A DNA stretch of 64,000 nt from Massilia mucilaginosa. Its GTDB lineage: Bacteria > Pseudomonadota > Gammaproteobacteria > Burkholderiales > Burkholderiaceae_D. Each line of letters opens with the position of its first letter. Position 1 is the first letter of the stretch. The position numbers were made by a program, and so were the translations under genes. Below, piece after piece: positions 1 through 64,000 of this stretch. Location of the stretch: contig NZ_WHJH01000010.1 of NCBI RefSeq assembly GCF_011682145.1, positions 62,001 to 126,000 of the forward strand, given 5' to 3'. The notes under the pieces are model-generated. The model did not search any database. It worked only from the letters and a program-made list of their open reading frames with translations, and had not been told where the DNA came from.

Positions 1-1029
1 GCGCTGCAATTCGCCGCGCGCCCGGTCGTGCTGCAGCATCACGCTGAGCGGGTGCAGCGCAAGTCCGAGCCGCTGCGCGTTCAGCCATACTTCCATTAGG
101 CGCGCGCCGGCCTGGACCATCACCGTCGATGCAACGTCGTCCGACGGCAGGCTACACAACAGCAGTTGCGCCGAGTCTTCTACCAGCGCCGCCAGTTGCG
201 CCGCCATGTTATGCGGCACGCGCACGATGCGCAGCACTTGCATGACCTCCGGCGCCAGCACACATTGCATGATGCGCGTACGCAGCGGCGACATCGGTCC
301 CATCAGGCTATGCAGATAAAAACCGTCCTCGGCCGGCTTGCGCGGATCGAAATGCAGGTAGCGGTAGGTTTCCTTCCATGCGCGGTAGCTGGAGAAGTCC
401 AGCGCCGCGAACTGCCGTACCAAATCGGCGGCACGGGCAATGAAGGCCGGGCTGCGTTCCACCCGGATATGCAGTGGGTCCCCGGTCAGCTGTTCCGGCC
501 AGTGCCGTTCCAACAATGGCGCGAGCACCATGTCACTGCAACTGCCCTCGGCAAACGGCGCGCGATGAGTACGGCGCTGCCGGACGCTGTCTTGCAACCC
601 GGCTAATGCCGTGGCATCCGGAACGCGCTGCGGCTGCAGAGCAAGCAACACCAGGCCCCGGCAGCCATGCCCTTGTTCCAGCGATTGCAAGAACGGCATG
701 GCTGCCGGGGCCTGGGTATCGAGCATATCCAGCCAGTGCCAGTTGCAGTGAAAGCCCAGCGCATCGAAGGCCGCGCTCAACAAGCCGAGGAACATGCCGC
801 AACTGAGCTGCATTTCCAGCGCAAGACTGGGTAATGCTCTCAACGTACGCTTGCGATCGATGCCCAGCAGCAGCAACTGCTCGTGCTCCGGCCACGCATG
901 TGCCGGCAAAAGTTGCGCCCGCATCCGCCTGTCTTCGATGTGCACCAGCTTCCATGGCTGGCAGTTGTGCGACGACGGCGCCTGGCGCGCAATGTCGGCC
1001 GCTTGTAGCAGGTTTTCTTCAAATTCCAT
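1..1029 (-). CDS. pigM: PigM-like nitroreductase-family oxidoreductase, 3' end outside window
   Basis: The frame is open from ATG at 1029 to the window edge (343 codons, no stop), so the C-terminus is missing. The N-terminus has the nitroreductase-type motif APSSHNCQPWKL at about residues 18-29, which is usual for FMN-dependent oxidoreductases. AAGGGA lies 6 nt upstream of the ATG, inside the end of pigL, which supports translational coupling (9-nt gap). In prodigiosin clusters the gene after pigL is pigM, proposed to oxidise the bipyrrole alcohol HBM in the MBC branch. The assignment rests mainly on position plus this family motif. A perfect 21-bp inverted repeat lies inside the gene (651-715). 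The next gene expected beyond the edge is pigN. Confidence 0.82.
   Translation of the reverse strand, partial: MEFEENLLQAADIARQAPSSHNCQPWKLVHIEDRRMRAQLLPAHAWPEHEQLLLLGIDRKRTLRALPSLALEMQLSCGMFLGLLSAAFDALGFHCNWHWLDMLDTQAPAAMPFLQSLEQGHGCRGLVLLALQPQRVPDATALAGLQDSVRQRRTHRAPFAEGSCSDMVLAPLLERHWPEQLTGDPLHIRVERSPAFIARAADLVRQFAALDFSSYRAWKETYRYLHFDPRKPAEDGFYLHSLMGPMSPLRTRIMQCVLAPEVMQVLRIVRVPHNMAAQLAALVEDSAQLLLCSLPSDDVASTVMVQAGARLMEVWLNAQRLGLALHPLSVMLQHDRARGELQR
651..715. repeat. Perfect 21-bp inverted repeat inside pigM
   Basis: Positions 651-671 and 695-715 are exact reverse complements (core CCCCGGCAGCCATGCC / GGCATGGCTGCCGGGG), separated by 23 nt. In the pigM transcript this would form a long GC-rich hairpin. 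It lies wholly within coding sequence and encodes ordinary protein (residues about 105-126). Confidence 0.95.
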
Positions 1030-1038
1030 GAACGTCCC

Positions 1039-1785
1039 TTACCCGTGCCCGTGTGACACGCACTGTCCTACCAGCGCCAGCGCGTAATCGCCGATCAGCC
1101 CGCCGTAGCCGCTAAGCTGCGCTCCTTGGCTGCTCGGCAACTGTGCCACAAGGCGCGGCGACACGCCCCATGACAAGCGGCCGTCGCAGCCGATTGCTTC
1201 GAGCTCAATGTCGGCAAACCAGCCGAATATGCTTTTCCCGTGTGCCTTCATGAAGGCTTCCTTGAAGGCCCAGACCGCGGTACGGACGGCATCGCCGCCG
1301 GCGGCGCTGACGCGCAATTCATGCGCAGTAAATGCCATCTCGCGTGCTGCATCCGGAAACTGCCTCACACGCTCTATATCGATGCCGACCGGATAAGCAC
1401 TGGCCGCAGCCACTGCATATCCTTGCGAATGGCTGATGCTGACATGGCCAGCGGCCGCCTGCGGCTGGCCGCGATTGTGTTCGGCACTGCTGTTGCCGAT
1501 GACCAGCGCATGCAACGGCGATTCGGCACCGGCCAGCGCATGCAGATGCTGCAATGCGGCCTTGGCGGCGACGCGCCCGGCCATCCATTCGCGGCGCCGC
1601 TTGGCCAGCCGCAATCCGTGCAGCCGCTCGCGCTCGGCATTGCCAAACATGCGTGCGAGGTAAACATGATCATTTTCGCGCCGCGCTACCGCGTCGACCG
1701 ACACTGCGCTGACAACGCAGTCACCGATGCCCACTGTGCAAGCCGTTTCCGTCTGCGGCAACATGATTGCGGCAATGCCGCTCAT
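1039..1785 (-). CDS. pigL: 4'-phosphopantetheinyl transferase PigL
   Basis: A 248-residue Sfp-type phosphopantetheinyl transferase. It transfers the phosphopantetheine arm from CoA to a serine of carrier proteins; the likely targets here are PigG and the two ACP domains of PigH. The Mg-binding/catalytic motifs are visible: VGIDIERV mid-protein and WAFKEAFMKAHG after it, the (F/W)xxKEAxxK signature of the family. The start is taken at ATG 1785, which overlaps the pigK stop as ATGA; an alternative ATG lies 7 codons further in. PigL in Serratia has the same job and the same place in the operon. Confidence 0.92.
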   Translation of the reverse strand: MSGIAAIMLPQTETACTVGIGDCVVSAVSVDAVARRENDHVYLARMFGNAERERLHGLRLAKRRREWMAGRVAAKAALQHLHALAGAESPLHALVIGNSSAEHNRGQPQAAAGHVSISHSQGYAVAAASAYPVGIDIERVRQFPDAAREMAFTAHELRVSAAGGDAVRTAVWAFKEAFMKAHGKSIFGWFADIELEAIGCDGRLSWGVSPRLVAQLPSSQGAQLSGYGGLIGDYALALVGQCVSHGHG

Positions 1786-2102
1786 GCAGGCGCCCGGTAA
1801 CCGGCGCCGAGCTGCGTGCCGGCGACTTCCTCCACCACTTCCGCCATCGTGGAAAAGCACTCCACCAGCCGCGCGAAGCTCGCGCTGCCCATGTCGCGCT
1901 TGAATGCCTCGTTGCTGCTCACCTTGATTACCTCGATATAGTGGAACGGCGCATCATGCGCGCTACTGACCCGGTGCACGTCGAAACTGCGGACACTCGG
2001 CAATTCCGGACAGGTCGCATAGTCGGTGTCCAGTACCCAGTTTTCGAAAGCCTGCGCATGGCCGATGTCAAGCAGGCGGATTTTATGGACGATGGATTGC
2101 AT
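1782..2102 (-). CDS. pigK: PigK/HapK-like small protein of the bipyrrole branch
   Basis: A 106-residue protein in the position of pigK between pigJ and pigL. The family (PigK; HapK in Hahella) has a dimeric ferredoxin-like fold and is needed in the MBC branch, where its exact chemistry or accessory role is unsettled. No catalytic motif can be named from sequence alone. GGAG lies 7-8 nt before ATG 2102. The stop overlaps the pigL start by 4 nt, so the two are translationally coupled. The identification comes from size, locus order and a general alpha/beta pattern (YIEVIKVSS, F..M). Confidence 0.8.
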   Translation of the reverse strand: MQSIVHKIRLLDIGHAQAFENWVLDTDYATCPELPSVRSFDVHRVSSAHDAPFHYIEVIKVSSNEAFKRDMGSASFARLVECFSTMAEVVEEVAGTQLGAGYRAPA

Positions 2103-2117
2103 GTGAGACTCCCGTGG

Positions 2118-4847
2118 TTAGTGAACGCTGCCGTCTGCTTGCAGCAGCAGGTGGTAATTGATGCCGCCGGTGCCGAAGGAACTGACCGCCGCGCGCCGGC
2201 TGCCGTCGATCGCATCCCAGCGCGTGTTGGCGGTCACCAGTTCGGCCGGGATGCCCGCCAGCGGCAACTGCGGATCGATCCGGCGGCGCAGCAAGGTGGC
2301 CGGCAGCGCATGCCGCTGCAAGGCGAGCACCGTTTTCAGCAAGCCGGCGGCGCCAGCGGCGGCGAAGGTATGACCGATGTTGGATTTGACCGAACCGATG
2401 CGCAGCGGCACCGCGCGCGCGCCGCCGTACACGCTGCCGATCGACGTCAGTTCCGCGAGATCGCCCAGGCGCGTGCCGGTACCGTGCGCTTCGACGTACT
2501 GCACGGTCGCTGGCGCATAGCCGGCCTGCGCGAAGGCGCGGCGCATCGCCAGCGCCTGCCCGTCTGGATCGGGCGCGGTCATCGACACTGCATCGGCGGA
2601 GCCGCCAACGCCGGTGATCGTCGCATGAATACGGTCGCCGTCGCGCAGCGCATCGCTGAGCCGCTTGAGCACGAACAGCGCCGCGCCATCGCCCGGCGAG
2701 AAGCCGTCGGCATGCTCGGCAAACGGCGCTATCCTTTGTTGCGACAGCATCATTTGCGACGAACAGAGCACCAGATCGCGCAGGTTGGCCGGCAATTCGA
2801 CGCCGCCGGCCAGCACCAGGTCGTAGCGATGCCGACGCAACGCCAGCACCGCATTGTTGAACGCTGCCAGTGACGACGCGCAGGCCGCTTCCACCGCGAC
2901 CGGCATCGCGCCAAGGCCGAAGCAGGCCGACACCAGTGCCGCACTGCCGCTGGCAAGGTAGCCGTCCAGCGTGAAATGATCGATGCCATTGTCCGCCGTA
3001 CCGGCATCGGGCACGCTTCCCAAGGTGCGCGCCAGTTCAGGCGCGTGCAGCCGGCACGCGAGTTCGCGCTCGCGGCCCAGGCTGAGATTGGAGGCGACGA
3101 ACACCGCAGTGCGGCCGAGCTTGCCGCGCTTGTGCGCCAGGCCGAAATCGGCCAGTGCTTCGGCGGCGACATGCAGGGTCAGCTTTTGCGCGATATCCAG
3201 CCCGGCAGCGCGCTTCGGGAATATTTTATATGCGGCAAGACCGGCATCGTAAAGCTCGCGCTGCTTGAGGTCAGCGCCGTATTGCGCATAGCTGGACAGC
3301 ACAGCGGCCTCGCCTTCGCCAAAATAGGCGGAGCGCGGCAGTACGTTTTCCGGCAGCGGCTGCACTGCATCAAGGCCGTCGAACAGGCGCTGCGCGAAGT
3401 CGGCGCTATTGCTGCAGGGACCGAAGGCACCGCCGATGCCGACGATCGCAATCGGTTCCTGCTGTTCTTGCGCAGGCGACATATCGGACGACAATGCATG
3501 ACTGGCACTGTCGGGTGCCGACAGCATCAGATGCCATTGCACGCCGGTCAGGCTACTGCCAAAGACGCCGGCAAGCTGCGGCGCGTCGCCAGGCCAGGCA
3601 ATAGCAGCATCGGGATACGCAATACCGGCACGCGCATGCAGCGCTGCCGCACTGCGCATCCGCGGCAAGGTTTTTTCGTGCAACGCCAGGCTGCTGCCCG
3701 CTACCGCGGCGAGCGCCGCATTGGCAAAGGTATGACCGAATGTGGCGACACTGGCGCCAAGGTGCAGCGGCCGATGCTTGCCTTCCGCACAGGCATCGCT
3801 CAAGACGCTCAACAACTGCGGCACCTGGCTGCCGATGCCGGGCAGCACGCAGTCGATATACTGTTGCTCCGCCGCTGTCACTTGCGCCTGTGCACAAGCT
3901 TCATTGATCACATGGAACGCCGCCGTGCCATCAACTGCATAAGCCAATGCCCCCGGCACGTCCTGCCTTGCCGCACCCATGCCGCGCAGCACGCTGTAGA
4001 TGCGGTCGTTGTCGCGTCGCGCATCGGACAAGCGTTTGAGCAGCAGCGCGGTGGCGCCTTCGCCCATGGGCGTGCCTGCTCCGTCCTGCGCAAAAGGGTG
4101 GCCGCCGCAGGCGCCAGTAAAACCCTTTCTTGCCAGTGCCAACGGCGTCAGAAGGCTCTCGATGCGTTGTCCGCTGGCGACGATCACTGCCCTGCTCTGG
4201 CCGCTGTGAAGCGACAGGCTGGCCGCCTCCAGCAGCGCGTAGCCGGTCGCATCCGCGCATTCCATTGCCTGCACCGGACCACGCAGCGACAGGATCGATG
4301 CAATGCGCGCCGGAATGCTGCTTGCCATTTCGCCGACCCGGTCATGCGAGGAGGAACCGAAGCGCTCGCGCAATGTCTCCTTCAGGAGCGAAAATTGATC
4401 GGCGCTGCCAGCAAGTTCATGCGCCAGCCGCACGCCTTCCACCTTCAATGCGTTGGCGATGGTGCTGTCGAAGCCGAAGCAGGTGCCGCACATGACGGCC
4501 ACTTCATCGCGCGGCAGATCGCGCTTGTCATACCCGGCATCGCGCACGCACTCGTCCGCCACCTGCAACAGCATCAACATCATTTGCGATACCGATTTGC
4601 GGTAGACCGGCGGAATGCGGAAGCGCTTGAAATCGCATTCCATCTCGTCGAAAAAGGCGCCGTGCCATCCTCGCAACTGGTCGCGCACGTTGCCGTCAGT
4701 GTCCCAGTAACGTTCCAGCGGCAGCGGCGCAAAGTGAGACTTCCCCGCCTGCAGCTGCCGCCAGAACGCATCCTTGCCGCGCGCCTCTGGATACAGGCAA
4801 CCGATGCCGATGATCGCGATCGGCTCGAAATCCGGCGGCTTATGCAT
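2118..4847 (-). CDS. pigJ: PigJ, tandem ketosynthase for bipyrrole chain extension
   Basis: A 909-residue protein with two beta-ketoacyl synthase modules. In the prodigiosin pathway PigJ takes pyrrolyl-2-carboxyl from the PCP and condenses it with malonyl on the PigH ACPs. The C-terminal KS is canonical: EAACASS (nucleophile Cys), VEAHGTGT and SNIGHTFAAAG. The N-terminal KS is degenerate: it keeps a Cys (MECADATG) and a FGHT segment but has no VEAHGTGT, so it is probably a chain-length-factor-like or structural partner. ATG 4847 (MHKPPDFEPIAIIG) is chosen because the KS fold begins directly after it; it overlaps the pigI end by 8 nt. Confidence 0.92.
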   Translation of the reverse strand: MHKPPDFEPIAIIGIGCLYPEARGKDAFWRQLQAGKSHFAPLPLERYWDTDGNVRDQLRGWHGAFFDEMECDFKRFRIPPVYRKSVSQMMLMLLQVADECVRDAGYDKRDLPRDEVAVMCGTCFGFDSTIANALKVEGVRLAHELAGSADQFSLLKETLRERFGSSSHDRVGEMASSIPARIASILSLRGPVQAMECADATGYALLEAASLSLHSGQSRAVIVASGQRIESLLTPLALARKGFTGACGGHPFAQDGAGTPMGEGATALLLKRLSDARRDNDRIYSVLRGMGAARQDVPGALAYAVDGTAAFHVINEACAQAQVTAAEQQYIDCVLPGIGSQVPQLLSVLSDACAEGKHRPLHLGASVATFGHTFANAALAAVAGSSLALHEKTLPRMRSAAALHARAGIAYPDAAIAWPGDAPQLAGVFGSSLTGVQWHLMLSAPDSASHALSSDMSPAQEQQEPIAIVGIGGAFGPCSNSADFAQRLFDGLDAVQPLPENVLPRSAYFGEGEAAVLSSYAQYGADLKQRELYDAGLAAYKIFPKRAAGLDIAQKLTLHVAAEALADFGLAHKRGKLGRTAVFVASNLSLGRERELACRLHAPELARTLGSVPDAGTADNGIDHFTLDGYLASGSAALVSACFGLGAMPVAVEAACASSLAAFNNAVLALRRHRYDLVLAGGVELPANLRDLVLCSSQMMLSQQRIAPFAEHADGFSPGDGAALFVLKRLSDALRDGDRIHATITGVGGSADAVSMTAPDPDGQALAMRRAFAQAGYAPATVQYVEAHGTGTRLGDLAELTSIGSVYGGARAVPLRIGSVKSNIGHTFAAAGAAGLLKTVLALQRHALPATLLRRRIDPQLPLAGIPAELVTANTRWDAIDGSRRAAVSSFGTGGINYHLLLQADGSVH

Positions 4848-6468
4848 CGGCGGTGACGATGTCGTTGCGCTCGTCCGCATGCGGCATGGCTGCGCTGTCG
4901 CTGGTGCCGCGAGTCGGTTGCTCCAGCGCGCGGTAGTCGATCTTGCCATTCGCATTCTTCGGCAATTCTTCCAGTTGCCGGGCAAGCCTGGGGATCATGT
5001 AGCGCGGAAGCCGGGCGCTGCAGTAGCTCTTGATATCGAGCACGCCAAGTCGTTCGCCGGCATGCCGCAGCGTGTAATAGGCAACGATGTGTTGCGTATC
5101 CCCCGCGCACGCCGCCACGACCGCGACTTCTGCGATACCCGGCATCGCGCCCAGCACCGCTTCGATTTCGCCGAGCTCGATACGGTTGCCGTTGAGCTTG
5201 AGCATGCGGTCCTTGCGGCCGTGGTAGTACAGGAAGCCGTTCTCGATGCCGACCAGGTCGCCTGTGGCATGCCGCCCGTGCAGGTGGTTGACGTGAGCGG
5301 CCGGTTCCTGCCGGCGCCAGTAGCCAGGCGTCACGCACGCGCCAGAAACGACCAGTTCGCCGATCGCACCTTCGCCGCTGACCGGCTGCCCGTCCGCGTC
5401 GAGAATTTCCGCAATCACGCCGGGCAGCGTGCTGCCGATATAGACTGGCTTATCGCGGGCCATGTCCTCTTCGCGCACGTGGTAGTACAAGCAGACGTTG
5501 GTCTCGGTCGGGCCGTACAGGTTATACAGCGCGCATGCCGCAGGCAGGCAGGATTTCAATGCCTGCAGTTGCCGTATCGGAAATACCTCGCCAGCGAACA
5601 GCACATGGCGCAACGATGCAGTAAGCTCGGATGTGAGCTCGCCGCTGCCAGCGAGCAGCGCGAGTGCCGACGGCACGCTGTACCAGACGCTGACCTTGTG
5701 TCGCCGGATGCCGGCGATCAGCGCCGCGAGATCGCGCTGCTCGTCCTCGCGCACGATCCATACCGCGGCGCCGACTGCAGCAGCGGCGAAGTAATCGAAG
5801 GTGCTCAGGTCGAAATGAAAACCGGCATGGTTGGCGAATACGTCGTGCGGCGTCAGCTTCAATTCCGCCAGTGCCCAAGCGATGAAACTGTGCAGGTTAC
5901 CGTAGCTGATCTGCACGCCTTTCGGCACGCCTGTGGAGCCGGAGGTAAACAGGATGGCGGCGAGATCGTCCACAGCGGCGGCGAATGGCGGCGGCAGTTC
6001 GACCGACGGCTGTATTGCGGCAACCTTCATGATCGCAGTGTTACCAACCGGCGCATCATCGCCAGGCACATCATCAACGATCAGTATCAGTTTCAGCGTA
6101 TCGCGCTGCCATCCGTCCAGCGCACGGAAATGCGCGGCATCCGTGACCAGCACCGTCGGTTCGGCGCTGTCCAGGATTTTCCTTGCGCGTTCCGCCGGCT
6201 GCGTGCCGTCCAGTGGCACATAGACGGCGCCGATTTCCATCGCCGCATACAGCGACAAGGCATAGTCCCGGCATTTCGGCAGCCAGATGGCGACGCGGTC
6301 GCCATGCCGTGTTCCATGGCGCGCAAAATGTGCGGCGCGCTGGCGCACGGCCTGGTAGAACTGTCTGTAACTGATGTCGTCAGGATCAACGAATGCAGGA
6401 CGATCGGGATGTTCCTGCGCGGAGGTGCGCAGGTAATCAATGACTGGGGTGAAGGTTGGAGTAGTCAT
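4840..6468 (-). CDS. pigI: PigI, L-prolyl-AMP ligase
   Basis: A 542-residue adenylation enzyme (ANL superfamily). In prodigiosin synthesis it activates L-proline as the adenylate and loads it onto the peptidyl carrier protein PigG. Core motifs are in order: the phosphate loop FTSGSTGVPKGV, NLYGPTETNV, ATGDLVGIENG and the C-terminal NGKIDYRAL with the catalytic lysine. Length and motif spacing are normal for a stand-alone A domain. It follows pigH after a 153-nt gap that holds a hairpin repeat, and overlaps pigJ at its 3' end. Proline specificity is inferred from cluster context, not read from the pocket residues. Confidence 0.93.
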   Translation of the reverse strand: MTTPTFTPVIDYLRTSAQEHPDRPAFVDPDDISYRQFYQAVRQRAAHFARHGTRHGDRVAIWLPKCRDYALSLYAAMEIGAVYVPLDGTQPAERARKILDSAEPTVLVTDAAHFRALDGWQRDTLKLILIVDDVPGDDAPVGNTAIMKVAAIQPSVELPPPFAAAVDDLAAILFTSGSTGVPKGVQISYGNLHSFIAWALAELKLTPHDVFANHAGFHFDLSTFDYFAAAAVGAAVWIVREDEQRDLAALIAGIRRHKVSVWYSVPSALALLAGSGELTSELTASLRHVLFAGEVFPIRQLQALKSCLPAACALYNLYGPTETNVCLYYHVREEDMARDKPVYIGSTLPGVIAEILDADGQPVSGEGAIGELVVSGACVTPGYWRRQEPAAHVNHLHGRHATGDLVGIENGFLYYHGRKDRMLKLNGNRIELGEIEAVLGAMPGIAEVAVVAACAGDTQHIVAYYTLRHAGERLGVLDIKSYCSARLPRYMIPRLARQLEELPKNANGKIDYRALEQPTRGTSDSAAMPHADERNDIVTADA

Positions 6469-6572
6469 GTTCTTCTGTTAATTAGATTGAGGTGCTTCAC
6501 TTCTTTGTAAAAAAGAGGGTAAGCGGTCGTTTGCCGTTCCCGTGCACGCACATTGCTATCCGGGATAGGGCA

Positions 6573-6596
6573 CCTTCCCCCTGACAGAGGGGAAGG
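6573..6596. repeat. 8-bp hairpin in the pigH-pigI gap
   Basis: CCTTCCCC (6573-6580) and GGGGAAGG (6589-6596) are perfect complements around an 8-nt loop. The element sits in the largest gap between the middle genes of the pig operon. No T-run follows on the transcribed strand, so it looks more like a dispersed repetitive or mRNA-stability hairpin than a terminator. A related imperfect form lies in the pigD-pigE gap near 12500. Confidence 0.7.
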
Positions 6597-6621
6597 AACC
6601 GTCAGTCCTTCACCTGAAAAC

Positions 6622-8565
6622 CTATCCCCGCACCGCCACCCCCACCTCCTTCGCCGCATCCACCAGTATCTGCGCCGCCTCATCGAGATCCTCCGCCGTG
6701 TGCTCGCTGCTCACGCTGATGCGCAAACGCGCATCGCCGACAGCGACGCCGGGGAACACCACGGTCTGGCAATACATGCCGCGCGCACGCGCCGCGCGTC
6801 CAAATTCCAGCGTCTTGCGATCATCGCCGACCACCACCGGGAGGATCGCGCTGGCGGAATGCCCAAGGTCGAACCCAGCTTCCAGCAAATGGCCGCGCAA
6901 GTGATGGACGTTGCGCCACAGCTTGCTGATGCGCTGCGGCTCGCGCTCCATCACGTCGATCGCGGCGATCAGGCCGGCCGCGACCGCCGCCGGGATGGTG
7001 GCTGCAAACACATAGGAATGCGAATAGAAACGCAGGTAATCGACCACCTCCTCGTCGCCGCAAACGAAGCCGCCGACGCCAGCCAAGGTCTTGCTCATGG
7101 TGCCGACTTCCAGGTCCACCGCGCCCTTCATGCCGAAATGCTCGGTGGTGCCCGAACCGGTGCGGCCGAGCACACCGGTGGAATGCGCATCGTCAACCAA
7201 GACCCGCGCACCGTATTGCTTCGCCAGCGCGACCAGGCGCGGCAGGTCGACCACATCGCCGTGCATGCTGAACACGCCGTCGGTGGCGATCAGCTTGCCG
7301 CCGTCGTGGTCGGCATATTTCTGCAGGATTTTTTCCAGTCCGTCCAGGTCGTGCGGATAAATCTTGCGCGCTGCGCCGGCCAGCTTGCAGCCGTCCTGGA
7401 TGCTCATGTGGTTCAGCGCATTGGTAAAGATCAGATCGTTCTGCCCGGTCAGCGCGGAAATGCAACCCAGGTTGGCGGAATAGCCGGAGGGGTAGACGAT
7501 ACATGCCTGCCTGCCCTTGAGCTTCGCCAGCCGCCGCTCCAGTTCCATGTGCAGCACATTGGTGCCGCCGATCAGGCGGCAGCCAGTATTCGTGGCACCG
7601 TATTCGCGCACGCCCTTGACGATCGCCTCGATCACTTCCGGATGATTCGCCAGGCCCAGGTAATTGTTCGACGCAAACATCAGGAATTCCCGGCGCTCGC
7701 CGCTGACCTCGTCGTAGATCACCGCACGGTTGCTGCAGCGCGATTCCAGCGGCATGCCGTACCAGTACAACTGTTCTTGCTGCTTGCGCTGATAGAAGGT
7801 ATTGAATTCGCGGGCCTTATGGAACAGGTCGCGATGCGGGATGTTGACGAAATCCCTCATCGTACGAGCGTCGTCCGCTGCCGGCTCTGCCGCCACGGAA
7901 AGAGCGCTGGCGTCAGCATGGCTGAGGTTGTCTATGAACTCCGACCACTTCTTTTCTTCCGTCTCCGGCAGCACTGCAATTGCCGGAGCTGCCGGTTCCA
8001 GCATGTCCAGGTGCACGAGAGGCCGCAGATGCGCGATGACCCGTGCAATGCTGGTCAACCCTGTGGGAAAGGTGACGGCGGCAATCCCAAGCAACTTGGG
8101 AAGCTCGGACAACACGGCTGCCTGAGTAACGGAGTCGATGCCGAGATCACTTTCCAGCTCGGCATCCAGCGCGAGGTCGCCCGGCTTGTAACCGGTGTGC
8201 CGGCTGTAGGCGGCGACTACCGCCGTCGTCAGCGCATCGGCTGCGTGCTCCGGCACACAGGGTCCCTGCGGCAAGGCAAGCGTCTTTCCGTCCTGTTCCA
8301 GGCATTGCCCGATATGCGCCAGCACGAGCGCAATCGTGCTTGTGTGTTGCGGATTTTGCCGGCTGGACAGGCCGAGCGTCTTGTAAAGTTCCGCAAGGGT
8401 GGTGGCCAGCGTCACCGAGTCGATCCCGAGATCGCTCTCGAAATGGGCATCCGGCACGAGGTCGGCGCGTGCGTAGCCGGTGTGGGTCTGGAACATGTCC
8501 AGCACATACGCCTGCAGTCCTGCGTCCGGCGTTGCGATGTGGTCGATTACCTGGTCGTTCATCAT
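6622..8565 (-). CDS. pigH: PigH, ACP-ACP-aminotransferase (HBM synthase)
   Basis: A 647-residue protein. Two acyl-carrier domains each carry DLGIDSV, with attachment serines near residues 50 and 145. They are followed by a PLP-dependent alpha-oxoamine synthase domain of the AONS/SPT family (NNYLGLANHP, DDAHSTGVLG, PLP lysine in GTMSKTLAGVGG near residue 490). In the pathway the ACPs carry malonyl, and the C-terminal domain condenses the pyrrolyl-beta-ketoacyl chain with serine to form the second pyrrole. ATG 8565 overlaps the pigG stop (ATGATG), with GGGGGT just upstream; ATG 8562 is equally possible. Domain order and length match Serratia PigH. Confidence 0.95.
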   Translation of the reverse strand: MMNDQVIDHIATPDAGLQAYVLDMFQTHTGYARADLVPDAHFESDLGIDSVTLATTLAELYKTLGLSSRQNPQHTSTIALVLAHIGQCLEQDGKTLALPQGPCVPEHAADALTTAVVAAYSRHTGYKPGDLALDAELESDLGIDSVTQAAVLSELPKLLGIAAVTFPTGLTSIARVIAHLRPLVHLDMLEPAAPAIAVLPETEEKKWSEFIDNLSHADASALSVAAEPAADDARTMRDFVNIPHRDLFHKAREFNTFYQRKQQEQLYWYGMPLESRCSNRAVIYDEVSGERREFLMFASNNYLGLANHPEVIEAIVKGVREYGATNTGCRLIGGTNVLHMELERRLAKLKGRQACIVYPSGYSANLGCISALTGQNDLIFTNALNHMSIQDGCKLAGAARKIYPHDLDGLEKILQKYADHDGGKLIATDGVFSMHGDVVDLPRLVALAKQYGARVLVDDAHSTGVLGRTGSGTTEHFGMKGAVDLEVGTMSKTLAGVGGFVCGDEEVVDYLRFYSHSYVFAATIPAAVAAGLIAAIDVMEREPQRISKLWRNVHHLRGHLLEAGFDLGHSASAILPVVVGDDRKTLEFGRAARARGMYCQTVVFPGVAVGDARLRISVSSEHTAEDLDEAAQILVDAAKEVGVAVRG

Positions 8566-8840
8566 GCTACCCCCGCTACTTGTGCCAGTGCCGGCCGGCT
8601 TTCGCTTTGCAGGCGCTCGACCAGATCGAGCATGTGCTGCACCGATTTGAAATTGCTCGGGACGACCGCCTTCAGAGGCACCGTCACGCCGGCTTCCCGC
8701 CGCAGCAGGTCGACCAGATCGAACAAGGCACTGGAATCGATGATGTTCAATTCCAGCAAGGGCGTGTCCAGCGCAAACTGCTGGCACTCGCCGCCGAGGT
8801 AGTTCTCCGCGATATACGCAAGAAGCTTGTTTCCTAACAT
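8562..8840 (-). CDS. pigG: PigG, peptidyl carrier protein
   Basis: A 92-residue stand-alone carrier protein. The phosphopantetheine site is in LNIIDSSAL, Ser36. It carries L-proline loaded by PigI, which PigA then oxidises to pyrrolyl-2-carboxyl. ATG 8840 is chosen (MLGNKLLAYI), because GAGAGGA lies 5-6 nt before it; a longer frame opens at 8888 but would overlap the pigF stop and add unrelated residues. The stop overlaps the pigH start. Confidence 0.93.
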   Translation of the reverse strand: MLGNKLLAYIAENYLGGECQQFALDTPLLELNIIDSSALFDLVDLLRREAGVTVPLKAVVPSNFKSVQHMLDLVERLQSESRPALAQVAGVA

Positions 8841-8884
8841 GGTGTCCTCTCGTTCGATGATGTTTTCAGGTTTCTGACAGCCGC

Positions 8885-9907
8885 TCATTTGCGCTTTTCG
8901 CCGATGAACAAGGTGCGCGGCCCCGGTATCGCCTGCACCCTTGCATTGACGAAGCCCGCTTCTGTGAAGCGTTGCAGGTATTGCGCGCAGGTCGATTCGA
9001 TGCCGCCGTCAGTGGACACCAGCATGTTGATCGACAGCAGCGACGTGAACAGTGGGCCGCTTTCGTCATCGGCCAACGGTGTCTCGCTGGCGATGAAGGT
9101 GCCGCCCGGCGGCAGCGCCTCGTGGATGTGACGCAGGATCTGCATCTGGATGTCCGGCGCATAGTCGTGCAGCATCCAGCCGAGATGAATCAGGTCGTGT
9201 TCCCCCTTGGGGATGGTGCCGCTGATGACGTCGCCCGCCACGATCTTGATGCGGTCGGCATAACCGTTCTCGGCGATCTTGTCGCGCACGAAGCTGGTCG
9301 CCTGCGGCAGTTCGCAGATGCTGAGGCCAAGCTGTGGATAGCGCGCAGCGACAGCCATCGGCAAGGTGCCGATGCCGCTGCCGATATCCATGAATTTCCT
9401 GTAGCCGGAAAAATCGAATCCCTGCAGCATGCCCTCGATAAAGGGTTGCGCGAACATGCCGAGGAATTCCTGGAAATCAACGACATCCTGCGGGTTCTGG
9501 TACAGGATGCTGAACCAGCTGCGGTCATCACCGAAAGCCGCCTGACGCTGGTCCTTGTCGTCACGCACCCCTTGCGCCGTATGCGACCACAGCGGATACA
9601 GGAAGGTATCGATATGGCGACCGAGCCAGCCCAGCCATTGCGCCGAACCACTCACCATGTAGTCGCGCGCAGCCTGAGTGAGGCAGAAATGATCCTCCTC
9701 CTTCGCCAGCAGGCCGATGGCAGTCAACGCGATCAGCAGGCGCTTGCCGGATTGCAGCGGAATGCTGCGGTGCGCGCAAATGGCTTCTGCCGTTGCCGGG
9801 CCTTGCTCCAGGGCGTCGAAGACTTTAAGTTCCAGGGCGGAAGTAATCGTCTTGGTCTTGAAAAATCCCATCATCAAGTCAACGATCTGCTCTTTATTCA
9901 TTTCCAT
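8885..9907 (-). CDS. pigF: PigF, S-adenosylmethionine O-methyltransferase
   Basis: A 340-residue class I O-methyltransferase of the hydroxyneurosporene/acetylserotonin type. In prodigiosin synthesis PigF methylates the hydroxyl of HBC to give MBC. The N-terminal winged-helix dimerisation part is followed by the SAM loop FMDIGSGIGTLP near residue 165 and by DLIHLGWMLHDY, typical of this family. ATG 9907 has GGGA about 8 nt upstream; an in-frame ATG two codons later is a possible alternative. It lies 13 nt after pigE and 44 nt before pigG, so it is cotranscribed. Confidence 0.93.
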   Translation of the reverse strand: MEMNKEQIVDLMMGFFKTKTITSALELKVFDALEQGPATAEAICAHRSIPLQSGKRLLIALTAIGLLAKEEDHFCLTQAARDYMVSGSAQWLGWLGRHIDTFLYPLWSHTAQGVRDDKDQRQAAFGDDRSWFSILYQNPQDVVDFQEFLGMFAQPFIEGMLQGFDFSGYRKFMDIGSGIGTLPMAVAARYPQLGLSICELPQATSFVRDKIAENGYADRIKIVAGDVISGTIPKGEHDLIHLGWMLHDYAPDIQMQILRHIHEALPPGGTFIASETPLADDESGPLFTSLLSINMLVSTDGGIESTCAQYLQRFTEAGFVNARVQAIPGPRTLFIGEKRK

Positions 9908-9920
9908 GCTACGGTTCCCA

Positions 9921-12491
<2,571 letters not shown>

Positions 12492-12495
12492 TTAT

Positions 12496-12520
12496 CCCCT
12501 CCTCCCGGCAGAGGAAAGGA
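12496..12520. repeat. Imperfect hairpin in the pigD-pigE gap
   Basis: TCCTC (12500-12504) and GAGGA (12511-12515) pair around CCGGCA, with flanking CCCC and AAGG allowing partial extension. In composition it resembles the hairpin at 6573-6596. The 113-nt gap contains no gene. A role in segmental mRNA stability is speculative. Confidence 0.45.
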
Positions 12521-12547
12521 GCCCGTCCGCGCACGCGTTGTCTGGCG

Positions 12548-14989
12548 TCACACGATCAAGGGCGCATCTTCCGCCACGGCAGCCGGCTCAATCGGCATCT
12601 CATCGCGCTGCCATCCCGTCGCCGTCGCCAGGCTTATTCCGTCGCCTTCGTTGTTATGCCCAACCACCACCGAGAACAGATTGATGCGCCCCGGCTTCTG
12701 CAGCGCCTCGGCCAGCATGTCGGCGTCGAAGCTGTCGAGCGTGCGCGCGCAGACCTCCAGACCGCAGATGTCTTCTTCCCAGTCCGCGGACATCAGGTTC
12801 ACCAGACGCATCTGGCGCGAGGTGCGGTTGAACAGGATGCGCTCCTGGTAGGTGCTGATCACCGAGTGGCCGCCGTTCATAAAGTAGAAGATGGTGAAGT
12901 TCTTACGCATGCGGTCCGGATAATTGAGCGCGTTCTCGATAAAGCTCGGCAGAATGTCGGGCACGAGGCCCTTGGCGCCGTCGCCGATGAAGGCGACAAC
13001 GTTGGTGCCGCTGGTGTACGCGACGCTCAGCGTAGCCTGCAGCGCATCACCCATCAGCGCCCGTCCGTACCAACCGGAAAAGCCGCGCCGGGTGCGCGCG
13101 ACATTGCGGATCGCCGAGATGCCGCAGCGGCCGACGTCGTACAGGCCGGTGTAGTCGTATGCGCGCTCGACGATCAGCTTTTCCACCAGGTGATTCAGGC
13201 GCGCGAAAAAATAGTTCGGGCTCATCGGTGTCGCCGGCAGTTTGCTTGCCACATCCGACGGCGTGTCCGGCACCGACGCCATCAGTCGGCAGCGGCGTTC
13301 GCGCAAGGCCGGCGACACGTCGAGGTGGCGGTCCACATGGCGCAGGAAGCTACGGTAGTCCATCACCAGCCCATGGTCGGTAAAGGGTGACATGTGTGCG
13401 GCGTTGCGGGTCAGTTGCACAATGCTCAGCTTGCGCGCCAGCCGGCCTTCCGAAAACGGCGTACTGACCTGCCCAAGCTTGCTTTTCATGAAGAACAGGC
13501 ATTGCTGCGACTGCGGATTGAGCTTGTCCCTGGTATGCAAGTAGTTGTACACGCGCGGACTGTAGCCGTACACTGCCAGCGTGCCGAGGTAATTTGGAAT
13601 GCGCTTGCCGTCGCGGTACTTCGGCACCGAACCGGGATGGGTGAGGGAGTCGGTCAGCGCGATGCCGGCACGCTCCGCGATCGACAAGGTCAACGCCAAT
13701 TCTTCCTCATCCATCGGCCCGCATTGCCACAGCAGCCGTTCCGGCCCTTGGTTGATGATCTGCATCACGTCCTGCAAAACATCCTGCACCGCCTCGTCGG
13801 GCGCTGCCGTGCACGCGTCGACCGCGGGTGCAAACAGGGCCGGATCGAGTTCGTCGCCGGCGTCGAGCACTGCCTGCGTCGCCAACAGCACCACCGGCCC
13901 CTGCCCTGCGTCGTACAGCGCCACCGCGCGTCGAAGGTCTTCAGCGATATTCTCGGCGTCTTCCATGTACACATAAGGAATACCGCGCGCCTGCAGCACC
14001 GCACGCGTATCCTCGTCGCGGGAAATCGTGCCCTGGAACGCAAACCACTGGCTGGCACGGTTTTCCGCGCAGACGATGAAGCCCTTGGCGCGCGCCTCGC
14101 GCAGGTTGGCGAGCGTACCCCGGAATTCGTCGATCATGCCGCTGGTAACGATCACTGCGAACGGCTTCTTGTAAAGCTGCCAGTTGGCCATCGCGCCGCA
14201 AGCCAGGCTGTGTTCGCTCGGTCCACGTAGCACCAGCGCGCCAAGCCGGTTCGCTTCCACTTCAAAATAACTGATCAGATTGGACACCAGCGAACCGGTG
14301 AAGTAAAAACCGAGCCAGTCACTGCGGGCGCGCCCGGACAGGAAGCCGGTCAGGAAGCCGGCCAGCGTATTCCTGCGCGGGCCGCGTGTGTCGGTCTTGA
14401 CGCGGCGATTGACATAACTGAGTTCGAGGAAATCCATCCACAGGCAGAGCAACTCCGTCTGCAGCACCGCCCTGTCGGACGGCAGGATGCATTCGATGTA
14501 TTCCATCGGCTGGTAGCGGATGCGGTTCTCGTGCGGCGAGGTGAATACCGCCGTCGAAAACGACGAGCAGAATGCCTGCACCGCCGCCTCCTGCAGGCGC
14601 GCGTGGAAGCTGACAAGCTGCTGGTCGATTTCTTGCGGGCTGATGCCATCGTACAGCGGATCGGCGTAATCGATGAACAGCATGCCAACCTGGAAGCCGC
14701 CCTGCGTGGGCGCGGCGGTAATCTTGTCGAACGCCGCCTCCAGACTGTCGGCCTGGATCACCTTGATCGCCAAGCGTTCCCGACGCGCGGCGAGGAAGCG
14801 CACCGCCTTGTCGCACGCCTCGCGATATACCGGGTTCGACACCGACTGCGCTGGTGCATAGTCGATGTCGGCATCAATTTCCACGTGCTGGAATACCTCG
14901 CCGCGCACATCGTTCAACACACTGAAACCGGTTTCAAAGAACTCGCGGCGGCGCGTGACAACAACCACGCCTATAGCCGTCATATCCAT
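12548..14989 (-). CDS. pigD: PigD, thiamine-diphosphate-dependent acyl transferase
   Basis: An 813-residue ThDP enzyme. In the MAP branch PigD decarboxylates pyruvate and adds the acetyl unit to 2-octenal (a Stetter-type 1,4-addition) to give 3-acetyloctanal. The ThDP/Mg segment begins FIGDGAKGLVPD and continues to FYFMNGGHS, the GDG-to-NG(G) pattern of the superfamily. The start is ATG 14989 (MDMTAIGVVVV): AAAGGA lies 7 nt upstream, whereas the longer frame opening at 15121 lies inside the preceding gene. It follows the pigB-pigC gene by 52 nt. Confidence 0.93.
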   Translation of the reverse strand: MDMTAIGVVVVTRRREFFETGFSVLNDVRGEVFQHVEIDADIDYAPAQSVSNPVYREACDKAVRFLAARRERLAIKVIQADSLEAAFDKITAAPTQGGFQVGMLFIDYADPLYDGISPQEIDQQLVSFHARLQEAAVQAFCSSFSTAVFTSPHENRIRYQPMEYIECILPSDRAVLQTELLCLWMDFLELSYVNRRVKTDTRGPRRNTLAGFLTGFLSGRARSDWLGFYFTGSLVSNLISYFEVEANRLGALVLRGPSEHSLACGAMANWQLYKKPFAVIVTSGMIDEFRGTLANLREARAKGFIVCAENRASQWFAFQGTISRDEDTRAVLQARGIPYVYMEDAENIAEDLRRAVALYDAGQGPVVLLATQAVLDAGDELDPALFAPAVDACTAAPDEAVQDVLQDVMQIINQGPERLLWQCGPMDEEELALTLSIAERAGIALTDSLTHPGSVPKYRDGKRIPNYLGTLAVYGYSPRVYNYLHTRDKLNPQSQQCLFFMKSKLGQVSTPFSEGRLARKLSIVQLTRNAAHMSPFTDHGLVMDYRSFLRHVDRHLDVSPALRERRCRLMASVPDTPSDVASKLPATPMSPNYFFARLNHLVEKLIVERAYDYTGLYDVGRCGISAIRNVARTRRGFSGWYGRALMGDALQATLSVAYTSGTNVVAFIGDGAKGLVPDILPSFIENALNYPDRMRKNFTIFYFMNGGHSVISTYQERILFNRTSRQMRLVNLMSADWEEDICGLEVCARTLDSFDADMLAEALQKPGRINLFSVVVGHNNEGDGISLATATGWQRDEMPIEPAAVAEDAPLIV

Positions 14990-15041
14990 ATTTTCGTCCT
15001 TTAGTGGAAAATTGAAATCTGCGGAGATAACTACCGGATGT

Positions 15042-18000
15042 TTATGCGATCGCTCTCTGCTCGACCAGCGCTTCGTCGGTATCTGCAACGCGTTCCTCGA
15101 TGCGCACCACGCCGCCGTCACCGTCGAGGTAGATCAGGTCGCCGGTGCGTATGGTCTGCGTCGCCTGCTTCGCATTGACGACCGCCGGAATACCGAACTC
15201 GCGCGACACGATGGAGCTGTGCGACAAGGCCGAGCCGATGTCTGCGACCACCCCGGCCGCCAGCACGAACAGCGGCGTCCACGATGCATCGGTAAAGCGT
15301 GCCACCAGAATTTCGCCCTGGCGGAATTCGCCCGCCTGGCGGTTGAGGTCGGTGATCACGCGGGCGCGCCCCACCGCCACGCCGGGGCTGGCGCCGAGGC
15401 CCTGCAGCAGGTCGCCCTGCGCCGCATCCAGCAACACCTGATCGTCGCGCTGCGGCACATGGCCGCCGATCAGCGCCATTGGCGGTTCCTTCAGGCGCTC
15501 GTTGAGCAGATGCTGCTGACGGTTGCGCGCAATCAGTTGCGGAGAAAATGCCTGCTGCGCCGTTTTGCGCCCGGCCACGTAATCGCGCAATTCGTTGAAA
15601 TCGATGTACGGCAGATCCTGAATGCCGGACACACCCTCCGCCTCGACGCGGCGCAGCACCTCGACGATGATTTTGCGGTAGAACCAGGTCTCGGCGATGA
15701 AGGTCGGACGCGTCGCTTCGCGCCGTTCCGCCATCTTCGCGTAGGCGGCGATCACGAAGCGGAATGTCATCCTTGCCTTGAGCGGCAGTTTGTCCAGCAA
15801 CTGGCGCGTGTCTTCTTCGCGCGCCTTGCCTATCGTCGCCAGACGCGATTCAAGCTGCACATCGCTGGTCAGGTACAGACGGATGATTTGCAGCAGATAG
15901 GTCGGATCGTCGTTCCAGCGCGGAATGCTCAGTTCGAATTCCTGGCGACCACGCGAACCGAAGTCCGTGAGGAAGGCGCCAAAATCCTCGTTCCAGAAAC
16001 GGCGGCCCTCTGCATGCTGCTGCAAGGTATCCGCCAACTGCGCCAGCGGCGTCTCCAGGAACAGTGCGCGCAGCACCGGCAAGCGCTCGACGCGCGCTGC
16101 CAGTTCGCACACGCCACGCGTCACCTCGATGGTACGCAGGTTGTTCATCGATGCCTTGATACGGTTCTGCAGCCCTTTTCCTTCGTTCCCCAGCCACTTC
16201 TCGCACAGCTCCGCCAGCGCATCGTACAGCGCGAACGATTGCAGGAAGAACGGCATGTAGGCAGCACAGGATTCGAGGAAGTAGCGGTCGATGCGCTGCA
16301 GTTCGGCATCGAGCTGCGGCAGGCTCATCTTCTCGAGCTCCAGCTTGCCGAAGCGCTCGGTTTCGCGCTGGCGCAAGGCGATCATCTTGTTCACCGTGCC
16401 GCCAGCAGTGGCCATATTCTGCACCTGGCATGCCAGCCAGTAGAGGCTGCTCTTGAAGAACTGGAACCCGGACACCGGTTCGCCGTAGGGATTTTTGTAG
16501 TGCGTGAAGTCGACGTCGGCTGTCGCGTAGCGCCGCGTGAACTTCATCTGCTCGTGCGTGGGAGGGCATTGCGTCAGCAGCCGCGCCGATGCGGAGATGT
16601 TCAGGTACACATGACCCTGCAGGTAGCCGACGTAATACTGCGAACTGCCGATGTCGAGCAAGCCCATGGTCTTGACTGCCGGGCCGTGCACGTGGTGCTG
16701 GTAGAAGCGGGTGAAGGACAGTCCGAGCGGCGTCATCAGCCCGGTCAGGATTTCGCCGGTGTCCATGCGCGAAAACATCGTGTTCTCGCGCACCTGCTGA
16801 TTGGTTTCCTGCTCGTCGCCGTACAGCTTGGCGGCGATGGAAGCAGTCACCGTGATCGGCCGCGCCTGCAGTATCCAGATACTGTCATCCTTCAGCGCCC
16901 ATTCGATATCGAGTTCGCAGCCGTAATGGCGGCGAATGCGTGCGGCACAGGCCGCCAGTTCGGAGGCCTGCCTATCGCTCAGGCTCGGCTGGTCAACGAA
17001 TTGCGGCGGCACCTCCTGCATCGCGACGCCATCTGCGGTGCGCGCGCACATCACCGGCTTGGCCCGGACAATGCGTTCCATCGGCGCATGACTGTCGCTG
17101 TCCACCACATAGGTATCGGTGCTCGCCTGGCCCGACACCACGCCCTCGCCCAATCCCCAGCAAGATTCGATCACCGTGCGTCCGGCATCGCCGCTGATCG
17201 GGTCGGCGGTGAACAACACGCCGGCAGTATCGGCAACGATCATCTGCTGGATCACCACCGCGATGCCGCCGTCGGCCCGGCTGCGCCCCTGGTAGGCATG
17301 CGCGCGTTCGTTCCACAGCGACGCCCAGCAACGCTTGACGCAATCGAGCAGCGCGCTCTCGCCCTCCACGTGCAGGAAGGTGTCGTACTGGCCTGCAAAT
17401 GATTGCGCATCGCCGTCTTCATTGACGGCGGAGGATCGCACCGCGACCGGGCCGCTACCGAGTTCGCGATAGGCAGCGACGATCGCATCCTGCAGCGCGG
17501 GCGGCAACGGCGCTTGCGCAATGCGTGCGCGGATGTCGGCGCAGGTGTCGCGGTCGACCTTGTCCATGCCGTCGATCCAGGCCGCCAATCCGGATGCCTG
17601 CAAAAAAGCATGACAGGCATCGACCGTCACGCAATAGGCGCGTGGCACCGGGAAGCCGGCGCCGATCAAGGTATTGAGCGAGTTAGCCTTGCCGCCGAAA
17701 CGCTGCACGCCGGTCGCAGGGTTGCCGGCAATTTCCATCACATGCAGGCCGGAAGGCAGTGCTTGCGCCACCATCGTATCGGCCGCCGTGCGCTGCAGGT
17801 ATGCCTGCGCCTGTTGCGCCGCATCGCACCCTGCGCTCACTGCGCTCTCCAGGTTGCCGATGCCGACGCTGTCCTGGTTCGCAAAGGAAACCCCACCCAC
17901 CGGCTGCGACGCCCGCACAAACAAGTCGGCTTTCATTTGCCCGAGCGTGGCGACCACCAAGGCACGCGGCCAACGCCAGATCCGGATATCTTCCACCTCG

Positions 18001-19418
18001 TCGGTGGATAGTCCCTTCGCCTGCAGCATTTCCGACACTTCTTGCAAGGTCGCCTGCTGCAGCTGCGCAAAATCTGTCTTGCCGAGTTTGCCCTGGTCGA
18101 GCAGTTCCGCCACCGGCTTGAGCAAGGTCAGCACACCGGCTTTCTTACCGGTGTCGCGGTCCAGCCAGTTGGCGACCACGCACACCCTGCTGCGGCACCA
18201 GGCCAGCGGCGCAGCGGCGGCGGTATCTCCTTCGATCACATAGCCGCCGAAGTAGTCAGTCCAGGCGGCGTTGCGCAGGTAGACGTTCGCGATGCAGAAG
18301 TCGCGGTGCTGGATCTGACGTATCGCATGCTGCTGCTGCGCCGGCAAACCGGAGAGCGCATCGAGTGCTGCATGCTTGGGCGCGGCCCACACCACCGCGC
18401 CGGCGCTGACCTCGCGCTGCACGCCGCCACGTTCAAAGGTGATGCGGTAACGTTCGCCATCACGCGCAACCGTCTGCACGCGCGCACCGATTTCAATACG
18501 GCAGTTGCCACGCTCGCGCAACGCCGCCTGCAGACGTTCGCTGAGATAACCGTTCCCGCCGGGGAAGGTCACCAGCGTGCCATACAAGTAGCCGATCAGG
18601 AAGTGCAGCCCGACATAGGCGGACACATCCGCCACCGACAGACATTCCACTTTCAGGGTCGTCTCGACCGCATCGCGCACCAGCGGGCCGAACTTCGCAT
18701 CCGGCACCAGCGCCGTTGGCAGCCGCGAACGCACTTTCTCATCGAACAATAGTTCGGCCAGCGACATCGAGTCGAACTGTTCCATCTCCTCGCGCGTCCA
18801 GCCGCATCCGGGTTGCCACGGTACCGCCGGATACTTGCCGCCATCCTTGCGGAAGCGCTGCAGGTAGGCATACAGTTCCGCAAACACCGGATCGCCCAGC
18901 TTCTTCGGCGCCGCGATGAATTTCTTGCCGCGCAATGCGGCGCCGAGGAGGTTGAATGTCAGTCCATACATCGCCGGGTTCAGCAACTCCTTCGGCTGCT
19001 TCAGCAGCCCCAGCGTGACCTCCCCCAGACCGCGCAGCAGATGGCGTGTGTTGAACAGCACGAATTGACTGTTGCCGGTGGAGCGCCATGCATTGGACAA
19101 GCCGAGCCCGCTCAGCAATTGCGCCGTGTCCGAACCGGGCACCGGCTCCTGGAAGCAGCTGCCTGCTGTGGCGAAGCGTAGTTCACCGCGCTGCCCGCTG
19201 CGCGCCGCGCCGCCCACCGTGGTCTCCCGCTCCAGCACCAGCACGCGATGGCCAGCAAGCTTCCAGGCTGCCACCAGGCCGGACAGCCCGCCGCCGACCA
19301 CCACCACGTCGCAAGCGCCGACCGCTTCGCCTTCCCGTACACCGCTATCGTCCGCAACGGGAATGGCCGCTGCACCTTCTTCATAATCCTTGCTGGGGAA
19401 CTTTTTCTGCGTTGCCAT
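15042..19418 (-). CDS. pigB-pigC: PigB-PigC fusion: flavin amine oxidase plus prodigiosin synthetase
   Basis: One uninterrupted 1458-residue frame. Residues about 36-555 are an FAD-dependent amine-oxidase-like enzyme (VVVVGGGLSGLVAAWKL, LERETTVGGAA), corresponding to PigB, which oxidises H2MAP to MAP. Residues from about 560 correspond to PigC: a pyruvate-phosphate-dikinase-type ATP-grasp domain beginning RFGGKANSLNTLIGAGFPVP, a large middle domain, and a C-terminal phosphohistidine domain with GSALSHSSIVSREFGIPAVV near 1400. PigC condenses MAP and MBC at the expense of ATP. In Serratia and Hahella these are two separate genes. No stop or internal start with a clear ribosome site is seen at the junction (about 17740). 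ATG 19418 has AAGGT upstream; the gap to pigA is 128 nt with no gene. Confidence 0.93.
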   Translation of the reverse strand: MATQKKFPSKDYEEGAAAIPVADDSGVREGEAVGACDVVVVGGGLSGLVAAWKLAGHRVLVLERETTVGGAARSGQRGELRFATAGSCFQEPVPGSDTAQLLSGLGLSNAWRSTGNSQFVLFNTRHLLRGLGEVTLGLLKQPKELLNPAMYGLTFNLLGAALRGKKFIAAPKKLGDPVFAELYAYLQRFRKDGGKYPAVPWQPGCGWTREEMEQFDSMSLAELLFDEKVRSRLPTALVPDAKFGPLVRDAVETTLKVECLSVADVSAYVGLHFLIGYLYGTLVTFPGGNGYLSERLQAALRERGNCRIEIGARVQTVARDGERYRITFERGGVQREVSAGAVVWAAPKHAALDALSGLPAQQQHAIRQIQHRDFCIANVYLRNAAWTDYFGGYVIEGDTAAAAPLAWCRSRVCVVANWLDRDTGKKAGVLTLLKPVAELLDQGKLGKTDFAQLQQATLQEVSEMLQAKGLSTDEVEDIRIWRWPRALVVATLGQMKADLFVRASQPVGGVSFANQDSVGIGNLESAVSAGCDAAQQAQAYLQRTAADTMVAQALPSGLHVMEIAGNPATGVQRFGGKANSLNTLIGAGFPVPRAYCVTVDACHAFLQASGLAAWIDGMDKVDRDTCADIRARIAQAPLPPALQDAIVAAYRELGSGPVAVRSSAVNEDGDAQSFAGQYDTFLHVEGESALLDCVKRCWASLWNERAHAYQGRSRADGGIAVVIQQMIVADTAGVLFTADPISGDAGRTVIESCWGLGEGVVSGQASTDTYVVDSDSHAPMERIVRAKPVMCARTADGVAMQEVPPQFVDQPSLSDRQASELAACAARIRRHYGCELDIEWALKDDSIWILQARPITVTASIAAKLYGDEQETNQQVRENTMFSRMDTGEILTGLMTPLGLSFTRFYQHHVHGPAVKTMGLLDIGSSQYYVGYLQGHVYLNISASARLLTQCPPTHEQMKFTRRYATADVDFTHYKNPYGEPVSGFQFFKSSLYWLACQVQNMATAGGTVNKMIALRQRETERFGKLELEKMSLPQLDAELQRIDRYFLESCAAYMPFFLQSFALYDALAELCEKWLGNEGKGLQNRIKASMNNLRTIEVTRGVCELAARVERLPVLRALFLETPLAQLADTLQQHAEGRRFWNEDFGAFLTDFGSRGRQEFELSIPRWNDDPTYLLQIIRLYLTSDVQLESRLATIGKAREEDTRQLLDKLPLKARMTFRFVIAAYAKMAERREATRPTFIAETWFYRKIIVEVLRRVEAEGVSGIQDLPYIDFNELRDYVAGRKTAQQAFSPQLIARNRQQHLLNERLKEPPMALIGGHVPQRDDQVLLDAAQGDLLQGLGASPGVAVGRARVITDLNRQAGEFRQGEILVARFTDASWTPLFVLAAGVVADIGSALSHSSIVSREFGIPAVVNAKQATQTIRTGDLIYLDGDGGVVRIEERVADTDEALVEQRAIA

Positions 19419-19546
19419 TTTCTGTCTCTACCTTTTCCTGGGTTGAACAGCTGCCTTCAACAAGCCCGCTTTGCAGGACCGTTGGATTACAACTAGCCAC
19501 GGACAAGCGATGTGTCCGGCGCGTATGCGAAACCGAATGATTCGGG

Positions 19547-20695
19547 CTAACGCAGCCCCATGTGCCGTGCGATGAACTCGCGCTGTATTTCATTGGTGCC
19601 GGAGAAGATGCGCGCCGGCAGTGCATCGAGCAGCAAGCGATCGATGCCGGTCTCGCTGCAGACACCGGCGCCACCAAAGATCTGTATCGCGTCCAGTCCG
19701 CATTGCACCGCGCACTCGGACACCCACAGCTTGCTTTGTGCGATCGCCTCTTCATGCGGCAGGCCCTGATCATAGAGCCAGCCGGCGCGGTACAGCAGCA
19801 GGCGCGATGTTTCCAGGCGCAGCTTGAAGTCGACCAGCCGGTCCGACACCGCCTGGTTGTGTCCTATCGGACGGCCGAACTGCTGACGTTCGCGCGCATG
19901 CGCGACGCATTGCGCAAGCACGCGCTCCATCGCGCCGACATAGGCGGCAAACAGGCAGCCGCGCTCCCAGATCATGGAGTCCTGGAAGATGGTCGCGCCG
20001 GCGCCTTCGTCGCCCACGCGCGCCCATACGGGTACTCTGCAGTCGTCCAGATGGACGCTGCCCCAGGGCGAGGTGCACAGGCCCGACTTGCGCTCACCGG
20101 TAGTGACTGTGAGGCCATGCGTTCCGCGCGGGATCAAAAAGGCGCTGATGCCGAAATAGGACTGGTGCGCATCGGTCTTCGCATACAGCAGGAAGACATC
20201 GGCCACCGGCGCATTGGTGACGAAACATTTTTCGCCGTTGAGGATGTAGTGCTCGCCGTCGCGCCGCGCGCTGCTGCGCATGGCGAATGCGTCGGAACCG
20301 GAGCCGGGCTCGGTGATCGCATTGGCGGCAATCAGGCTGCCTTTCGCCATACCAGACAGGTAGCGCTCGTGCAACTCGCGCGAACCATGGCGCCACAGCG
20401 GCACAGCGCAAGCGAACATGTGTGCACACAGGGAGAACACCAGCCCCATGTCGACGCAACCCTGGCCGAGCGCCTCCACCGCGAGCATGGTATCGAGCGC
20501 ACCAAAGCCGGAACCGCCCCACTCTTCAGGCAACGGCAAACCGGCCAAGCCGATCTCTGACGCCTGCGTCCACTTGTCGCGGTCAAAATGGGAAGACGCG
20601 ATGCGTTCGCTGGCCGAGGCGGACAACACTTCGCGGGCAAAACGATGGATGTGTGAAACAGATTCTTGCTGCTCGCTGCTGAGACGAAAATCCAT
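19547..20695 (-). CDS. pigA: PigA, L-prolyl-PCP dehydrogenase
   Basis: A 382-residue acyl-CoA-dehydrogenase-fold flavoenzyme. In the pathway it oxidises L-prolyl-PigG to pyrrolyl-2-carboxyl-PigG. Family signatures are clear: NAITEPGSGSDAFAM mid-protein, QFGRPIGHNQAVSDRL, and the C-terminal FGGAGVCSETG followed by IFSGTNEIQREF. Length is normal for the family. AGGG lies 8 nt before ATG 20695. It is the first gene of the pig operon, so the promoter should lie in the AT-richer region above 20700, where a 7-bp inverted repeat and an FNR-type box are found. Confidence 0.94.
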   Translation of the reverse strand: MDFRLSSEQQESVSHIHRFAREVLSASASERIASSHFDRDKWTQASEIGLAGLPLPEEWGGSGFGALDTMLAVEALGQGCVDMGLVFSLCAHMFACAVPLWRHGSRELHERYLSGMAKGSLIAANAITEPGSGSDAFAMRSSARRDGEHYILNGEKCFVTNAPVADVFLLYAKTDAHQSYFGISAFLIPRGTHGLTVTTGERKSGLCTSPWGSVHLDDCRVPVWARVGDEGAGATIFQDSMIWERGCLFAAYVGAMERVLAQCVAHARERQQFGRPIGHNQAVSDRLVDFKLRLETSRLLLYRAGWLYDQGLPHEEAIAQSKLWVSECAVQCGLDAIQIFGGAGVCSETGIDRLLLDALPARIFSGTNEIQREFIARHMGLR

Positions 20696-20713
20696 GCACT
20701 TGCCCTATATTTG

Positions 20714-20737
20714 GTGCAGCGGCAATAGCGGCTGCAC
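20714..20737. promoter_or_regulatory. Inverted repeat just upstream of pigA
   Basis: GTGCAGC (20714-20720) and GCTGCAC (20731-20737) are perfect complements separated by 10 nt, ending 19 nt before the pigA start codon. The place and symmetry fit either an operator for a dimeric regulator or a leader hairpin. No cognate regulator gene is in the window, and weak promoter-like hexamers nearby do not fix the transcription start. Confidence 0.4.
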
Positions 20738-21184
20738 ATGTATTTATTGGAAGCTCCCTTGGCAATGCATCATCACGCCTGCCCGATCCGTACCGCTACA
20801 ATTGCACTGTGCTACTGCCTAAGAGCCTGTTCGAGATCCTTTAACCTAGCAACGGCAGTTGACCGCTCAATTTCGAAGCGCTTCCATCTGGAGATCCGCA
20901 TGAGCATTGACTTTCGCTGCTTCGATACAGTTCACCAGTTGGCTGAGAGCGCTACAGGGTCGATTGCACACTTTTTCGGCTCCCTGGCTGCGTTGTTCGT
21001 CGTAGCAGAACGGGCCACACAAACGAGGCGCAACGCCGTAGCGCGCCCATCAGGTGCGTCAAAACCGGGAAGTCAATTCCGACGATATCCTAAGCACTTT
21101 AGCGCCACAAATATTAGAATAACAACATTGCGCCACATCATATTGATAAATATCAAACTATGTGAAGATTTAACAAAATTGGGA
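20738..21184. other. Gene-free region upstream of the pig operon
   Basis: I see no convincing gene here. A 177-codon plus-strand frame crosses it but has no family resemblance and runs into the repeat at 21185. The section 21090-21190 is clearly richer in A+T than the surroundings and contains the FNR-type box at 21143. It probably holds the pig control region, possibly with a deleted gene. Confidence 0.5.
21111..21156 (-). promoter_or_regulatory. FNR/ANR-type box with possible -10, facing pigA
   Basis: TTGATAAATATCAA at 21143-21156 matches the CRP/FNR-family consensus TTGAT-N4-ATCAA exactly. On the minus strand TATTCT (21121-21116) falls close to where the -10 of a class II FNR promoter would be, giving a start near 21108. 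The next gene in that direction is pigA, about 410 nt on. The box match is read directly; function and target are inferred. Confidence 0.4.
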
Positions 21185-21350
21185 GTGTTTCAAAAAAGCT
21201 CAATTTTTGGTAACAGATGCCGGGCATATTCTTTCCACTTAAGCAATGGAATTTCAGCATTCCGGAAGTGAGGCCAGGATGCGAGATGCCTCCGGTTGAT
21301 CAGGCTAGCTGTGGCTGAAGCGGGCCCAGGCCAAGGAGCGTGAGCCAGTG
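21185..21350. repeat. Direct repeat, copy 1 (transposon end)
   Basis: This stretch (GTGTTTCAAAAAAGCTC... to GCGTGAGCCAG) recurs in diverged form at 21605-21767 in the same orientation. Its last part encodes, on the minus strand, a transposase C-terminus ending LLGLGPLQPQ. It is probably the terminal segment of an insertion sequence present twice. Confidence 0.6.
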
Positions 21351-21592
21351 GGAATGGTCTTGGCCGGTCATCAGCCGGGCCGGACTGTTACCGACTCGCT
21401 GCGAGACACGGCTTCGAAGGTAGCACCGACGATTCAGGAAGAACTGCAGCAGGTCTAGGTATGAACCGCCGAGTTGGCGGCGCAGCGTGAAGTAGTTTCG
21501 CAGCCGTGAGTGCAGGTTTTCGACCAGGGCGCTGCTTCTGGGTGTCTGCGCCATGGCCTGCGCCACGGCGTCGAAGGCGGCATGGGGCGTGG
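21300..21592 (-). pseudogene. C-terminal remnant of a transposase
   Basis: An open minus-strand frame of about 88 residues reads ALVENLHSRLRNYFTLRR, then LLQFFLNRRCYLRSRV and HWLTLLGLGPLQPQ before the stop at 21300. Together these look like the end of a DDE-type transposase (a conserved E..N..LR..FT.RR segment followed by a basic tail). The rest of the gene is missing: upstream, the frame meets the second repeat copy at about 21593. I could not assign an IS family. Confidence 0.55.
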
Positions 21593-21604
21593 CTCAAAAA
21601 AACG

Positions 21605-21767
21605 GCGTGGTTCAAAAAATACCTATTTTGGGTAACACAGGCGAGCGAAATACTTCCACCAAAGCAATGATATTAATGATCCGGGAGTCGTGCCGGGAGG
21701 CTTACGGCCTCCGACGGCTCAAGCTCGCTGTGGCTGAAGCGGGCCCAAGCCGAGGAGCGTGAGCCAG
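21605..21767. repeat. Direct repeat, copy 2 (transposon end)
   Basis: Diverged second copy of 21185-21350 (GTGGTTCAAAAAATACC... GTGAGCCAGG), again ending with the codons for LLGLGPLQPQ on the minus strand. It is cut at 21767 by the left end of the IS6-family remnant. Confidence 0.6.
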
Positions 21768-21998
21768 GGTGCTGTCGCATTGGCGGCCGCCGGCGGGCGG
21801 TCAGGTAAACTATGGCGCCCGACCCCAGGACCAATCGACATGCTCAACTTCAAATCATTTCGCGCCGCCGGCTCCGTGCTCGCCGGCGTGGAGCTCATGC
21901 ACATGATCCGCAAGAACCAGTTCGCGATCGACGGCGCGGATACGATGTCGTTCGCCGACCAATTTTATGCCTCGGCAGGAATGGTCCGTCCAGTTTGA
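21768..21998 (+). mobile_element. Internally deleted IS6-family remnant
   Basis: The left end GGTGCTGTCGC differs by one base from the IS6 terminal repeat at 22245. It is followed by the same leader and start (ATGCTCAACTTCAAA), which then jumps directly to the last part of the transposase (FRAAGSVLAGVELMHMIR to GMVRPV, stop at 21998). The central DDE domain is absent. The joint falls at a short sequence, ATGCTCAACTTCA, present at both places in the full element, so deletion by recombination between these repeats is likely. No right terminal repeat is visible. Confidence 0.7.
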
Positions 21999-22244
21999 GG
22001 AGCCGCTGCCTGCTCGCGGCAGGCATCGGGTGCTACTGGGACTTTTCCGTGGCGTTACCGCTGGGCGTCAGGCGAACCTGACGGGGAAAGTTCCTTGTCG
22101 ATTTCTTCGCGTGACAGCGCATCGCGGCGCTCCTGCAGGCCCTTAGAATCTCAGCGTGTACTTCGTTATCTCGCTTGACAGTCAATGGGTCCCGAGCAAG
22201 AGCCTCATCAGTACTCGACACGGTTGTTTCAGCCTCTAATAGGA
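21999..22244. other. Short gene-free stretch between IS remnants
   Basis: No complete gene. On the minus strand a segment ending near 22063 reads LQERRDALSREEIDKEL before a stop, which looks like the tail of a lost gene. A 6-bp stem with a four-base loop lies at 22067-22082. Confidence 0.35.
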
Positions 22245-23046
22245 GGTTCTGTCGCATTAGCGAACGCCGAGGGCTAATCGGGTAAACTGCTGCGCCCGAA
22301 CCCAGGACGACTCGACATGCTTAACTTCAAAAGAATGCGTTTTCCGATCGATGTCATCCTGGTCTGCATCCGATGGTATGTGGCCTACCCGCTGAGCTAC
22401 CGGCACCTCGAGGAGATGATGGAAGAGCGCGGCGTGTCGGTCGACCATTCATCGATCAACCGTTGGGCGATTCGTTTCCTGCCGCTCATCGAGAAGATGG
22501 CCCGGAAACACAAGCGCCCGGTCGGCGGCAGCTGGCGCATGGATGAGACGTACATCAAGGTCAAGGGCGTCTGGAAATACCTGTACCGCGCTGTTGACAA
22601 GCACGGCAAGACCGTCGACTTCCTGTTGACAGCGAAGCGCTTCTTCGACAAGGCGATGGGGGCGAACGGCGATCCCGACTAGATCGCGATGGACAAGAGC
22701 GGTGCCAACAAGGCGGCGATCGACGAAGTCAACGCTGGTCGCGACGTCCCGATCGTGGTGCGCCAAGTCAAATATCTCAACAACATCGTCGAGCAGGACC
22801 ATCGCGCCATCAAGCGGGTGACCAGGCCCATGCTCAACTTCAGATCGTTCCGGTCCGCCAGTTCGGTGCTGGCTGGAATTGAGCTGATGCACATGATCCG
22901 CAAAGGTCAGTTCCAGATCGATGGTGCCGATGCGATGTCGTTCGCCTACCAATTTTCTGCGATGGCAGGAATGGTCCGTCCAGTTTGAGGGGCGCAGCTC
23001 CGTTTTCGGCCAATCTCCGCCGTTTGATCAACAACGCGACAGAACC
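22245..23046 (+). mobile_element. IS6-family insertion sequence, 802 bp, inactive
   Basis: Perfect 11-bp terminal inverted repeats (GGTTCTGTCGC at 22245; GCGACAGAACC ending at 23046) enclose one transposase gene of IS6 size. The 8-bp flanks (TAATAGGA and GCCTACGG) do not match, so no target duplication remains. The right end is 2 bp from the stop codon of the last eCIS-locus gene. A second, truncated copy in the same orientation lies at 60487. Confidence 0.9.
22317..22988 (+). pseudogene. IS6-family transposase with in-frame stop
   Basis: The frame starts MLNFKRMRFPIDVILVCIRW and carries the DDE catalytic core: D in WRMDETYIKVKG, D in AMDKSGANKAA, E in VEQDHRAIKR. A TAG at 22680-22682, after ANGDPD, interrupts it between the first and second catalytic aspartates; the same frame resumes at once and ends at 22988 (GMVRPV). 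Without suppression this copy cannot make a full transposase. Length with readthrough (about 223 residues) is normal for IS6. Confidence 0.88.
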
Positions 23047-23048
23047 GC

Positions 23049-24539
23049 CTACGGCGCGACCACAAGGCGCACCGCGCACAAAACATCACGCCTTGCCGGC
23101 TCACGCATCGCGCACACCCATTGTTTTTCGCCACCGCGGACGAGCATCGCAGCATCCCGCATGGACGACGTCCATTGCGCGGCCAGCCCGACAGCGCCGG
23201 TCACCCCCCAGGGTGATGCAGCGAAGCGCGCTTCGGCACGTGCGTTATTACCCCATGGGAAGCGCCGTCCGTCGGGACCGCGTGCCGCCATTTCCCATTC
23301 ATCGGACGTGGGCAATCTGATTTTGAGGCCGGTTGCTGCGCCTAGCCGCTCGCAGTACGCCACGGCCGCGTCGAAGTCCATAAGCGCCGTGCCTGCCTCG
23401 CGCGCGATGAAGAAGCCGCTGCTGACCACATTGCGGATTGGGTTCGCTACCTGCATCCTGGGCAGCTCCTCGCCAAGCCAATGTGCAAGCGGCGGCACCC
23501 AGCACAAGGCGATGCCGTGCGCTTCCAGCAGAAAGCCGTCCTCGGTAGCGCGAATGCCCGGGGGAACGACGATCGGCGATGGAACCTCGTCCGGCAGCGG
23601 CGTTAGCAGTGAAGTAAGGAACAGGAAGGCCTTTTCGTGATGCGCCACTGGGTCGCCGGCGAGGCACCGCAGCAGGTGATCGTGCATCAACGCCCGGGTG
23701 TTCGGCGGCGCTTCGGACGGGGCTGGAACTGCGGCACCCTGCAGGAGTTCAATGGCGTACAGCTGGATGGTTCGCAACATCCGCCGCTCGTCGGTATTGA
23801 CGCCATCGGCGCTCTCTTGCGGCAGCGCGGTGGTCGCGACCTGGTCCAGCAGCTGATTGGCACGCAGCCTGGCGGCGACCACCAGCGCGGTCAAGCGCAC
23901 CTCCCAATCCGGATCGGCCAGCGCGGTGCGCAGCACGGCATCGATATCCGCGTTGCTCGCGCGACGGTCGTGCCCCAACCAGCGCAGGATCTGCAGCTTG
24001 TTGTAAGTACTGCCAGCCAGAAGAAAAATGAGGGACTGGTCCGGGTTTTCCAGCTTCCACTGGCCCAGCGTGCGCAATGCCGCCCCGCCCTGCTCCGCGA
24101 TCAGGCGCACGCAGGTATGCAGCGCCTGCCGCGCGACGGTGGCACTGGCATCGCTTATCATTGCCGCGACTTCGTCAAGCGACTCGCGAGCCCCGAGCGC
24201 CTCAACCATGCCGAGGCCGAGCAATCGCGACGCCACGTCCGGCGCCCTAAGCAGCTCGCGCGCCCGCTCGACTCCCTCGCATGGCAGGCACGCCGCCAGC
24301 GCAGCCAGCGCAGCCAGCGCCTCGTCGCCGTCCGGTCCCGCGACGCGCAGTTGGCGCATGCCCGTGGCCGGATCGAATTGATAGTAGAGGCGCGCGCCCA
24401 GGCGCTGGAACTCGACGAATTCGGGTTCGTCCTCGATCAGCGGTGACGGCGCTGTCGGATCGGCCGCCCGTTGCCAGCCCTCCGCGTACAAGCGCGCGGC
24501 CAGGTCGGCGAATGGCAGGCGGCGGTCGACGATCAGCAC
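23049..24539 (-). CDS. HEAT-like repeats plus formylglycine-generating-enzyme-like domain
   Basis: A 496-residue protein. Residues about 60-290 are alanine/leucine-rich helices with HEAT-like pairs (for example [23 protein letters not shown]). The C-terminal part resembles the FGE-sulfatase (SUMF1) fold: [54 protein letters not shown] and a final RGG...REPARR...AVRLV. Many proteins with this fold are not formylglycine makers, and the catalytic cysteine pair cannot be confirmed here. GTG 24539 is preferred, since ATG 24578 lies within the preceding gene. It is the last gene of the eCIS operon and ends 2 bp from an IS6 element. Possible roles are modification of, or a recognition scaffold for, the payload. 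Confidence 0.65.
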
Positions 24540-24543
24540 ATTA

Positions 24544-25308
24544 TTAACCCTGTTTTTCCAGGAGCTGCACGCGCGCATGCAGGTCGTCCGCGATATCGCT
24601 CACTTTATCGCCGCGCACGTTGGCAAGAATGCGCGCGAAGTAGAACAAGTCAGGCCACTCGGCCGCATCGGACGCCAGGTGCAGGGGAAACTCCTCGAGG
24701 TATTCCAGCCACGCGGGCTCGATCCAGTCGGCCGGGCGCTGCTGATCAAGCGCATCGGCAAGATAGCGAATCAGCTCGTAGAGATTGAATTCGAGGCTCA
24801 GCACAGGTTGCGCGTACGTTGCCGGCTCCGCGTCGATGAAGGCGCGCGCGGTTGCCGTATCGTGCATGGCCAGCGCAAGCAGCGCAACCGAGCGTTGTTG
24901 CTTGGCGCTGAGCTCCGCGCGTGCGGGTAGCAAAGGTTTCAGCGGCGCGCTGTCGCTAGCTTCGGGACGCGGCACGCCCGTGCATTGCGCCAGCAAGGCA
25001 AAACTCAAGATGCGCTTTGCCGTCTGCGTATGCTCCAGCTCGAAGCTGTCGAGCGCCGCCAGCGCGTTCGGGACAAAGGGATGCATCAGTAAAATCAGTG
25101 GGCGCGCTTCGGCGTTGCCGCAACACAGAATGGCGCGCGCCAGCACCATGTCGACGCCCGCGAAGGTGCCAGCCAGCACGTCCGTTTCACGGTCGGCAAT
25201 ATCGGCCAAGTTCGATAACTGCGCCTCAATCAAGCCAGGCATGATAGGCGCGTGTTTCGCCAGCAACGCATGCCAGCTGATGGCGGCTGGGGCGCTCGGG
25301 CGATTCAT
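24544..25308 (-). CDS. Hypothetical helical protein downstream of the payload gene
   Basis: A 254-residue protein rich in Ala/Leu with predicted alpha-helical character throughout. It has no signal peptide, no membrane segment and no motif I recognise. It starts 10 nt after the giant payload gene and is followed almost at once by the HEAT/FGE gene. In toxin-bearing injection loci this position is often taken by an immunity protein, loading chaperone or adaptor; any of these is an inference from position only. Confidence 0.6.
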
Positions 25309-25318
25309 GGCAATTGAC

Positions 25319-28300
25319 TCATGGATTGTCCTCCGGTTTTAAAAAGGTCATCGCGCCGTTCGCGCGATCGTGGATCAGAATGTTCTTCGCCCTCTTCCCT
25401 ACCTTGGCATCTTCCCTTAATAGCTTCAGGACCTCGTCCCGCGTGGCGGGATCCAGGTGACTCATCTCAAGGATAATCTTGCGCTGCCCTGTGGCGCCGA
25501 CCGGGGCGGGTGCGTAAAGTTGTTTGACGATTTTCGCGGCCACAGCCTGTGCGGTCGGTTGGTTCCCAAGCGCTCCCGGCGTCAGCACTTCAAATAATAC
25601 TCCAGAACTGTCGACGAATTGGCCCTTTCCCTTGGGATGCGGACTCACCACGCCGTTGGTAAAACTGCCCTCCGCCCGGAGCATCGCCTCGGCGCGCCGA
25701 TGCTCCGGCGAATTCGCCCTGGCGCCCTCCCCGGCCAGCTGCTCCAAACGCACGGATGGTTTGCCGATGTTGTCGCGGCGCCGTGCCTCCTTGCGCACGG
25801 ACGTGCGCGCACGATCGGTCACCGTCGCATTCATTGGAACGTGCACGACCTTGACATTGCCTGCGTCCTTGCCCTGAACGCTAATCTCGAGATCTTTTAT
25901 GATGCTTGAACCAGGGTGATCGCGATGGCCGAGCGGCGTATCCGGAGTCGTGTGAATCTGGATCTCGACATTTGGTGATTTCTGAGTCAAAGCCTGAAGC
26001 GCCAGTGCCTGATCCTTGGCGGAAATGCCGAGTTCGTCCGCTGTTGCGCTGTTAAGACGTTCTCTCAGGTCCCTGAGGTTCTTCTTGAACCCGTCGCCCC
26101 GCACGGCGGTGAAGCTCTCCAGGCTGAGGCCGCTGGGCTGATTCTTCGCCTCCACGATCACCACGGTCGCGGTCCCGTCGGCATTAATGCGAAGGAAGAC
26201 ACCATCGAAGCCATTGTCCGATGCATTGTGCAGCGCGCTCTCGTTGATCTGCGCGCGACGCGTGCCCGCCGCAGCCTGCCGGGCCTTGACGTCCACCTTT
26301 CCTTCCAGCGTCATCATGCCGCCAAACGCCCCTTTCTCAACGGTCATGCGTGATGCTGCTTCACCCACCTTGCCGCTGCCGTGCTTGCCGGATAGCTCCG
26401 AACCACGAATCACCCAGCGCTTTTCGTGCTTCCCGGTCGCTTTGTCGAAGGACCGCGTCTCCTCGTGGACCACCGCAATCAGATTATCCGCATCATGCAC
26501 GACCACACGCCGGTAGTAATATCCGCGTTCCTGCCACTCGTGCCCGATCTGGTAGACCTTCGTGTCCTTGCTGGCCAGTGGGCCGTTGTCCACCAGCGTG
26601 AGTGCATGTTCGCGCATCCCCTTGGGGCTTCGTTCGGGAGCCGTGGTCGCAACCCCTTCGATGAGTGGGCGGTCGGGCCTGCCCGTGTTCGCGACATAGC
26701 CGCGGCCCGGCTGCTCGCGCAGTTCGGGCGTATCGAGCACATGCTGGTATTCGTCAATTTTCGCGCTGAGGTGATTGATCTCGCTGACCAGGTCCGCGTG
26801 CGCTTCGGGGCTCAGTGTGCTGTCGCCCAGCCGCTGCATGCGCTCGTGGATGATCCCCGGCAGCTTCTCCAGTTCGAGCTTGGCCTCCCATCCATTGCTT
26901 CCGACGCTCGTGAGATTGAACCAGTCCTTGGCCTGGCGCAGCTTGCCGAGCAAGCCCTGGTAGCGGCGCATGCTCTGGATGGTGTGCGCGTGTAACAGCA
27001 CATCGGTGGGCGTCGCGCGCGGGCCGACTTCCACGCGCACGCCGTGACCGGGTCCGCGTGGATCGGGAATGACATGCACCGAATTGCTGTCGAGGTCTGT
27101 GTTGACGCTCACGTCGACGCGCTCGGTCAGCGTTTTAGGCAGGCCATCGCGCAAAGCCTGGGTCGCGGGATCGATCGCTGTGTCCGGATGCGTGCCTGCC
27201 TCGCCACGGCTTGCCGTCTCCGCGGCAGCAGCGAGCTGCCGCTGTTCACCAACCAGCCCGCGACTTTCGACCTCGGCCTGCGCGCGCTTCATCTCGGGCG
27301 AATTCATGACCTCGTGGGGGGGCGCGTCCGGATTGGTTGCGCGGTGCTGCGCGCGCGCGTCGTTGAGGATGCGGTTCGCTTCGGTCAGCCGCCCCTCCGG
27401 CGTCGACAGACGGACGTGCGACCTGGCCGCGCCGTACGCGGCGCCCGCCCCTTGCATCAGCGCGCCCATTTGCACGGCGCCTTTCACACCTTCGTAGGTC
27501 CCTGCGGCCAGATTGAGCAGCGGGTTGCCTTCCCAGGTCTTGTCGTTGAGGGCCGTACCGGCGAACGAGGAAGGCAGTGCACTCACCGCGTTCTCGATGC
27601 CCTCGGCCAGGCCTTCTGCCAGGATGCGCAGCGCCTTGCTGTCGCCCTTGGCCATGCGCGCGAGGATGTTGGTGCCCTTGATCCCGCGCGTCAGGAATCC
27701 GGATTCCATTTTGTTCAGGTTTGAAGCGACCTTGCCGGCGACCTGGCCTGCACGGCTTTTGGCGACGCTCTGCATGATGTCGCTGCCACCGGCCTTGCCA
27801 ACCAGGCGCATCAGGCGGTTGGGCTGCGCCACGCGCGCGGCCGCCTGTTCACCCGCGCCAGTGGCGCCGCGCAGCAGTTTGCCGCCCATGCCGGCGGTGG
27901 CCGCGGAGGTGATTGCATCGACCACGCCGACCGCCAGGTCGACACCCATGTCTTCCACACCGTACGAGCCACCCTGGACCAGCGCCTTGGTGCCCATGGT
28001 CGTGATGGTGGCGGCGACCGAGGCGATCACGGCGATCACCACGGGGCCGAGCGCGCCGCCGCTGAAGAAGGTGAGCGCGGAGCCGAGCGCCACCGCAACC
28101 ACCATGCTGGCCACCTGCGCGGCCAGGTTGGCCACGCTGTCGATGGCGCGGCGGTGGTCTTCGACACCCTGCTGCACCAGCTCGACGCGATAGTCGAGCC
28201 GCTCGCGCAGCAGCTCGCGCTCGTCATCGGACAAATCGCGCCGGTCCAGATCGGACTTGAGTTCGTTCAGACGGCCCATCTGCACGGTCAACCAGTCCGC

Positions 28301-31300
28301 CTCCCTGCCCGCCGCCGCGCCACCGAGCACGCCGGTCAGCTCGCCGAGCTCGCGTTTGACACGGCGCTGTTCCTGGTCGATCCTGGCCTTGGCCGATTCG
28401 GGGGCGCCGTGGTCGTACATGTCCAGGATGTCGGATGCATCACGGCCGCTCAGCTCGTCCGCCAGCAGCTGGCGCAGACTTTGATCCTTGTGTTTCGCCT
28501 TCCATTGCTTGTCCAGCTCGTCGATTTCGGACTTGGTCATGCTGCCGATACGGGTGCGTAGCGCCTGTTCGTCGGTGCCGTCACCCTTGGTGGCGTAGTC
28601 GACTTCCTGAAACGCGTCGAGCCGGCCACCCTGCTTGTGCAGGTCGCGGGCCTTCTCCAGATCGGCGCCCGACATGTTCGCTTCGATGGTGTACGACAGC
28701 GGATAGAAGTATCTTTTCTGGTAGGCGTCGTTCAGTACTTCCATGCTGATGTTCGAGCGGAGATGCGCCTCCGCGCCGATTTCGCGCTCCATGACGCGCT
28801 CGAACGCCATGATCTTTATGGACAATTCCTGCTCGGTGATCTGCGGATCCTGTTTCAGGATCTCGTTGCGGTAGCGGTCCACGCGCATCTTGCGCGCCGG
28901 CCCCTGGTCGAGACGGGTATCCTGCAGCGCATTCTCGTACTGATTGGTCAGCACCTTGTTGATGGCTTCATCGCTGGCCCACACCCCCTGGCGTTCTATC
29001 TCGATGCGCGCGGCATCGGCCTTGACCATGTCGCTGTCGGCCAGCGCATTGGCCAGATCGCGCTCGGGGCCAGGATCCATCTCGCTGGAGAACGCGCGGC
29101 GCAGCACACTGGTGCCCGCAAGCCCTGGCTCGTTGTACTCCTCGACGTTTTCATAGCGCTTGTTGAACTTTGCCTCGATCAGGGCGCTGCGCCGGCGCAC
29201 CTCGGCCTTCATCTGCTCGGCACCCCAGCCCTCGCGCTGCGCCTGCGCCAGCACGTCGGCGTGCACGCGCTTGTAAGTCGCCTCGATATCCTCTTCCTTG
29301 GTGCCCCACCCCATGAAGCCGCCGCGCATGGCCTCGTCGATCTCGATGGCGGCGGCAGCTTCCTTGTCGCCGGCGATCAGTGCCTTGGCCTGCTCCTGTT
29401 CGTTTCCTTCATCGAGGTTATCGAGCAGCGCCTTGTTCAGTTCCTTCCCATAGCGCCGCTTGTACTCGGCGCTGATCTGTTCGATCTCTTCCTGCGATCT
29501 GCCGCGCAGCAGATCCATGATCGCCTTCTCGTCGGTGTCGATGATGCCGAAGGCATAGTCCAGCGCCGCTGCGTCCGCGGCCGCGCCCTTGCCTGCCAGG
29601 CGCAGCTCGGCCTGATCCATTTCGTCAGAGTCAAAGGCCTGCGTCATCGCCAGGTCCATGTCGATGCCGTGCTTGGCGCGATACATCCGGCGCACCAGCG
29701 TTCCTTCGAATGCCGACAGGCCTTCAAGGCTGCGCAGCATCGCCGATTCGTCGCTGTCGAAGTTGTCGAGCTGCGCATGCACCTCCATGACGATCTTCGG
29801 TCCATCGAAGGTCGGGCGCATTGATTTCGCCATTTCGGCCACGTTGTCGAGTGAGCCGTCCGGCTGCGCCAGCAGTTCGGCGTCGAACGCCGGCCTGGCA
29901 ACGTCGACGTACTGCCTGGCCAGCCGCTGACGCAGCGCCCCGGCCGCGATGTCGAGCTGGTGGGCCCCGGCCGGCTGCGCGAAATACTCGGTGACGACCG
30001 CGCGCTGGTCTTCCGTCAACCCTTGGCTTTGCAGCAGTTGTTCCTTGGTCGCACCGTTCGCAACCGACTGCTGCACCGCCGCGACGCTGCCCAGATCCGC
30101 GTTGATGCCGTTACGCGTCTCTTCCGTGCGATTCACGCTCCACTGCTCGTTGGATTTCTGCGCATCGCCGAACCAGCGCCCCAGCTTTGCCTTGAACCGA
30201 TCCCACCAGCTCTGCCCCTCGAGAATACGGTCCTCGGCCCACAGGTTTGCGGCGTCGATGGCGTCGTTGCCCGCTATTTCGACGGCCGCACGGTTCTCGC
30301 GCGTGGTGTCGCGCGCCGTCTTGAACAAGGGCCGCATCGCAGTGCGAACCGTCTGCACGGCCTCACGCGCGGCGGCCTGCAGCGCCGCGGCGAAATCGGC
30401 AAGCTTGCGCACGATCTCGGGCTTGCTGCGATCGTGCGGAGCGGCCGGCGGCGCCGGGTTCAGTCCCTGGTACTGCTCGCGCTGGGCCAGCGCGTTAAGC
30501 GCCTCGACCCGGTCGGTTTGCGCCGAGCCCAGTTCCTTTTCGCGCTTTTCGCCCGCCTTCTGATAGTTGGTGGTCTGCCGGTTGACGTGAGCGCGTACCC
30601 AGCGGATCACCAGGTCGCGCCGCGCGTTGATCACTTCCGGATCGCTGCCGCCGGTGGCCGCTTCCTGGCGCTTGATGATTTCTTCGTCGGTAAGCTGGCG
30701 TGCGCCTTCAATTTGGTCCAGCGCTTCCTGGCCGGTCTCCGATACGCCCTGGGTGGCCTTCTCATGGCTGGCGGTGATCGCCTTGTTGATGTCGGCAGCC
30801 TCTTTTTCGAGCTCCGTCTTGCGCGTCGCGACCATCTGGTCGAGTTCAGCGCCGCTCACACCTGCCGCCGTGGCGATCTCGCGCAGCTCACTGTTCATGC
30901 GCGGGCCCAGCGTGCCGCTCAACGCGCTGCCGATGTTCGGGAAGTACTTCGTATTCTCGCCCCTCGGGTAGACCAGGCGTCTGAGCCGCACCAACACATC
31001 CGCAGTGGCGCTGTCGCTCGATGCGAGCAGGCGGGCGACCACATTCGCCACGGGCGTGCCTTGGACCGGCGGTAGCGGTGCAATGCCCAGCGGGCCCTTG
31101 TCGATCAGCGGCGACGGCGGCCCGATTGCCCGCGCTGGCTCCTCCTTAATCGGCTTGGCAAGTGCGGCGCGCGCGTCCTCGAGGGCCTTGCGCTCGGGAT
31201 TATTCTTATCTTCGGGGATCTGTGCCAACGCCTCCGCGCCCTCGGTCGACAGCAGCTGCACCCATTTGTCCCGAACGGCCCGATCCCCGATGGTCGGCAT

Positions 31301-32209
31301 GTTGCCGCCCACCCGCAGGCCCGGCACCACCTCGATTTCCGCGCTCTTGCTCAGTTCCGGAAGGAAGGCGTGCGGAAGCGTCTTGCCGGAGGCCGCTTCG
31401 ATCGCGGCTGTGAAATTCGGAATCGGATTGCTCCTGGGCGCCGGCGGCGGCTCTGGCACCTTCGGCGGCGCCTGGATATTGGCCGCCGCATCGGCCGCCA
31501 CGTTGCTGGTCTTGGCGCGCCGATCCGCGTTGGCTTTGTCGGCCGCGGACGTGATCTTTCCCGGGCCACCGGCGAGCGCCGACATGTTGCGCCGCGGCAG
31601 AGCGGCGCTGGAGCTGGATACGCCTGCCTGCCAGCGCTGCACGATCACGCGCGGATTCGGGACATCGCCACCACCGTCGCCACGGTCGACACCCTGCGTC
31701 GCGCCGCCGTGCACCGTTTTGCCCGAGGGCGCGGTTGTCCCGGTATCGAGCTCGATGACCTCCTCTTCCTCGGCCGGCGCTTCTTCTTTCGCGTCATCCT
31801 GCTGACGCGCCTCCTTGTCGGCTTCCTCGCTACGCTGAGTTGATGCGTCATCCCAGGTTTCGGCCCGCGCCGGCTTGGGCAGCGCTGCCTTCGCGCCAGT
31901 GTCGGGTGTGCTGGTGTCTTTGTCGGCAAGGTCGGACGCGACCTGCGGTTGTGCCTTGACCGGATCGTCAGCGACAGGTTTATCGGCATCATGCGCGGTG
32001 ACGATCTCTGGCGGCATGAACAAGATACGCGTGCCGTTGCCGGTGCCGGCAGCAAACGGCGCCGCCTGCGATGAGAATGACACGTAATGGGCGGCCTGCC
32101 CGTTACCCATCGAAATGCGTATGTCCGAGTCGCTAACCGCCGGCGCGGCAACGGCTGGGGCACCGGGCCGCCGCCTTTCCACACCTTTTTTCCGCGCATC
32201 GCCGCCCAT
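25319..32209 (-). CDS. Giant putative eCIS payload with annexin-like repeats and possible nuclease motif
   Basis: A 2296-residue protein, the largest in the window. N-terminal about 300 residues: low-complexity, Pro/Ala and acidic. About 450-800: long charged helices. About 810-1280: up to five annexin-like repeats, clearest as DTDEKAIMDLLRGRS...YKRRYGKEL (about 890) and GTDEQALRTRIGSMTKSEI (about 1210). About 1365-1450: hydrophobic, Gly/Ala-rich membrane-type segments (ASMVVAVALGSALTFFSGG, VIAVIASVAATITTMG). About 1990-2020: GFDGVFLR...VVIVEAKNQ, a D...ExK arrangement like PD-(D/E)XK nucleases. The final 150 residues are another alpha/beta region. It sits just after the AAA+ ATPase gene, the usual place for eCIS cargo. 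Domain names are motif-level inferences; toxicity is untested. Confidence 0.7.
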   Translation of the reverse strand: MGGDARKKGVERRRPGAPAVAAPAVSDSDIRISMGNGQAAHYVSFSSQAAPFAAGTGNGTRILFMPPEIVTAHDADKPVADDPVKAQPQVASDLADKDTSTPDTGAKAALPKPARAETWDDASTQRSEEADKEARQQDDAKEEAPAEEEEVIELDTGTTAPSGKTVHGGATQGVDRGDGGGDVPNPRVIVQRWQAGVSSSSAALPRRNMSALAGGPGKITSAADKANADRRAKTSNVAADAAANIQAPPKVPEPPPAPRSNPIPNFTAAIEAASGKTLPHAFLPELSKSAEIEVVPGLRVGGNMPTIGDRAVRDKWVQLLSTEGAEALAQIPEDKNNPERKALEDARAALAKPIKEEPARAIGPPSPLIDKGPLGIAPLPPVQGTPVANVVARLLASSDSATADVLVRLRRLVYPRGENTKYFPNIGSALSGTLGPRMNSELREIATAAGVSGAELDQMVATRKTELEKEAADINKAITASHEKATQGVSETGQEALDQIEGARQLTDEEIIKRQEAATGGSDPEVINARRDLVIRWVRAHVNRQTTNYQKAGEKREKELGSAQTDRVEALNALAQREQYQGLNPAPPAAPHDRSKPEIVRKLADFAAALQAAAREAVQTVRTAMRPLFKTARDTTRENRAAVEIAGNDAIDAANLWAEDRILEGQSWWDRFKAKLGRWFGDAQKSNEQWSVNRTEETRNGINADLGSVAAVQQSVANGATKEQLLQSQGLTEDQRAVVTEYFAQPAGAHQLDIAAGALRQRLARQYVDVARPAFDAELLAQPDGSLDNVAEMAKSMRPTFDGPKIVMEVHAQLDNFDSDESAMLRSLEGLSAFEGTLVRRMYRAKHGIDMDLAMTQAFDSDEMDQAELRLAGKGAAADAAALDYAFGIIDTDEKAIMDLLRGRSQEEIEQISAEYKRRYGKELNKALLDNLDEGNEQEQAKALIAGDKEAAAAIEIDEAMRGGFMGWGTKEEDIEATYKRVHADVLAQAQREGWGAEQMKAEVRRRSALIEAKFNKRYENVEEYNEPGLAGTSVLRRAFSSEMDPGPERDLANALADSDMVKADAARIEIERQGVWASDEAINKVLTNQYENALQDTRLDQGPARKMRVDRYRNEILKQDPQITEQELSIKIMAFERVMEREIGAEAHLRSNISMEVLNDAYQKRYFYPLSYTIEANMSGADLEKARDLHKQGGRLDAFQEVDYATKGDGTDEQALRTRIGSMTKSEIDELDKQWKAKHKDQSLRQLLADELSGRDASDILDMYDHGAPESAKARIDQEQRRVKRELGELTGVLGGAAAGREADWLTVQMGRLNELKSDLDRRDLSDDERELLRERLDYRVELVQQGVEDHRRAIDSVANLAAQVASMVVAVALGSALTFFSGGALGPVVIAVIASVAATITTMGTKALVQGGSYGVEDMGVDLAVGVVDAITSAATAGMGGKLLRGATGAGEQAAARVAQPNRLMRLVGKAGGSDIMQSVAKSRAGQVAGKVASNLNKMESGFLTRGIKGTNILARMAKGDSKALRILAEGLAEGIENAVSALPSSFAGTALNDKTWEGNPLLNLAAGTYEGVKGAVQMGALMQGAGAAYGAARSHVRLSTPEGRLTEANRILNDARAQHRATNPDAPPHEVMNSPEMKRAQAEVESRGLVGEQRQLAAAAETASRGEAGTHPDTAIDPATQALRDGLPKTLTERVDVSVNTDLDSNSVHVIPDPRGPGHGVRVEVGPRATPTDVLLHAHTIQSMRRYQGLLGKLRQAKDWFNLTSVGSNGWEAKLELEKLPGIIHERMQRLGDSTLSPEAHADLVSEINHLSAKIDEYQHVLDTPELREQPGRGYVANTGRPDRPLIEGVATTAPERSPKGMREHALTLVDNGPLASKDTKVYQIGHEWQERGYYYRRVVVHDADNLIAVVHEETRSFDKATGKHEKRWVIRGSELSGKHGSGKVGEAASRMTVEKGAFGGMMTLEGKVDVKARQAAAGTRRAQINESALHNASDNGFDGVFLRINADGTATVVIVEAKNQPSGLSLESFTAVRGDGFKKNLRDLRERLNSATADELGISAKDQALALQALTQKSPNVEIQIHTTPDTPLGHRDHPGSSIIKDLEISVQGKDAGNVKVVHVPMNATVTDRARTSVRKEARRRDNIGKPSVRLEQLAGEGARANSPEHRRAEAMLRAEGSFTNGVVSPHPKGKGQFVDSSGVLFEVLTPGALGNQPTAQAVAAKIVKQLYAPAPVGATGQRKIILEMSHLDPATRDEVLKLLREDAKVGKRAKNILIHDRANGAMTFLKPEDNP

Positions 32210-32215
32210 GACGAT

Positions 32216-34342
32216 TCATCGCGGCGGCGAAGCCGTCGCCGCGCCAACGGTGCCGCGAAACCTGGCCAGGTCGGCCGGCGCCAGGATCCGCGCCTCGCGA
32301 TGGAACTGGCGCGCGATCGCCGCCCCGAGATGCTGAGCGGTGATGTATTGGCTGCCCGCATCGACGGCAATCAAGGCGGCCGTGTGGCCGGCCGAAACGA
32401 TGCCGGCACCGGTCAGATCGATATTTGCCAGCGAGCTCAGGTCCAGGCCCGGCTGCAGCGGCGCATCGGCTGGAAACGCGCGCGCCCACAGCCGCAAGCG
32501 CTCCGCCACCTGCGGTCGCGGGAAATGCAGCAGCATGTGGAAACGGCGGATGAACGCCGGATCGATTTCGTCGCGCTGATTGCTAGCCAGGACCGCCAGC
32601 CCGCCGAATGACTCGACCCGCTGGAGCAGGAATCCCACCTCGAGCGCCGCATAGCGGTCACTGCCCTGCTGGATCTCGCCGCGCTTGCCGAACAGCGTGT
32701 CTGCCTCATCGAAGAACAGGATGGCGTGGCTTGCCTCGGCCTCGCGGAAAGCGGCGTCGATGTTTTTTTCCGTTTCACCCACCCACTTCGACACCAGCTG
32801 GGCCAGATCGATCTTTAGCAATGGCAGGTCGAGTTCGCGCGCAATCACCTCGGCCGCCAGCGTCTTGCCGGTTCCACTGTCGCCGGTGAACAATGCCTTC
32901 AATCCGCCACCGCTCATAAGACGCCCGAATCCCCAGGATTCGTTGACACGGGCCAGGGCGCGGTAGAAGCGCGGAATCTCCAGCACCTGGTTGCGCAGGC
33001 TGTCGGGCAGGATCAGATCGTCCGGACCACGGCGAGGCACCACGGCGCGCGCGAACCGCCCGGCGTTCTTCTGCGCCACCATGCGGCAGGCGTCGCCAAC
33101 GCCCGCAGCCTGGCTGCCCTGCGTGCGCGCCACCTGCGCGACGGCCAGCTGCTCGCTGACCGACATGCGATAGCGCGCCGCCAGATCCCGGGCCGCGCCC
33201 GGCGCCAGCGCGGGCAACTGCCGCTGCCACTGGCGCGCGCACATGTCCGCCGTCGGCGCCGCCAGGTTCGCCTCCAGATAGCGGCGAAACCCAAGTACGC
33301 CGGTCGGCCGCCAGGCGTGTTCGCCACTGATGATGACGGCAATCGCGCAATGCTCAAGTTGCGCGGCGACCTGCTCGGCCAACTGCGGATGCGCTTCGTC
33401 CTGCAGGCGGCGCGTCTCCACCCACAGGACACTATCGGTATCGGCCGCCAACGCCAGCGCCGCGGCCAGGTCCATGTCGGGCAGCCAGCGCCGCAGCGGC
33501 CGGCCCGCAGCCTGCGCCACCGCCTTGACGGCGTCGTCGACCGGCGTGGCCGGTTCGCCCCAGATGCCGATCAGATTCGCCGTGCCGCTGCCCAGGGCGC
33601 GCGCCAGTTCGGCCAGCAAGGGGGCTTCGCCAAAACACTCGGGCAGCAGCGCCGGTGCAATCGGCACCAGACTCGCATCGCAGAACAGGTCGCGCCAGTC
33701 GCGGCGCGGATCGGTCAGCGCCTGCAAGGCGCGCGGGGCCAGCCGGCACCCATGGGCGAGTTCGGGTCCGGTGACCTGGTCGGCCACCAGCAGGCCGACG
33801 CGCCGCAGCGTACCGTTGGTACTCAGCGCGACGCGGCGCGCCATCCACTGCGCCTCGCTCTCTGACGTGAGCGCGCTCAGCAGATCGATGCCCGGTAGCA
33901 GGCGCGCCACGTCGTCCTGGATGAAAGCGAAGATGCGCGCGTACGCGCGGTGAAGCTCGGACGCGGCGCAGACCAGAAGCGTGTCGACGTCTGCGCTGTC
34001 GAGCGCGAACGCCGCGGCCACCGAATCGAGCGGCAGCGCCACTCCGAGCGCCGCGGCGCGGGCGCGCAGCCGCGCCTCGTCCTGCTGCTCATCGTCGCGC
34101 AGCCTGCGGGCGGCGCCGTAGACCTGGCGCGCCGGCGGCCCGCCTATCTGCTCGATCAACTGGTCGACGTGGGGATCAGTGATGCAATAGGCCTTCACGT
34201 CCGGCCGGGTCAACGCCTTGTTGAGGTCTTTCTGCGCCGCGACCGCGATGCACAAGGCACGCCGCAGTGGCCGCAAACGCAGCTCCAGATGCTCGAGCGC
34301 GAGTTCAACTAAGGATGCGCAAGGCGTGGCGGCGTGGTTCAT
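32216..34342 (-). CDS. AAA+ ATPase, Afp15/Pvc15-like
   Basis: A 708-residue protein with a C-terminal AAA+ module: Walker A TGDSGTGKTLAAEV, Walker B AILFFDEADTLFG, and a sensor region (VLASNQRDEIDPAFIRRF). The N-terminal half is a long helical and degenerate NTPase-like region. Afp15/Pvc15 ATPases are universal in eCIS loci and are thought to help load cargo or assemble the particle in the cytoplasm. ATG 34342 overlaps the upstream stop (ATGA). It lies directly before the payload gene (6 nt). Confidence 0.92.
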   Translation of the reverse strand: MNHAATPCASLVELALEHLELRLRPLRRALCIAVAAQKDLNKALTRPDVKAYCITDPHVDQLIEQIGGPPARQVYGAARRLRDDEQQDEARLRARAAALGVALPLDSVAAAFALDSADVDTLLVCAASELHRAYARIFAFIQDDVARLLPGIDLLSALTSESEAQWMARRVALSTNGTLRRVGLLVADQVTGPELAHGCRLAPRALQALTDPRRDWRDLFCDASLVPIAPALLPECFGEAPLLAELARALGSGTANLIGIWGEPATPVDDAVKAVAQAAGRPLRRWLPDMDLAAALALAADTDSVLWVETRRLQDEAHPQLAEQVAAQLEHCAIAVIISGEHAWRPTGVLGFRRYLEANLAAPTADMCARQWQRQLPALAPGAARDLAARYRMSVSEQLAVAQVARTQGSQAAGVGDACRMVAQKNAGRFARAVVPRRGPDDLILPDSLRNQVLEIPRFYRALARVNESWGFGRLMSGGGLKALFTGDSGTGKTLAAEVIARELDLPLLKIDLAQLVSKWVGETEKNIDAAFREAEASHAILFFDEADTLFGKRGEIQQGSDRYAALEVGFLLQRVESFGGLAVLASNQRDEIDPAFIRRFHMLLHFPRPQVAERLRLWARAFPADAPLQPGLDLSSLANIDLTGAGIVSAGHTAALIAVDAGSQYITAQHLGAAIARQFHREARILAPADLARFRGTVGAATASPPR

Positions 34343-36171
34343 GGCCCGGCAAACTCGATCCGCCGGCCTGGCCACCAGGGAATGTCAACGATGTCGCGCA
34401 GCAGTCCGTGCTCGCTCAGATCCATGAAGCGCCGGCCCAGCGCCGGGCGCACCAGCACCCTGCCCTCCTCGATACTCACCGTGCCGCCCAAGTCGCCGAA
34501 GCGCCTCAGTGCCAGCAATGGCTGGGTGGGCTCGCGCTCGCGCCACAAGGTGTCGGCCAGGTCACCCAGCGCGCTGCATAGGGCGAGCGTGATCGAAAAC
34601 TCCGCCGCCCGGCATATATGGCCGCGGTTGGGCAGCACCAGTGGCCGCTGCTCGATGAATTCCGAGTGCGTCGCCGTGATTAATTCGTGCGCTTCGTCGA
34701 AGACGCGATGCAGCTGCGCGCTGTGGCGCCGCAGCAGAGGCTCGTTGGTCCATAGCCCGTCGCCGGCGCTGCGCCAGCCGGCGGCGCGCGGACTCGCTCC
34801 CATCGCGATGGCACGCAGGCCACGCCGCCCAAGTGCCTCGGGAAGTACGCAGTCGGCGACGCCGGGGGCCAGCCACCACATCTGGCCAGGCAGCAAGTCG
34901 GCCACCCGCAGCACGCCATCGGGATCGCCGAACCACCCGAGCGGCTGTGACGAGCCGATATCGAGGACCGCCCACACGCCGCCTTCCAGCCGCTCGACCA
35001 GGACGCCCGGTCCTGTGCGCGCCGCGCGATCTGTCGGCCACAGCGAAGCGTCCAGCGGAGCGCAGGCGCTCGACAGGCCGCGCAGAAAATCATCCATGCG
35101 GGCGTTGTCGGGCGCTTCGTCCCGCCCGCACATCACCGCCGCGAGCCGCTCGGTGGCGGCACTGCGGGCCCAGCCCCGACTGGGCGGCGGTGCAAGCTTG
35201 TACGCCAGCGCCGCCGCAAAACAGCCCGACTGCGCGAGCAGAGCGCTGCATGCCAGGGCGGCGCGCAGGCCAGCAAAATAATTCCGACGCGAGAGAATGC
35301 CCATCACGATGAACGGCAGCACCGATTCGACCACCACGCTTTCGCGGCGCGGCTGGCGCGCGGGCGACACGCGCGGCCGCAGATCCGGGGAACGCAGCGC
35401 GCCGCGCGGGGCACGATCGGCTGCGACCTTGGCCCGCGTGGCATCAGCCAAGGGCCGCGCCGGCACGCTTGGTGCACTACCGCCACCGGCTTGGTCCGCG
35501 CTTGCACGTGCCTGCAGCGAGACAAGCGCCGCGACCAGAAGGTCGATTTCATCGGCCAACGCTGCGGCGCTTGCGCCGGGGTCGCCGAGCGTGCCTTCAA
35601 TTCGCTCGATCAGAGGCACCAGAGCGGCGCCAGCGCGCGCACGGATGGCGCCGGTGGCCCCGAGCTCGGCGAGCATTTCGCGCGCCCACACCTGCAGGGT
35701 GGCGCCATCCGCGGTGGCGAGCATGCGCGTCAGACTGCCCGCGTGCTGCCATGTCGTCAGCGTGTCGGTGACAGTGGTTGGCGACACCAGCTCGCTTGCC
35801 GTATTTTGGGCCGGCACAGTCTCTGGCATGTGGCTGGACGCGGGCAGCTGGCGCGGAACGTCCTTCAGTGCCTCCGCCAAAATCGTTTGCGCGCGCTGCG
35901 CCAGCGCGCCGCGCGGGGCATCACCGCCCTGGTGTGCGGCGTCGGCGGGCCAGTCGCACAGCTCCGACAGCCGCACCGGAATGCGCAGGTGCAGGCGCTC
36001 AATGGTTTGGTCCGGCGCGCAATCGGCCAGTTGCGCGGCCAGCGCGCGCATCAGCCAGGCCGGCAGATGTTGGGTCGCCTGCGCCACCAGCCGGCGCGGG
36101 TCCGCGCCCCAGCTCCAGCCGCCGTGGCGCAGCAAGCGCAGGCGGCAATGCCGTATGCGGATCGCCTCCAC
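34339..36171 (-). CDS. Probable eCIS tape-measure-type protein
   Basis: About 610 residues starting at GTG 36171, one base after the preceding stop; ATG 36219 lies inside the upstream gene and is less likely. The N-terminus (IRIRHCRLRL, then LVAQATQHLPAWLMRALAAQL and IERLHLRIPVRL) resembles the start of the CIS tape-measure family, which has a short beta-strand, helix and strand pattern. A hydrophobic stretch (FAGLRAALACSALLAQSGCF) lies near residue 310. It occupies the Afp14 position, just before the ATPase gene. Function is assigned mainly from position and size. Confidence 0.5.
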   Translation of the reverse strand: MEAIRIRHCRLRLLRHGGWSWGADPRRLVAQATQHLPAWLMRALAAQLADCAPDQTIERLHLRIPVRLSELCDWPADAAHQGGDAPRGALAQRAQTILAEALKDVPRQLPASSHMPETVPAQNTASELVSPTTVTDTLTTWQHAGSLTRMLATADGATLQVWAREMLAELGATGAIRARAGAALVPLIERIEGTLGDPGASAAALADEIDLLVAALVSLQARASADQAGGGSAPSVPARPLADATRAKVAADRAPRGALRSPDLRPRVSPARQPRRESVVVESVLPFIVMGILSRRNYFAGLRAALACSALLAQSGCFAAALAYKLAPPPSRGWARSAATERLAAVMCGRDEAPDNARMDDFLRGLSSACAPLDASLWPTDRAARTGPGVLVERLEGGVWAVLDIGSSQPLGWFGDPDGVLRVADLLPGQMWWLAPGVADCVLPEALGRRGLRAIAMGASPRAAGWRSAGDGLWTNEPLLRRHSAQLHRVFDEAHELITATHSEFIEQRPLVLPNRGHICRAAEFSITLALCSALGDLADTLWREREPTQPLLALRRFGDLGGTVSIEEGRVLVRPALGRRFMDLSEHGLLRDIVDIPWWPGRRIEFAGP

Positions 36172-36172
36172 G

Positions 36173-36691
36173 TCAGGGCACCGGTTCCGTGACGATGCGT
36201 GGGGTATATCCCGGCGCAAGAATCACGACAGTGTAGCTGCCCGCGCCCAGCACCAGGCTGACCATGCCGACTGCGCTTGCCTTGGGAATGGGCACGGCGC
36301 GCAGCGCCGGTTCCGCCAGCGCACCGCCCGTCAGATGCACGAACACCTCGATGTCGCTCGGCGTCGTGAGCGGCAAGGTGACCGTGATGCTGATGCCGTC
36401 CAGGACCACGGCCAGGGCGGCGCCGTCACTCTGCTGTTCCGCGCGCAGATCGTCGGTCAGGGCGAACAATTGCGGGCGGTAGAGCAGGCGCGTGTCGTAG
36501 TCGACCAGCGCGATCATCAAGTGACTCTTGTCGATGAGCGCCTGCAGCCCGGCATTTTGAGTGTCGCGAACCACGATGCCGTTGGCGACCACGTCCTCCA
36601 CGGTGAGCGCCTGGTCGGGCTGGGTGCTGCGAGTGGCGGCGCCCAGCACGTGACTGGTGGCCTGAAAGGCGACGACGTTCATCTTGTTCAT
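36173..36691 (-). CDS. Small eCIS-locus protein, beta-sandwich-like
   Basis: A 172-residue protein without recognised motifs. The C-terminal half alternates strands and ends SYTVVILAPGYTPRIV, similar in style to carboxypeptidase-regulatory or other small beta-sandwich domains. The start ATG 36691 overlaps the upstream stop (TGATG). It has no signal peptide. Lying between the third fibre-position paralog and the putative tape-measure gene, it may be a minor structural or fibre-accessory component. Confidence 0.55.
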   Translation of the reverse strand: MNKMNVVAFQATSHVLGAATRSTQPDQALTVEDVVANGIVVRDTQNAGLQALIDKSHLMIALVDYDTRLLYRPQLFALTDDLRAEQQSDGAALAVVLDGISITVTLPLTTPSDIEVFVHLTGGALAEPALRAVPIPKASAVGMVSLVLGAGSYTVVILAPGYTPRIVTEPVP

Positions 36692-37854
36692 CAGGCACCC
36701 TCCGCAGGTTTGACGAAACCCATCACCACGTAATCGCACACGCCGGGAAGCACCAGCGCCCCTGACGCGCCTGCCGTTGGCACCCATCGGACCAGGCACA
36801 CGACGCGGCGGCCGTCGACCCGGCAGTCGAGTGGCTGCATAAGCCAGTACTCTCCGGCCGCGAGTGGCGGCAATGAAGCCGGTTGCTGATAACGCGGCTG
36901 CACCTGGATCTGGAATGACGCTTCGCCGTCGTCGACCTGCGCCTGGGTGATACCCGCCGGCAGCGGCACCTCGAGGCCATCACTGATGACGCCCGACTCG
37001 ACCTGCACCCCGCCAGCGATGGCGCCGAAGATCCTGCCTGCGGCGAACACGTCGCCCTGGGCATTCACGGTGAACACCGGCTCAACCTTCCCCTGGCTGC
37101 CGTGCAGCCCGAATCGCAACTGGCCGCCATCGGTGTTGTCAATGACCAGTCCGGCTTTTTTGGATTCGCTGCGTGGCGCCGAGCGCAGCACCAGGCTGTC
37201 GCCCAGGCCCGTGACTTCGCCGGCGCGCGCGCCGACATAGCGGCGGGTGATACCGCTGCCGCTTATGTCGGTATTGCGCACCTCCACGAAGCGCGTGCCA
37301 TTCCAGCTCACGTAGCCGAGCAGGAGTCGCCACGGCTGTTGCCCGCTGCCCACCGGCGCATCCGGATCGGGCACCTCCTGCTGATCGAGTTCTGCCGCCG
37401 TCCCAAGCCTGCCAAAGCTGATCACGAACGACTCGCTGACCCGCGCGGACGGATTCTCCAGGCACATGGCATTGCGGTGCCCCGTGGTGCTGGTCTGCTC
37501 ATCGCGGCCGTTGATGAATACCGGGTAGAAGTGCTGTTCCGGATCGTTGGCGCTGTCGGTGATGTTGCGCTGGTCGAATTCGTCCTCGCTGACGCGGACC
37601 GCCTCGGTCACCACGATCTCGCGGCCCGCGCCGTCGGTGGCAAGGCCAGGCGACACGGTCACTTCGATGTATGGACCGAGCGTATCGGTGCGCGCCGTGC
37701 CGATCAGCTCAAGCCCGTAGGCGATGCCCCAGCTGTGCAGGTATCGGTCGTGGCGCGCGCGTGCGCTGCGCGCATGCGATACGATGGCGTTGACGTCGGC
37801 GGCGCTGAGGATCTGGTTTTCCGCGAACACCGGCCTGCTGATGGGGGTAGTCAC
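36691..37854 (-). CDS. Fibre-position paralog 3
   Basis: A 387-residue protein. Its N-terminus (ILSAADVNAIVSHARSARARH, then WGIAYGLEL, VSPGLATDGAGREIVV) is homologous to the N-terminal domains of the two genes transcribed just before it; a second shared block ends ARVSESFVISFG. The middle contains peptidase-free beta-rich sequence (VIDNTDGGQLRFGLHGSQG, FAAGRIFG) of the kind seen in phage fibre or tip proteins. It overlaps the preceding gene by 4 nt. Function is unknown; the place in the locus corresponds to the Afp13 fibre gene. Confidence 0.7.
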   Translation of the reverse strand: MTTPISRPVFAENQILSAADVNAIVSHARSARARHDRYLHSWGIAYGLELIGTARTDTLGPYIEVTVSPGLATDGAGREIVVTEAVRVSEDEFDQRNITDSANDPEQHFYPVFINGRDEQTSTTGHRNAMCLENPSARVSESFVISFGRLGTAAELDQQEVPDPDAPVGSGQQPWRLLLGYVSWNGTRFVEVRNTDISGSGITRRYVGARAGEVTGLGDSLVLRSAPRSESKKAGLVIDNTDGGQLRFGLHGSQGKVEPVFTVNAQGDVFAAGRIFGAIAGGVQVESGVISDGLEVPLPAGITQAQVDDGEASFQIQVQPRYQQPASLPPLAAGEYWLMQPLDCRVDGRRVVCLVRWVPTAGASGALVLPGVCDYVVMGFVKPAEGA

Positions 37855-40175
37855 TGCGGTTTCCTTTTCTCGAGCGCGTCGAGACGTTTGGTCAGTTTCG
37901 CATTGGCCTCGCGCTGGGCATCGAGCTCCTGCTTCAGGTCCATGAACACCTGTGCACCAGACAGCGCTTGCGGCGACAGGCGCTTGTCGATCTGGTCCGT
38001 CACATCCCTGAACTGCGCTTCGACCTCGCTGCGCACCAGCTCCGAGGCGGGACTCGACGCGAAAGCCCTGGCCACGGCGTCGCTGCCCTTGATCCGGAGC
38101 GTATCGGTGTCGGTGTAACGCGCGGCCAGCGAAGTGATAACGGGATCGCGTGCGGTGACGCGCCCGACATTGGCGCCGATGTTAAGCGAGCTACGCACGT
38201 CGTTGACGTCAAGACCGGTGAGCCGCACCAGGTTTGGAAATGCCTCGCCAAACGCGCTCAGATCGCCGAGCCGGCTACCCGACTTGAAGAACGCGGTCTG
38301 CTTCTTGAGCGCCCCGTGCGTGCTTGACAGCTCGTGCGGATTTGGCGCCGGCGTTGGGGAGTCGCGACGAAAGCGATCGGCGAAGTCGCAGCACAGGCGC
38401 TCCAGGCCCTCCCCGAAGGTGTGCAGCAATGGCATCCAGTAGCGCAGGTTATGTTCGGTCAGCAGGAAGGTGCGCTCCAGGTTGCAGATCTCGCAGACAT
38501 TGCAGTCGTCGATCCGCACGCATGCGAGTTTGACCGCGGCATCGTCGCAGGTGGGACACGGCGGCAGCAAGGCGGCGCAGATACAATCGAGCAGGTAACG
38601 AATCAGGGCGCGCACCAGTTTTTGCGTTGCACGCTGGGTTTCTTCGGTACTGTCCTCGCCGCCGGGAATGTGGATCGCCTCGATTTCCGTCGCAAGGCAG
38701 CATTGGCCGGTAGGCGGGCATTCATCGATCTTGCGCAGCAGCCAAGCCTTGAACTCGGCCAGCGACTGGTGCGCCTGCTGGTTGGCCGCCGGAGTGGCGA
38801 CGCCGTTATAGGCGTAGACATAGGCCTGCTGCGAGCGGGCTTCGGGTTCGGCGAGGTCCGGATTCGCATACTTGAGCGTCTCGGCGATGATCGAGCGTGC
38901 CATCGTACGTTCGAAGGTCGACGCCAGCAATTGGTCGGCCTGGCTGCCCAGGGCGGGCGCGGCCTTTTCGAGCGTCTCCCGATTGGTCGCCATCGCGGCG
39001 TCGAGACCGTGGTGTGCCGCCAGCGTCTTGACGCGCTCGTCGGGCGACAGCATGTTAAAGCGCGCCGTGGCGGCGCCGACCGCGTGCACCTTGTCGAGCG
39101 CAGCGCGCAGTATCTGCTCCTGCAACGGCCCCGGGTCGCTGGCCTTCATGAACTCGGCGGCCACCTTGCCAAACGTCGCATTGGCGCCACTGATCAGCGC
39201 AGCATCCTCGGCGCCGAACGGCGGCGGCGCCTTGAGCTTGTAGGCGGCGACGCCAAGTTCATTGCGCTGCGCATAAACCTGGGTACGCTCGAGGGCCGCC
39301 GACTTGCGGTCGGTTTCGCGCAGATCGCCGATGCAGCATTCCAGCCGATCGATGAAGGTCAATGGCGCGGGGTCGTCGGCGGGGCAGCGCAATTCGAAGG
39401 TGAATCCTTCGCGTATCCGGCTCGGCTGGCAAGTGACGGCGCAGGAATCATCCTGCGAATACGGCGCCACCAGGTCGCCAGGTTCCTCGCAATAGTTAAG
39501 GTACAGGCAATAGCGCCGTCCGCGCGCGCTGGCCTGGCCATCGGCCGGCACGCTTGATGCTTCCGCCGTGCCAGCGGTCCCTGCGGTCGCCGTACCCGTC
39601 GCCCCGATGCGTGACTGCTTGCTGCGATCCTTGACCGGCGCGGCGCATGGATCGCCACAATCCTGGCCGTGCAGCGAGATCCGGAGCGCACGCACCATCG
39701 CGTTGATGTCGAGTTCCACGGCGCAGGGCACGACAATCTCGTTGCCGCAGCAATCGACCGCATACCCGGGCTGCACGATGACCCGCCCTCCCGGACAGGG
39801 AGCGCAAGTAACGGCCAGACCGCAAGCCACGCCGCTACCCACCAGGAAGCGGTTGTGCATGCGCTGCCTGGTGACGACGTAGTTGGTCAGCGCCTGCAGG
39901 TCGTCGTCGGTCAGCAGCTGGCCGGCGAAGAAGGAAGGCCGTACCATCACGCCGGCGTTGCAGCCGCAACTGCCGCCGGACGATCCGCAACCGCAGTCGC
40001 CGCCGCCGGAACCGGCGCAGCCACAACCCGCGCTTGCCCCGCTGGTTCCGGCAGCACGACCCGCCGAGCGTACTCCCGCCTGATAGCCACTCTGCGGCCC
40101 GGCGCCGATGCCACGGCTTTTGGAACCTCCGCCAGCGCAGCCGCAGCCCCCGGACCCGTCTTTATTGGTAGTCAT
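37851..40175 (-). CDS. Fibre-position paralog 2, cysteine-rich
   Basis: A 774-residue protein. The first 75 residues are Gly-rich with four CGC pairs (Cys 11/13, 51/53, 61/63, 70/72). The shared domain follows (FFAGQLLTDDDLQALTNYVV, GSGVACGLAVTC, VQPGYAVDCCGNEIVV) and then the second block (RIREGFTFELRC). A further cysteine cluster (CPTCDD, DCNVCEICN) near residue 610 looks metal-binding. The C-terminus has coiled-coil heptads (LDAQREANAKLTKRLDALEK), suggesting oligomerisation. ATG 40175 has GGGAG 8 nt upstream. Probably an outer structural protein; this is inferred from locus position. Confidence 0.7.
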   Translation of the reverse strand: MTTNKDGSGGCGCAGGGSKSRGIGAGPQSGYQAGVRSAGRAAGTSGASAGCGCAGSGGGDCGCGSSGGSCGCNAGVMVRPSFFAGQLLTDDDLQALTNYVVTRQRMHNRFLVGSGVACGLAVTCAPCPGGRVIVQPGYAVDCCGNEIVVPCAVELDINAMVRALRISLHGQDCGDPCAAPVKDRSKQSRIGATGTATAGTAGTAEASSVPADGQASARGRRYCLYLNYCEEPGDLVAPYSQDDSCAVTCQPSRIREGFTFELRCPADDPAPLTFIDRLECCIGDLRETDRKSAALERTQVYAQRNELGVAAYKLKAPPPFGAEDAALISGANATFGKVAAEFMKASDPGPLQEQILRAALDKVHAVGAATARFNMLSPDERVKTLAAHHGLDAAMATNRETLEKAAPALGSQADQLLASTFERTMARSIIAETLKYANPDLAEPEARSQQAYVYAYNGVATPAANQQAHQSLAEFKAWLLRKIDECPPTGQCCLATEIEAIHIPGGEDSTEETQRATQKLVRALIRYLLDCICAALLPPCPTCDDAAVKLACVRIDDCNVCEICNLERTFLLTEHNLRYWMPLLHTFGEGLERLCCDFADRFRRDSPTPAPNPHELSSTHGALKKQTAFFKSGSRLGDLSAFGEAFPNLVRLTGLDVNDVRSSLNIGANVGRVTARDPVITSLAARYTDTDTLRIKGSDAVARAFASSPASELVRSEVEAQFRDVTDQIDKRLSPQALSGAQVFMDLKQELDAQREANAKLTKRLDALEKRKPQ

Positions 40176-40192
40176 GTGTATATCTCCCGGGA

Positions 40193-41578
40193 CTAAGCGT
40201 CGATGAAGAACCAGCTTTCGAAGGTCGCGCCCGGCCGTCCATTGCCCGACGTCCAGGGCTGAGGGCGGTCCGCGCAAGGCGCCCGTGGCGGCTTGCAGCT
40301 TGGCGCCGGGGCGTTTTGGTATAGCGCCAGTTGCGGCACCAGGCCGCCGATATGCTCGCCGTCGAGCGGCTTGCAGCAAGCGTCGAGAATAAAATTACCG
40401 CGCACCTGAATCAGTACCCGGTCACCGTGATTGAGCGTCTCGCCGCTGTCGTCGCGGAACCTGAAGCTGTCGATGAGTCCCGTCTCCGGCTTGTCGACAT
40501 AGCTGCCCTCGATCTGTGAGATCACACCAGCAAGGCCTCTGCCGCCCTGCACGCGCCACAGGTCGACGACGCCCGGTTGCAGCGTCTCGGCATACACCGG
40601 CTTGGAAAAATGGACTTCGATGCCGTCGCTGCGGGGGCCGCCGCTGCGCCGGGTGCCGAGCACAGTTTTGGCGCCATCGGAGTCGTAGTGCGCCCCGTGC
40701 GCCCAGCTGATGCCGTCGATGGTCGCCGCTTGGTAGACGCTGACCTCGCGGCGGGCGCGCCAGTCGATGTCGGCTTCGAGAATCGGTCCCTCGAGCGGCC
40801 AGGCGATGTGGGCCAGTACGATGCACGCCTGTGCGCACGGCTCGCAGCAGTTGCTGCAGCGCGTATCGGGCGCTTGATGGGTGAGACTGGCGCGCCAGCG
40901 GTAGCCCTCGCGGATACGGCCGTAGCGGCAGTTCTGCGGCAGGTCGCAATTGTCCCGGGTGATGGGGCGCGACGGATAGGTCTGCTGCTCGCAGTAGCAG
41001 ATCGTCAGTTCGACAATCGGGCGCGTCGAGCAGTCGCCGCGTTCGGCTTTCTCGATCTCGCGCCGGTCTTCGCGCGACAACAGGCTGCGCAGGTCGACCA
41101 CCTGGTCCGCACGCACGATGATTTCGCGCCCCTCGCAATCCAGGGCCCAACCACAGTCCACGCTCACGTTCACTGCGGGGCACTGGTCGTGAGGGTGATC
41201 GCAGCGCCAGCGCGCATACTCGCGCTGCAGATTTTCCTGCTCGCCGGCGAGCTGCTTGCGCTGCGCTTCGGCGCCCTGCTCCTGTTCGAGCAGCGTGAGC
41301 TTCGCTTCGATGCCGCGCAGCTGGCGCGCAACCTCATGGCGGTGCCGCTCGTCCTCGCTCTCGCACCCTTGCGGCACCGGCACGGGTCTTACGCCAAGCC
41401 CGCACACGATGCCAACGCCGTAAAAACAGCGTGCGTGCAGACGCAGCTTCTCCAGAAAATACTGCTGCTCCGACTGCAGGTCGGCAACCGTCAGATTGCG
41501 TCCGTAATAGAACTGCAAACGCTCCAGGTCGGGCATCGTCATGCAGAAACCGGCCTTATCGAGATTCGTGGTGTTCAT
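40193..41578 (-). CDS. Fibre-position paralog 1, cysteine-rich
   Basis: A 461-residue protein. It opens with the shared domain (FYYGRNLTVADLQSEQQYFL, GVGIVCGLGV), interrupted by a helical insertion of about 70 residues (LEQEQGAEAQRKQLAGEQEN), then continues (VDCGWALDCEGREIIV) into the second shared block (GRIREGYRWRASL). Cysteines cluster around CSNCCEPCAQAC. The C-terminal half is beta-rich and contains a KPVYAETLQPGVVDLW segment like bacterial Ig-like domains. It follows the tail-protein-I gene by 23 nt. Confidence 0.7.
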   Translation of the reverse strand: MNTTNLDKAGFCMTMPDLERLQFYYGRNLTVADLQSEQQYFLEKLRLHARCFYGVGIVCGLGVRPVPVPQGCESEDERHRHEVARQLRGIEAKLTLLEQEQGAEAQRKQLAGEQENLQREYARWRCDHPHDQCPAVNVSVDCGWALDCEGREIIVRADQVVDLRSLLSREDRREIEKAERGDCSTRPIVELTICYCEQQTYPSRPITRDNCDLPQNCRYGRIREGYRWRASLTHQAPDTRCSNCCEPCAQACIVLAHIAWPLEGPILEADIDWRARREVSVYQAATIDGISWAHGAHYDSDGAKTVLGTRRSGGPRSDGIEVHFSKPVYAETLQPGVVDLWRVQGGRGLAGVISQIEGSYVDKPETGLIDSFRFRDDSGETLNHGDRVLIQVRGNFILDACCKPLDGEHIGGLVPQLALYQNAPAPSCKPPRAPCADRPQPWTSGNGRPGATFESWFFIDA

Positions 41579-41601
41579 GTGAAGTCACTCCATGGTCTGC
41601 A

Positions 41602-43590
41602 TCAGGCGCCGGGGTGCGGCGAATCGGCGTCCGAAGCGCGCGCTCCGGACAAAACGGTGGCGCGGGCGAGCCGTATGTTGCCGCCACTGCCAAGAACACT
41701 CGCTTCGAAAGGCGCGAGGGTGGTGTCGACCCCTACGCTCACCACGCCGTCGAGCAGGAATTGCCCGCGGCTGTCCAACAGCCGCGCCACGGTGTGCGCG
41801 GGCTTCTGGGCATCGATCAGCTGCTGCACGCGCTGGCGCATGGTCACGTCCAGTTTGACCGGCACCTGCACATCGAAGCGGTAGGCCACCGAGCTGAATG
41901 GGTCGAGTTCGACCTGCCCGACGCTGCGCAGCGGTGCCCGCCCAAGGCGCGAACGGTCCAGCCTGAAGCGCCACTGCGCAGGTCCGAACAGGCGCGTGCC
42001 GCCGCTCAGTGCAATGGCGCCCAGCGCGCCCCAGGCCCGCTCGTTGGCCGCTTCGCGGATCACCGGCTCGACGTCGAACACCAGGCGAATCACGGCGCGC
42101 ATGCCGTCGACCGTGCCGCGCATGCGATACAGCTTGGGCGCGGCCTGCAGCAGGCGGCGCCGGCGCGCGGCGTCCCAGGCCGGATCCATCGCGATGTCGA
42201 GAAAGCTGCCGAGCCAGGGCAGCACGCCGTCGGGTACGCCGTCGACATCGAGCAGCGCCGGCATGCGTGCGATCTGCTGGTCGACGTCGTCCAGAAAGCT
42301 GTCGAACAGGGCCAGGAAGCGTTCGCTGAAGTCCTCGGCCTCCGGGCTGTCGCGGAACACCAGCGGCAACTGGTCGAGACTGGTCTGGCGCGGAAAGTCG
42401 ATCTGCATGCGAGCGATGCGCGGCGTGTGGCGCCCGTCCCCGGTCATGCGGATGCGCAGGAACAGGTAGCGCCCTTCCGGCTGGCGGATCAGGAAATCGC
42501 GCTGGTTGTCGACGCGCTGCCAATCGCCAGGGTGCGGCCGGCCCGGCGCGAATGCGCTCCAGGCGCCCTCGGCGACGCCCTGCGCCGCGGGGGTCGGCTG
42601 ATCATGCGCCGACAGCGCAATCGACACCGTGGTCCCCGCCGGGATACTGCCCTGCCAGCGCACGCGATGCCAGCGGCAGCGCGTTATGCCGCTATCGATG
42701 GCCAGCGTCATCAGCTGACCCTGGGCCACGTATTGCGCGCCAGCTTCCGGCGCCGTGAGCGACGTGGTCAGTTCGCGTCCGTACCAGGAGAAGCAAGGTC
42801 CGCAGCCGGCTTGGGTCTGCGCCAAGCAGAATCCTTTGGCATTCGTCACGGCGATGCCGTTCGGCGCAAAAGCGCGCCGTAGCTCGTCCAGGGTGGCCCG
42901 GGCGAATGCGGCGTCGGTGCGGGCGGCGAACCACAGGCTGACCTGCTGGCGGACGTCCAGCGGCGCCTCGTCGACGGCCAGCCAGATGCGTTCGTCCTTG
43001 TCCACGGCCATGCGATTGACCGGTCCCGGCAACTCGGCCTCCAGAGGCCCGCGCTCAAAACCTGCCAGGTCCAGACGGGCGATCCGGGCCTGTGCGGTGT
43101 CCACCACCAACCACTCCTGCCAGGGCGCGTAGGCGATCGGTCCGGGCCGCGCGAAGGCGACCCGCGTCACCAGCCGGCGCCCGTGATCGGCGAACAGCAG
43201 CACGGCGTTCTGCGCCGGATCGGCAACAGCGATATTGCGGCCGGCAGCCGCCAACGCCACGGCGCCGCGCAGCACACCGACGGCACCCGGCTCCGCCTCT
43301 GTGAAACACGGCGCGCACAGATCCTTGCGCAGCAGCCGTGACTGCGGCGAAACAGTGGTAACGGCAGGCGTCACGAGCAGCCATTCACACGGCGCACAGC
43401 CGCGCGCCAGCACCGCCGGGGCAATCCATGCGCTGACGTCATCAAGCGGCACGGTCTGGCCGGCGCCGGCGAAGGAGAGCTGCAATCCACCTGAAAGATC
43501 AAGACCGCTGATGCCTTCGGCGCTGTCGACGTCCCAGCCCACCAGCGCATCGAGCAGGCGGAAGGTGGCGGGCGCAGGCAGGCAGCTCAT
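41602..43590 (-). CDS. Tail-protein-I/Afp12-like baseplate protein with propeller-like N-terminus
   Basis: A 662-residue protein. Residues about 80-250 have repeat units of the NHL/beta-propeller kind (NIAVADPAQNAVLLFADHG, WLVVDTAQARIARLDLAGF, PVNRMAVDKDERIWLAVDE). The C-terminal 260 residues are the phage tail protein I type: LPLVFRDSPEAEDFSERFL, a helical core with LPWLGSFLDIAMDP and YRMRGTVDGMRAVIRLVFD. Afp12 links baseplate to fibres. Start and preceding stop overlap by 4 nt. Confidence 0.82.
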   Translation of the reverse strand: MSCLPAPATFRLLDALVGWDVDSAEGISGLDLSGGLQLSFAGAGQTVPLDDVSAWIAPAVLARGCAPCEWLLVTPAVTTVSPQSRLLRKDLCAPCFTEAEPGAVGVLRGAVALAAAGRNIAVADPAQNAVLLFADHGRRLVTRVAFARPGPIAYAPWQEWLVVDTAQARIARLDLAGFERGPLEAELPGPVNRMAVDKDERIWLAVDEAPLDVRQQVSLWFAARTDAAFARATLDELRRAFAPNGIAVTNAKGFCLAQTQAGCGPCFSWYGRELTTSLTAPEAGAQYVAQGQLMTLAIDSGITRCRWHRVRWQGSIPAGTTVSIALSAHDQPTPAAQGVAEGAWSAFAPGRPHPGDWQRVDNQRDFLIRQPEGRYLFLRIRMTGDGRHTPRIARMQIDFPRQTSLDQLPLVFRDSPEAEDFSERFLALFDSFLDDVDQQIARMPALLDVDGVPDGVLPWLGSFLDIAMDPAWDAARRRRLLQAAPKLYRMRGTVDGMRAVIRLVFDVEPVIREAANERAWGALGAIALSGGTRLFGPAQWRFRLDRSRLGRAPLRSVGQVELDPFSSVAYRFDVQVPVKLDVTMRQRVQQLIDAQKPAHTVARLLDSRGQFLLDGVVSVGVDTTLAPFEASVLGSGGNIRLARATVLSGARASDADSPHPGA

Positions 43591-45599
43591 GGCAGCTCCT
43601 TTTCAACGACGCGCAACTCGTGCGGCAGCGGCCACAACAGGCTGTGCGGCTGCGGCGTGAAGTCGCTGCAGGCGCCCAGCGCTTCGCCATCCACGGTGAG
43701 ATTGAGGGTGGACAGGGCAACCAGCCCGGGTACGTGTGCGATCAGGTGCCGCACCAGCGCGGCGTACTTGATGACACCGCCGAACGGCCAGCCGCGCCCG
43801 TCGCCGCCGCCGGCCAGCGGATCGAAATACCCATCGAGCTCGCGCAAGGTGGCGCGCAGCACCTCGCCGAAATCGGCATGGATGGCGACGGCCAGCGTGG
43901 CGCGTACGCTCACCTCATGGAAATGCGGGGCCGCCGCGACCACCTCTACACCGGCTGGCGCCACCTTGCTTGACAGGTGGCTGGCAACCGCATCGAGGCT
44001 GGCCTGGCTGGGGTACGGCGGGGTCGCCACCGCCCGTGGCCCCAGCAGAAACACGCTGACGGTTCCCGGCACGCGCGCGTTGTTCAAGCCGGCGTGCGTG
44101 CCACCGACGCCGTGGGCGCGCGTCACATCGGCGCCCTGCGCCGCGAACGACTCGAGCTCATAGTCAGCCACCGTGACCGCGCGGTTGCGCGCGCGCAGGC
44201 GCTGGGGACCCAAGCGCGAGGCCTCGGGAATCGACATGGCATCGTGGCCCCCGCTGGCCGGCAACGCGTTGCCGACCTTGGTTACGAACGGCACCGAAGA
44301 CATCAGGCTGGTAATCTGGCCGGCCGCCACCGCACCGGCGGCCCCGGTGGCCACCTGGTAGCGCTGCGCGACGACGTGGCGCATCCCGCGCGGCAGCTGC
44401 ATGCCGTGCATGCCGTCGCCGAACTGCAGTTCACCGGTGACTTCGTCAAGTTCGAAGACGCGCTCGTCCGGACCACTGGCATCGAGACCGGCGATCTCCA
44501 GCCATGGCTGCGCACCGACGGCGGCGGCGCCGATGGCGCCCTCGTCGACGGTCAGCTGCAGCGACCCGGGCAGCACCGGCCGCTGGGTCACGCGCATGCG
44601 CCGGCCATCGCTGTCGGGCACGTAGTCAAGGACTTCGCCGCGTACCGTGCGCGCGGCGGACGCCGTGACGGCGTTCAGTTCAATGAACGCCAGCGCCGGC
44701 GGCGCCGCGAAGGCGCCGGCGACGAGCTGCAGGCGCAGCCAGCGCAGCGGCTTTGGCGCCGTCACACCGGCCGGGATGCCGGTGCGCCAGGTGCGCGGGC
44801 AACGCAATTCCACCAGGCCGCTCTGGAGCAGCCCGCGCGACTCGTCGCGGATGACCTCTGCCGGTTCGAAGCGGCCGCCGTCGAAGAAGCTCCAGCCCAC
44901 GATGGGCTGCGCCACCACCCCGCCGGCTGCCATGCCGCCGTGGGCGATGACCGGCGGCGGGCCGCCGCGCGCGGTCAGATGCACCATGAAGGTGATGTTC
45001 GGAGCCGGCGCGGACGCTCCCGACAACCCGATCAGCAGCGCCGCGCCTGGACGCGGCGCAGCACCGAACACCAGGTTGCTGGCGGCCGGGTCGGCGCCGC
45101 CGAGCTGCATGGCGAAAAAGCGCTTGCCGTCCTGCGCGAAGGTCGCGGCGATTTTGCCGGGCGCGGCGTACAGGGCACGCTCGGTTTCGAACACCACGCG
45201 CGCGCCGGAACCGTCGGCCGCCGCTGCGGAAACCTGGAATCCGGGCGCAATGAGCGCACTGCCCGGCGCGGCATCGGCCACCGTGAAGCTGAGCGTGGCA
45301 CGCGCCGGCCGGGCCGGCACGGCGGCGATACCGGCCGCACGCAGATACTCGCGGAAGGCCTTTTCGGGCATGCGATTGAGCCGCTCGAGCAAGGGCTCGG
45401 CCAGTTCGCCGTGCAGGCCCAGCAACGCATCGCCGGCGTCGCCGGGCGTGTGGCGCCGCCATTCGGGCGTAAAGGCCGCGATGCGCGCCGCCAGCGCCGC
45501 GCGCACGGCGGCGCGGCCTGGCGTGGCCAGTTGCGGCGGCTCGAGCGGGTCCGGCACCAATGGGTCCAACGACTCCCGCCCCCACCAGGCGGCGCTCAT
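43587..45599 (-). CDS. Baseplate J-like protein, second copy (Afp11-like)
   Basis: A 670-residue putative baseplate assembly protein. It shares with the upstream gene a C-terminal block (LAGGGDGRGWPFGGVIKYAA, followed by VPGLVALSTLNLTVDGE) and the central pattern FELDEVTGELQFGDGMHG typical of the J/Afp11 family. Baseplate J proteins form the wedges around the hub. The N-terminal helix LEPPQLATPGRAAVRAALAA resembles the attachment part of other family members. Overlaps both neighbours by 4 nt. Confidence 0.82.
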   Translation of the reverse strand: MSAAWWGRESLDPLVPDPLEPPQLATPGRAAVRAALAARIAAFTPEWRRHTPGDAGDALLGLHGELAEPLLERLNRMPEKAFREYLRAAGIAAVPARPARATLSFTVADAAPGSALIAPGFQVSAAAADGSGARVVFETERALYAAPGKIAATFAQDGKRFFAMQLGGADPAASNLVFGAAPRPGAALLIGLSGASAPAPNITFMVHLTARGGPPPVIAHGGMAAGGVVAQPIVGWSFFDGGRFEPAEVIRDESRGLLQSGLVELRCPRTWRTGIPAGVTAPKPLRWLRLQLVAGAFAAPPALAFIELNAVTASAARTVRGEVLDYVPDSDGRRMRVTQRPVLPGSLQLTVDEGAIGAAAVGAQPWLEIAGLDASGPDERVFELDEVTGELQFGDGMHGMQLPRGMRHVVAQRYQVATGAAGAVAAGQITSLMSSVPFVTKVGNALPASGGHDAMSIPEASRLGPQRLRARNRAVTVADYELESFAAQGADVTRAHGVGGTHAGLNNARVPGTVSVFLLGPRAVATPPYPSQASLDAVASHLSSKVAPAGVEVVAAAPHFHEVSVRATLAVAIHADFGEVLRATLRELDGYFDPLAGGGDGRGWPFGGVIKYAALVRHLIAHVPGLVALSTLNLTVDGEALGACSDFTPQPHSLLWPLPHELRVVEKELP

Positions 45600-47779
45600 C
45601 GCAGTCCCCCTTGCGCCAGCGGTGCGCGTTCGAAGCGCGTGGTCAGCCCGGCCAGATACACCAGTTCGTGCGGGCGAATCGACACGTCGGCGCAGTCTTC
45701 GAACGTCGCGGGTTGGTCGAGCGCGATCGCGACCCTGGTGACCGCCACTGCCCCGGGCAGCACAGTCTGCACCTGGTGCATCAGCGCAGTTGGCCGAAGT
45801 GGATCGCCGAAGGGCCAGCCGGTGCCATCGGCGCCACCCACCAGGGCGTCCAGGTGGCGCGTCAGCAGTGCGCGGATAGCCGCGCCGAGCGCCGCCTCAT
45901 CGAGCACGACACCTTGCAACTCGACCGCGACGAACACCGCCCGGTAACTGGCCGGCCGCACGTACACTTCATGCGTAAGCAGGCGGCGCGCTTCCAGCCG
46001 TGCGCCGATGGCGCGCAGCGCGCCCGGGTCCATGCGCGGCTTGGCAACGCCGATCTGCGCGCTGGCCGGATCGCTTGTGCGCGGCACCTCGGGCACGACG
46101 AACACGGTGGTCACGCCGCCCATCTTCTGGCAAGGAAAACTCGGATTGAAGCCAACGGCGGCAAAGGCGCGCGCGACCGCGACGCCTTCGGTGCCGAGCG
46201 CCAGCGCCTCATGGTCGGGGGCGGTGACCGCCCGTTCGACGCGCTGCAGGTCGCGCGCCACGCGCGCATTGGCCTCGTCGAAACTCTCCGAGGCCAGGCC
46301 ACCGACCGCCGCCACGGTGTTGATGGGCGCGAGTGGCGTGTCAGCCGACCACCACTGCTGCAGGGCCACGTTTCCACCGGTGTCGCCGCCCGCGAGGTAG
46401 CACAGGCGGGCGCGCGGCGTCGCCGACGCGGCGGCCAGCACCGGGATGCGGCCGTTCAGGCCATCGCCGAATATCAACAGCTTGCGCGGCCGGTCGACAA
46501 CGAAGACGCGGTCCTCCGCTCCGTGCCGGTAAAAATCGTCAGTGGGGAGCCAGCACCGCCATTGGCCATCGAACTCGCGCAGTTCCAGCTGCACCGAGTC
46601 CTCAAGCGGTTGCGCCAGGCTGCGATCGAGCGCGAGCTGCTGACCTGGGAGCTTGATCCAGTTGTCGAGTTGCGGTTCGATGAGGCTACTGTCGGGCCGC
46701 ACACTTTGCACCTGGGTGGCCATGGCGACGTTGGGCACCATGCGCACCAGCAGCGGGGGTGACGCGTAGTTGGCTTCCTCGCACTCAATGCGCAATGCAT
46801 ATGGCACCAGGCCGTCCTGCGCGGGGCCGGACGGCGCCCAGTCGGATGGAATGCGGATGCGCCACAGGCCGGAACGGCGCAGCCCTCCTGTGCCATCGAC
46901 CAGTGCATCGGCCAATAACGCCCTCCAGGCGGCGATGCCGGTACTGTATGAAAACGTCAGCACGGCTGGTGCCTCCACCTCCACGGCGTGCATCGCCCAC
47001 TGGCCGGAAATGTCGCCGAGCAGCGCATCGGGAACCGCGGCGGCCGACGCAACGCCCGCCAGGCCGCAGGTGCCGGCCACCGCCTGCTCCGGCGGCAGCG
47101 GCGCAAATCCGTCGCGCGGCACACGTGCGCTCCAGCGCGCACCGCTCGTGCGCGGCGCCCACTCGGGCGCGCAGGCCGCAGGGGCGTCGAGCTCGATCAG
47201 CAGCGTGAAAGTACCATTGCGCTCGGCGGCAGCGATGGGGCGATCCAGCCACACGGTTACTTCGAAACTGCCGGCGCCGCCGTCGCAACCGAGCAGCGGT
47301 ACCGGGTGCAGCGTTTCCAGCTGCGCGCTGCGATCATGCCCGCTGACCGACAATGACAAGGACCGCCCGGGCGCATCCAACTGCTGTTGATGTACCGGCA
47401 GCACAGCGAGCGGTTCGAGCGTGGTCATGGGCAGCACGCTGGCGCCGAGGGTGGTGGTGAACAAGGTGCCGGCATCGATATGCGCGGGGATTGCCCCTTG
47501 CGGAGGGGGGAACTCGAGCACGGTTCGGGCCGCTTGGGTCGGCTGCGGCGCGTCATCCATCAACGCGAGCAAGGCACGCGCAAGCGGCGCGTGCACCTGG
47601 TCGAGCCAATAGATGCGCTGCTCGAACAGATAGGCAAACAGCTCCAGCAGCGCGACCCCGCTGTCCGACGGACCGTGCATGGTCCACTGGCCACGCGAGT
47701 TGGCAACGATGCGCGTACGGATCGCATCGACCATGGCCGGCCAGTTCAGGTCGTCGAGCTTGAGTGCCGGCAGCGTCAT
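45596..47779 (-). CDS. Baseplate J-like protein, first copy (Afp11-like)
   Basis: A 727-residue putative baseplate assembly protein. The N-terminus (SDSGVALLELFAYLFEQRIY) and the segments VFVVDRPRKLLIFGDGLNGR and VGGADGTGWPFGDPLRPTAL are hallmarks of the Afp11/baseplate J family. It is paralogous to the next gene along the transcript. Two wedge proteins of this kind are usual in eCIS. The 4-nt ATGA overlap with the gp25-like gene indicates coupled translation. Confidence 0.87.
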   Translation of the reverse strand: MTLPALKLDDLNWPAMVDAIRTRIVANSRGQWTMHGPSDSGVALLELFAYLFEQRIYWLDQVHAPLARALLALMDDAPQPTQAARTVLEFPPPQGAIPAHIDAGTLFTTTLGASVLPMTTLEPLAVLPVHQQQLDAPGRSLSLSVSGHDRSAQLETLHPVPLLGCDGGAGSFEVTVWLDRPIAAAERNGTFTLLIELDAPAACAPEWAPRTSGARWSARVPRDGFAPLPPEQAVAGTCGLAGVASAAAVPDALLGDISGQWAMHAVEVEAPAVLTFSYSTGIAAWRALLADALVDGTGGLRRSGLWRIRIPSDWAPSGPAQDGLVPYALRIECEEANYASPPLLVRMVPNVAMATQVQSVRPDSSLIEPQLDNWIKLPGQQLALDRSLAQPLEDSVQLELREFDGQWRCWLPTDDFYRHGAEDRVFVVDRPRKLLIFGDGLNGRIPVLAAASATPRARLCYLAGGDTGGNVALQQWWSADTPLAPINTVAAVGGLASESFDEANARVARDLQRVERAVTAPDHEALALGTEGVAVARAFAAVGFNPSFPCQKMGGVTTVFVVPEVPRTSDPASAQIGVAKPRMDPGALRAIGARLEARRLLTHEVYVRPASYRAVFVAVELQGVVLDEAALGAAIRALLTRHLDALVGGADGTGWPFGDPLRPTALMHQVQTVLPGAVAVTRVAIALDQPATFEDCADVSIRPHELVYLAGLTTRFERAPLAQGGLR

Positions 47780-48183
47780 GTTGGCCCCTCGTCGACGCCG
47801 AGATAGAACGGGAACACCAGGTTACCGCGCGAATTGGCGCCGCGGATCCGGTAGCCGATGCGCACGGCGACATGGTTCTGTTCATCCTGGTCCAGTTCCG
47901 CGCTGGCGAATTCCAGCTCAACGCGCGGCTCGAAATCGCGTATCGCATTGCGTACCGAGGCCTCGAGCAGGCGCAGATACTGCACGCTGCCCGGCGCGAA
48001 CACCAGGTCCGGCGCCTCGCAGCCGAAGCTTGGCCGCATGACACGCTCGCCGAAGCTCGTCATCAGGATGTGCCGGAGCGAGTGTTCGATGTGTTCGGGG
48101 CCTTCGCTGTAGCCGAGTGCGCCCGAGGCATCCGGCATGATCGGAAAGCGCCACCCGCGCCCCAGAAAGTCGGCGCGGCTCAT
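47776..48183 (-). CDS. gp25-like baseplate wedge protein (Afp9-like)
   Basis: A 135-residue protein of the T4 gp25/GPW family: IEHSLRHILMTSFGERVMRP, then LLEASVRNAIRDFEPRVEL, followed by a strand-rich end (VRIGYRIRG, NLVFPFYL). gp25 nucleates sheath polymerisation at the baseplate. ATG 48183 overlaps the preceding stop (ATGA); longer frames upstream lie inside the neighbouring gene. Confidence 0.92.
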   Translation of the reverse strand: MSRADFLGRGWRFPIMPDASGALGYSEGPEHIEHSLRHILMTSFGERVMRPSFGCEAPDLVFAPGSVQYLRLLEASVRNAIRDFEPRVELEFASAELDQDEQNHVAVRIGYRIRGANSRGNLVFPFYLGVDEGPT

Positions 48184-48941
48184 GACGGGCACCCTCCCAG
48201 GCCGTCGACGATCTTCTGGATCGTGTTCATCACCTCGTCGAGCTGCGCGACGACCTTGTTCATGCCTTCCACATCCTCGGCGCTGCCGATGGCCGGCAGC
48301 TTGATCTCGGCCACGCCGGCGATGCTCATGAAGGGCGCCGCCAGGTCCATGATCGCCTCGACGGGGCCGAGCCCCTGCATCAGATGTCCCATCGAGGTGA
48401 TGGTGTTCTGCTGCGCGCACTCGACGGTCGCGGCCAGGTCGTCGTCGCCGCGGGCACGCGCATCCTTGAGCGTGATGGCCAGCCCGCCGAGCACTTTTCC
48501 CATGTTCTTCAACTGCGCGACGAGGCAGCTGAGCACCTTCAGGATCAGGCACAGCACATCGCGCACGAACGGGATCATGCCGGCCGGCGTGAGCATCAGA
48601 AAACAGGGGGCGAGATCGGCGACGGCCTTGCCGATGTCCGCGACCAGCTTGGGCGTGGGCGGCGGGCTGGTGACGGCCTCGCTGAGCGGCTTGAGCAGCT
48701 TGAGGATCTTCAGCACGCACTCCATGCTGGCCATCATCGGCATCACCTGCATCATCAGGCTGAAGGTGAGCGAGCAGTCGTTGGGAATGTTCTGTCCGAG
48801 GTTGGAGAGCGAGCTGAAGGCCGCGCCGGATGGCAGCGTGACCGTGAGCTTCTTCGGCTTGGGCAGGCTGAGGTCGAGGCACACCGGCGCGCTCAGCGCC
48901 TTGCGCAGCGACTCGGGGACGGGGATGTCTACCTGGGCCAT
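48180..48941 (-). CDS. Hypothetical protein between spike and gp25-like genes
   Basis: A 253-residue protein, starting MAQVDIPVPESLRKAL, with an unusually hydrophobic, methionine- and cysteine-containing helical middle (LTFSLMMQVMPMMASMECVL, AGMIPFVRDVLCLILKVLSC). There is no signal peptide and no clear transmembrane topology. In Afp/PVC loci the PAAR-tip gene lies close to this place; this protein shows no PAAR repeat pattern. It may cover the spike tip, line the baseplate, or bind cargo, but there is no direct evidence. Confidence 0.6.
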   Translation of the reverse strand: MAQVDIPVPESLRKALSAPVCLDLSLPKPKKLTVTLPSGAAFSSLSNLGQNIPNDCSLTFSLMMQVMPMMASMECVLKILKLLKPLSEAVTSPPPTPKLVADIGKAVADLAPCFLMLTPAGMIPFVRDVLCLILKVLSCLVAQLKNMGKVLGGLAITLKDARARGDDDLAATVECAQQNTITSMGHLMQGLGPVEAIMDLAAPFMSIAGVAEIKLPAIGSAEDVEGMNKVVAQLDEVMNTIQKIVDGLGGCPS

Positions 48942-48948
48942 GGCTCAC

Positions 48949-49515
48949 CTAGATGGAATTGATCGACGGCGCGACGATGCGGCCGTTGATCCGGATCGAG
49001 GCGCCTTCAAGCTCGAGCGCGCCCTTGGCGACGATGCGCACCGTGCCGGTGGTCGACATCGAGATATAGCTGCCATTCGAGGTCTCGATGACGACCGCAC
49101 CCATGGCGCCCGGCTGTTCGGGATCGAGCATGCTGATGCGATGTCCGGTCGGCGACTGGATGCGCAGGTGGCGCACGTGCGTGTCGAGATCAGTGTCGGT
49201 GCCCGGCGGCTGGTCGACGCCGTTGTACAGGCCACCGATGATCACGGGCCGGCGCATGTCGCCGTGGATGAAGGCCAGCAGCACCTCGCTGCCCTTGAGT
49301 GGCATGAAGAAGGCGCCGTGGCCGGGCCCCGCCAGAAACTGCGCGACACGGCTCCATTCGCTCACCATTTGCGGCGTGCCGCCGGTGGCGCTGCCATCAA
49401 GCCAGGGATAGGTCACCCTCACCTTGCCATCGTTGCGAACTTCCTCGACCAGCGCTTCGACCACGCCGAAGAAGCGGCGGTCGGTGTGCAGCGCCTTCAG
49501 TACGGTACTGCTCAT
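48949..49515 (-). CDS. Baseplate spike protein, gpV/gp5 OB-fold type
   Basis: A 188-residue protein. The N-terminal OB-fold segment (FFGVVEALVEEVRNDGKVRV) leads to the conserved GPGHGAFFMPLKGSEVLLAF and GDMRRPVIIGGLYNG pattern of phage baseplate assembly protein V, then a short beta-helix-like tail (SNGSYISMSTTGTVRIVAKG). It forms the central spike below the hub. In Afp8/Pvc8 hub and spike are one chain; here the hub is the preceding gene, overlapping by 4 nt. Confidence 0.9.
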   Translation of the reverse strand: MSSTVLKALHTDRRFFGVVEALVEEVRNDGKVRVTYPWLDGSATGGTPQMVSEWSRVAQFLAGPGHGAFFMPLKGSEVLLAFIHGDMRRPVIIGGLYNGVDQPPGTDTDLDTHVRHLRIQSPTGHRISMLDPEQPGAMGAVVIETSNGSYISMSTTGTVRIVAKGALELEGASIRINGRIVAPSINSI

Positions 49516-50663
49516 GTGGACCTCCGGTGTAACATGCGACGTGCTTCGAAAGTGGTCAGGTAGCCGTTCTGATCGATTTGATGCTCGACGCGCGTGACGT
49601 AGTAGGCGCCGTCGAAGCGGCCCAAGCCACTGAGCTCGAGGCTGTGGCCGGGGCGCAGCTCCGGCTTGCCGATCACCTGGCCGCTGGCGGTGATGAACTT
49701 GTAGGCGCGGTGCAGCAGCAGGCTGCGCGCCAGCACCGCGGCTTCCTCCTGGCTGGCCACCGGCGCATCCACCACCACGTCCTGTTTGCCGGCCTGGGTG
49801 CGCTGCGCCATTTGCGGTCCGCTTTCGCCGCTCTCGCCGCTATTGGCCTGCTTGGGCAGATCTTCCGGCCCGGCCTTGGCAACGATGGGCAATTTGGTAT
49901 CGGGATCCCAGCCATGCACGGTCACGCTCGCGACCTGGTCGGACAGATTGATGGTGGGGGTAAAACTCAGCAGATTCTCGCCCCAGCGGTAGGCGAACGT
50001 GGTCGGGCGCGTGCCTTCGCGCCCGTCCGCGGGCTTGACGAAAAACAGGGTTGCCTCGTTCGTGCGCGCATCGGTGACGATGTGGCAGTCGAAGTCGATG
50101 CGCGCCGCCCGCTCCTTCAGAAAGGTGGCGTCGTCGGTCATGCGCTGGATCACCTCGTGATGGATCGGGGCGGACTCCTGGACGACATAATCGAGCTTGT
50201 TACGCACGGCGATTTCGATGGCGATCTCCGAGTCGCGCATGTCGAGATACTGAATCGACTGCGCGGTCTCGGGCCGATTGTTCTTCAGCTTGAACATGCC
50301 ATCCTGTCCGCTCACGGTAAGGGTCGGCGCGCCGGCCTGCGGAAACTTGGGCGCGACGCTGGTGATCTGGCCATTGATCATCGACAGCAAGGCGTCGGCG
50401 TAACCCATCTTGATGTGCACCTGGCGGCCGATGTCGAAGCGATCGCCATCGCTGTACTTGAATACCTCGCGAGCGCTGCGGAAGGTCGCGATATTCGCCA
50501 CCGTCATGTCGAAGCTGGCCATCTGCGTCAAATCCATCTTCACGCTCAGGTTCAGGATGTCGCCGTTGGTCGCCGGCGACAGTTGTTCACCGTCGATCTC
50601 GACGCGAAAGCCCGGCGCGTAATAGTCGACGTGCGGCAGGCCGGCTTTGATCGGGGTAGCCAT
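49512..50663 (-). CDS. Baseplate hub protein, phage late control D/gp27-like
   Basis: A 383-residue protein of the gpD/VgrG-N family. Features are the N-terminal DYYAPGFRVEIDGEQL, the strand-rich hub (GDRFDIGRQVHIKMGYADAL), a segment of helix and strand (EIAIEIAVRNKLDYVV) and the final YYVTRVEHQIDQNGYLTTFE. The hub connects tube and spike. The start directly abuts the stop of the LysM gene. Confidence 0.9.
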   Translation of the reverse strand: MATPIKAGLPHVDYYAPGFRVEIDGEQLSPATNGDILNLSVKMDLTQMASFDMTVANIATFRSAREVFKYSDGDRFDIGRQVHIKMGYADALLSMINGQITSVAPKFPQAGAPTLTVSGQDGMFKLKNNRPETAQSIQYLDMRDSEIAIEIAVRNKLDYVVQESAPIHHEVIQRMTDDATFLKERAARIDFDCHIVTDARTNEATLFFVKPADGREGTRPTTFAYRWGENLLSFTPTINLSDQVASVTVHGWDPDTKLPIVAKAGPEDLPKQANSGESGESGPQMAQRTQAGKQDVVVDAPVASQEEAAVLARSLLLHRAYKFITASGQVIGKPELRPGHSLELSGLGRFDGAYYVTRVEHQIDQNGYLTTFEARRMLHRRST

Positions 50664-51320
50664 CTAGCGTAACCTCGGAATCTGCAGGGTCTGTCCGGGT
50701 GTCAGGCGGCGCGGATCCGCGATTCCGTTGTTGGCGGCAATGACGCGCCACTGGGTTGGATCGTTGTAGGCCAGGTTGGCCACGCTGGCCAGCGAATCGC
50801 CGCGCCGCACCACGTGACTTTTCTCCACGTCGGGCGAATGGCGCGGGGTCTCGGCGATCTGCTCCTCCACCGTGCGGTATTCGATCAGCGCCAGGTTGAT
50901 TTTGGCGCGCAGCGGCACCCCGGTCGGCATGAACAGCACAAAGTTGATCGTGAGGCTTTCAACCACGCCCAGGAACACCTCGCCATCCCATACCAGCCGC
51001 AGGATGGGCGGCGCGTGCAGCTCGCCGTTGATCTTCATGAGCTTTTGCAGCGGGTCGGTGCGCTTGCGCACGTCCTCCAGCGTGTCGGAGGTGTCCAGCA
51101 GCAGCTCGGTCGTGAGCTTCTTGGCCGAACCGCGAATGTACTGCAGCGGCGGCGTTTCCAGGCCGGGAATGGCGATTTCGGCGAAGTTATTGGACTTCTG
51201 CAGCGAGTATTCGGTCGGATTGAACATCAGCGTGATGGGCGCGATGCCGGTCGGGCGCACCACCTGCAGCACCACTTTTTTGGGGCCCTGCCTGGCACTT
51301 GAGAGTGGCGTCTCGATCAT
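50664..51320 (-). CDS. Afp7-like tube-baseplate connector with LysM domain
   Basis: A 218-residue protein. The N-terminal part has the CIS tube-protein pattern (LMFNPTEYSLQKSNNFAEI, IRGSAKKLTTELLLDTSD, FLGVVESLTINF). The C-terminus is a LysM domain (HVVRRGDSLASVANLAYND, IADPRRLTPGQTLQIP). Afp7/gp53-type proteins join the inner tube to the baseplate. ATG 51320 overlaps the preceding stop as ATGA. Confidence 0.92.
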   Translation of the reverse strand: MIETPLSSARQGPKKVVLQVVRPTGIAPITLMFNPTEYSLQKSNNFAEIAIPGLETPPLQYIRGSAKKLTTELLLDTSDTLEDVRKRTDPLQKLMKINGELHAPPILRLVWDGEVFLGVVESLTINFVLFMPTGVPLRAKINLALIEYRTVEEQIAETPRHSPDVEKSHVVRRGDSLASVANLAYNDPTQWRVIAANNGIADPRRLTPGQTLQIPRLR

Positions 51321-51499
51321 CCGTAGCTCCCGTCGTCGCCCAGCTGCTGGTCTTTGCGCAGCCGTTCCTTCAGCTCCTTCTGCTGTTGGTCGGCGCGCGC
51401 CCACTGATTGATGTAGCGGCTGAAGTAGCGCGCAAACACCGCCTCGTCGTCATCGCCGGCGACGTCGAACTGGACCTCAAGATGTTCAATGGTGATCAT
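51317..51499 (-). CDS. Afp6-like small protein
   Basis: A 60-residue protein (MITIEHLEVQFDVAGDDDEA, then FSRYINQWARADQQQKEL), acidic at the start and helical and charged at the end. Size and position between the second tube gene and the LysM gene match Afp6/Pvc6, a conserved small eCIS component. The start ATG 51499 shares one base with the preceding TAA (TAATG), and the stop overlaps the next start. Confidence 0.88.
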   Translation of the reverse strand: MITIEHLEVQFDVAGDDDEAVFARYFSRYINQWARADQQQKELKERLRKDQQLGDDGSYG

Positions 51500-52020
51500 T
51501 AGCTGAAAATTCCCACAACGGTGTCGATGGCCTTCCCGATATCGAAGGTGCCTCCTGCCAGGGTGATGCCTTGGTGGACGATTTCCAGGCTTTCGGTGAC
51601 CACGCCCGATTCCATGGCGTTCATGTCGGGCCCCACCCACTTGGCGGCCAGCGCGCCACGGAACTCCCACGCCATCACGCGCGTGCCGGCGTGATCGAGC
51701 AGCACGATCGAGCCGTCGCGGCGGGCGCCGAGCGACTGCGTCAGGCCAACCCGGTACCACTGCCACAAAATGGGATCGCGCACGAACCCATGCTTGAGGG
51801 TGATGCGGCTCCAGCTATGGCGTACCGGCAGCTGGTGCACGAAGTCGTTGCTCCCGCCTTCGGGATAAGCCATCACTTCCAGGTCCCCGCCCAGGCCGGT
51901 GGCACTCTGAAAGGCGCCGGCCGCGACCTTCGGCAGCAGGCGCGCCTGGCGTGCCGGCAGGTAGGCGTCCGCGGCGTCGAGCGTGACGAAGAAGCGGAAG
52001 TTGGGCAGCAGGTCGCTCAT
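51499..52020 (-). CDS. Inner tube protein 2 (gp19/Afp5-like)
   Basis: A 173-residue protein of the T4 gp19 tube family: FFVTLDAADAYLP, AFQSATGLGGDLEVMAYPEG, ITLKHGFVRDPILWQWY, then TRVMAWEFRGALAAKWVGPD and VTESLEIVHQGI. It is larger than tube protein 1. In Afp the second tube protein (Afp5) makes the first ring on the baseplate, and the position next to the Afp6/Afp7 genes supports that role here. Confidence 0.9.
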   Translation of the reverse strand: MSDLLPNFRFFVTLDAADAYLPARQARLLPKVAAGAFQSATGLGGDLEVMAYPEGGSNDFVHQLPVRHSWSRITLKHGFVRDPILWQWYRVGLTQSLGARRDGSIVLLDHAGTRVMAWEFRGALAAKWVGPDMNAMESGVVTESLEIVHQGITLAGGTFDIGKAIDTVVGIFS

Positions 52021-53600
52021 GGCTCGATCATCTCCAGTCGGCCGTCGCTGCTCAGCGAAATGCGCAGCGTGATGAACTCCATGGGCGTGGCCGGGGCGAC
52101 CTGGATTTCACACACCACCATGCCAGCGTTGATGGATGCCGGGGGATTGTTGGACTCGTCGCACAGCACGCTGAAACCCTCGCTGGGCCGCTCACCCTTG
52201 AGCGCGCCGGCGCGGTAAGCCTGCATCAGCACGGTCGAGACGGCGCGCACCAAGGCCAGCCACACGTCGGGCCCGTTGGTCTCGAACACCAGCGGCTCGG
52301 CCGCGCGGCGGATGGCGCGCACCAGCCGGTGCACCAGGCGCCGGTGCGCCAGGTACAGGTTCTCCGGTTCCAGCGCGGGATCGGACAGGGTCCGGCCGCC
52401 CCACACCAGCAGACCGCGCCCGGCCTGGCAGCGCAGCACATTGGCGCCGATCCCGGTGAGCAGCGCCTGCTCGGGGTTGTTGAAGTGATTGGCGACGTCC
52501 ACCGCGCCATGCAAAGGCACGTTGGCCGGCGTGTGATGCGCGCCGCGCTCGCGATCGAGGCGGCTGATCACCCCCGCCACGTGGCCCACGGCGGAGATGC
52601 GCCGCAGCGGCGCGATGATGCCGCCGAAAGGATCATCCACATCGACGCGCGGGTGATACACCGCGATGGCGCGCACGCCGCGCTCGCCGAAGCGGTCGCG
52701 CTGCGCGGCGAGCCAGCCGGCCACTTCCCCGGTGCGCTGCACGTGCGGCGGCGCACAGGCGATGACCTGCCGGTCCATGCGCCGCTCGGCGCCGATAACC
52801 GCCGCCGCCAGCACCGCGTCGCGCTCCGTGACCGGTGCGTCCATCGCGTCGATGTCGGGAAACGCCAGCAGCGCCGCTTCGGGTTCGGCCAGCATCAGGG
52901 CCAAAGCTGCCAGGTATTCGGCGCGGCCGGGCGGCTGCTCAGTGCCGCCGCCCAGGCGCAAGGTGGGCCAGGCAATGCCGAGCGGGCCGGCATGCGCCGC
53001 CGGCTTGGCAGCCGCGCCGGGATCCGCGACCAGGCGGATCAATGCCGAGCGCGCGGCGACGTCGTCGGCCAGCGTCGCCGGTGACAGCCCGCTCAGCACT
53101 TCAGTGGTGCCGTGGCGCGTGCGGATGATCATATCCACCTCGGCCGTGGCGCGCACGCCAAAGCGCCGGTACGCGATGGTCACGTCGAGTCCATTGGCCC
53201 ACACGCCCGGGCTGCTCGCTTCGATGCGGTAGCGCCCCGCTGTAAAACCAGCGCTGGCCGGTGCGCTGGGCAGCCACGCGCCGGTTACCGGGTCGCGTGC
53301 GCCGACGGTCCAGTCGGCCCAGGCAGGCAGCGCGGCCGCGACGGTGCGCACCACATACGCGATTTCGCCTTCGTTTTCGAAGTAGCCGCGCAAGGCGAAC
53401 GCCGTGCTGGCCAGCTCGGTCAGCTCGCCGAAACGCGCGAGGTAGTCGAGCCAGCCCGCCACCCGCACCAGCTCACCCTGCGGACCACGCTCGGTCGGAC
53501 CTGCAAACGCGGCGATGTCGGTACGCAGCGTGTTGCTGTCTTCGGCCGGGCGCGCGAACTGCAATCGAACGCCGGGTGGTTGAGTGAGCGTGGCGTGCAT
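52017..53600 (-). CDS. Contractile sheath protein 2
   Basis: A 527-residue sheath-family protein. The start ATG 53600 (MHATLTQPPGVRLQFARP) lies 5 nt after the tube gene. Family features: AFAGPTERGPQGELVRVAGW, AFALRGYFENEGEIAYVVRT, the conserved HVAGVISRLDRERGAHHTPA, and the end CDESNNPPASINAGMVVCEI. It is clearly diverged from sheath protein 1 and probably forms the baseplate-proximal sheath ring(s), as Afp3/Afp4 do. Confidence 0.9.
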   Translation of the reverse strand: MHATLTQPPGVRLQFARPAEDSNTLRTDIAAFAGPTERGPQGELVRVAGWLDYLARFGELTELASTAFALRGYFENEGEIAYVVRTVAAALPAWADWTVGARDPVTGAWLPSAPASAGFTAGRYRIEASSPGVWANGLDVTIAYRRFGVRATAEVDMIIRTRHGTTEVLSGLSPATLADDVAARSALIRLVADPGAAAKPAAHAGPLGIAWPTLRLGGGTEQPPGRAEYLAALALMLAEPEAALLAFPDIDAMDAPVTERDAVLAAAVIGAERRMDRQVIACAPPHVQRTGEVAGWLAAQRDRFGERGVRAIAVYHPRVDVDDPFGGIIAPLRRISAVGHVAGVISRLDRERGAHHTPANVPLHGAVDVANHFNNPEQALLTGIGANVLRCQAGRGLLVWGGRTLSDPALEPENLYLAHRRLVHRLVRAIRRAAEPLVFETNGPDVWLALVRAVSTVLMQAYRAGALKGERPSEGFSVLCDESNNPPASINAGMVVCEIQVAPATPMEFITLRISLSSDGRLEMIEP

Positions 53601-53605
53601 GGTTG

Positions 53606-54067
53606 TCAGGCCTGACCGTCGATGGACAAGCCCTCGTGGCAGATTTCCACGGTCTCGAAGGCGGTCTCGTTGTTGGCCGCGTTGTAGCCGGGACCCGTGT
53701 ACTTGCACGGCCAGGCGCGCGTGAAGTTCCAGCGCAGTACGGGCCGATGGTTCTCGTCGTGCATGATGATGCTGCCTTGCGCGCGCAGCACCTGGCCCTT
53801 CATCGCGTTGCGGATCCAGTTCCACATCGCCAGGTCGCCCGTCATGCCGCGTTTTAGCGTGATGTTCATGAATTTCTTCAGGCCGGGGATCTTGCGCACG
53901 GTGATGTCTTCGTTGCCGTTGCGGTATTCCACCGGCGTCACCTCGATCTCGAGGCCGGACACCTCGCTGCATCCGGCCTTGACGGCGTTGCCGTCGTCCG
54001 AGACGCCGTTGACGATGACGACGAAGTTGTAGCCCCCATAGGGGTCCTCACGAAAGGTCGGGGGCAT
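53606..54067 (-). CDS. Inner tube protein 1 (gp19/Afp1-like)
   Basis: A 153-residue gp19-family tube protein: YNFVVIVNGVSDDG, CSEVSGLEIEVTPVEYRNGN, KIPGLKKFMNITLKRGMTGD, RWNFTRAWPCKYTGPGYNA and VEICHEGLSID. It is the expected main tube subunit. A strong AGGAG sits 8 nt before ATG 54067, in keeping with high expression. Confidence 0.94.
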   Translation of the reverse strand: MPPTFREDPYGGYNFVVIVNGVSDDGNAVKAGCSEVSGLEIEVTPVEYRNGNEDITVRKIPGLKKFMNITLKRGMTGDLAMWNWIRNAMKGQVLRAQGSIIMHDENHRPVLRWNFTRAWPCKYTGPGYNAANNETAFETVEICHEGLSIDGQA

Positions 54068-54088
54068 GAATGCTCTCCTCTTTATTCA

Positions 54089-54114
54089 GGTTCGAAAATC
54101 AGGTTCGAAAATCA
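54089..54114. repeat. Tandem 13-bp repeat at the sheath-tube junction
   Basis: GGTTCGAAAATCA occurs twice in a row (54089-54101, 54102-54114). The second unit contains the stop codon of sheath gene 1 (54112-54114). It accounts for most of the 44-nt gap between sheath and tube genes and looks like a recent slippage duplication. Confidence 0.9.
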
Positions 54115-55725
54115 AGGTGCGACGAGTTCGGTCATCTTTTGCTGGAAGCGGAAGATCACGAATTCGGCGGGTTTGACGGGCGCTATTCCAACTTCGACAA
54201 TCAGGCGCCCGGCGTCGATATCGGCTGGCGTCATGGTTTCGGCGCCGCAGCGCACGAAAAAGGCCTGCTCTTCGGTCGCGCCGAACAAGGCGCCGCTGCG
54301 CCAGACCAGCGTCAGGAAGTCCGCGACCACGTGGCGAACGCGGGCCCAGGTGTTGTCGTCGTTCGGTTCAAACACGACCCATTGGGTACCCTCGTCCACC
54401 GATTCCTTGACGTAGTTGAAAAGGCGGCGCACGTTCACGTAGCGCCACAGCGGATCACTCGACAAGGTGCGCGCACCCCACACCCGGATACCGCGGCGAT
54501 CGGCACGGAAGTCGCGGATCACGTTGATCCCGCGCGGATTGAGGATGTCGTGATCGCCGCGCGAGAGCGTGAACTCCAGCGGCCTGCGGGTGGCGTTGAT
54601 GTCGCGCGTGATGATGTCGCGCAGTACTTCGTTGGCGGGCGCCTTGTGCACCCCGCGCTCGCGGTCCGTGCGCGCGTAGATGCCCGCCACATGGCCAGCC
54701 GGCGGCACCAGCACGGTGTCACGCGTGAACGGGTCGAACACCCGAATCCAGGGGTAGTAGATAGCCGCGTACGAGCTGTCGCGCGGCGGGAAGATGTTCT
54801 GCACCAGTCCTTGACCGGCCGGCACGTTGAGAATGGCAAAGCGGTCGGCCAGCCGTTCGCACTGCGTCACCAGGGTATTCATCAACTGGGTCTGGTTGGC
54901 TGCATCCAGGGCGGGATGCACTTCGTCCGGCACGAACAGCAGCGCGACCTCGTCGATGTTCTCGAGTGCGGCCAGGCCGGTGCGCAGATCGGGCGCCACC
55001 GCCGGATTGCCTTCGTAGTCGACCGCGCTCCTTGGCGCGGCGCCGTCGCCACCGCCTGCCAGCGGCGCGAATGCCGTCGCGGTGGGCGCGGCGGCGTCCA
55101 GTGCGGGATCGGTCAAGCTCGCGTGCACCAGCGTGGAGTTACTGTTCATACGCATCAGCACGTAGTTGCCATCGAGCGGATCGGCCGACAGGTCGTCGTA
55201 ATCCTCGATGACGTCCGGATCGACGCGGGCAGGATTGCCGATGTTGGCCGGATCGAGCGGATCGACGAATGGATTGGGCGCAGTGCGGAAGTACAGCACG
55301 GTGATCCGGAACCCGACCGGGTTACCGACACTGTCGGTGCGCGAACTGGGACCGACGCGCACAAACAGGCGATTACCCCACGCGCCCGGGCCCATCGCCT
55401 CGACCCGCAGCAACTGGGCGGTGGCCGTCGGCAGATCGAGCAGCGCGCTGGCGGCGTCGCTCAGTGCCACGCGGGCGACAAACAGCCGCACGCCGCCATT
55501 TTCGAAGAAGCCGCGCGCGGCGAATGGCGCGAACGAGGTGGCAGGGTCCACGACGTCGCCGTACCAGCGTCTGAACTGGCCCCAATTGGTCACCAGGCGT
55601 GGTGTGGTGGGGCCGCGCTCCGTCAGACCAACCATGCCGGCGGTGCTGGTGCCCACACCTTCGATCGGCCGCGGTCCGCTTGGAACCTCTTCGACATATA
55701 CCCCAGGACTCAAATATTCAGGCAT
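54112..55725 (-). CDS. Contractile sheath protein 1 (Afp2-like)
   Basis: A 537-residue tail sheath protein with the classic start MPEYLSPGVYVEEVPSGPRP, then AGMVGLTERGPTTP, FAARGFFENGGVRLFVARV, GHVAGIYARTDRERGVHKAP and the C-terminal PADIDAGRLIVEVGIAPVKP. It forms the contractile outer cylinder. AGGA lies 8 nt before the start. Probably the main sheath subunit, since it has the strongest family features and precedes the main tube gene. Confidence 0.95.
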   Translation of the reverse strand: MPEYLSPGVYVEEVPSGPRPIEGVGTSTAGMVGLTERGPTTPRLVTNWGQFRRWYGDVVDPATSFAPFAARGFFENGGVRLFVARVALSDAASALLDLPTATAQLLRVEAMGPGAWGNRLFVRVGPSSRTDSVGNPVGFRITVLYFRTAPNPFVDPLDPANIGNPARVDPDVIEDYDDLSADPLDGNYVLMRMNSNSTLVHASLTDPALDAAAPTATAFAPLAGGGDGAAPRSAVDYEGNPAVAPDLRTGLAALENIDEVALLFVPDEVHPALDAANQTQLMNTLVTQCERLADRFAILNVPAGQGLVQNIFPPRDSSYAAIYYPWIRVFDPFTRDTVLVPPAGHVAGIYARTDRERGVHKAPANEVLRDIITRDINATRRPLEFTLSRGDHDILNPRGINVIRDFRADRRGIRVWGARTLSSDPLWRYVNVRRLFNYVKESVDEGTQWVVFEPNDDNTWARVRHVVADFLTLVWRSGALFGATEEQAFFVRCGAETMTPADIDAGRLIVEVGIAPVKPAEFVIFRFQQKMTELVAP

Positions 55726-55742
55726 GGCGCATTCCTCGTGCT

Positions 55743-56402
55743 TTAGGTCAAAGTAAAGGTCTGGCCCTGCCGCAGGTCCTGCGGCAGGGTCAGCGTGAGT
55801 TGATCAATTCGTCCGGTGCGGTGGTCGATGGCGTCGACGGTGACGCTGCCGCCAAGCCCGACCCAGCGCAGCGGCAGCGCGAACACGCCACGCTCGTCGC
55901 TGAGCACGCGCTCGGCCATGCCCTGGGTGACCTCGACATTGGCGATCGGATCGCCGTTGGGGTCCAGGGTGACACCGCGCAGCGTGCGGATGAAGGCTGC
56001 GTGCGGATAACTGGCCGACGGCAGTAGCCGGACGGTGAGCGGCACATCCGGCACGACCGCTGGCGGCTGCTGGTCGTCGTAGGGATGGATGTCGAACTCG
56101 AGCGCGTCAACCGTGCGCAGGTAGTCGGGGCGATAGAAATCCGAGCTCAGTTCGACGCGATGGCGCACCACGGGAGCCAGCGCGGCGTTGGCGCTGCGTC
56201 CGAGGCCGGGGTACAGCAGGTAGCCCGACGGCGACGTTATTGGCTGGGTCGCCAGCGGCTGCCAGTCGCCGCCGCTGTCCCGGAAACTCAGGCGCGCATC
56301 CACGCGCTGCAGTGATGGCCTGCCGGTCAATTCATCCACCAGCCGCAGGCCGATCTGGCTGTACGTGACGTGACGCTCGGAAGCGATCATGGTAAAGCTC
56401 AT
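55743..56402 (-). CDS. eCIS-locus protein with carboxypeptidase-regulatory-like domain
   Basis: A 219-residue protein. The second half contains a carboxypeptidase-regulatory-like beta-sandwich (RTLRGVTLDPNGDPIANVEV, SDERGVFALPLRWVG). The first half (HVTYSQIGLRLVDELTGRPS, DSGGDWQPLATQPITSPSGY) is beta-rich and unassigned. ATG 56402 overlaps the preceding stop (ATGA). It lies between the cap gene and the main sheath gene; a role in capping or sheath termination is an inference. Confidence 0.7.
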   Translation of the reverse strand: MSFTMIASERHVTYSQIGLRLVDELTGRPSLQRVDARLSFRDSGGDWQPLATQPITSPSGYLLYPGLGRSANAALAPVVRHRVELSSDFYRPDYLRTVDALEFDIHPYDDQQPPAVVPDVPLTVRLLPSASYPHAAFIRTLRGVTLDPNGDPIANVEVTQGMAERVLSDERGVFALPLRWVGLGGSVTVDAIDHRTGRIDQLTLTLPQDLRQGQTFTLT

Positions 56403-56980
56403 ACGCCGTCTCCGGCGGCGACGGCGAGCGTGCGCGAGCGCACCGGCGGGCGCACCTTGACCTCGTTCGAGTCGATGCGGATGACGCGCACCTCGTACGT
56501 CAATGACAGGCGATACGGACGCTGCACGGCGTGCCAGACCCGGGTCTGCTCTTCGAGCGACAGCGGGGCCAGCTTGAGCTTGAGCGCCTCGCTGGTGCCG
56601 ACCAGGCCGCCGCGCAATTGCGGGCCGGACAGGATGGCATCGTCGTGCAGGGTCTGCAGGGCAATCCCGAGCAAGAGCTGATCGGTCGCGCGGTCGCCGC
56701 TCCACGGCGTCAACAGGTAGCGCAGAATAAGCGGCACCTGTGGCCGCCGCTGCGTGATGTTTGGTGGCACGATCTCGCGCGCCTGGCGCTGATTGCGCAC
56801 GGTCGGATCTTCCACCGCCTCGAACAGAAAGACGGTCATGCGCGCGGGCGTGGTCGAGATGGCGCCTTGCAGATCGTGGACTTCCGCCACCACCGGCCCC
56901 GGCACGAGCGCACTGAACGCATCCGTCAGCACCTGCTGCAAGGTCGTTGATACGTCGGCGATGACGGATGAATCGGGCAT
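56399..56980 (-). CDS. DUF4255 protein, Afp16/Pvc16-like cap
   Basis: A 193-residue protein with the DUF4255 (Pvc16 N-terminal) pattern: SSVIADVSTTLQQVLTDAF, RMTVFLFEAVEDPTVRNQ, LILRYLLTPWSGDRATDQLL and WHAVQRPYRLSLTYEVRVI. Afp16-type proteins end tube and sheath at the distal tip and control particle length. The start is ATG 56980, giving a normal-length protein; a longer frame to 57232 would cross the sigma54 promoter. It is the first gene of the operon. Confidence 0.88.
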   Translation of the reverse strand: MPDSSVIADVSTTLQQVLTDAFSALVPGPVVAEVHDLQGAISTTPARMTVFLFEAVEDPTVRNQRQAREIVPPNITQRRPQVPLILRYLLTPWSGDRATDQLLLGIALQTLHDDAILSGPQLRGGLVGTSEALKLKLAPLSLEEQTRVWHAVQRPYRLSLTYEVRVIRIDSNEVKVRPPVRSRTLAVAAGDGV

Positions 56981-57026
56981 ATGTCTGACGCTCTCGAAGA
57001 AACCGTGGTGGGCTTGATCTCTTATG

Positions 57027-57042
57027 TGCAGAAACCGTGCCA
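57027..57042 (-). promoter_or_regulatory. Sigma54 (-24/-12) promoter of the eCIS operon
   Basis: On the minus strand TGGCACGGTTTCTGCA matches the sigma54 consensus TGGCAC-N5-TTGCA with one mismatch (C for T) and the required GG-N10-GC spacing. Transcription would start near 57016, about 36 nt before the first start codon (56980). The neighbouring gene encodes a sigma54 activator, which strongly supports the call. Confidence 0.8.
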
Positions 57043-57204
57043 AGCAAGCAAGTGCGTGCGGTACAGGGAGAACGCGCGCTTGGCCGCGTCGATTGGGGAG
57101 ACGAACCTGGATAAAAATGTCCCGCTTGCGGGTCGGATTTGTCTGAGTGCGGTAAGGCAACCTGGCAGGCATCGGCGCCGTGGCGCAAAGCGAACGCGCA
57201 GCCG

Positions 57205-57288
57205 AACGCCTGACTGTTCTGACAGCCGGCATCCTTGCAGTGCGATCCTGACGTAGCTTAGTTCACAGGAAGACGAGCGTCAGGCGTT
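57205..57288. promoter_or_regulatory. Possible activator-binding inverted repeat
   Basis: AACGCCTGAC (57205-57214) and GTCAGGCGTT (57279-57288) are perfect complements 64 nt apart, about 170-260 nt upstream of the sigma54 promoter, the usual distance for enhancer sites. The right arm overlaps the end of the activator gene. With arms this far apart each would be a half-site, so this is only a candidate. Confidence 0.3.
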
Positions 57289-58269
57289 ACGGAACGCGCT
57301 GGGACTGATTTCATGCTTGCGCATGAGCTCAAACAGGGCGCGGCGGTTCTTGCCGCTCATGCGGGCGGCGGCGGACACGTTGCCATTCGTTATTTTCAGC
57401 GCGCGCTCGATGTATTGCCGTTCGAACTCGGCGACCATGCGGTTCTTCGATTCCTGAAAGTCGTCGTCCAGCACGGCGGCTTGCTCGCCATGCTGCACCG
57501 GCGTGTCGCATAGCTGGGACAGTAGCGGCAACTCGTGCGGCTGGATGAGGCGGCCCAGTTGCAGGCAAGTGAGGTAGGCGATGCAATTCTCGAGCTCGCG
57601 GATATTCCCGGGCCACTCGTAGCGTTGCATGCGCTCGACAAGCGCCAGGTTCAGCTGCACGGGCGGCAGCTTGTACTGCGCCGCGATGCGTTCCTTGAAG
57701 ACGTCGATGAGCTCGGGAATATCCTCCGGCCGACGGCACAGCGCGGCAATTTCGACCGGGAAGACGCGCAAGCGAAAGAACAGATCCCTGCGGAAGCGCC
57801 CTTCAATCACGGCCTGCTCCAGGTCGCTGTTGGTCGCGGCAATGACGCGGACATCCGCCTGACGCAGGCGGCCTTCGCCCAGGCGGCGATACTTTTGATC
57901 CTGCACAAAGCGCAGCAGCTTGGTTTGACAGGGAAGACTGAGCGAATCGACCTCGTCAAGGAACAGCGTGCCGCCTTCGGCTTCACTTACCAGGCCTTCG
58001 CTGAGCACCCGTGCACCCGTGAACGCTCCACCGACATGCCCGAACAAGGTGTTCTCAAGCAGGTCGCCGGAGAGGCTGCCGCAATTGACCGGCACGAATC
58101 GCTGGGCGCTGCGATGACTGTGCATGTGCACGTAATTGGCATACAGCTCTTTGCCGATGCCGCTCGGTCCGATGAGCAGCACCTCTGCGTTGGTGGGAGC
58201 CACCCGCGCAAGTTTGTCGAGGACATCTTTGTGGCTCTTGCTGCAGCCGACCGGTTCCAACGCGTTCAT
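57280..58269 (-). CDS. Sigma54-dependent activator, PspF-like (no receiver domain)
   Basis: A 329-residue bacterial enhancer-binding protein. The AAA+ domain fills most of it: Walker [18 protein letters not shown], the sigma54-contacting GAFTGA loop ([11 protein letters not shown]), Walker [13 protein letters not shown], an arginine-finger region ([15 protein letters not shown]) and [11 protein letters not shown]. The C-terminus is a Fis-type helix-turn-helix ([20 protein letters not shown]). There is no N-terminal sensor domain, as in PspF. ATG 58269 has GGGG 8 nt upstream; ATG 58317 is possible. It lies 299 nt upstream of the eCIS operon and probably drives it. Confidence 0.9.
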
Positions 58270-58911
58270 TGCTGAGCCCCCAGAAATTCGTTTTCGACTC
58301 GCCATTTCCGCGAACAATGAAGGGTCGCAGAATATCGGTGATAAATTTTTGATAACTTATCGGTAATTGATACGGATCAAACGAAGGTGGAAAGTTGTTG
58401 CGTCCTTCCGCGAGCGGGTCAACACGCGGCAAGGCGCCCACTGGCCGTATGACGATCGGCTCGCGTTCTTCCAGCGTCTTGCCATTGTCCAGGTCGGCAT
58501 CGTTATCGACCAATACCATCGCGCCCCAGCCCTCTTCTCCCCAGATCCAGTTGGCCTTGCCTTTTCCGTCGAGCTCCACCTTGCCGTCACGGTCGGCGTC
58601 CCAATCGAGCAGGACCGCCCCGACCAGCGCGGTGGCAGTCAAGGTCGCGGCGCCCTTGGCGCTGGTCAATTTCAGGACCACATCAGAAAAGCCGGGACTG
58701 CCGGTTTCGGTCTGTACGAAAATCTTGCTGTGGATAGTGGCCAGCTCGATGCTCGCGCCTTGTGCCAGCCGGATGGACTGCTTATCGGCCCGGCGGATGC
58801 AAATCAACGCAACGCCCTGGATGTGGCTGACGGTCAGCGTGCCGGCGTCCATGTCCAGGTCGAGCTGCCGTAGGCTTTGGCAACCGGTGGGATCTCAACG
58901 AAAAAATCCAT
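58270..58911 (-). pseudogene. Broken gene resembling a protein-arginine-deiminase middle domain
   Basis: A good start (GGAG, then ATG 58911) opens MDFFVEIPPVAKAYGSSTW but meets TGA at 58836-58834. The next frame continues naturally (LTVSHIQGVALICIRRADKQ), so a single-base loss near 58836 is likely. Downstream, LLDWDADRDGKVELDGKG, NWIWGEEGWGAMVLVDNDAD resembles the calcium-binding middle domain of arginine deiminases (DxDxDG...W.WG..G.G..LLVN.D). Residues up to about 190 remain before the frame runs into the activator gene; the catalytic domain is absent. It follows the protease gene by 17 nt. Family assignment is tentative. Confidence 0.45.
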
Positions 58912-58928
58912 GAATTCTCCATTAAAGG

Positions 58929-59984
58929 TTAGACCTGCAGAGCCAGCAATCGGGTGATCGGCGCGATGCGCGAACAATCTTCGCCGCGGCAACCGCTAAT
59001 AGGGCAAATCAGCGATGCGTAGCAATTACCAAGAGGGACGAAGTCGGCGTCGCCGCGCACCAGAATGCCTTCGACTTCATGGGTGATGCCATTGAATACT
59101 GGCGATCCAGAGTTTCCGCCGAAGGTATCCAGGTTGGCCACGAAGTGCGACGCCGCGGTGTTAAAGCGGATCTCGGCGTTACCTGCGACTTTCTTGGGCA
59201 AGCCTGAGGGATGACCGATGACATACAGTGGCGCGTTGTCTGGCGCGGCCACGGCTGAACGCAATGCCAGCGGTGCGCGACCCTGCACCTCGCGATCGAG
59301 CTCGATGAGCGACCAATCCTCGCCATCGCTGGTGAAGGTACCGCCGATGAAGCGGCGAATGCCGTAGATCTGGTCGAGTCCGAAGCTGAGGGGCGCAACC
59401 CCGTTTGCATCGGTTTCGAAGTCGAAGATCAGGCAGCGGGAGTCGATGGTGTCGGGACCAAGACAATGGTGGGCAGTTGCCACAATGGCAGGGACAACCA
59501 GAAAGGCCGTCCCCACTGCCGCGCAGGGTTGATGGCGGAAATCCACCTTTTGGCAGAGCGGTTTTCCGCGCGAGAAATAGCGATGTTCCAGCGTGGCGCC
59601 GCTGACGCTGACCTGGTTATTTGCGGTGGTAAACAGTGTGCCACGTTCAACGATGGCCGCCACGGAGCGCGCATTGCGCTGGCGCGCCAAATCGTTGCAA
59701 TCGATGACTTCGACCCGGTCGTCATCGCCGTAAAGAACTTTCTGCCGGCCGAGCAATTCCTGAAATAGTGTTTCGGAAGACACGCCGGGAAAGGGATCGA
59801 CTCCCAACACGACATCCGGGTGAAAATCCCATTCGGTAAGCGCTACTTCGGTGTGGTCCGTGACATCCGTGAGGCCTTCAAGAGCGCGCTTGTCCACGCG
59901 CAACCGCGGTCGCAGTCCTGCAGTTCGGCGCAACGCACGCGCCTCGAGCACTGCCCGCAACTGTTCGAGTGAATAAGCTTCCAT
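58929..59984 (-). CDS. Trypsin-like (S1/V8-type) serine protease
   Basis: A 351-residue protein with a complete catalytic triad: His in AIVATAHHCLG, Asp in GEDWSLIELDRE, Ser in FGGNSGSPVFNG. The N-terminal 130 residues (MEAYSLEQLRAVLEARALRR, then VALTEWDFHPDVVLGVDPFP) could be a propeptide or targeting region. No signal peptide is seen, so secretion would need another route such as loading into the injection particle, which is a conjecture. GGAGG lies 5 nt before the ATG. A possible promoter lies just upstream. Confidence 0.85.
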   Translation of the reverse strand: MEAYSLEQLRAVLEARALRRTAGLRPRLRVDKRALEGLTDVTDHTEVALTEWDFHPDVVLGVDPFPGVSSETLFQELLGRQKVLYGDDDRVEVIDCNDLARQRNARSVAAIVERGTLFTTANNQVSVSGATLEHRYFSRGKPLCQKVDFRHQPCAAVGTAFLVVPAIVATAHHCLGPDTIDSRCLIFDFETDANGVAPLSFGLDQIYGIRRFIGGTFTSDGEDWSLIELDREVQGRAPLALRSAVAAPDNAPLYVIGHPSGLPKKVAGNAEIRFNTAASHFVANLDTFGGNSGSPVFNGITHEVEGILVRGDADFVPLGNCYASLICPISGCRGEDCSRIAPITRLLALQV

Positions 59985-60000
59985 GCGCCCTCCGGTTGCA

Positions 60001-60030
60001 ATTTTATCACCGGAAGGCGCAATAAACCAA
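60001..60030 (-). promoter_or_regulatory. Possible sigma70 promoter of the protease gene
   Basis: On the minus strand TTGGTT (60030-60025) and TAAAAT (60006-60001) are 18 nt apart. The -10 matches consensus at five of six positions, the -35 is weak. The start would be near 59994, leaving a leader of only about 10 nt that still contains the GGAGG ribosome site. Confidence 0.3.
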
Positions 60031-60486
60031 GCATCTATATTTTTTACATAATGTTTTTAGCCCATAAAACTTTTACCGAAACAACTAACATAAGCCGCTG
60101 TACACGAGAATTCCGCATCGCTAGCTGCTTGCAGCCGCGGCATTGGGGTCTGAGGTGCAACGGAACGGTTATGTTCAGCTGAGCATAAACGTTCTTATGG
60201 AAAGTGGCTGGTTATGAAAAGCCACAGTCAAAGAACGCCTCACGTGTGGGGGCGAGAGCCAATCCTCCCAAGTTAAGGAATCTGCACCCGCTCAACATGG
60301 TTTTTGCGTCATGAATTTGTGCGACTTCGGTCTGGATTTGCGCGGCTTTGATTGATTTTCTCGATGAAGGTATGTGTGTTTCCCAAGCAGTTTGCGCAAG
60401 TGCGTGGCGATCTGCTTGCCAAGCAGCGGTGCCGGCATCATGGGTTTCAGTGCGGTATGGGCGTAGGCGTGGTTGATGCGGTCGAC
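60031..60486. other. Gene-poor region between protease and IS6 copy
   Basis: AT-rich near 60030-60110. On the minus strand the last part, next to the IS, reads VDRINHAYAHTALKPMMPAP and LLGKQIATHLRKLLGKHT, which looks like a protein fragment cut off by the IS, but no family is recognised. No complete gene is visible. Confidence 0.4.
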
Positions 60487-60790
60487 GGTTCTGTCGCATT
60501 AGCGAACGTCGACGGGGCAATCATGTAAACTGCGGCGCCCGAACCCAGGACGAATCGACATGCTCAACTTCAAAGGGATGCGCTTTCCGATCGACGTCAT
60601 CCTGGTCTGCATCCGATGGTATGTGGCCTATCCGCTGAGCTACCGTCACCTCGAGGAGATGATGGAAGAGCGCGGCGTGTCGGTCGACCATTCGTCGATC
60701 AACCGTTGGGCGATTCGTTTCCTGCCACTCATCGAGAAGATGGCCCGGAAACACAAGCGCTCGATCGGCGGCAGTTGGCGTATGGATGAG
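60487..60790 (+). mobile_element. Truncated second IS6-family copy
   Basis: It begins with the same terminal repeat GGTTCTGTCGC as the element at 22245, in the same orientation. The transposase starts at 60560 (MLNFKGMRFPIDVILVCIRW) and runs to the first catalytic Asp (SWRMDE), where the sequence switches at 60791 to the end of an IS3-family element. The rest of the IS6 copy is missing. Confidence 0.88.
60560..60790 (+). pseudogene. IS6-family transposase, N-terminal fragment
   Basis: 77 codons, nearly identical to the first third of the transposase at 22317: helix-turn-helix region and start of the DDE core (GGSWRMDE). The second and third catalytic residues are lost, so it is inactive. Confidence 0.88.
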
Positions 60791-60798
60791 TGCTGTGG

Positions 60799-61976
<1,178 letters not shown>

Positions 61977-62030
61977 TCAGGTGGTATATTTTCCACCTAT
62001 TGAGGTGTCCGGGCAAATTAGACCACAGCA

Positions 62031-62469
62031 AGTATCGGTTGAGGCAGCTTTCGTGGATGGAGAAGCGAAAGATACAGCCAAGACAGATGCGGGGTTGAGA
62101 CAAATCGACCTCCGCAATGGCGCCTTGACCGCGCTGCAAGCGCAAACATCGTTCACTGGAAACGGCCAGGAACTGGTTTTTCACAATCCGACTTATGGCG
62201 CGCAGTGGGAGGGAGACAAACCAATTCATCGGCGCTGGCGTCGCATCCTCAAGCAGGCGGGTGTGCGCTACCGGAATCCATATCAAACCCGGCACACGTT
62301 CGCTTCAAGTTTGCTCATGCTTGGCGAGCTGCCGCTCTACGTCGCATCACAAATGGGGCACACGGACACCACGATGATCACCAGAACCTATGGGAAATGG
62401 ATCAGGTCAAGACTGGACGATGGCAAAAGGGAACGACTGTTGAAGATGTATGCCCGTACCGGACAGTAA
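62031..62469 (+). pseudogene. C-terminal fragment of a phage-type tyrosine integrase
   Basis: About 145 codons in frame from 62032: VSVEAAFVDGEAKDTAKTDA, then the catalytic HxxR region YQTRHTFASSLLMLGELPLY, GHTDTTMITRTYGKWI with the nucleophilic Tyr, ending at 62469. The N-terminal part, including the first catalytic Arg, is absent because the IS3 element abuts it. It lies 160 nt from tRNA-Val on the 3' side of the tRNA, the side on which integrated elements lie. It suggests an old island end. Confidence 0.85.
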
Positions 62470-62629
62470 CAGCAAACGCAGGAGGCAAGATGATTTTTGA
62501 CTTGACGAGCGGCACGAGAGATAGGACTGCGCACTTGGCTCAAATCTGGACACAGCCCCAAATTTGCCCCATCTTCGTACTGAAATCAGATGAACCTGTT
62601 GTAAGGCCCTGATTTTTAATGAAATCTAA

Positions 62630-62704
62630 TGGTGGGAAGTGCAAGTTTCGAACTTGCGACCCCTGCAGTGTGAATGCAGTGCTCTACCCCTGAGCTAACC
62701 TCCC
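62630..62704 (-). tRNA. tRNA-Val, anticodon CAC
   Basis: 75 nt including an encoded CCA. The minus strand folds as a cloverleaf: acceptor GGGAGGT...ACTTCCC, D arm AGCTCAGGGGTAGAGC, anticodon stem CTGCA/TGCAG with loop TTCACAC (anticodon CAC), T arm GCAAGTTCGAAACTTGC. Likely attachment site for the adjacent integrase remnant. Confidence 0.93.
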
Positions 62705-62741
62705 GAAGCGGGGCGTATTATGACATACGTTTCGCAAAAGG

Positions 62742-63446
62742 TCACGCTTCTGCGTAATTTCTCCAAATACAGTTTCCCTTGACCGCCTTGTCCAGCCCGC
62801 CCAGCACGCCTTCGTGCTCGGCCAGCTCGTCCGCACTGGCGGCCAGCACGATCACCTCGGCCAGCGCCACCGCTTCCAGCAAGCCGCCACCGCCGCCGGC
62901 TTCTTCCTCGACATCCATCGACAAGCTGTTCTGTCCGCGCGTCATCGACAGGTACACATCGGCCAGCAGCTCGGCATCGAGCAGCGCGCCGTGCAGCTTG
63001 CGGTGCGCGTTCGACACGCCATAGCGGTCGCACAGCGCATCGAGCGAGTTGCGCTTGCCGGGATGCATTTCCTTGGCGTTGACCAGGGTATCGATCACCC
63101 CGCTGCAATGCTCGGTAAACGTCGGCAGCCCCAGCAGCTTGAACTCGTTGTTCAGGAACCCCAGATCGAAAGGCGCGTTATGGATGATGACTTCGGCGCC
63201 CTGGATATACTCGCGCAACTCCTGGGCAATCTCGGCGAACTTGGGCTTGTCGCGCAAGAATTCCGTGGTCAGGCCGTGCACCGCCAGCGCGCCCTCTTCC
63301 GAATCGCGCTCCGGGTTGATGTAACGGTGGAAGTTATTCCCCGTCAACATACGGTTGACCAGTTCGACGCAGCCGACCTCGATGACGCGGTCTCCCGTGC
63401 GAGGATTCAGGCCGGTGGTTTCGGTATCGAGAACAATTTGACGCAT
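62742..63446 (-). CDS. dnaQ: DNA polymerase III epsilon subunit (3'-5' proofreading exonuclease)
   Basis: A 234-residue DEDD exonuclease. Exo I LDTETTGLNP at residues 6-15, Exo II HNAPFDLGFLN, Exo III HGALLDAELLADVY with the catalytic His/Asp. A clamp-binding-like QNSLSM follows. It proofreads for the replicative polymerase. ATG 63446 (MRQIVLDTETTG) is chosen since the fold begins at once; the longer frame upstream overlaps rnhA in another frame. It lies 70 nt after rnhA, the common rnhA-dnaQ pair. Confidence 0.96.
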   Translation of the reverse strand: MRQIVLDTETTGLNPRTGDRVIEVGCVELVNRMLTGNNFHRYINPERDSEEGALAVHGLTTEFLRDKPKFAEIAQELREYIQGAEVIIHNAPFDLGFLNNEFKLLGLPTFTEHCSGVIDTLVNAKEMHPGKRNSLDALCDRYGVSNAHRKLHGALLDAELLADVYLSMTRGQNSLSMDVEEEAGGGGGLLEAVALAEVIVLAASADELAEHEGVLGGLDKAVKGNCIWRNYAEA

Positions 63447-63516
63447 GGCATTCCGGGTGAAGAGTGAAACAAGGCGCGCAGTATAACAAAGCCAGCGCTG
63501 GCCCAGCGCGGCCCGC

Positions 63517-63954
63517 TTAGCGGCGCACCGTCTCCACGCCGCGGTTGGCCAGCACATCGGCGCGCTCGTTGCCCGGATGCCCGTTGTGTCCGCGCACCCA
63601 CTTCCACTCCACCGCATGCTGCGCCTGGGCCAGATCGAGCGCCTTCCACAGGTCTTCGTTCTTGACCGGCTCCCTGGCCGCGGTTTTCCAGCCGCGCGCC
63701 TTCCAGCCGTGGATCCATTCCGAAATGCCCTTCTGTACATACTGGCTGTCGGTGTGCAGCACCACTTCGCACGGCCGCGTGAGGATGCTCAGCGCCTCGA
63801 TCACGGCGCGCAACTCCATCCGGTTATTGGTGGTATTCAATTCGCCGCCGCAGATTTCCTTTTCGTGGCCATCGGCCACCAGCAAGGCGCCCCAGCCGCC
63901 GGTGCCCGGATTGCCCTTGCACGCACCATCGGTAAAAATCTCTACTTTACTCAT
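63517..63954 (-). CDS. rnhA: Ribonuclease HI
   Basis: A 145-residue RNase HI that cleaves RNA in RNA-DNA hybrids. Catalytic carboxylates: Asp in [11 protein letters not shown], Glu in [13 protein letters not shown], Asp in [12 protein letters not shown], plus the C-terminal HPGNERAD. Length is standard. A core gene just upstream of dnaQ; together with the tRNA it marks the conserved chromosome beside the accessory region. Confidence 0.97.
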
Positions 63955-64000
63955 CCTGGCTTTCTCTACTTTCGCTGTCTTTACTTCCGATTGGTGGCAG

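What the first reader, a model, noticed from the sequence alone, without database searches (positions are those of the whole stretch)
25319..32209. 2296-residue payload candidate with annexin-like repeats
Up to five repeats with the annexin pattern ((G/D)TDE...I...L..R...(E/D)I...Y...YGK.L) precede a Gly/Ala-rich membrane segment in a protein encoded next to the eCIS ATPase gene. Membrane-binding repeats plus a hydrophobic segment suggest that the protein inserts in or crosses a target membrane after delivery. This architecture is, to my knowledge, not described for an eCIS cargo.
Basis: partly seen in the sequence, partly recalled or inferred. Interest (0 to 1): 0.8.

Follow-up and report, generated by a model that had tools for sequence, protein, structure and literature searches.

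The report
eCIS-associated toxin with annexin repeats
A bacterium that carries a syringe-like injection particle also encodes, at the end of the same gene cluster, a giant protein with annexin (membrane-binding) repeats, a hydrophobic segment and a swappable toxin-like end, which is probably a cargo; this kind of protein was outlined in print in 2012, and the new part is that its body is conserved across distant bacteria while the toxin end changes.

Summary
The ORF 25319-32209 (-) encodes 2296 aa with annexin repeats (Pfam PF00191, E 1.2e-12). AlphaFold plus profile comparison give four supported repeats and one degenerate repeat, then a hydrophobic segment. The gene lies 6 bp after the AAA ATPase gene of an eCIS operon. 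The novelty claim does not hold: Zhang 2012 described annexin domains in PVC/eCIS toxins and proposed that they help breach target membranes; Kodavali 2014 and Geller 2021 add to this. What I add is a family view. Eight lineages share a body of about 1660 residues beside eCIS genes (for one, only an ATPase and one more gene are visible). The C-termini fall into five kinds, and homology stops near residue 1845. The window's own C-terminus, shared only with the Steroidobacteraceae lineage, has an E...D...ExK nuclease-like motif, but its structure model is poor. An adjacent small gene tracks that C-terminus and may be immunity. Best reading: an eCIS-delivered polymorphic toxin with a membrane-binding delivery chassis. 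Cargo status, lipid binding and nuclease activity are inferred.

The parts
31655..32209 (-). residues 1-185: low-complexity, Ala/Pro/charged N-terminus, outside the shared homology; candidate loading region
   Evidence: sequence; pairwise homology with the closest relatives starts near residue 185; net charge +5 over residues 6-21, mean hydropathy -0.49 over the first 35, no aromatic in the first 8
29813..31654 (-). residues 186-799: N-terminal part of the shared chassis, no Pfam family
29597..29803 (-). annexin repeat R1 (803-871), GxGT replaced by NFDSD
29375..29587 (-). annexin repeat R2 (875-945), best Pfam stretch, GxGT replaced by IIDTD
29039..29365 (-). annexin repeat R3 (949-1057), GWGT kept, second and third helices lengthened
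28634..29029 (-). degenerate repeat R4 (1061-1192) whose second and third helices are about 40 residues each
28409..28615 (-). annexin repeat R5 (1199-1267), GDGT with acidic residues at +40 and +41
27986..28138 (-). hydrophobic Gly/Ala-rich segment (1358-1408)
   Evidence: a segment at the corresponding place in 8 of 8 lineages
27914..27964 (-). YGxExxGxDhxxGxhDA motif (1416-1432) used to find the family
26675..27172 (-). conserved pre-toxin block (1680-1845), end of the shared chassis
25319..26674 (-). variable C-terminal region (1846-2296), in the set compared shared only with the Steroidobacteraceae lineage; toxin candidate
26144..26245 (-). E1990...D2002...E2020-x-K2022 motif, PD-(D/E)XK-like
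   Evidence: motif class partly recalled; weak HamA match E 0.018, under cutoff, in the homologue
24544..25308 (-). 254-aa ORF, candidate immunity gene
   Evidence: homologue only in the one other lineage with the same C-terminus
23049..24578 (-). 509-aa protein, FGE-sulfatase domain plus sub-cutoff HEAT-type matches, recurring neighbour
32216..34375 (-). eCIS AAA ATPase with winged-helix domain
36691..55725 (-). eCIS structural genes: two sheaths, tube, CIS_tube+LysM, hub, spike base, gp25, two baseplate J, Tail_P2_I and unassigned ORFs

Best explanation
It is a polymorphic toxin of the eCIS type. An N-terminal region brings it to the particle (inferred). After injection the annexin tract holds it on a membrane with acidic lipids (inferred from fold), the conserved hydrophobic segment inserts (inferred), and the C-terminal domain, a probable nuclease, is brought to or across that membrane to act on nucleic acid (inferred from motif). 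Shown here by sequence and models: the annexin repeats, the chassis of about 185-1845 shared by relatives, exchangeable C-termini, the recurrent place beside eCIS genes, and a neighbouring gene that tracks the C-terminus and may protect the producer.
For: Annexin identity: (50 of 50 listed Foldseek hits are annexins or chains fused to annexin). Family: 7 of 23 loci found by a motif outside the annexins encode homologues, and 7 of 7 of those genomes have an annexin match over the Pfam cutoff; an eighth homologue is in Roseomonas marmotae. C-termini: homology ends near window residue 1845 unless the C-terminus is of the same kind. PT-HINT in 3 lineages (2 over the cutoff, Roseomonas 27.0 of 27.7 bits); sub-cutoff Ntox4 in Paracoccus (21.2 of 25 bits). 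The Saprospiraceae homologue bears two eCIS_core/DUF4157 stretches, E 1.2e-62. eCIS structural genes beside it in 7 of 8 lineages, in the eighth an ATPase and one further eCIS-cluster gene before the contig begins. Precedent for a 2247-aa CIS effector with hydrophobic regions and a nuclease C-terminus: Tme (PMC11126660, passages).
Against: No DUF4157 in the window protein and none found in its genome. No direct evidence of packaging. The C-terminal model is poor (pLDDT 51), Foldseek finds nothing at E<=0.001 for it, and PDB profile search nothing at E<=10. GxGT is lost in three of the five repeats of the window. The hydrophobic part of the AlphaFold model is mostly of low confidence. Foldseek TM-scores for the annexin model are low, 0.18-0.32 by target.
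Confidence: 0.62

Rival explanations
1. It is a tape-measure-type structural protein of the particle, with the hydrophobic segment acting as in phage tape measures and the C-terminus a side function.
For: Largest ORF of the cluster, helical, long-helix hairpin and hydrophobic segment; tape-measure-related CIS effectors are known; I did not identify another tape-measure gene in the window.
Against: No tape-measure family in Pfam or PHROGs; lengths from 2100 to 3464 aa among the 7 intact proteins; HINT and other toxin-type matches at the C-terminus; position at the 3' end after the ATPase.
Confidence: 0.13
2. It acts inside the producer: the annexin repeats tether the eCIS to the producer's own membrane, or the nuclease drives death or DNA release of the producer.
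For: Thylakoid-anchored and intracellular CISs exist (title and abstract listings); Tme acts in its producer (passages); in 5 of the 7 other lineages no extra ORF lies between the annexin gene and the HEAT/FGE-type gene.
Against: A candidate immunity gene in the window and Steroidobacteraceae lineages; the C-terminus changes between lineages, which fits conflict with outsiders better (inference).
Confidence: 0.15
3. It is a toxin that merely sits beside the eCIS and leaves the cell by another route.
For: No DUF4157 in 6 of 7 family proteins scanned; chassis distances do not clearly follow baseplate distances (125 and 130 of 2000 permutations reach the observed correlation, 6 lineages each).
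Against: eCIS genes beside it in 8 of 8 lineages of at least three phyla by record titles, an ATPase homologue directly upstream in 6 of 8; chassis and ATPase distances do correlate (r 0.85, 41 of 2000 permutations).
Confidence: 0.07
4. The repeats are chance similarity in a helical protein.
For: Three of the window's five loops have lost GxGT; three of ten repeat pairs do not match each other.
Against: Pfam and PDB scores over cutoff and a family profile E of 1.6e-55.
Confidence: 0.02

Closest known systems
PVC-SS/eCIS polymorphic toxins with an annexin domain (Zhang 2012, PMC3482391; passages seen)
   Same: Annexin domain before a C-terminal toxin domain in eCIS-linked proteins; same proposed role in breaching membranes
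   Different: There a single annexin domain is reported, listed with the PVC metallopeptidase (DUF4157); here four to five repeats, and no DUF4157 in the window protein
Bacterial annexins (Kodavali 2014, PMC3894181; abstract and section 4 read)
   Same: Multi-annexin toxin-like proteins with predicted transmembrane regions, including a Burkholderiales one with a colicin D domain and Haliangium ones with DUF4157; delivery role proposed
   Different: No eCIS link is drawn in the section read; neighbourhoods were said to give no general clue
Annexin PF00191 in the list of eCIS domains (Geller 2021, PMC8213781; passages seen)
   Same: Annexin named as a predicted anti-eukaryotic eCIS effector domain
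   Different: One mention in the main text; no architecture in the passages seen; supplements not readable here
Tme and Sle1 tape-measure-related CIS effectors (PMC11126660 passages; PMC13277306 abstract and section 10)
   Same: Modular CIS effectors; Tme is giant, with hydrophobic regions and a nuclease C-terminus; Sle1-type C-termini differ between relatives, one with a downstream immunity gene
   Different: Neither paper is among the 5 that hold both 'annexin' and 'contractile injection system'; DUF4157 in Tme; other gene order

Membership tests
Annexin (PF00191) | Pfam match over the gathering score | tested here: met
   48.1 bits against 25
Annexin (PF00191) | five-helix repeat fold | tested here: met
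   helix pattern, pLDDT mostly 80-95 in the annexin part; 50 of 50 listed hits are annexins or annexin fusions, though TM by target is only 0.18-0.32
Annexin (PF00191) | compact four-repeat core | tested here: not met
   five units, two with lengthened helices; whole-core superposition is poor
Annexin (PF00191) | type II calcium site GxGT plus distal D/E (spacing recalled) | tested here: inconclusive
   window keeps GxGT in R3 and R5, with the acidic residue near the expected spacing only in R5
Annexin (PF00191) | calcium-dependent phospholipid binding | not testable with these tools
   needs a liposome assay
eCIS-associated polymorphic toxin | encoded at the 3' end of an eCIS operon | tested here: met
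eCIS-associated polymorphic toxin | conserved body with exchangeable C-terminal toxin domains | tested here: met
   five C-terminal kinds in 8 lineages; toxin identity rests on weak, partial or no family matches for several
eCIS-associated polymorphic toxin | DUF4157 in the protein or nearby (common, not universal) | tested here: not met
   present in 1 of 7 family proteins scanned
eCIS-associated polymorphic toxin | cognate immunity gene | tested here: inconclusive
   the small gene occurs in 2 of 2 lineages with this C-terminus and in the fetched stretches of 0 of 6 others; function untested
eCIS-associated polymorphic toxin | packaged in the particle | not testable with these tools
   needs mass spectrometry of purified particles
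Tape-measure-related CIS effector | homology to phage tape measure proteins | tested here: not met
   no such match by single-sequence HMM scan; no profile-profile search against tape measures was done
PD-(D/E)XK nuclease (C-terminal domain) | E...D...ExK on a restriction-endonuclease fold | tested here: inconclusive
   motif conserved in two lineages, fold not confirmed

The most novel reading that the evidence does not exclude
A dedicated annexin-based delivery chassis of about 1660 residues, distinct from the DUF4157 type, serves eCIS particles across several phyla. Five repeats with a long-helix hairpin and a hydrophobic segment form the post-injection translocation device, and the HEAT/FGE-like neighbour takes the place of DUF4157 as loading or release factor while toxin domains and immunity genes are swapped at the 3' end.
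Probability: 0.25. Interest if true: 0.65.

Novelty: new member of a known kind. Interest (0 to 1): 0.4.

Why it matters
How a toxin released by an eCIS reaches or stays in the right compartment of the target is, to my knowledge, little understood. A conserved annexin chassis with exchangeable toxin ends is a natural system in which the role of membrane-binding repeats in that step could be tested, and it turns a one-paragraph proposal from 2012 into a testable family with gene order, a partner gene and an immunity candidate.

Tried and rejected
Searches that gave nothing or little: viral contigs by two alignments and one DNA pattern (0 confirmed relatives); PHROGs; NCBIfam for the protein (one weak unrelated hit); plasmids, one record only, Roseomonas marmotae. 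Annexin in relatives: 1 of 195 family genomes and 1 of 369 class genomes, both times the own genome, while 27 of 195 family genomes have the CIS tube family, so in this sample the annexin cargo is rare even where that tube family occurs. Of the 23 pattern loci, 16 had no tblastn match at E 1e-3 with either query and were dropped. Steroidobacteraceae and Panacagrimonas proteins are 99.9% identical over 1238 residues and were counted as one lineage. The C-terminal AlphaFold model and its Foldseek list are too weak to use. Co-inheritance of chassis and injection genes is mixed: the observed distance correlation was reached by 125 (baseplate J), 130 (Tail_P2_I) and 41 (ATPase) of 2000 permutations with 6 lineages each, and by 834 of 2000 for the hub with 4 lineages; I suspect, untested, that the close Roseomonas-Siccirubricoccus and window-Steroidobacteraceae pairs drive it. 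The eCIS N-terminal features of PMC11297309 (passages) were only partly matched (charge and hydrophilicity yes, aromatic residue no). Extra hydrophobic stretches away from the shared one occur in Roseomonas, Paracoccus and Siccirubricoccus. That GIY-YIG-like letters follow the HINT domain in Roseomonas, Siccirubricoccus and RI_153 is my recall of the motif; no Pfam match supports it.

Full report
What is there. The ORF at 25319-32209 on the minus strand encodes 2296 residues. It starts 6 bases after the end of an AAA ATPase gene that lies at the 3' end of an eCIS operon: two sheath genes, gp19-type tube, CIS_tube with LysM, hub, spike base, gp25, two baseplate J proteins and Tail_P2_I; five ORFs between Tail_P2_I and the ATPase gave no Pfam family at E 0.01, and I assigned no tape measure or fibre. 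The first sheath matches solved sheaths of this kind, best E 4e-137, Pvc2 7e-47, Afp3 1e-45. Two genes follow: a 254-aa ORF without family and a 509-aa protein with an FGE-sulfatase domain and sub-cutoff HEAT-type matches.

Annexin repeats. Pfam gives PF00191 at E 1.2e-12 with three stretches, and phmmer against PDB gives annexin VI at E 2.3e-11. The whole-genome search reports one annexin place at E<=0.001, this one. A seven-row alignment of the core hits annexin VI at E 1.6e-55. AlphaFold of residues 770-1600 (mean pLDDT 71.4) has pLDDT mostly 80-95 in the annexin part and shows five-helix units. By helix order I read R1 803-871, R2 875-945, R3 949-1057, R4 1061-1192 and R5 1199-1267; in R3 and R4 the second and third helices are longer, in R4 about 40 residues each. 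Foldseek's 50 listed hits are all annexins or chains fused to annexin, E 4.1e-11 to 7.9e-7, but the TM-score is only 0.14-0.16 by query and 0.18-0.32 by target, so the units are annexin-like while their arrangement is not that of a classical four-repeat core. Profile comparison of the 10 repeat pairs gives 97-99% for R1-R2, R1-R5, R2-R3 and R2-R5, 50-56% for R1-R3, R1-R4 and R2-R4 (R4 aligning in its second half), and 1-5% for R3-R4, R3-R5 and R4-R5. Ten comparisons with two control segments of the same protein stayed at 4% or less. So R1, R2 and R5 are firm, R3 is supported through R2, and R4 is weak. Among the window's repeats R3 and R5 keep GxGT, and only R5 has the distal acidic residue near the canonical distance, which I recall as GxGT, 38 residues, D or E. 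Calcium binding is possible but reduced.

Hydrophobic segment. Hydropathy over 19 residues exceeds 1.6 at 1358-1408. A segment at the corresponding place, after the annexins and before the C-terminal region, occurs in 8 of 8 lineages. The model is mostly not confident there.

The family. With a DNA pattern from a motif outside the annexins I scanned the genome-contig collection (84,980 species by its description): 23 loci, of which 7 encode relatives; all 7 genomes have an annexin match over the Pfam cutoff. Roseomonas marmotae was found in the plasmid collection. Two of the seven are nearly identical, so with the window there are 8 lineages: window, Steroidobacteraceae/Panacagrimonas, Roseomonas, Siccirubricoccus, bacterium RI_153, Paracoccus, Acidobacteria and Saprospiraceae. 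The pattern is exact, so more distant relatives would be missed. The shared chassis runs from about window residue 185 to 1845 with the closer relatives and starts later (about 260-270) with others. A search with the hydrophobic-plus-pre-toxin part found no further copy in 9 genomes or records at E<=0.001.

Swapped ends. The C-termini fall into five kinds without BLAST similarity between kinds at E 1e-3 in the last 420 residues: window and Steroidobacteraceae (44% identity); Roseomonas, Siccirubricoccus and RI_153 with a PT-HINT domain (Roseomonas just under the cutoff); Paracoccus with a sub-threshold Ntox4 match; Acidobacteria and Saprospiraceae without a usable match. The last also carries two eCIS_core/DUF4157 stretches near its N-terminus, which ties the chassis directly to the known class of eCIS toxins. 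The window protein has no DUF4157, and none was found in its genome with a search that rang in 3 of the 7 genomes tried, the own one included.

The window's toxin candidate. The two lineages with this C-terminus conserve N-E, F-D-G-V-F and V-E-A-K, an E...D...ExK order like that listed for restriction-endonuclease-fold toxins in PMC3482391 (passage). The homologue's piece matches HamA weakly, E 0.018, below the cutoff. AlphaFold with two sequences is poor, Foldseek has nothing at E<=0.001 and PDB profile search nothing at E<=10. Nuclease is therefore a likely but unproven reading.

Neighbours. eCIS structural genes lie beside the gene in 7 of 8 lineages; in the eighth (Steroidobacteraceae) an ATPase and one more homologous gene are visible before the contig begins. 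An ATPase homologue lies directly upstream in 6 of 8; it was not detected in Paracoccus and Saprospiraceae. The FGE/HEAT-type gene follows in window, RI_153, Paracoccus, Acidobacteria, Saprospiraceae and, as a fragment at the contig end, Steroidobacteraceae; Roseomonas and Siccirubricoccus have a shorter relative with weak similarity. The 254-aa gene has a homologue only in Steroidobacteraceae, the lineage with the same C-terminus; Saprospiraceae has an unrelated ORF in the same slot. This is what an immunity gene would look like, but it rests on two lineages.

What is known. Zhang 2012 (PMC3482391, passages) states that several PVC-SS toxins display a single annexin domain, always followed by a C-terminal toxin domain, and that it may aid breaching of target membranes. 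Kodavali 2014 (PMC3894181, abstract and section 4) lists multi-annexin toxin proteins with transmembrane regions and DUF4157 and proposes delivery. Geller 2021 (PMC8213781, passages) lists annexin among eCIS domains. Tme (PMC11126660, passages) and Sle1 (PMC13277306, abstract and section 10) show that modular CIS effectors with nuclease-type or exchangeable C-termini exist. My searches for annexin with contractile injection system, extracellular contractile injection, polymorphic toxin, PF00191 and tailocin listed no other paper that by title and abstract start deals with this architecture; most subscription papers are not in that library and supplements were not readable here.

Verdict. A real, well-supported annexin-repeat protein of the eCIS toxin class. 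The kind is known; the conserved multi-repeat chassis, mostly without DUF4157, the swapped ends and the partner genes are an extension. Cargo status, lipid binding, insertion and nuclease activity are inferred.

Noticed in passing
window 23049-24578 (-): FGE-sulfatase protein with HEAT-type matches that follows the annexin gene in several lineages regardless of the toxin end; possible loader, adaptor or modifier.
   Followed up: partly
L050 3743-9847 and 9540-10631: The Steroidobacteraceae homologue's C-terminal part lies in another frame than the main ORF, so the gene is broken in that assembly; described only, not mended.
   Followed up: no
G568 (bacterium RI_153): 13 eCIS_core/DUF4157 matches in one genome, none in the annexin protein itself.
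   Followed up: no
window 2118-20695 (-): Large ORFs whose terminal residues look by eye like a polyketide or peptide synthesis cluster next to the eCIS; no family search was run on them.
   Followed up: no
window 20500-23000: Stretch of somewhat lower G+C (0.52-0.61) between the two clusters, with an ORF of low GC3 at 20738-21271.
   Followed up: no
window 57280-58317 and 58929-59984 (-): A sigma-54 activator and a trypsin-like protease gene upstream of the sheath genes.
   Followed up: no
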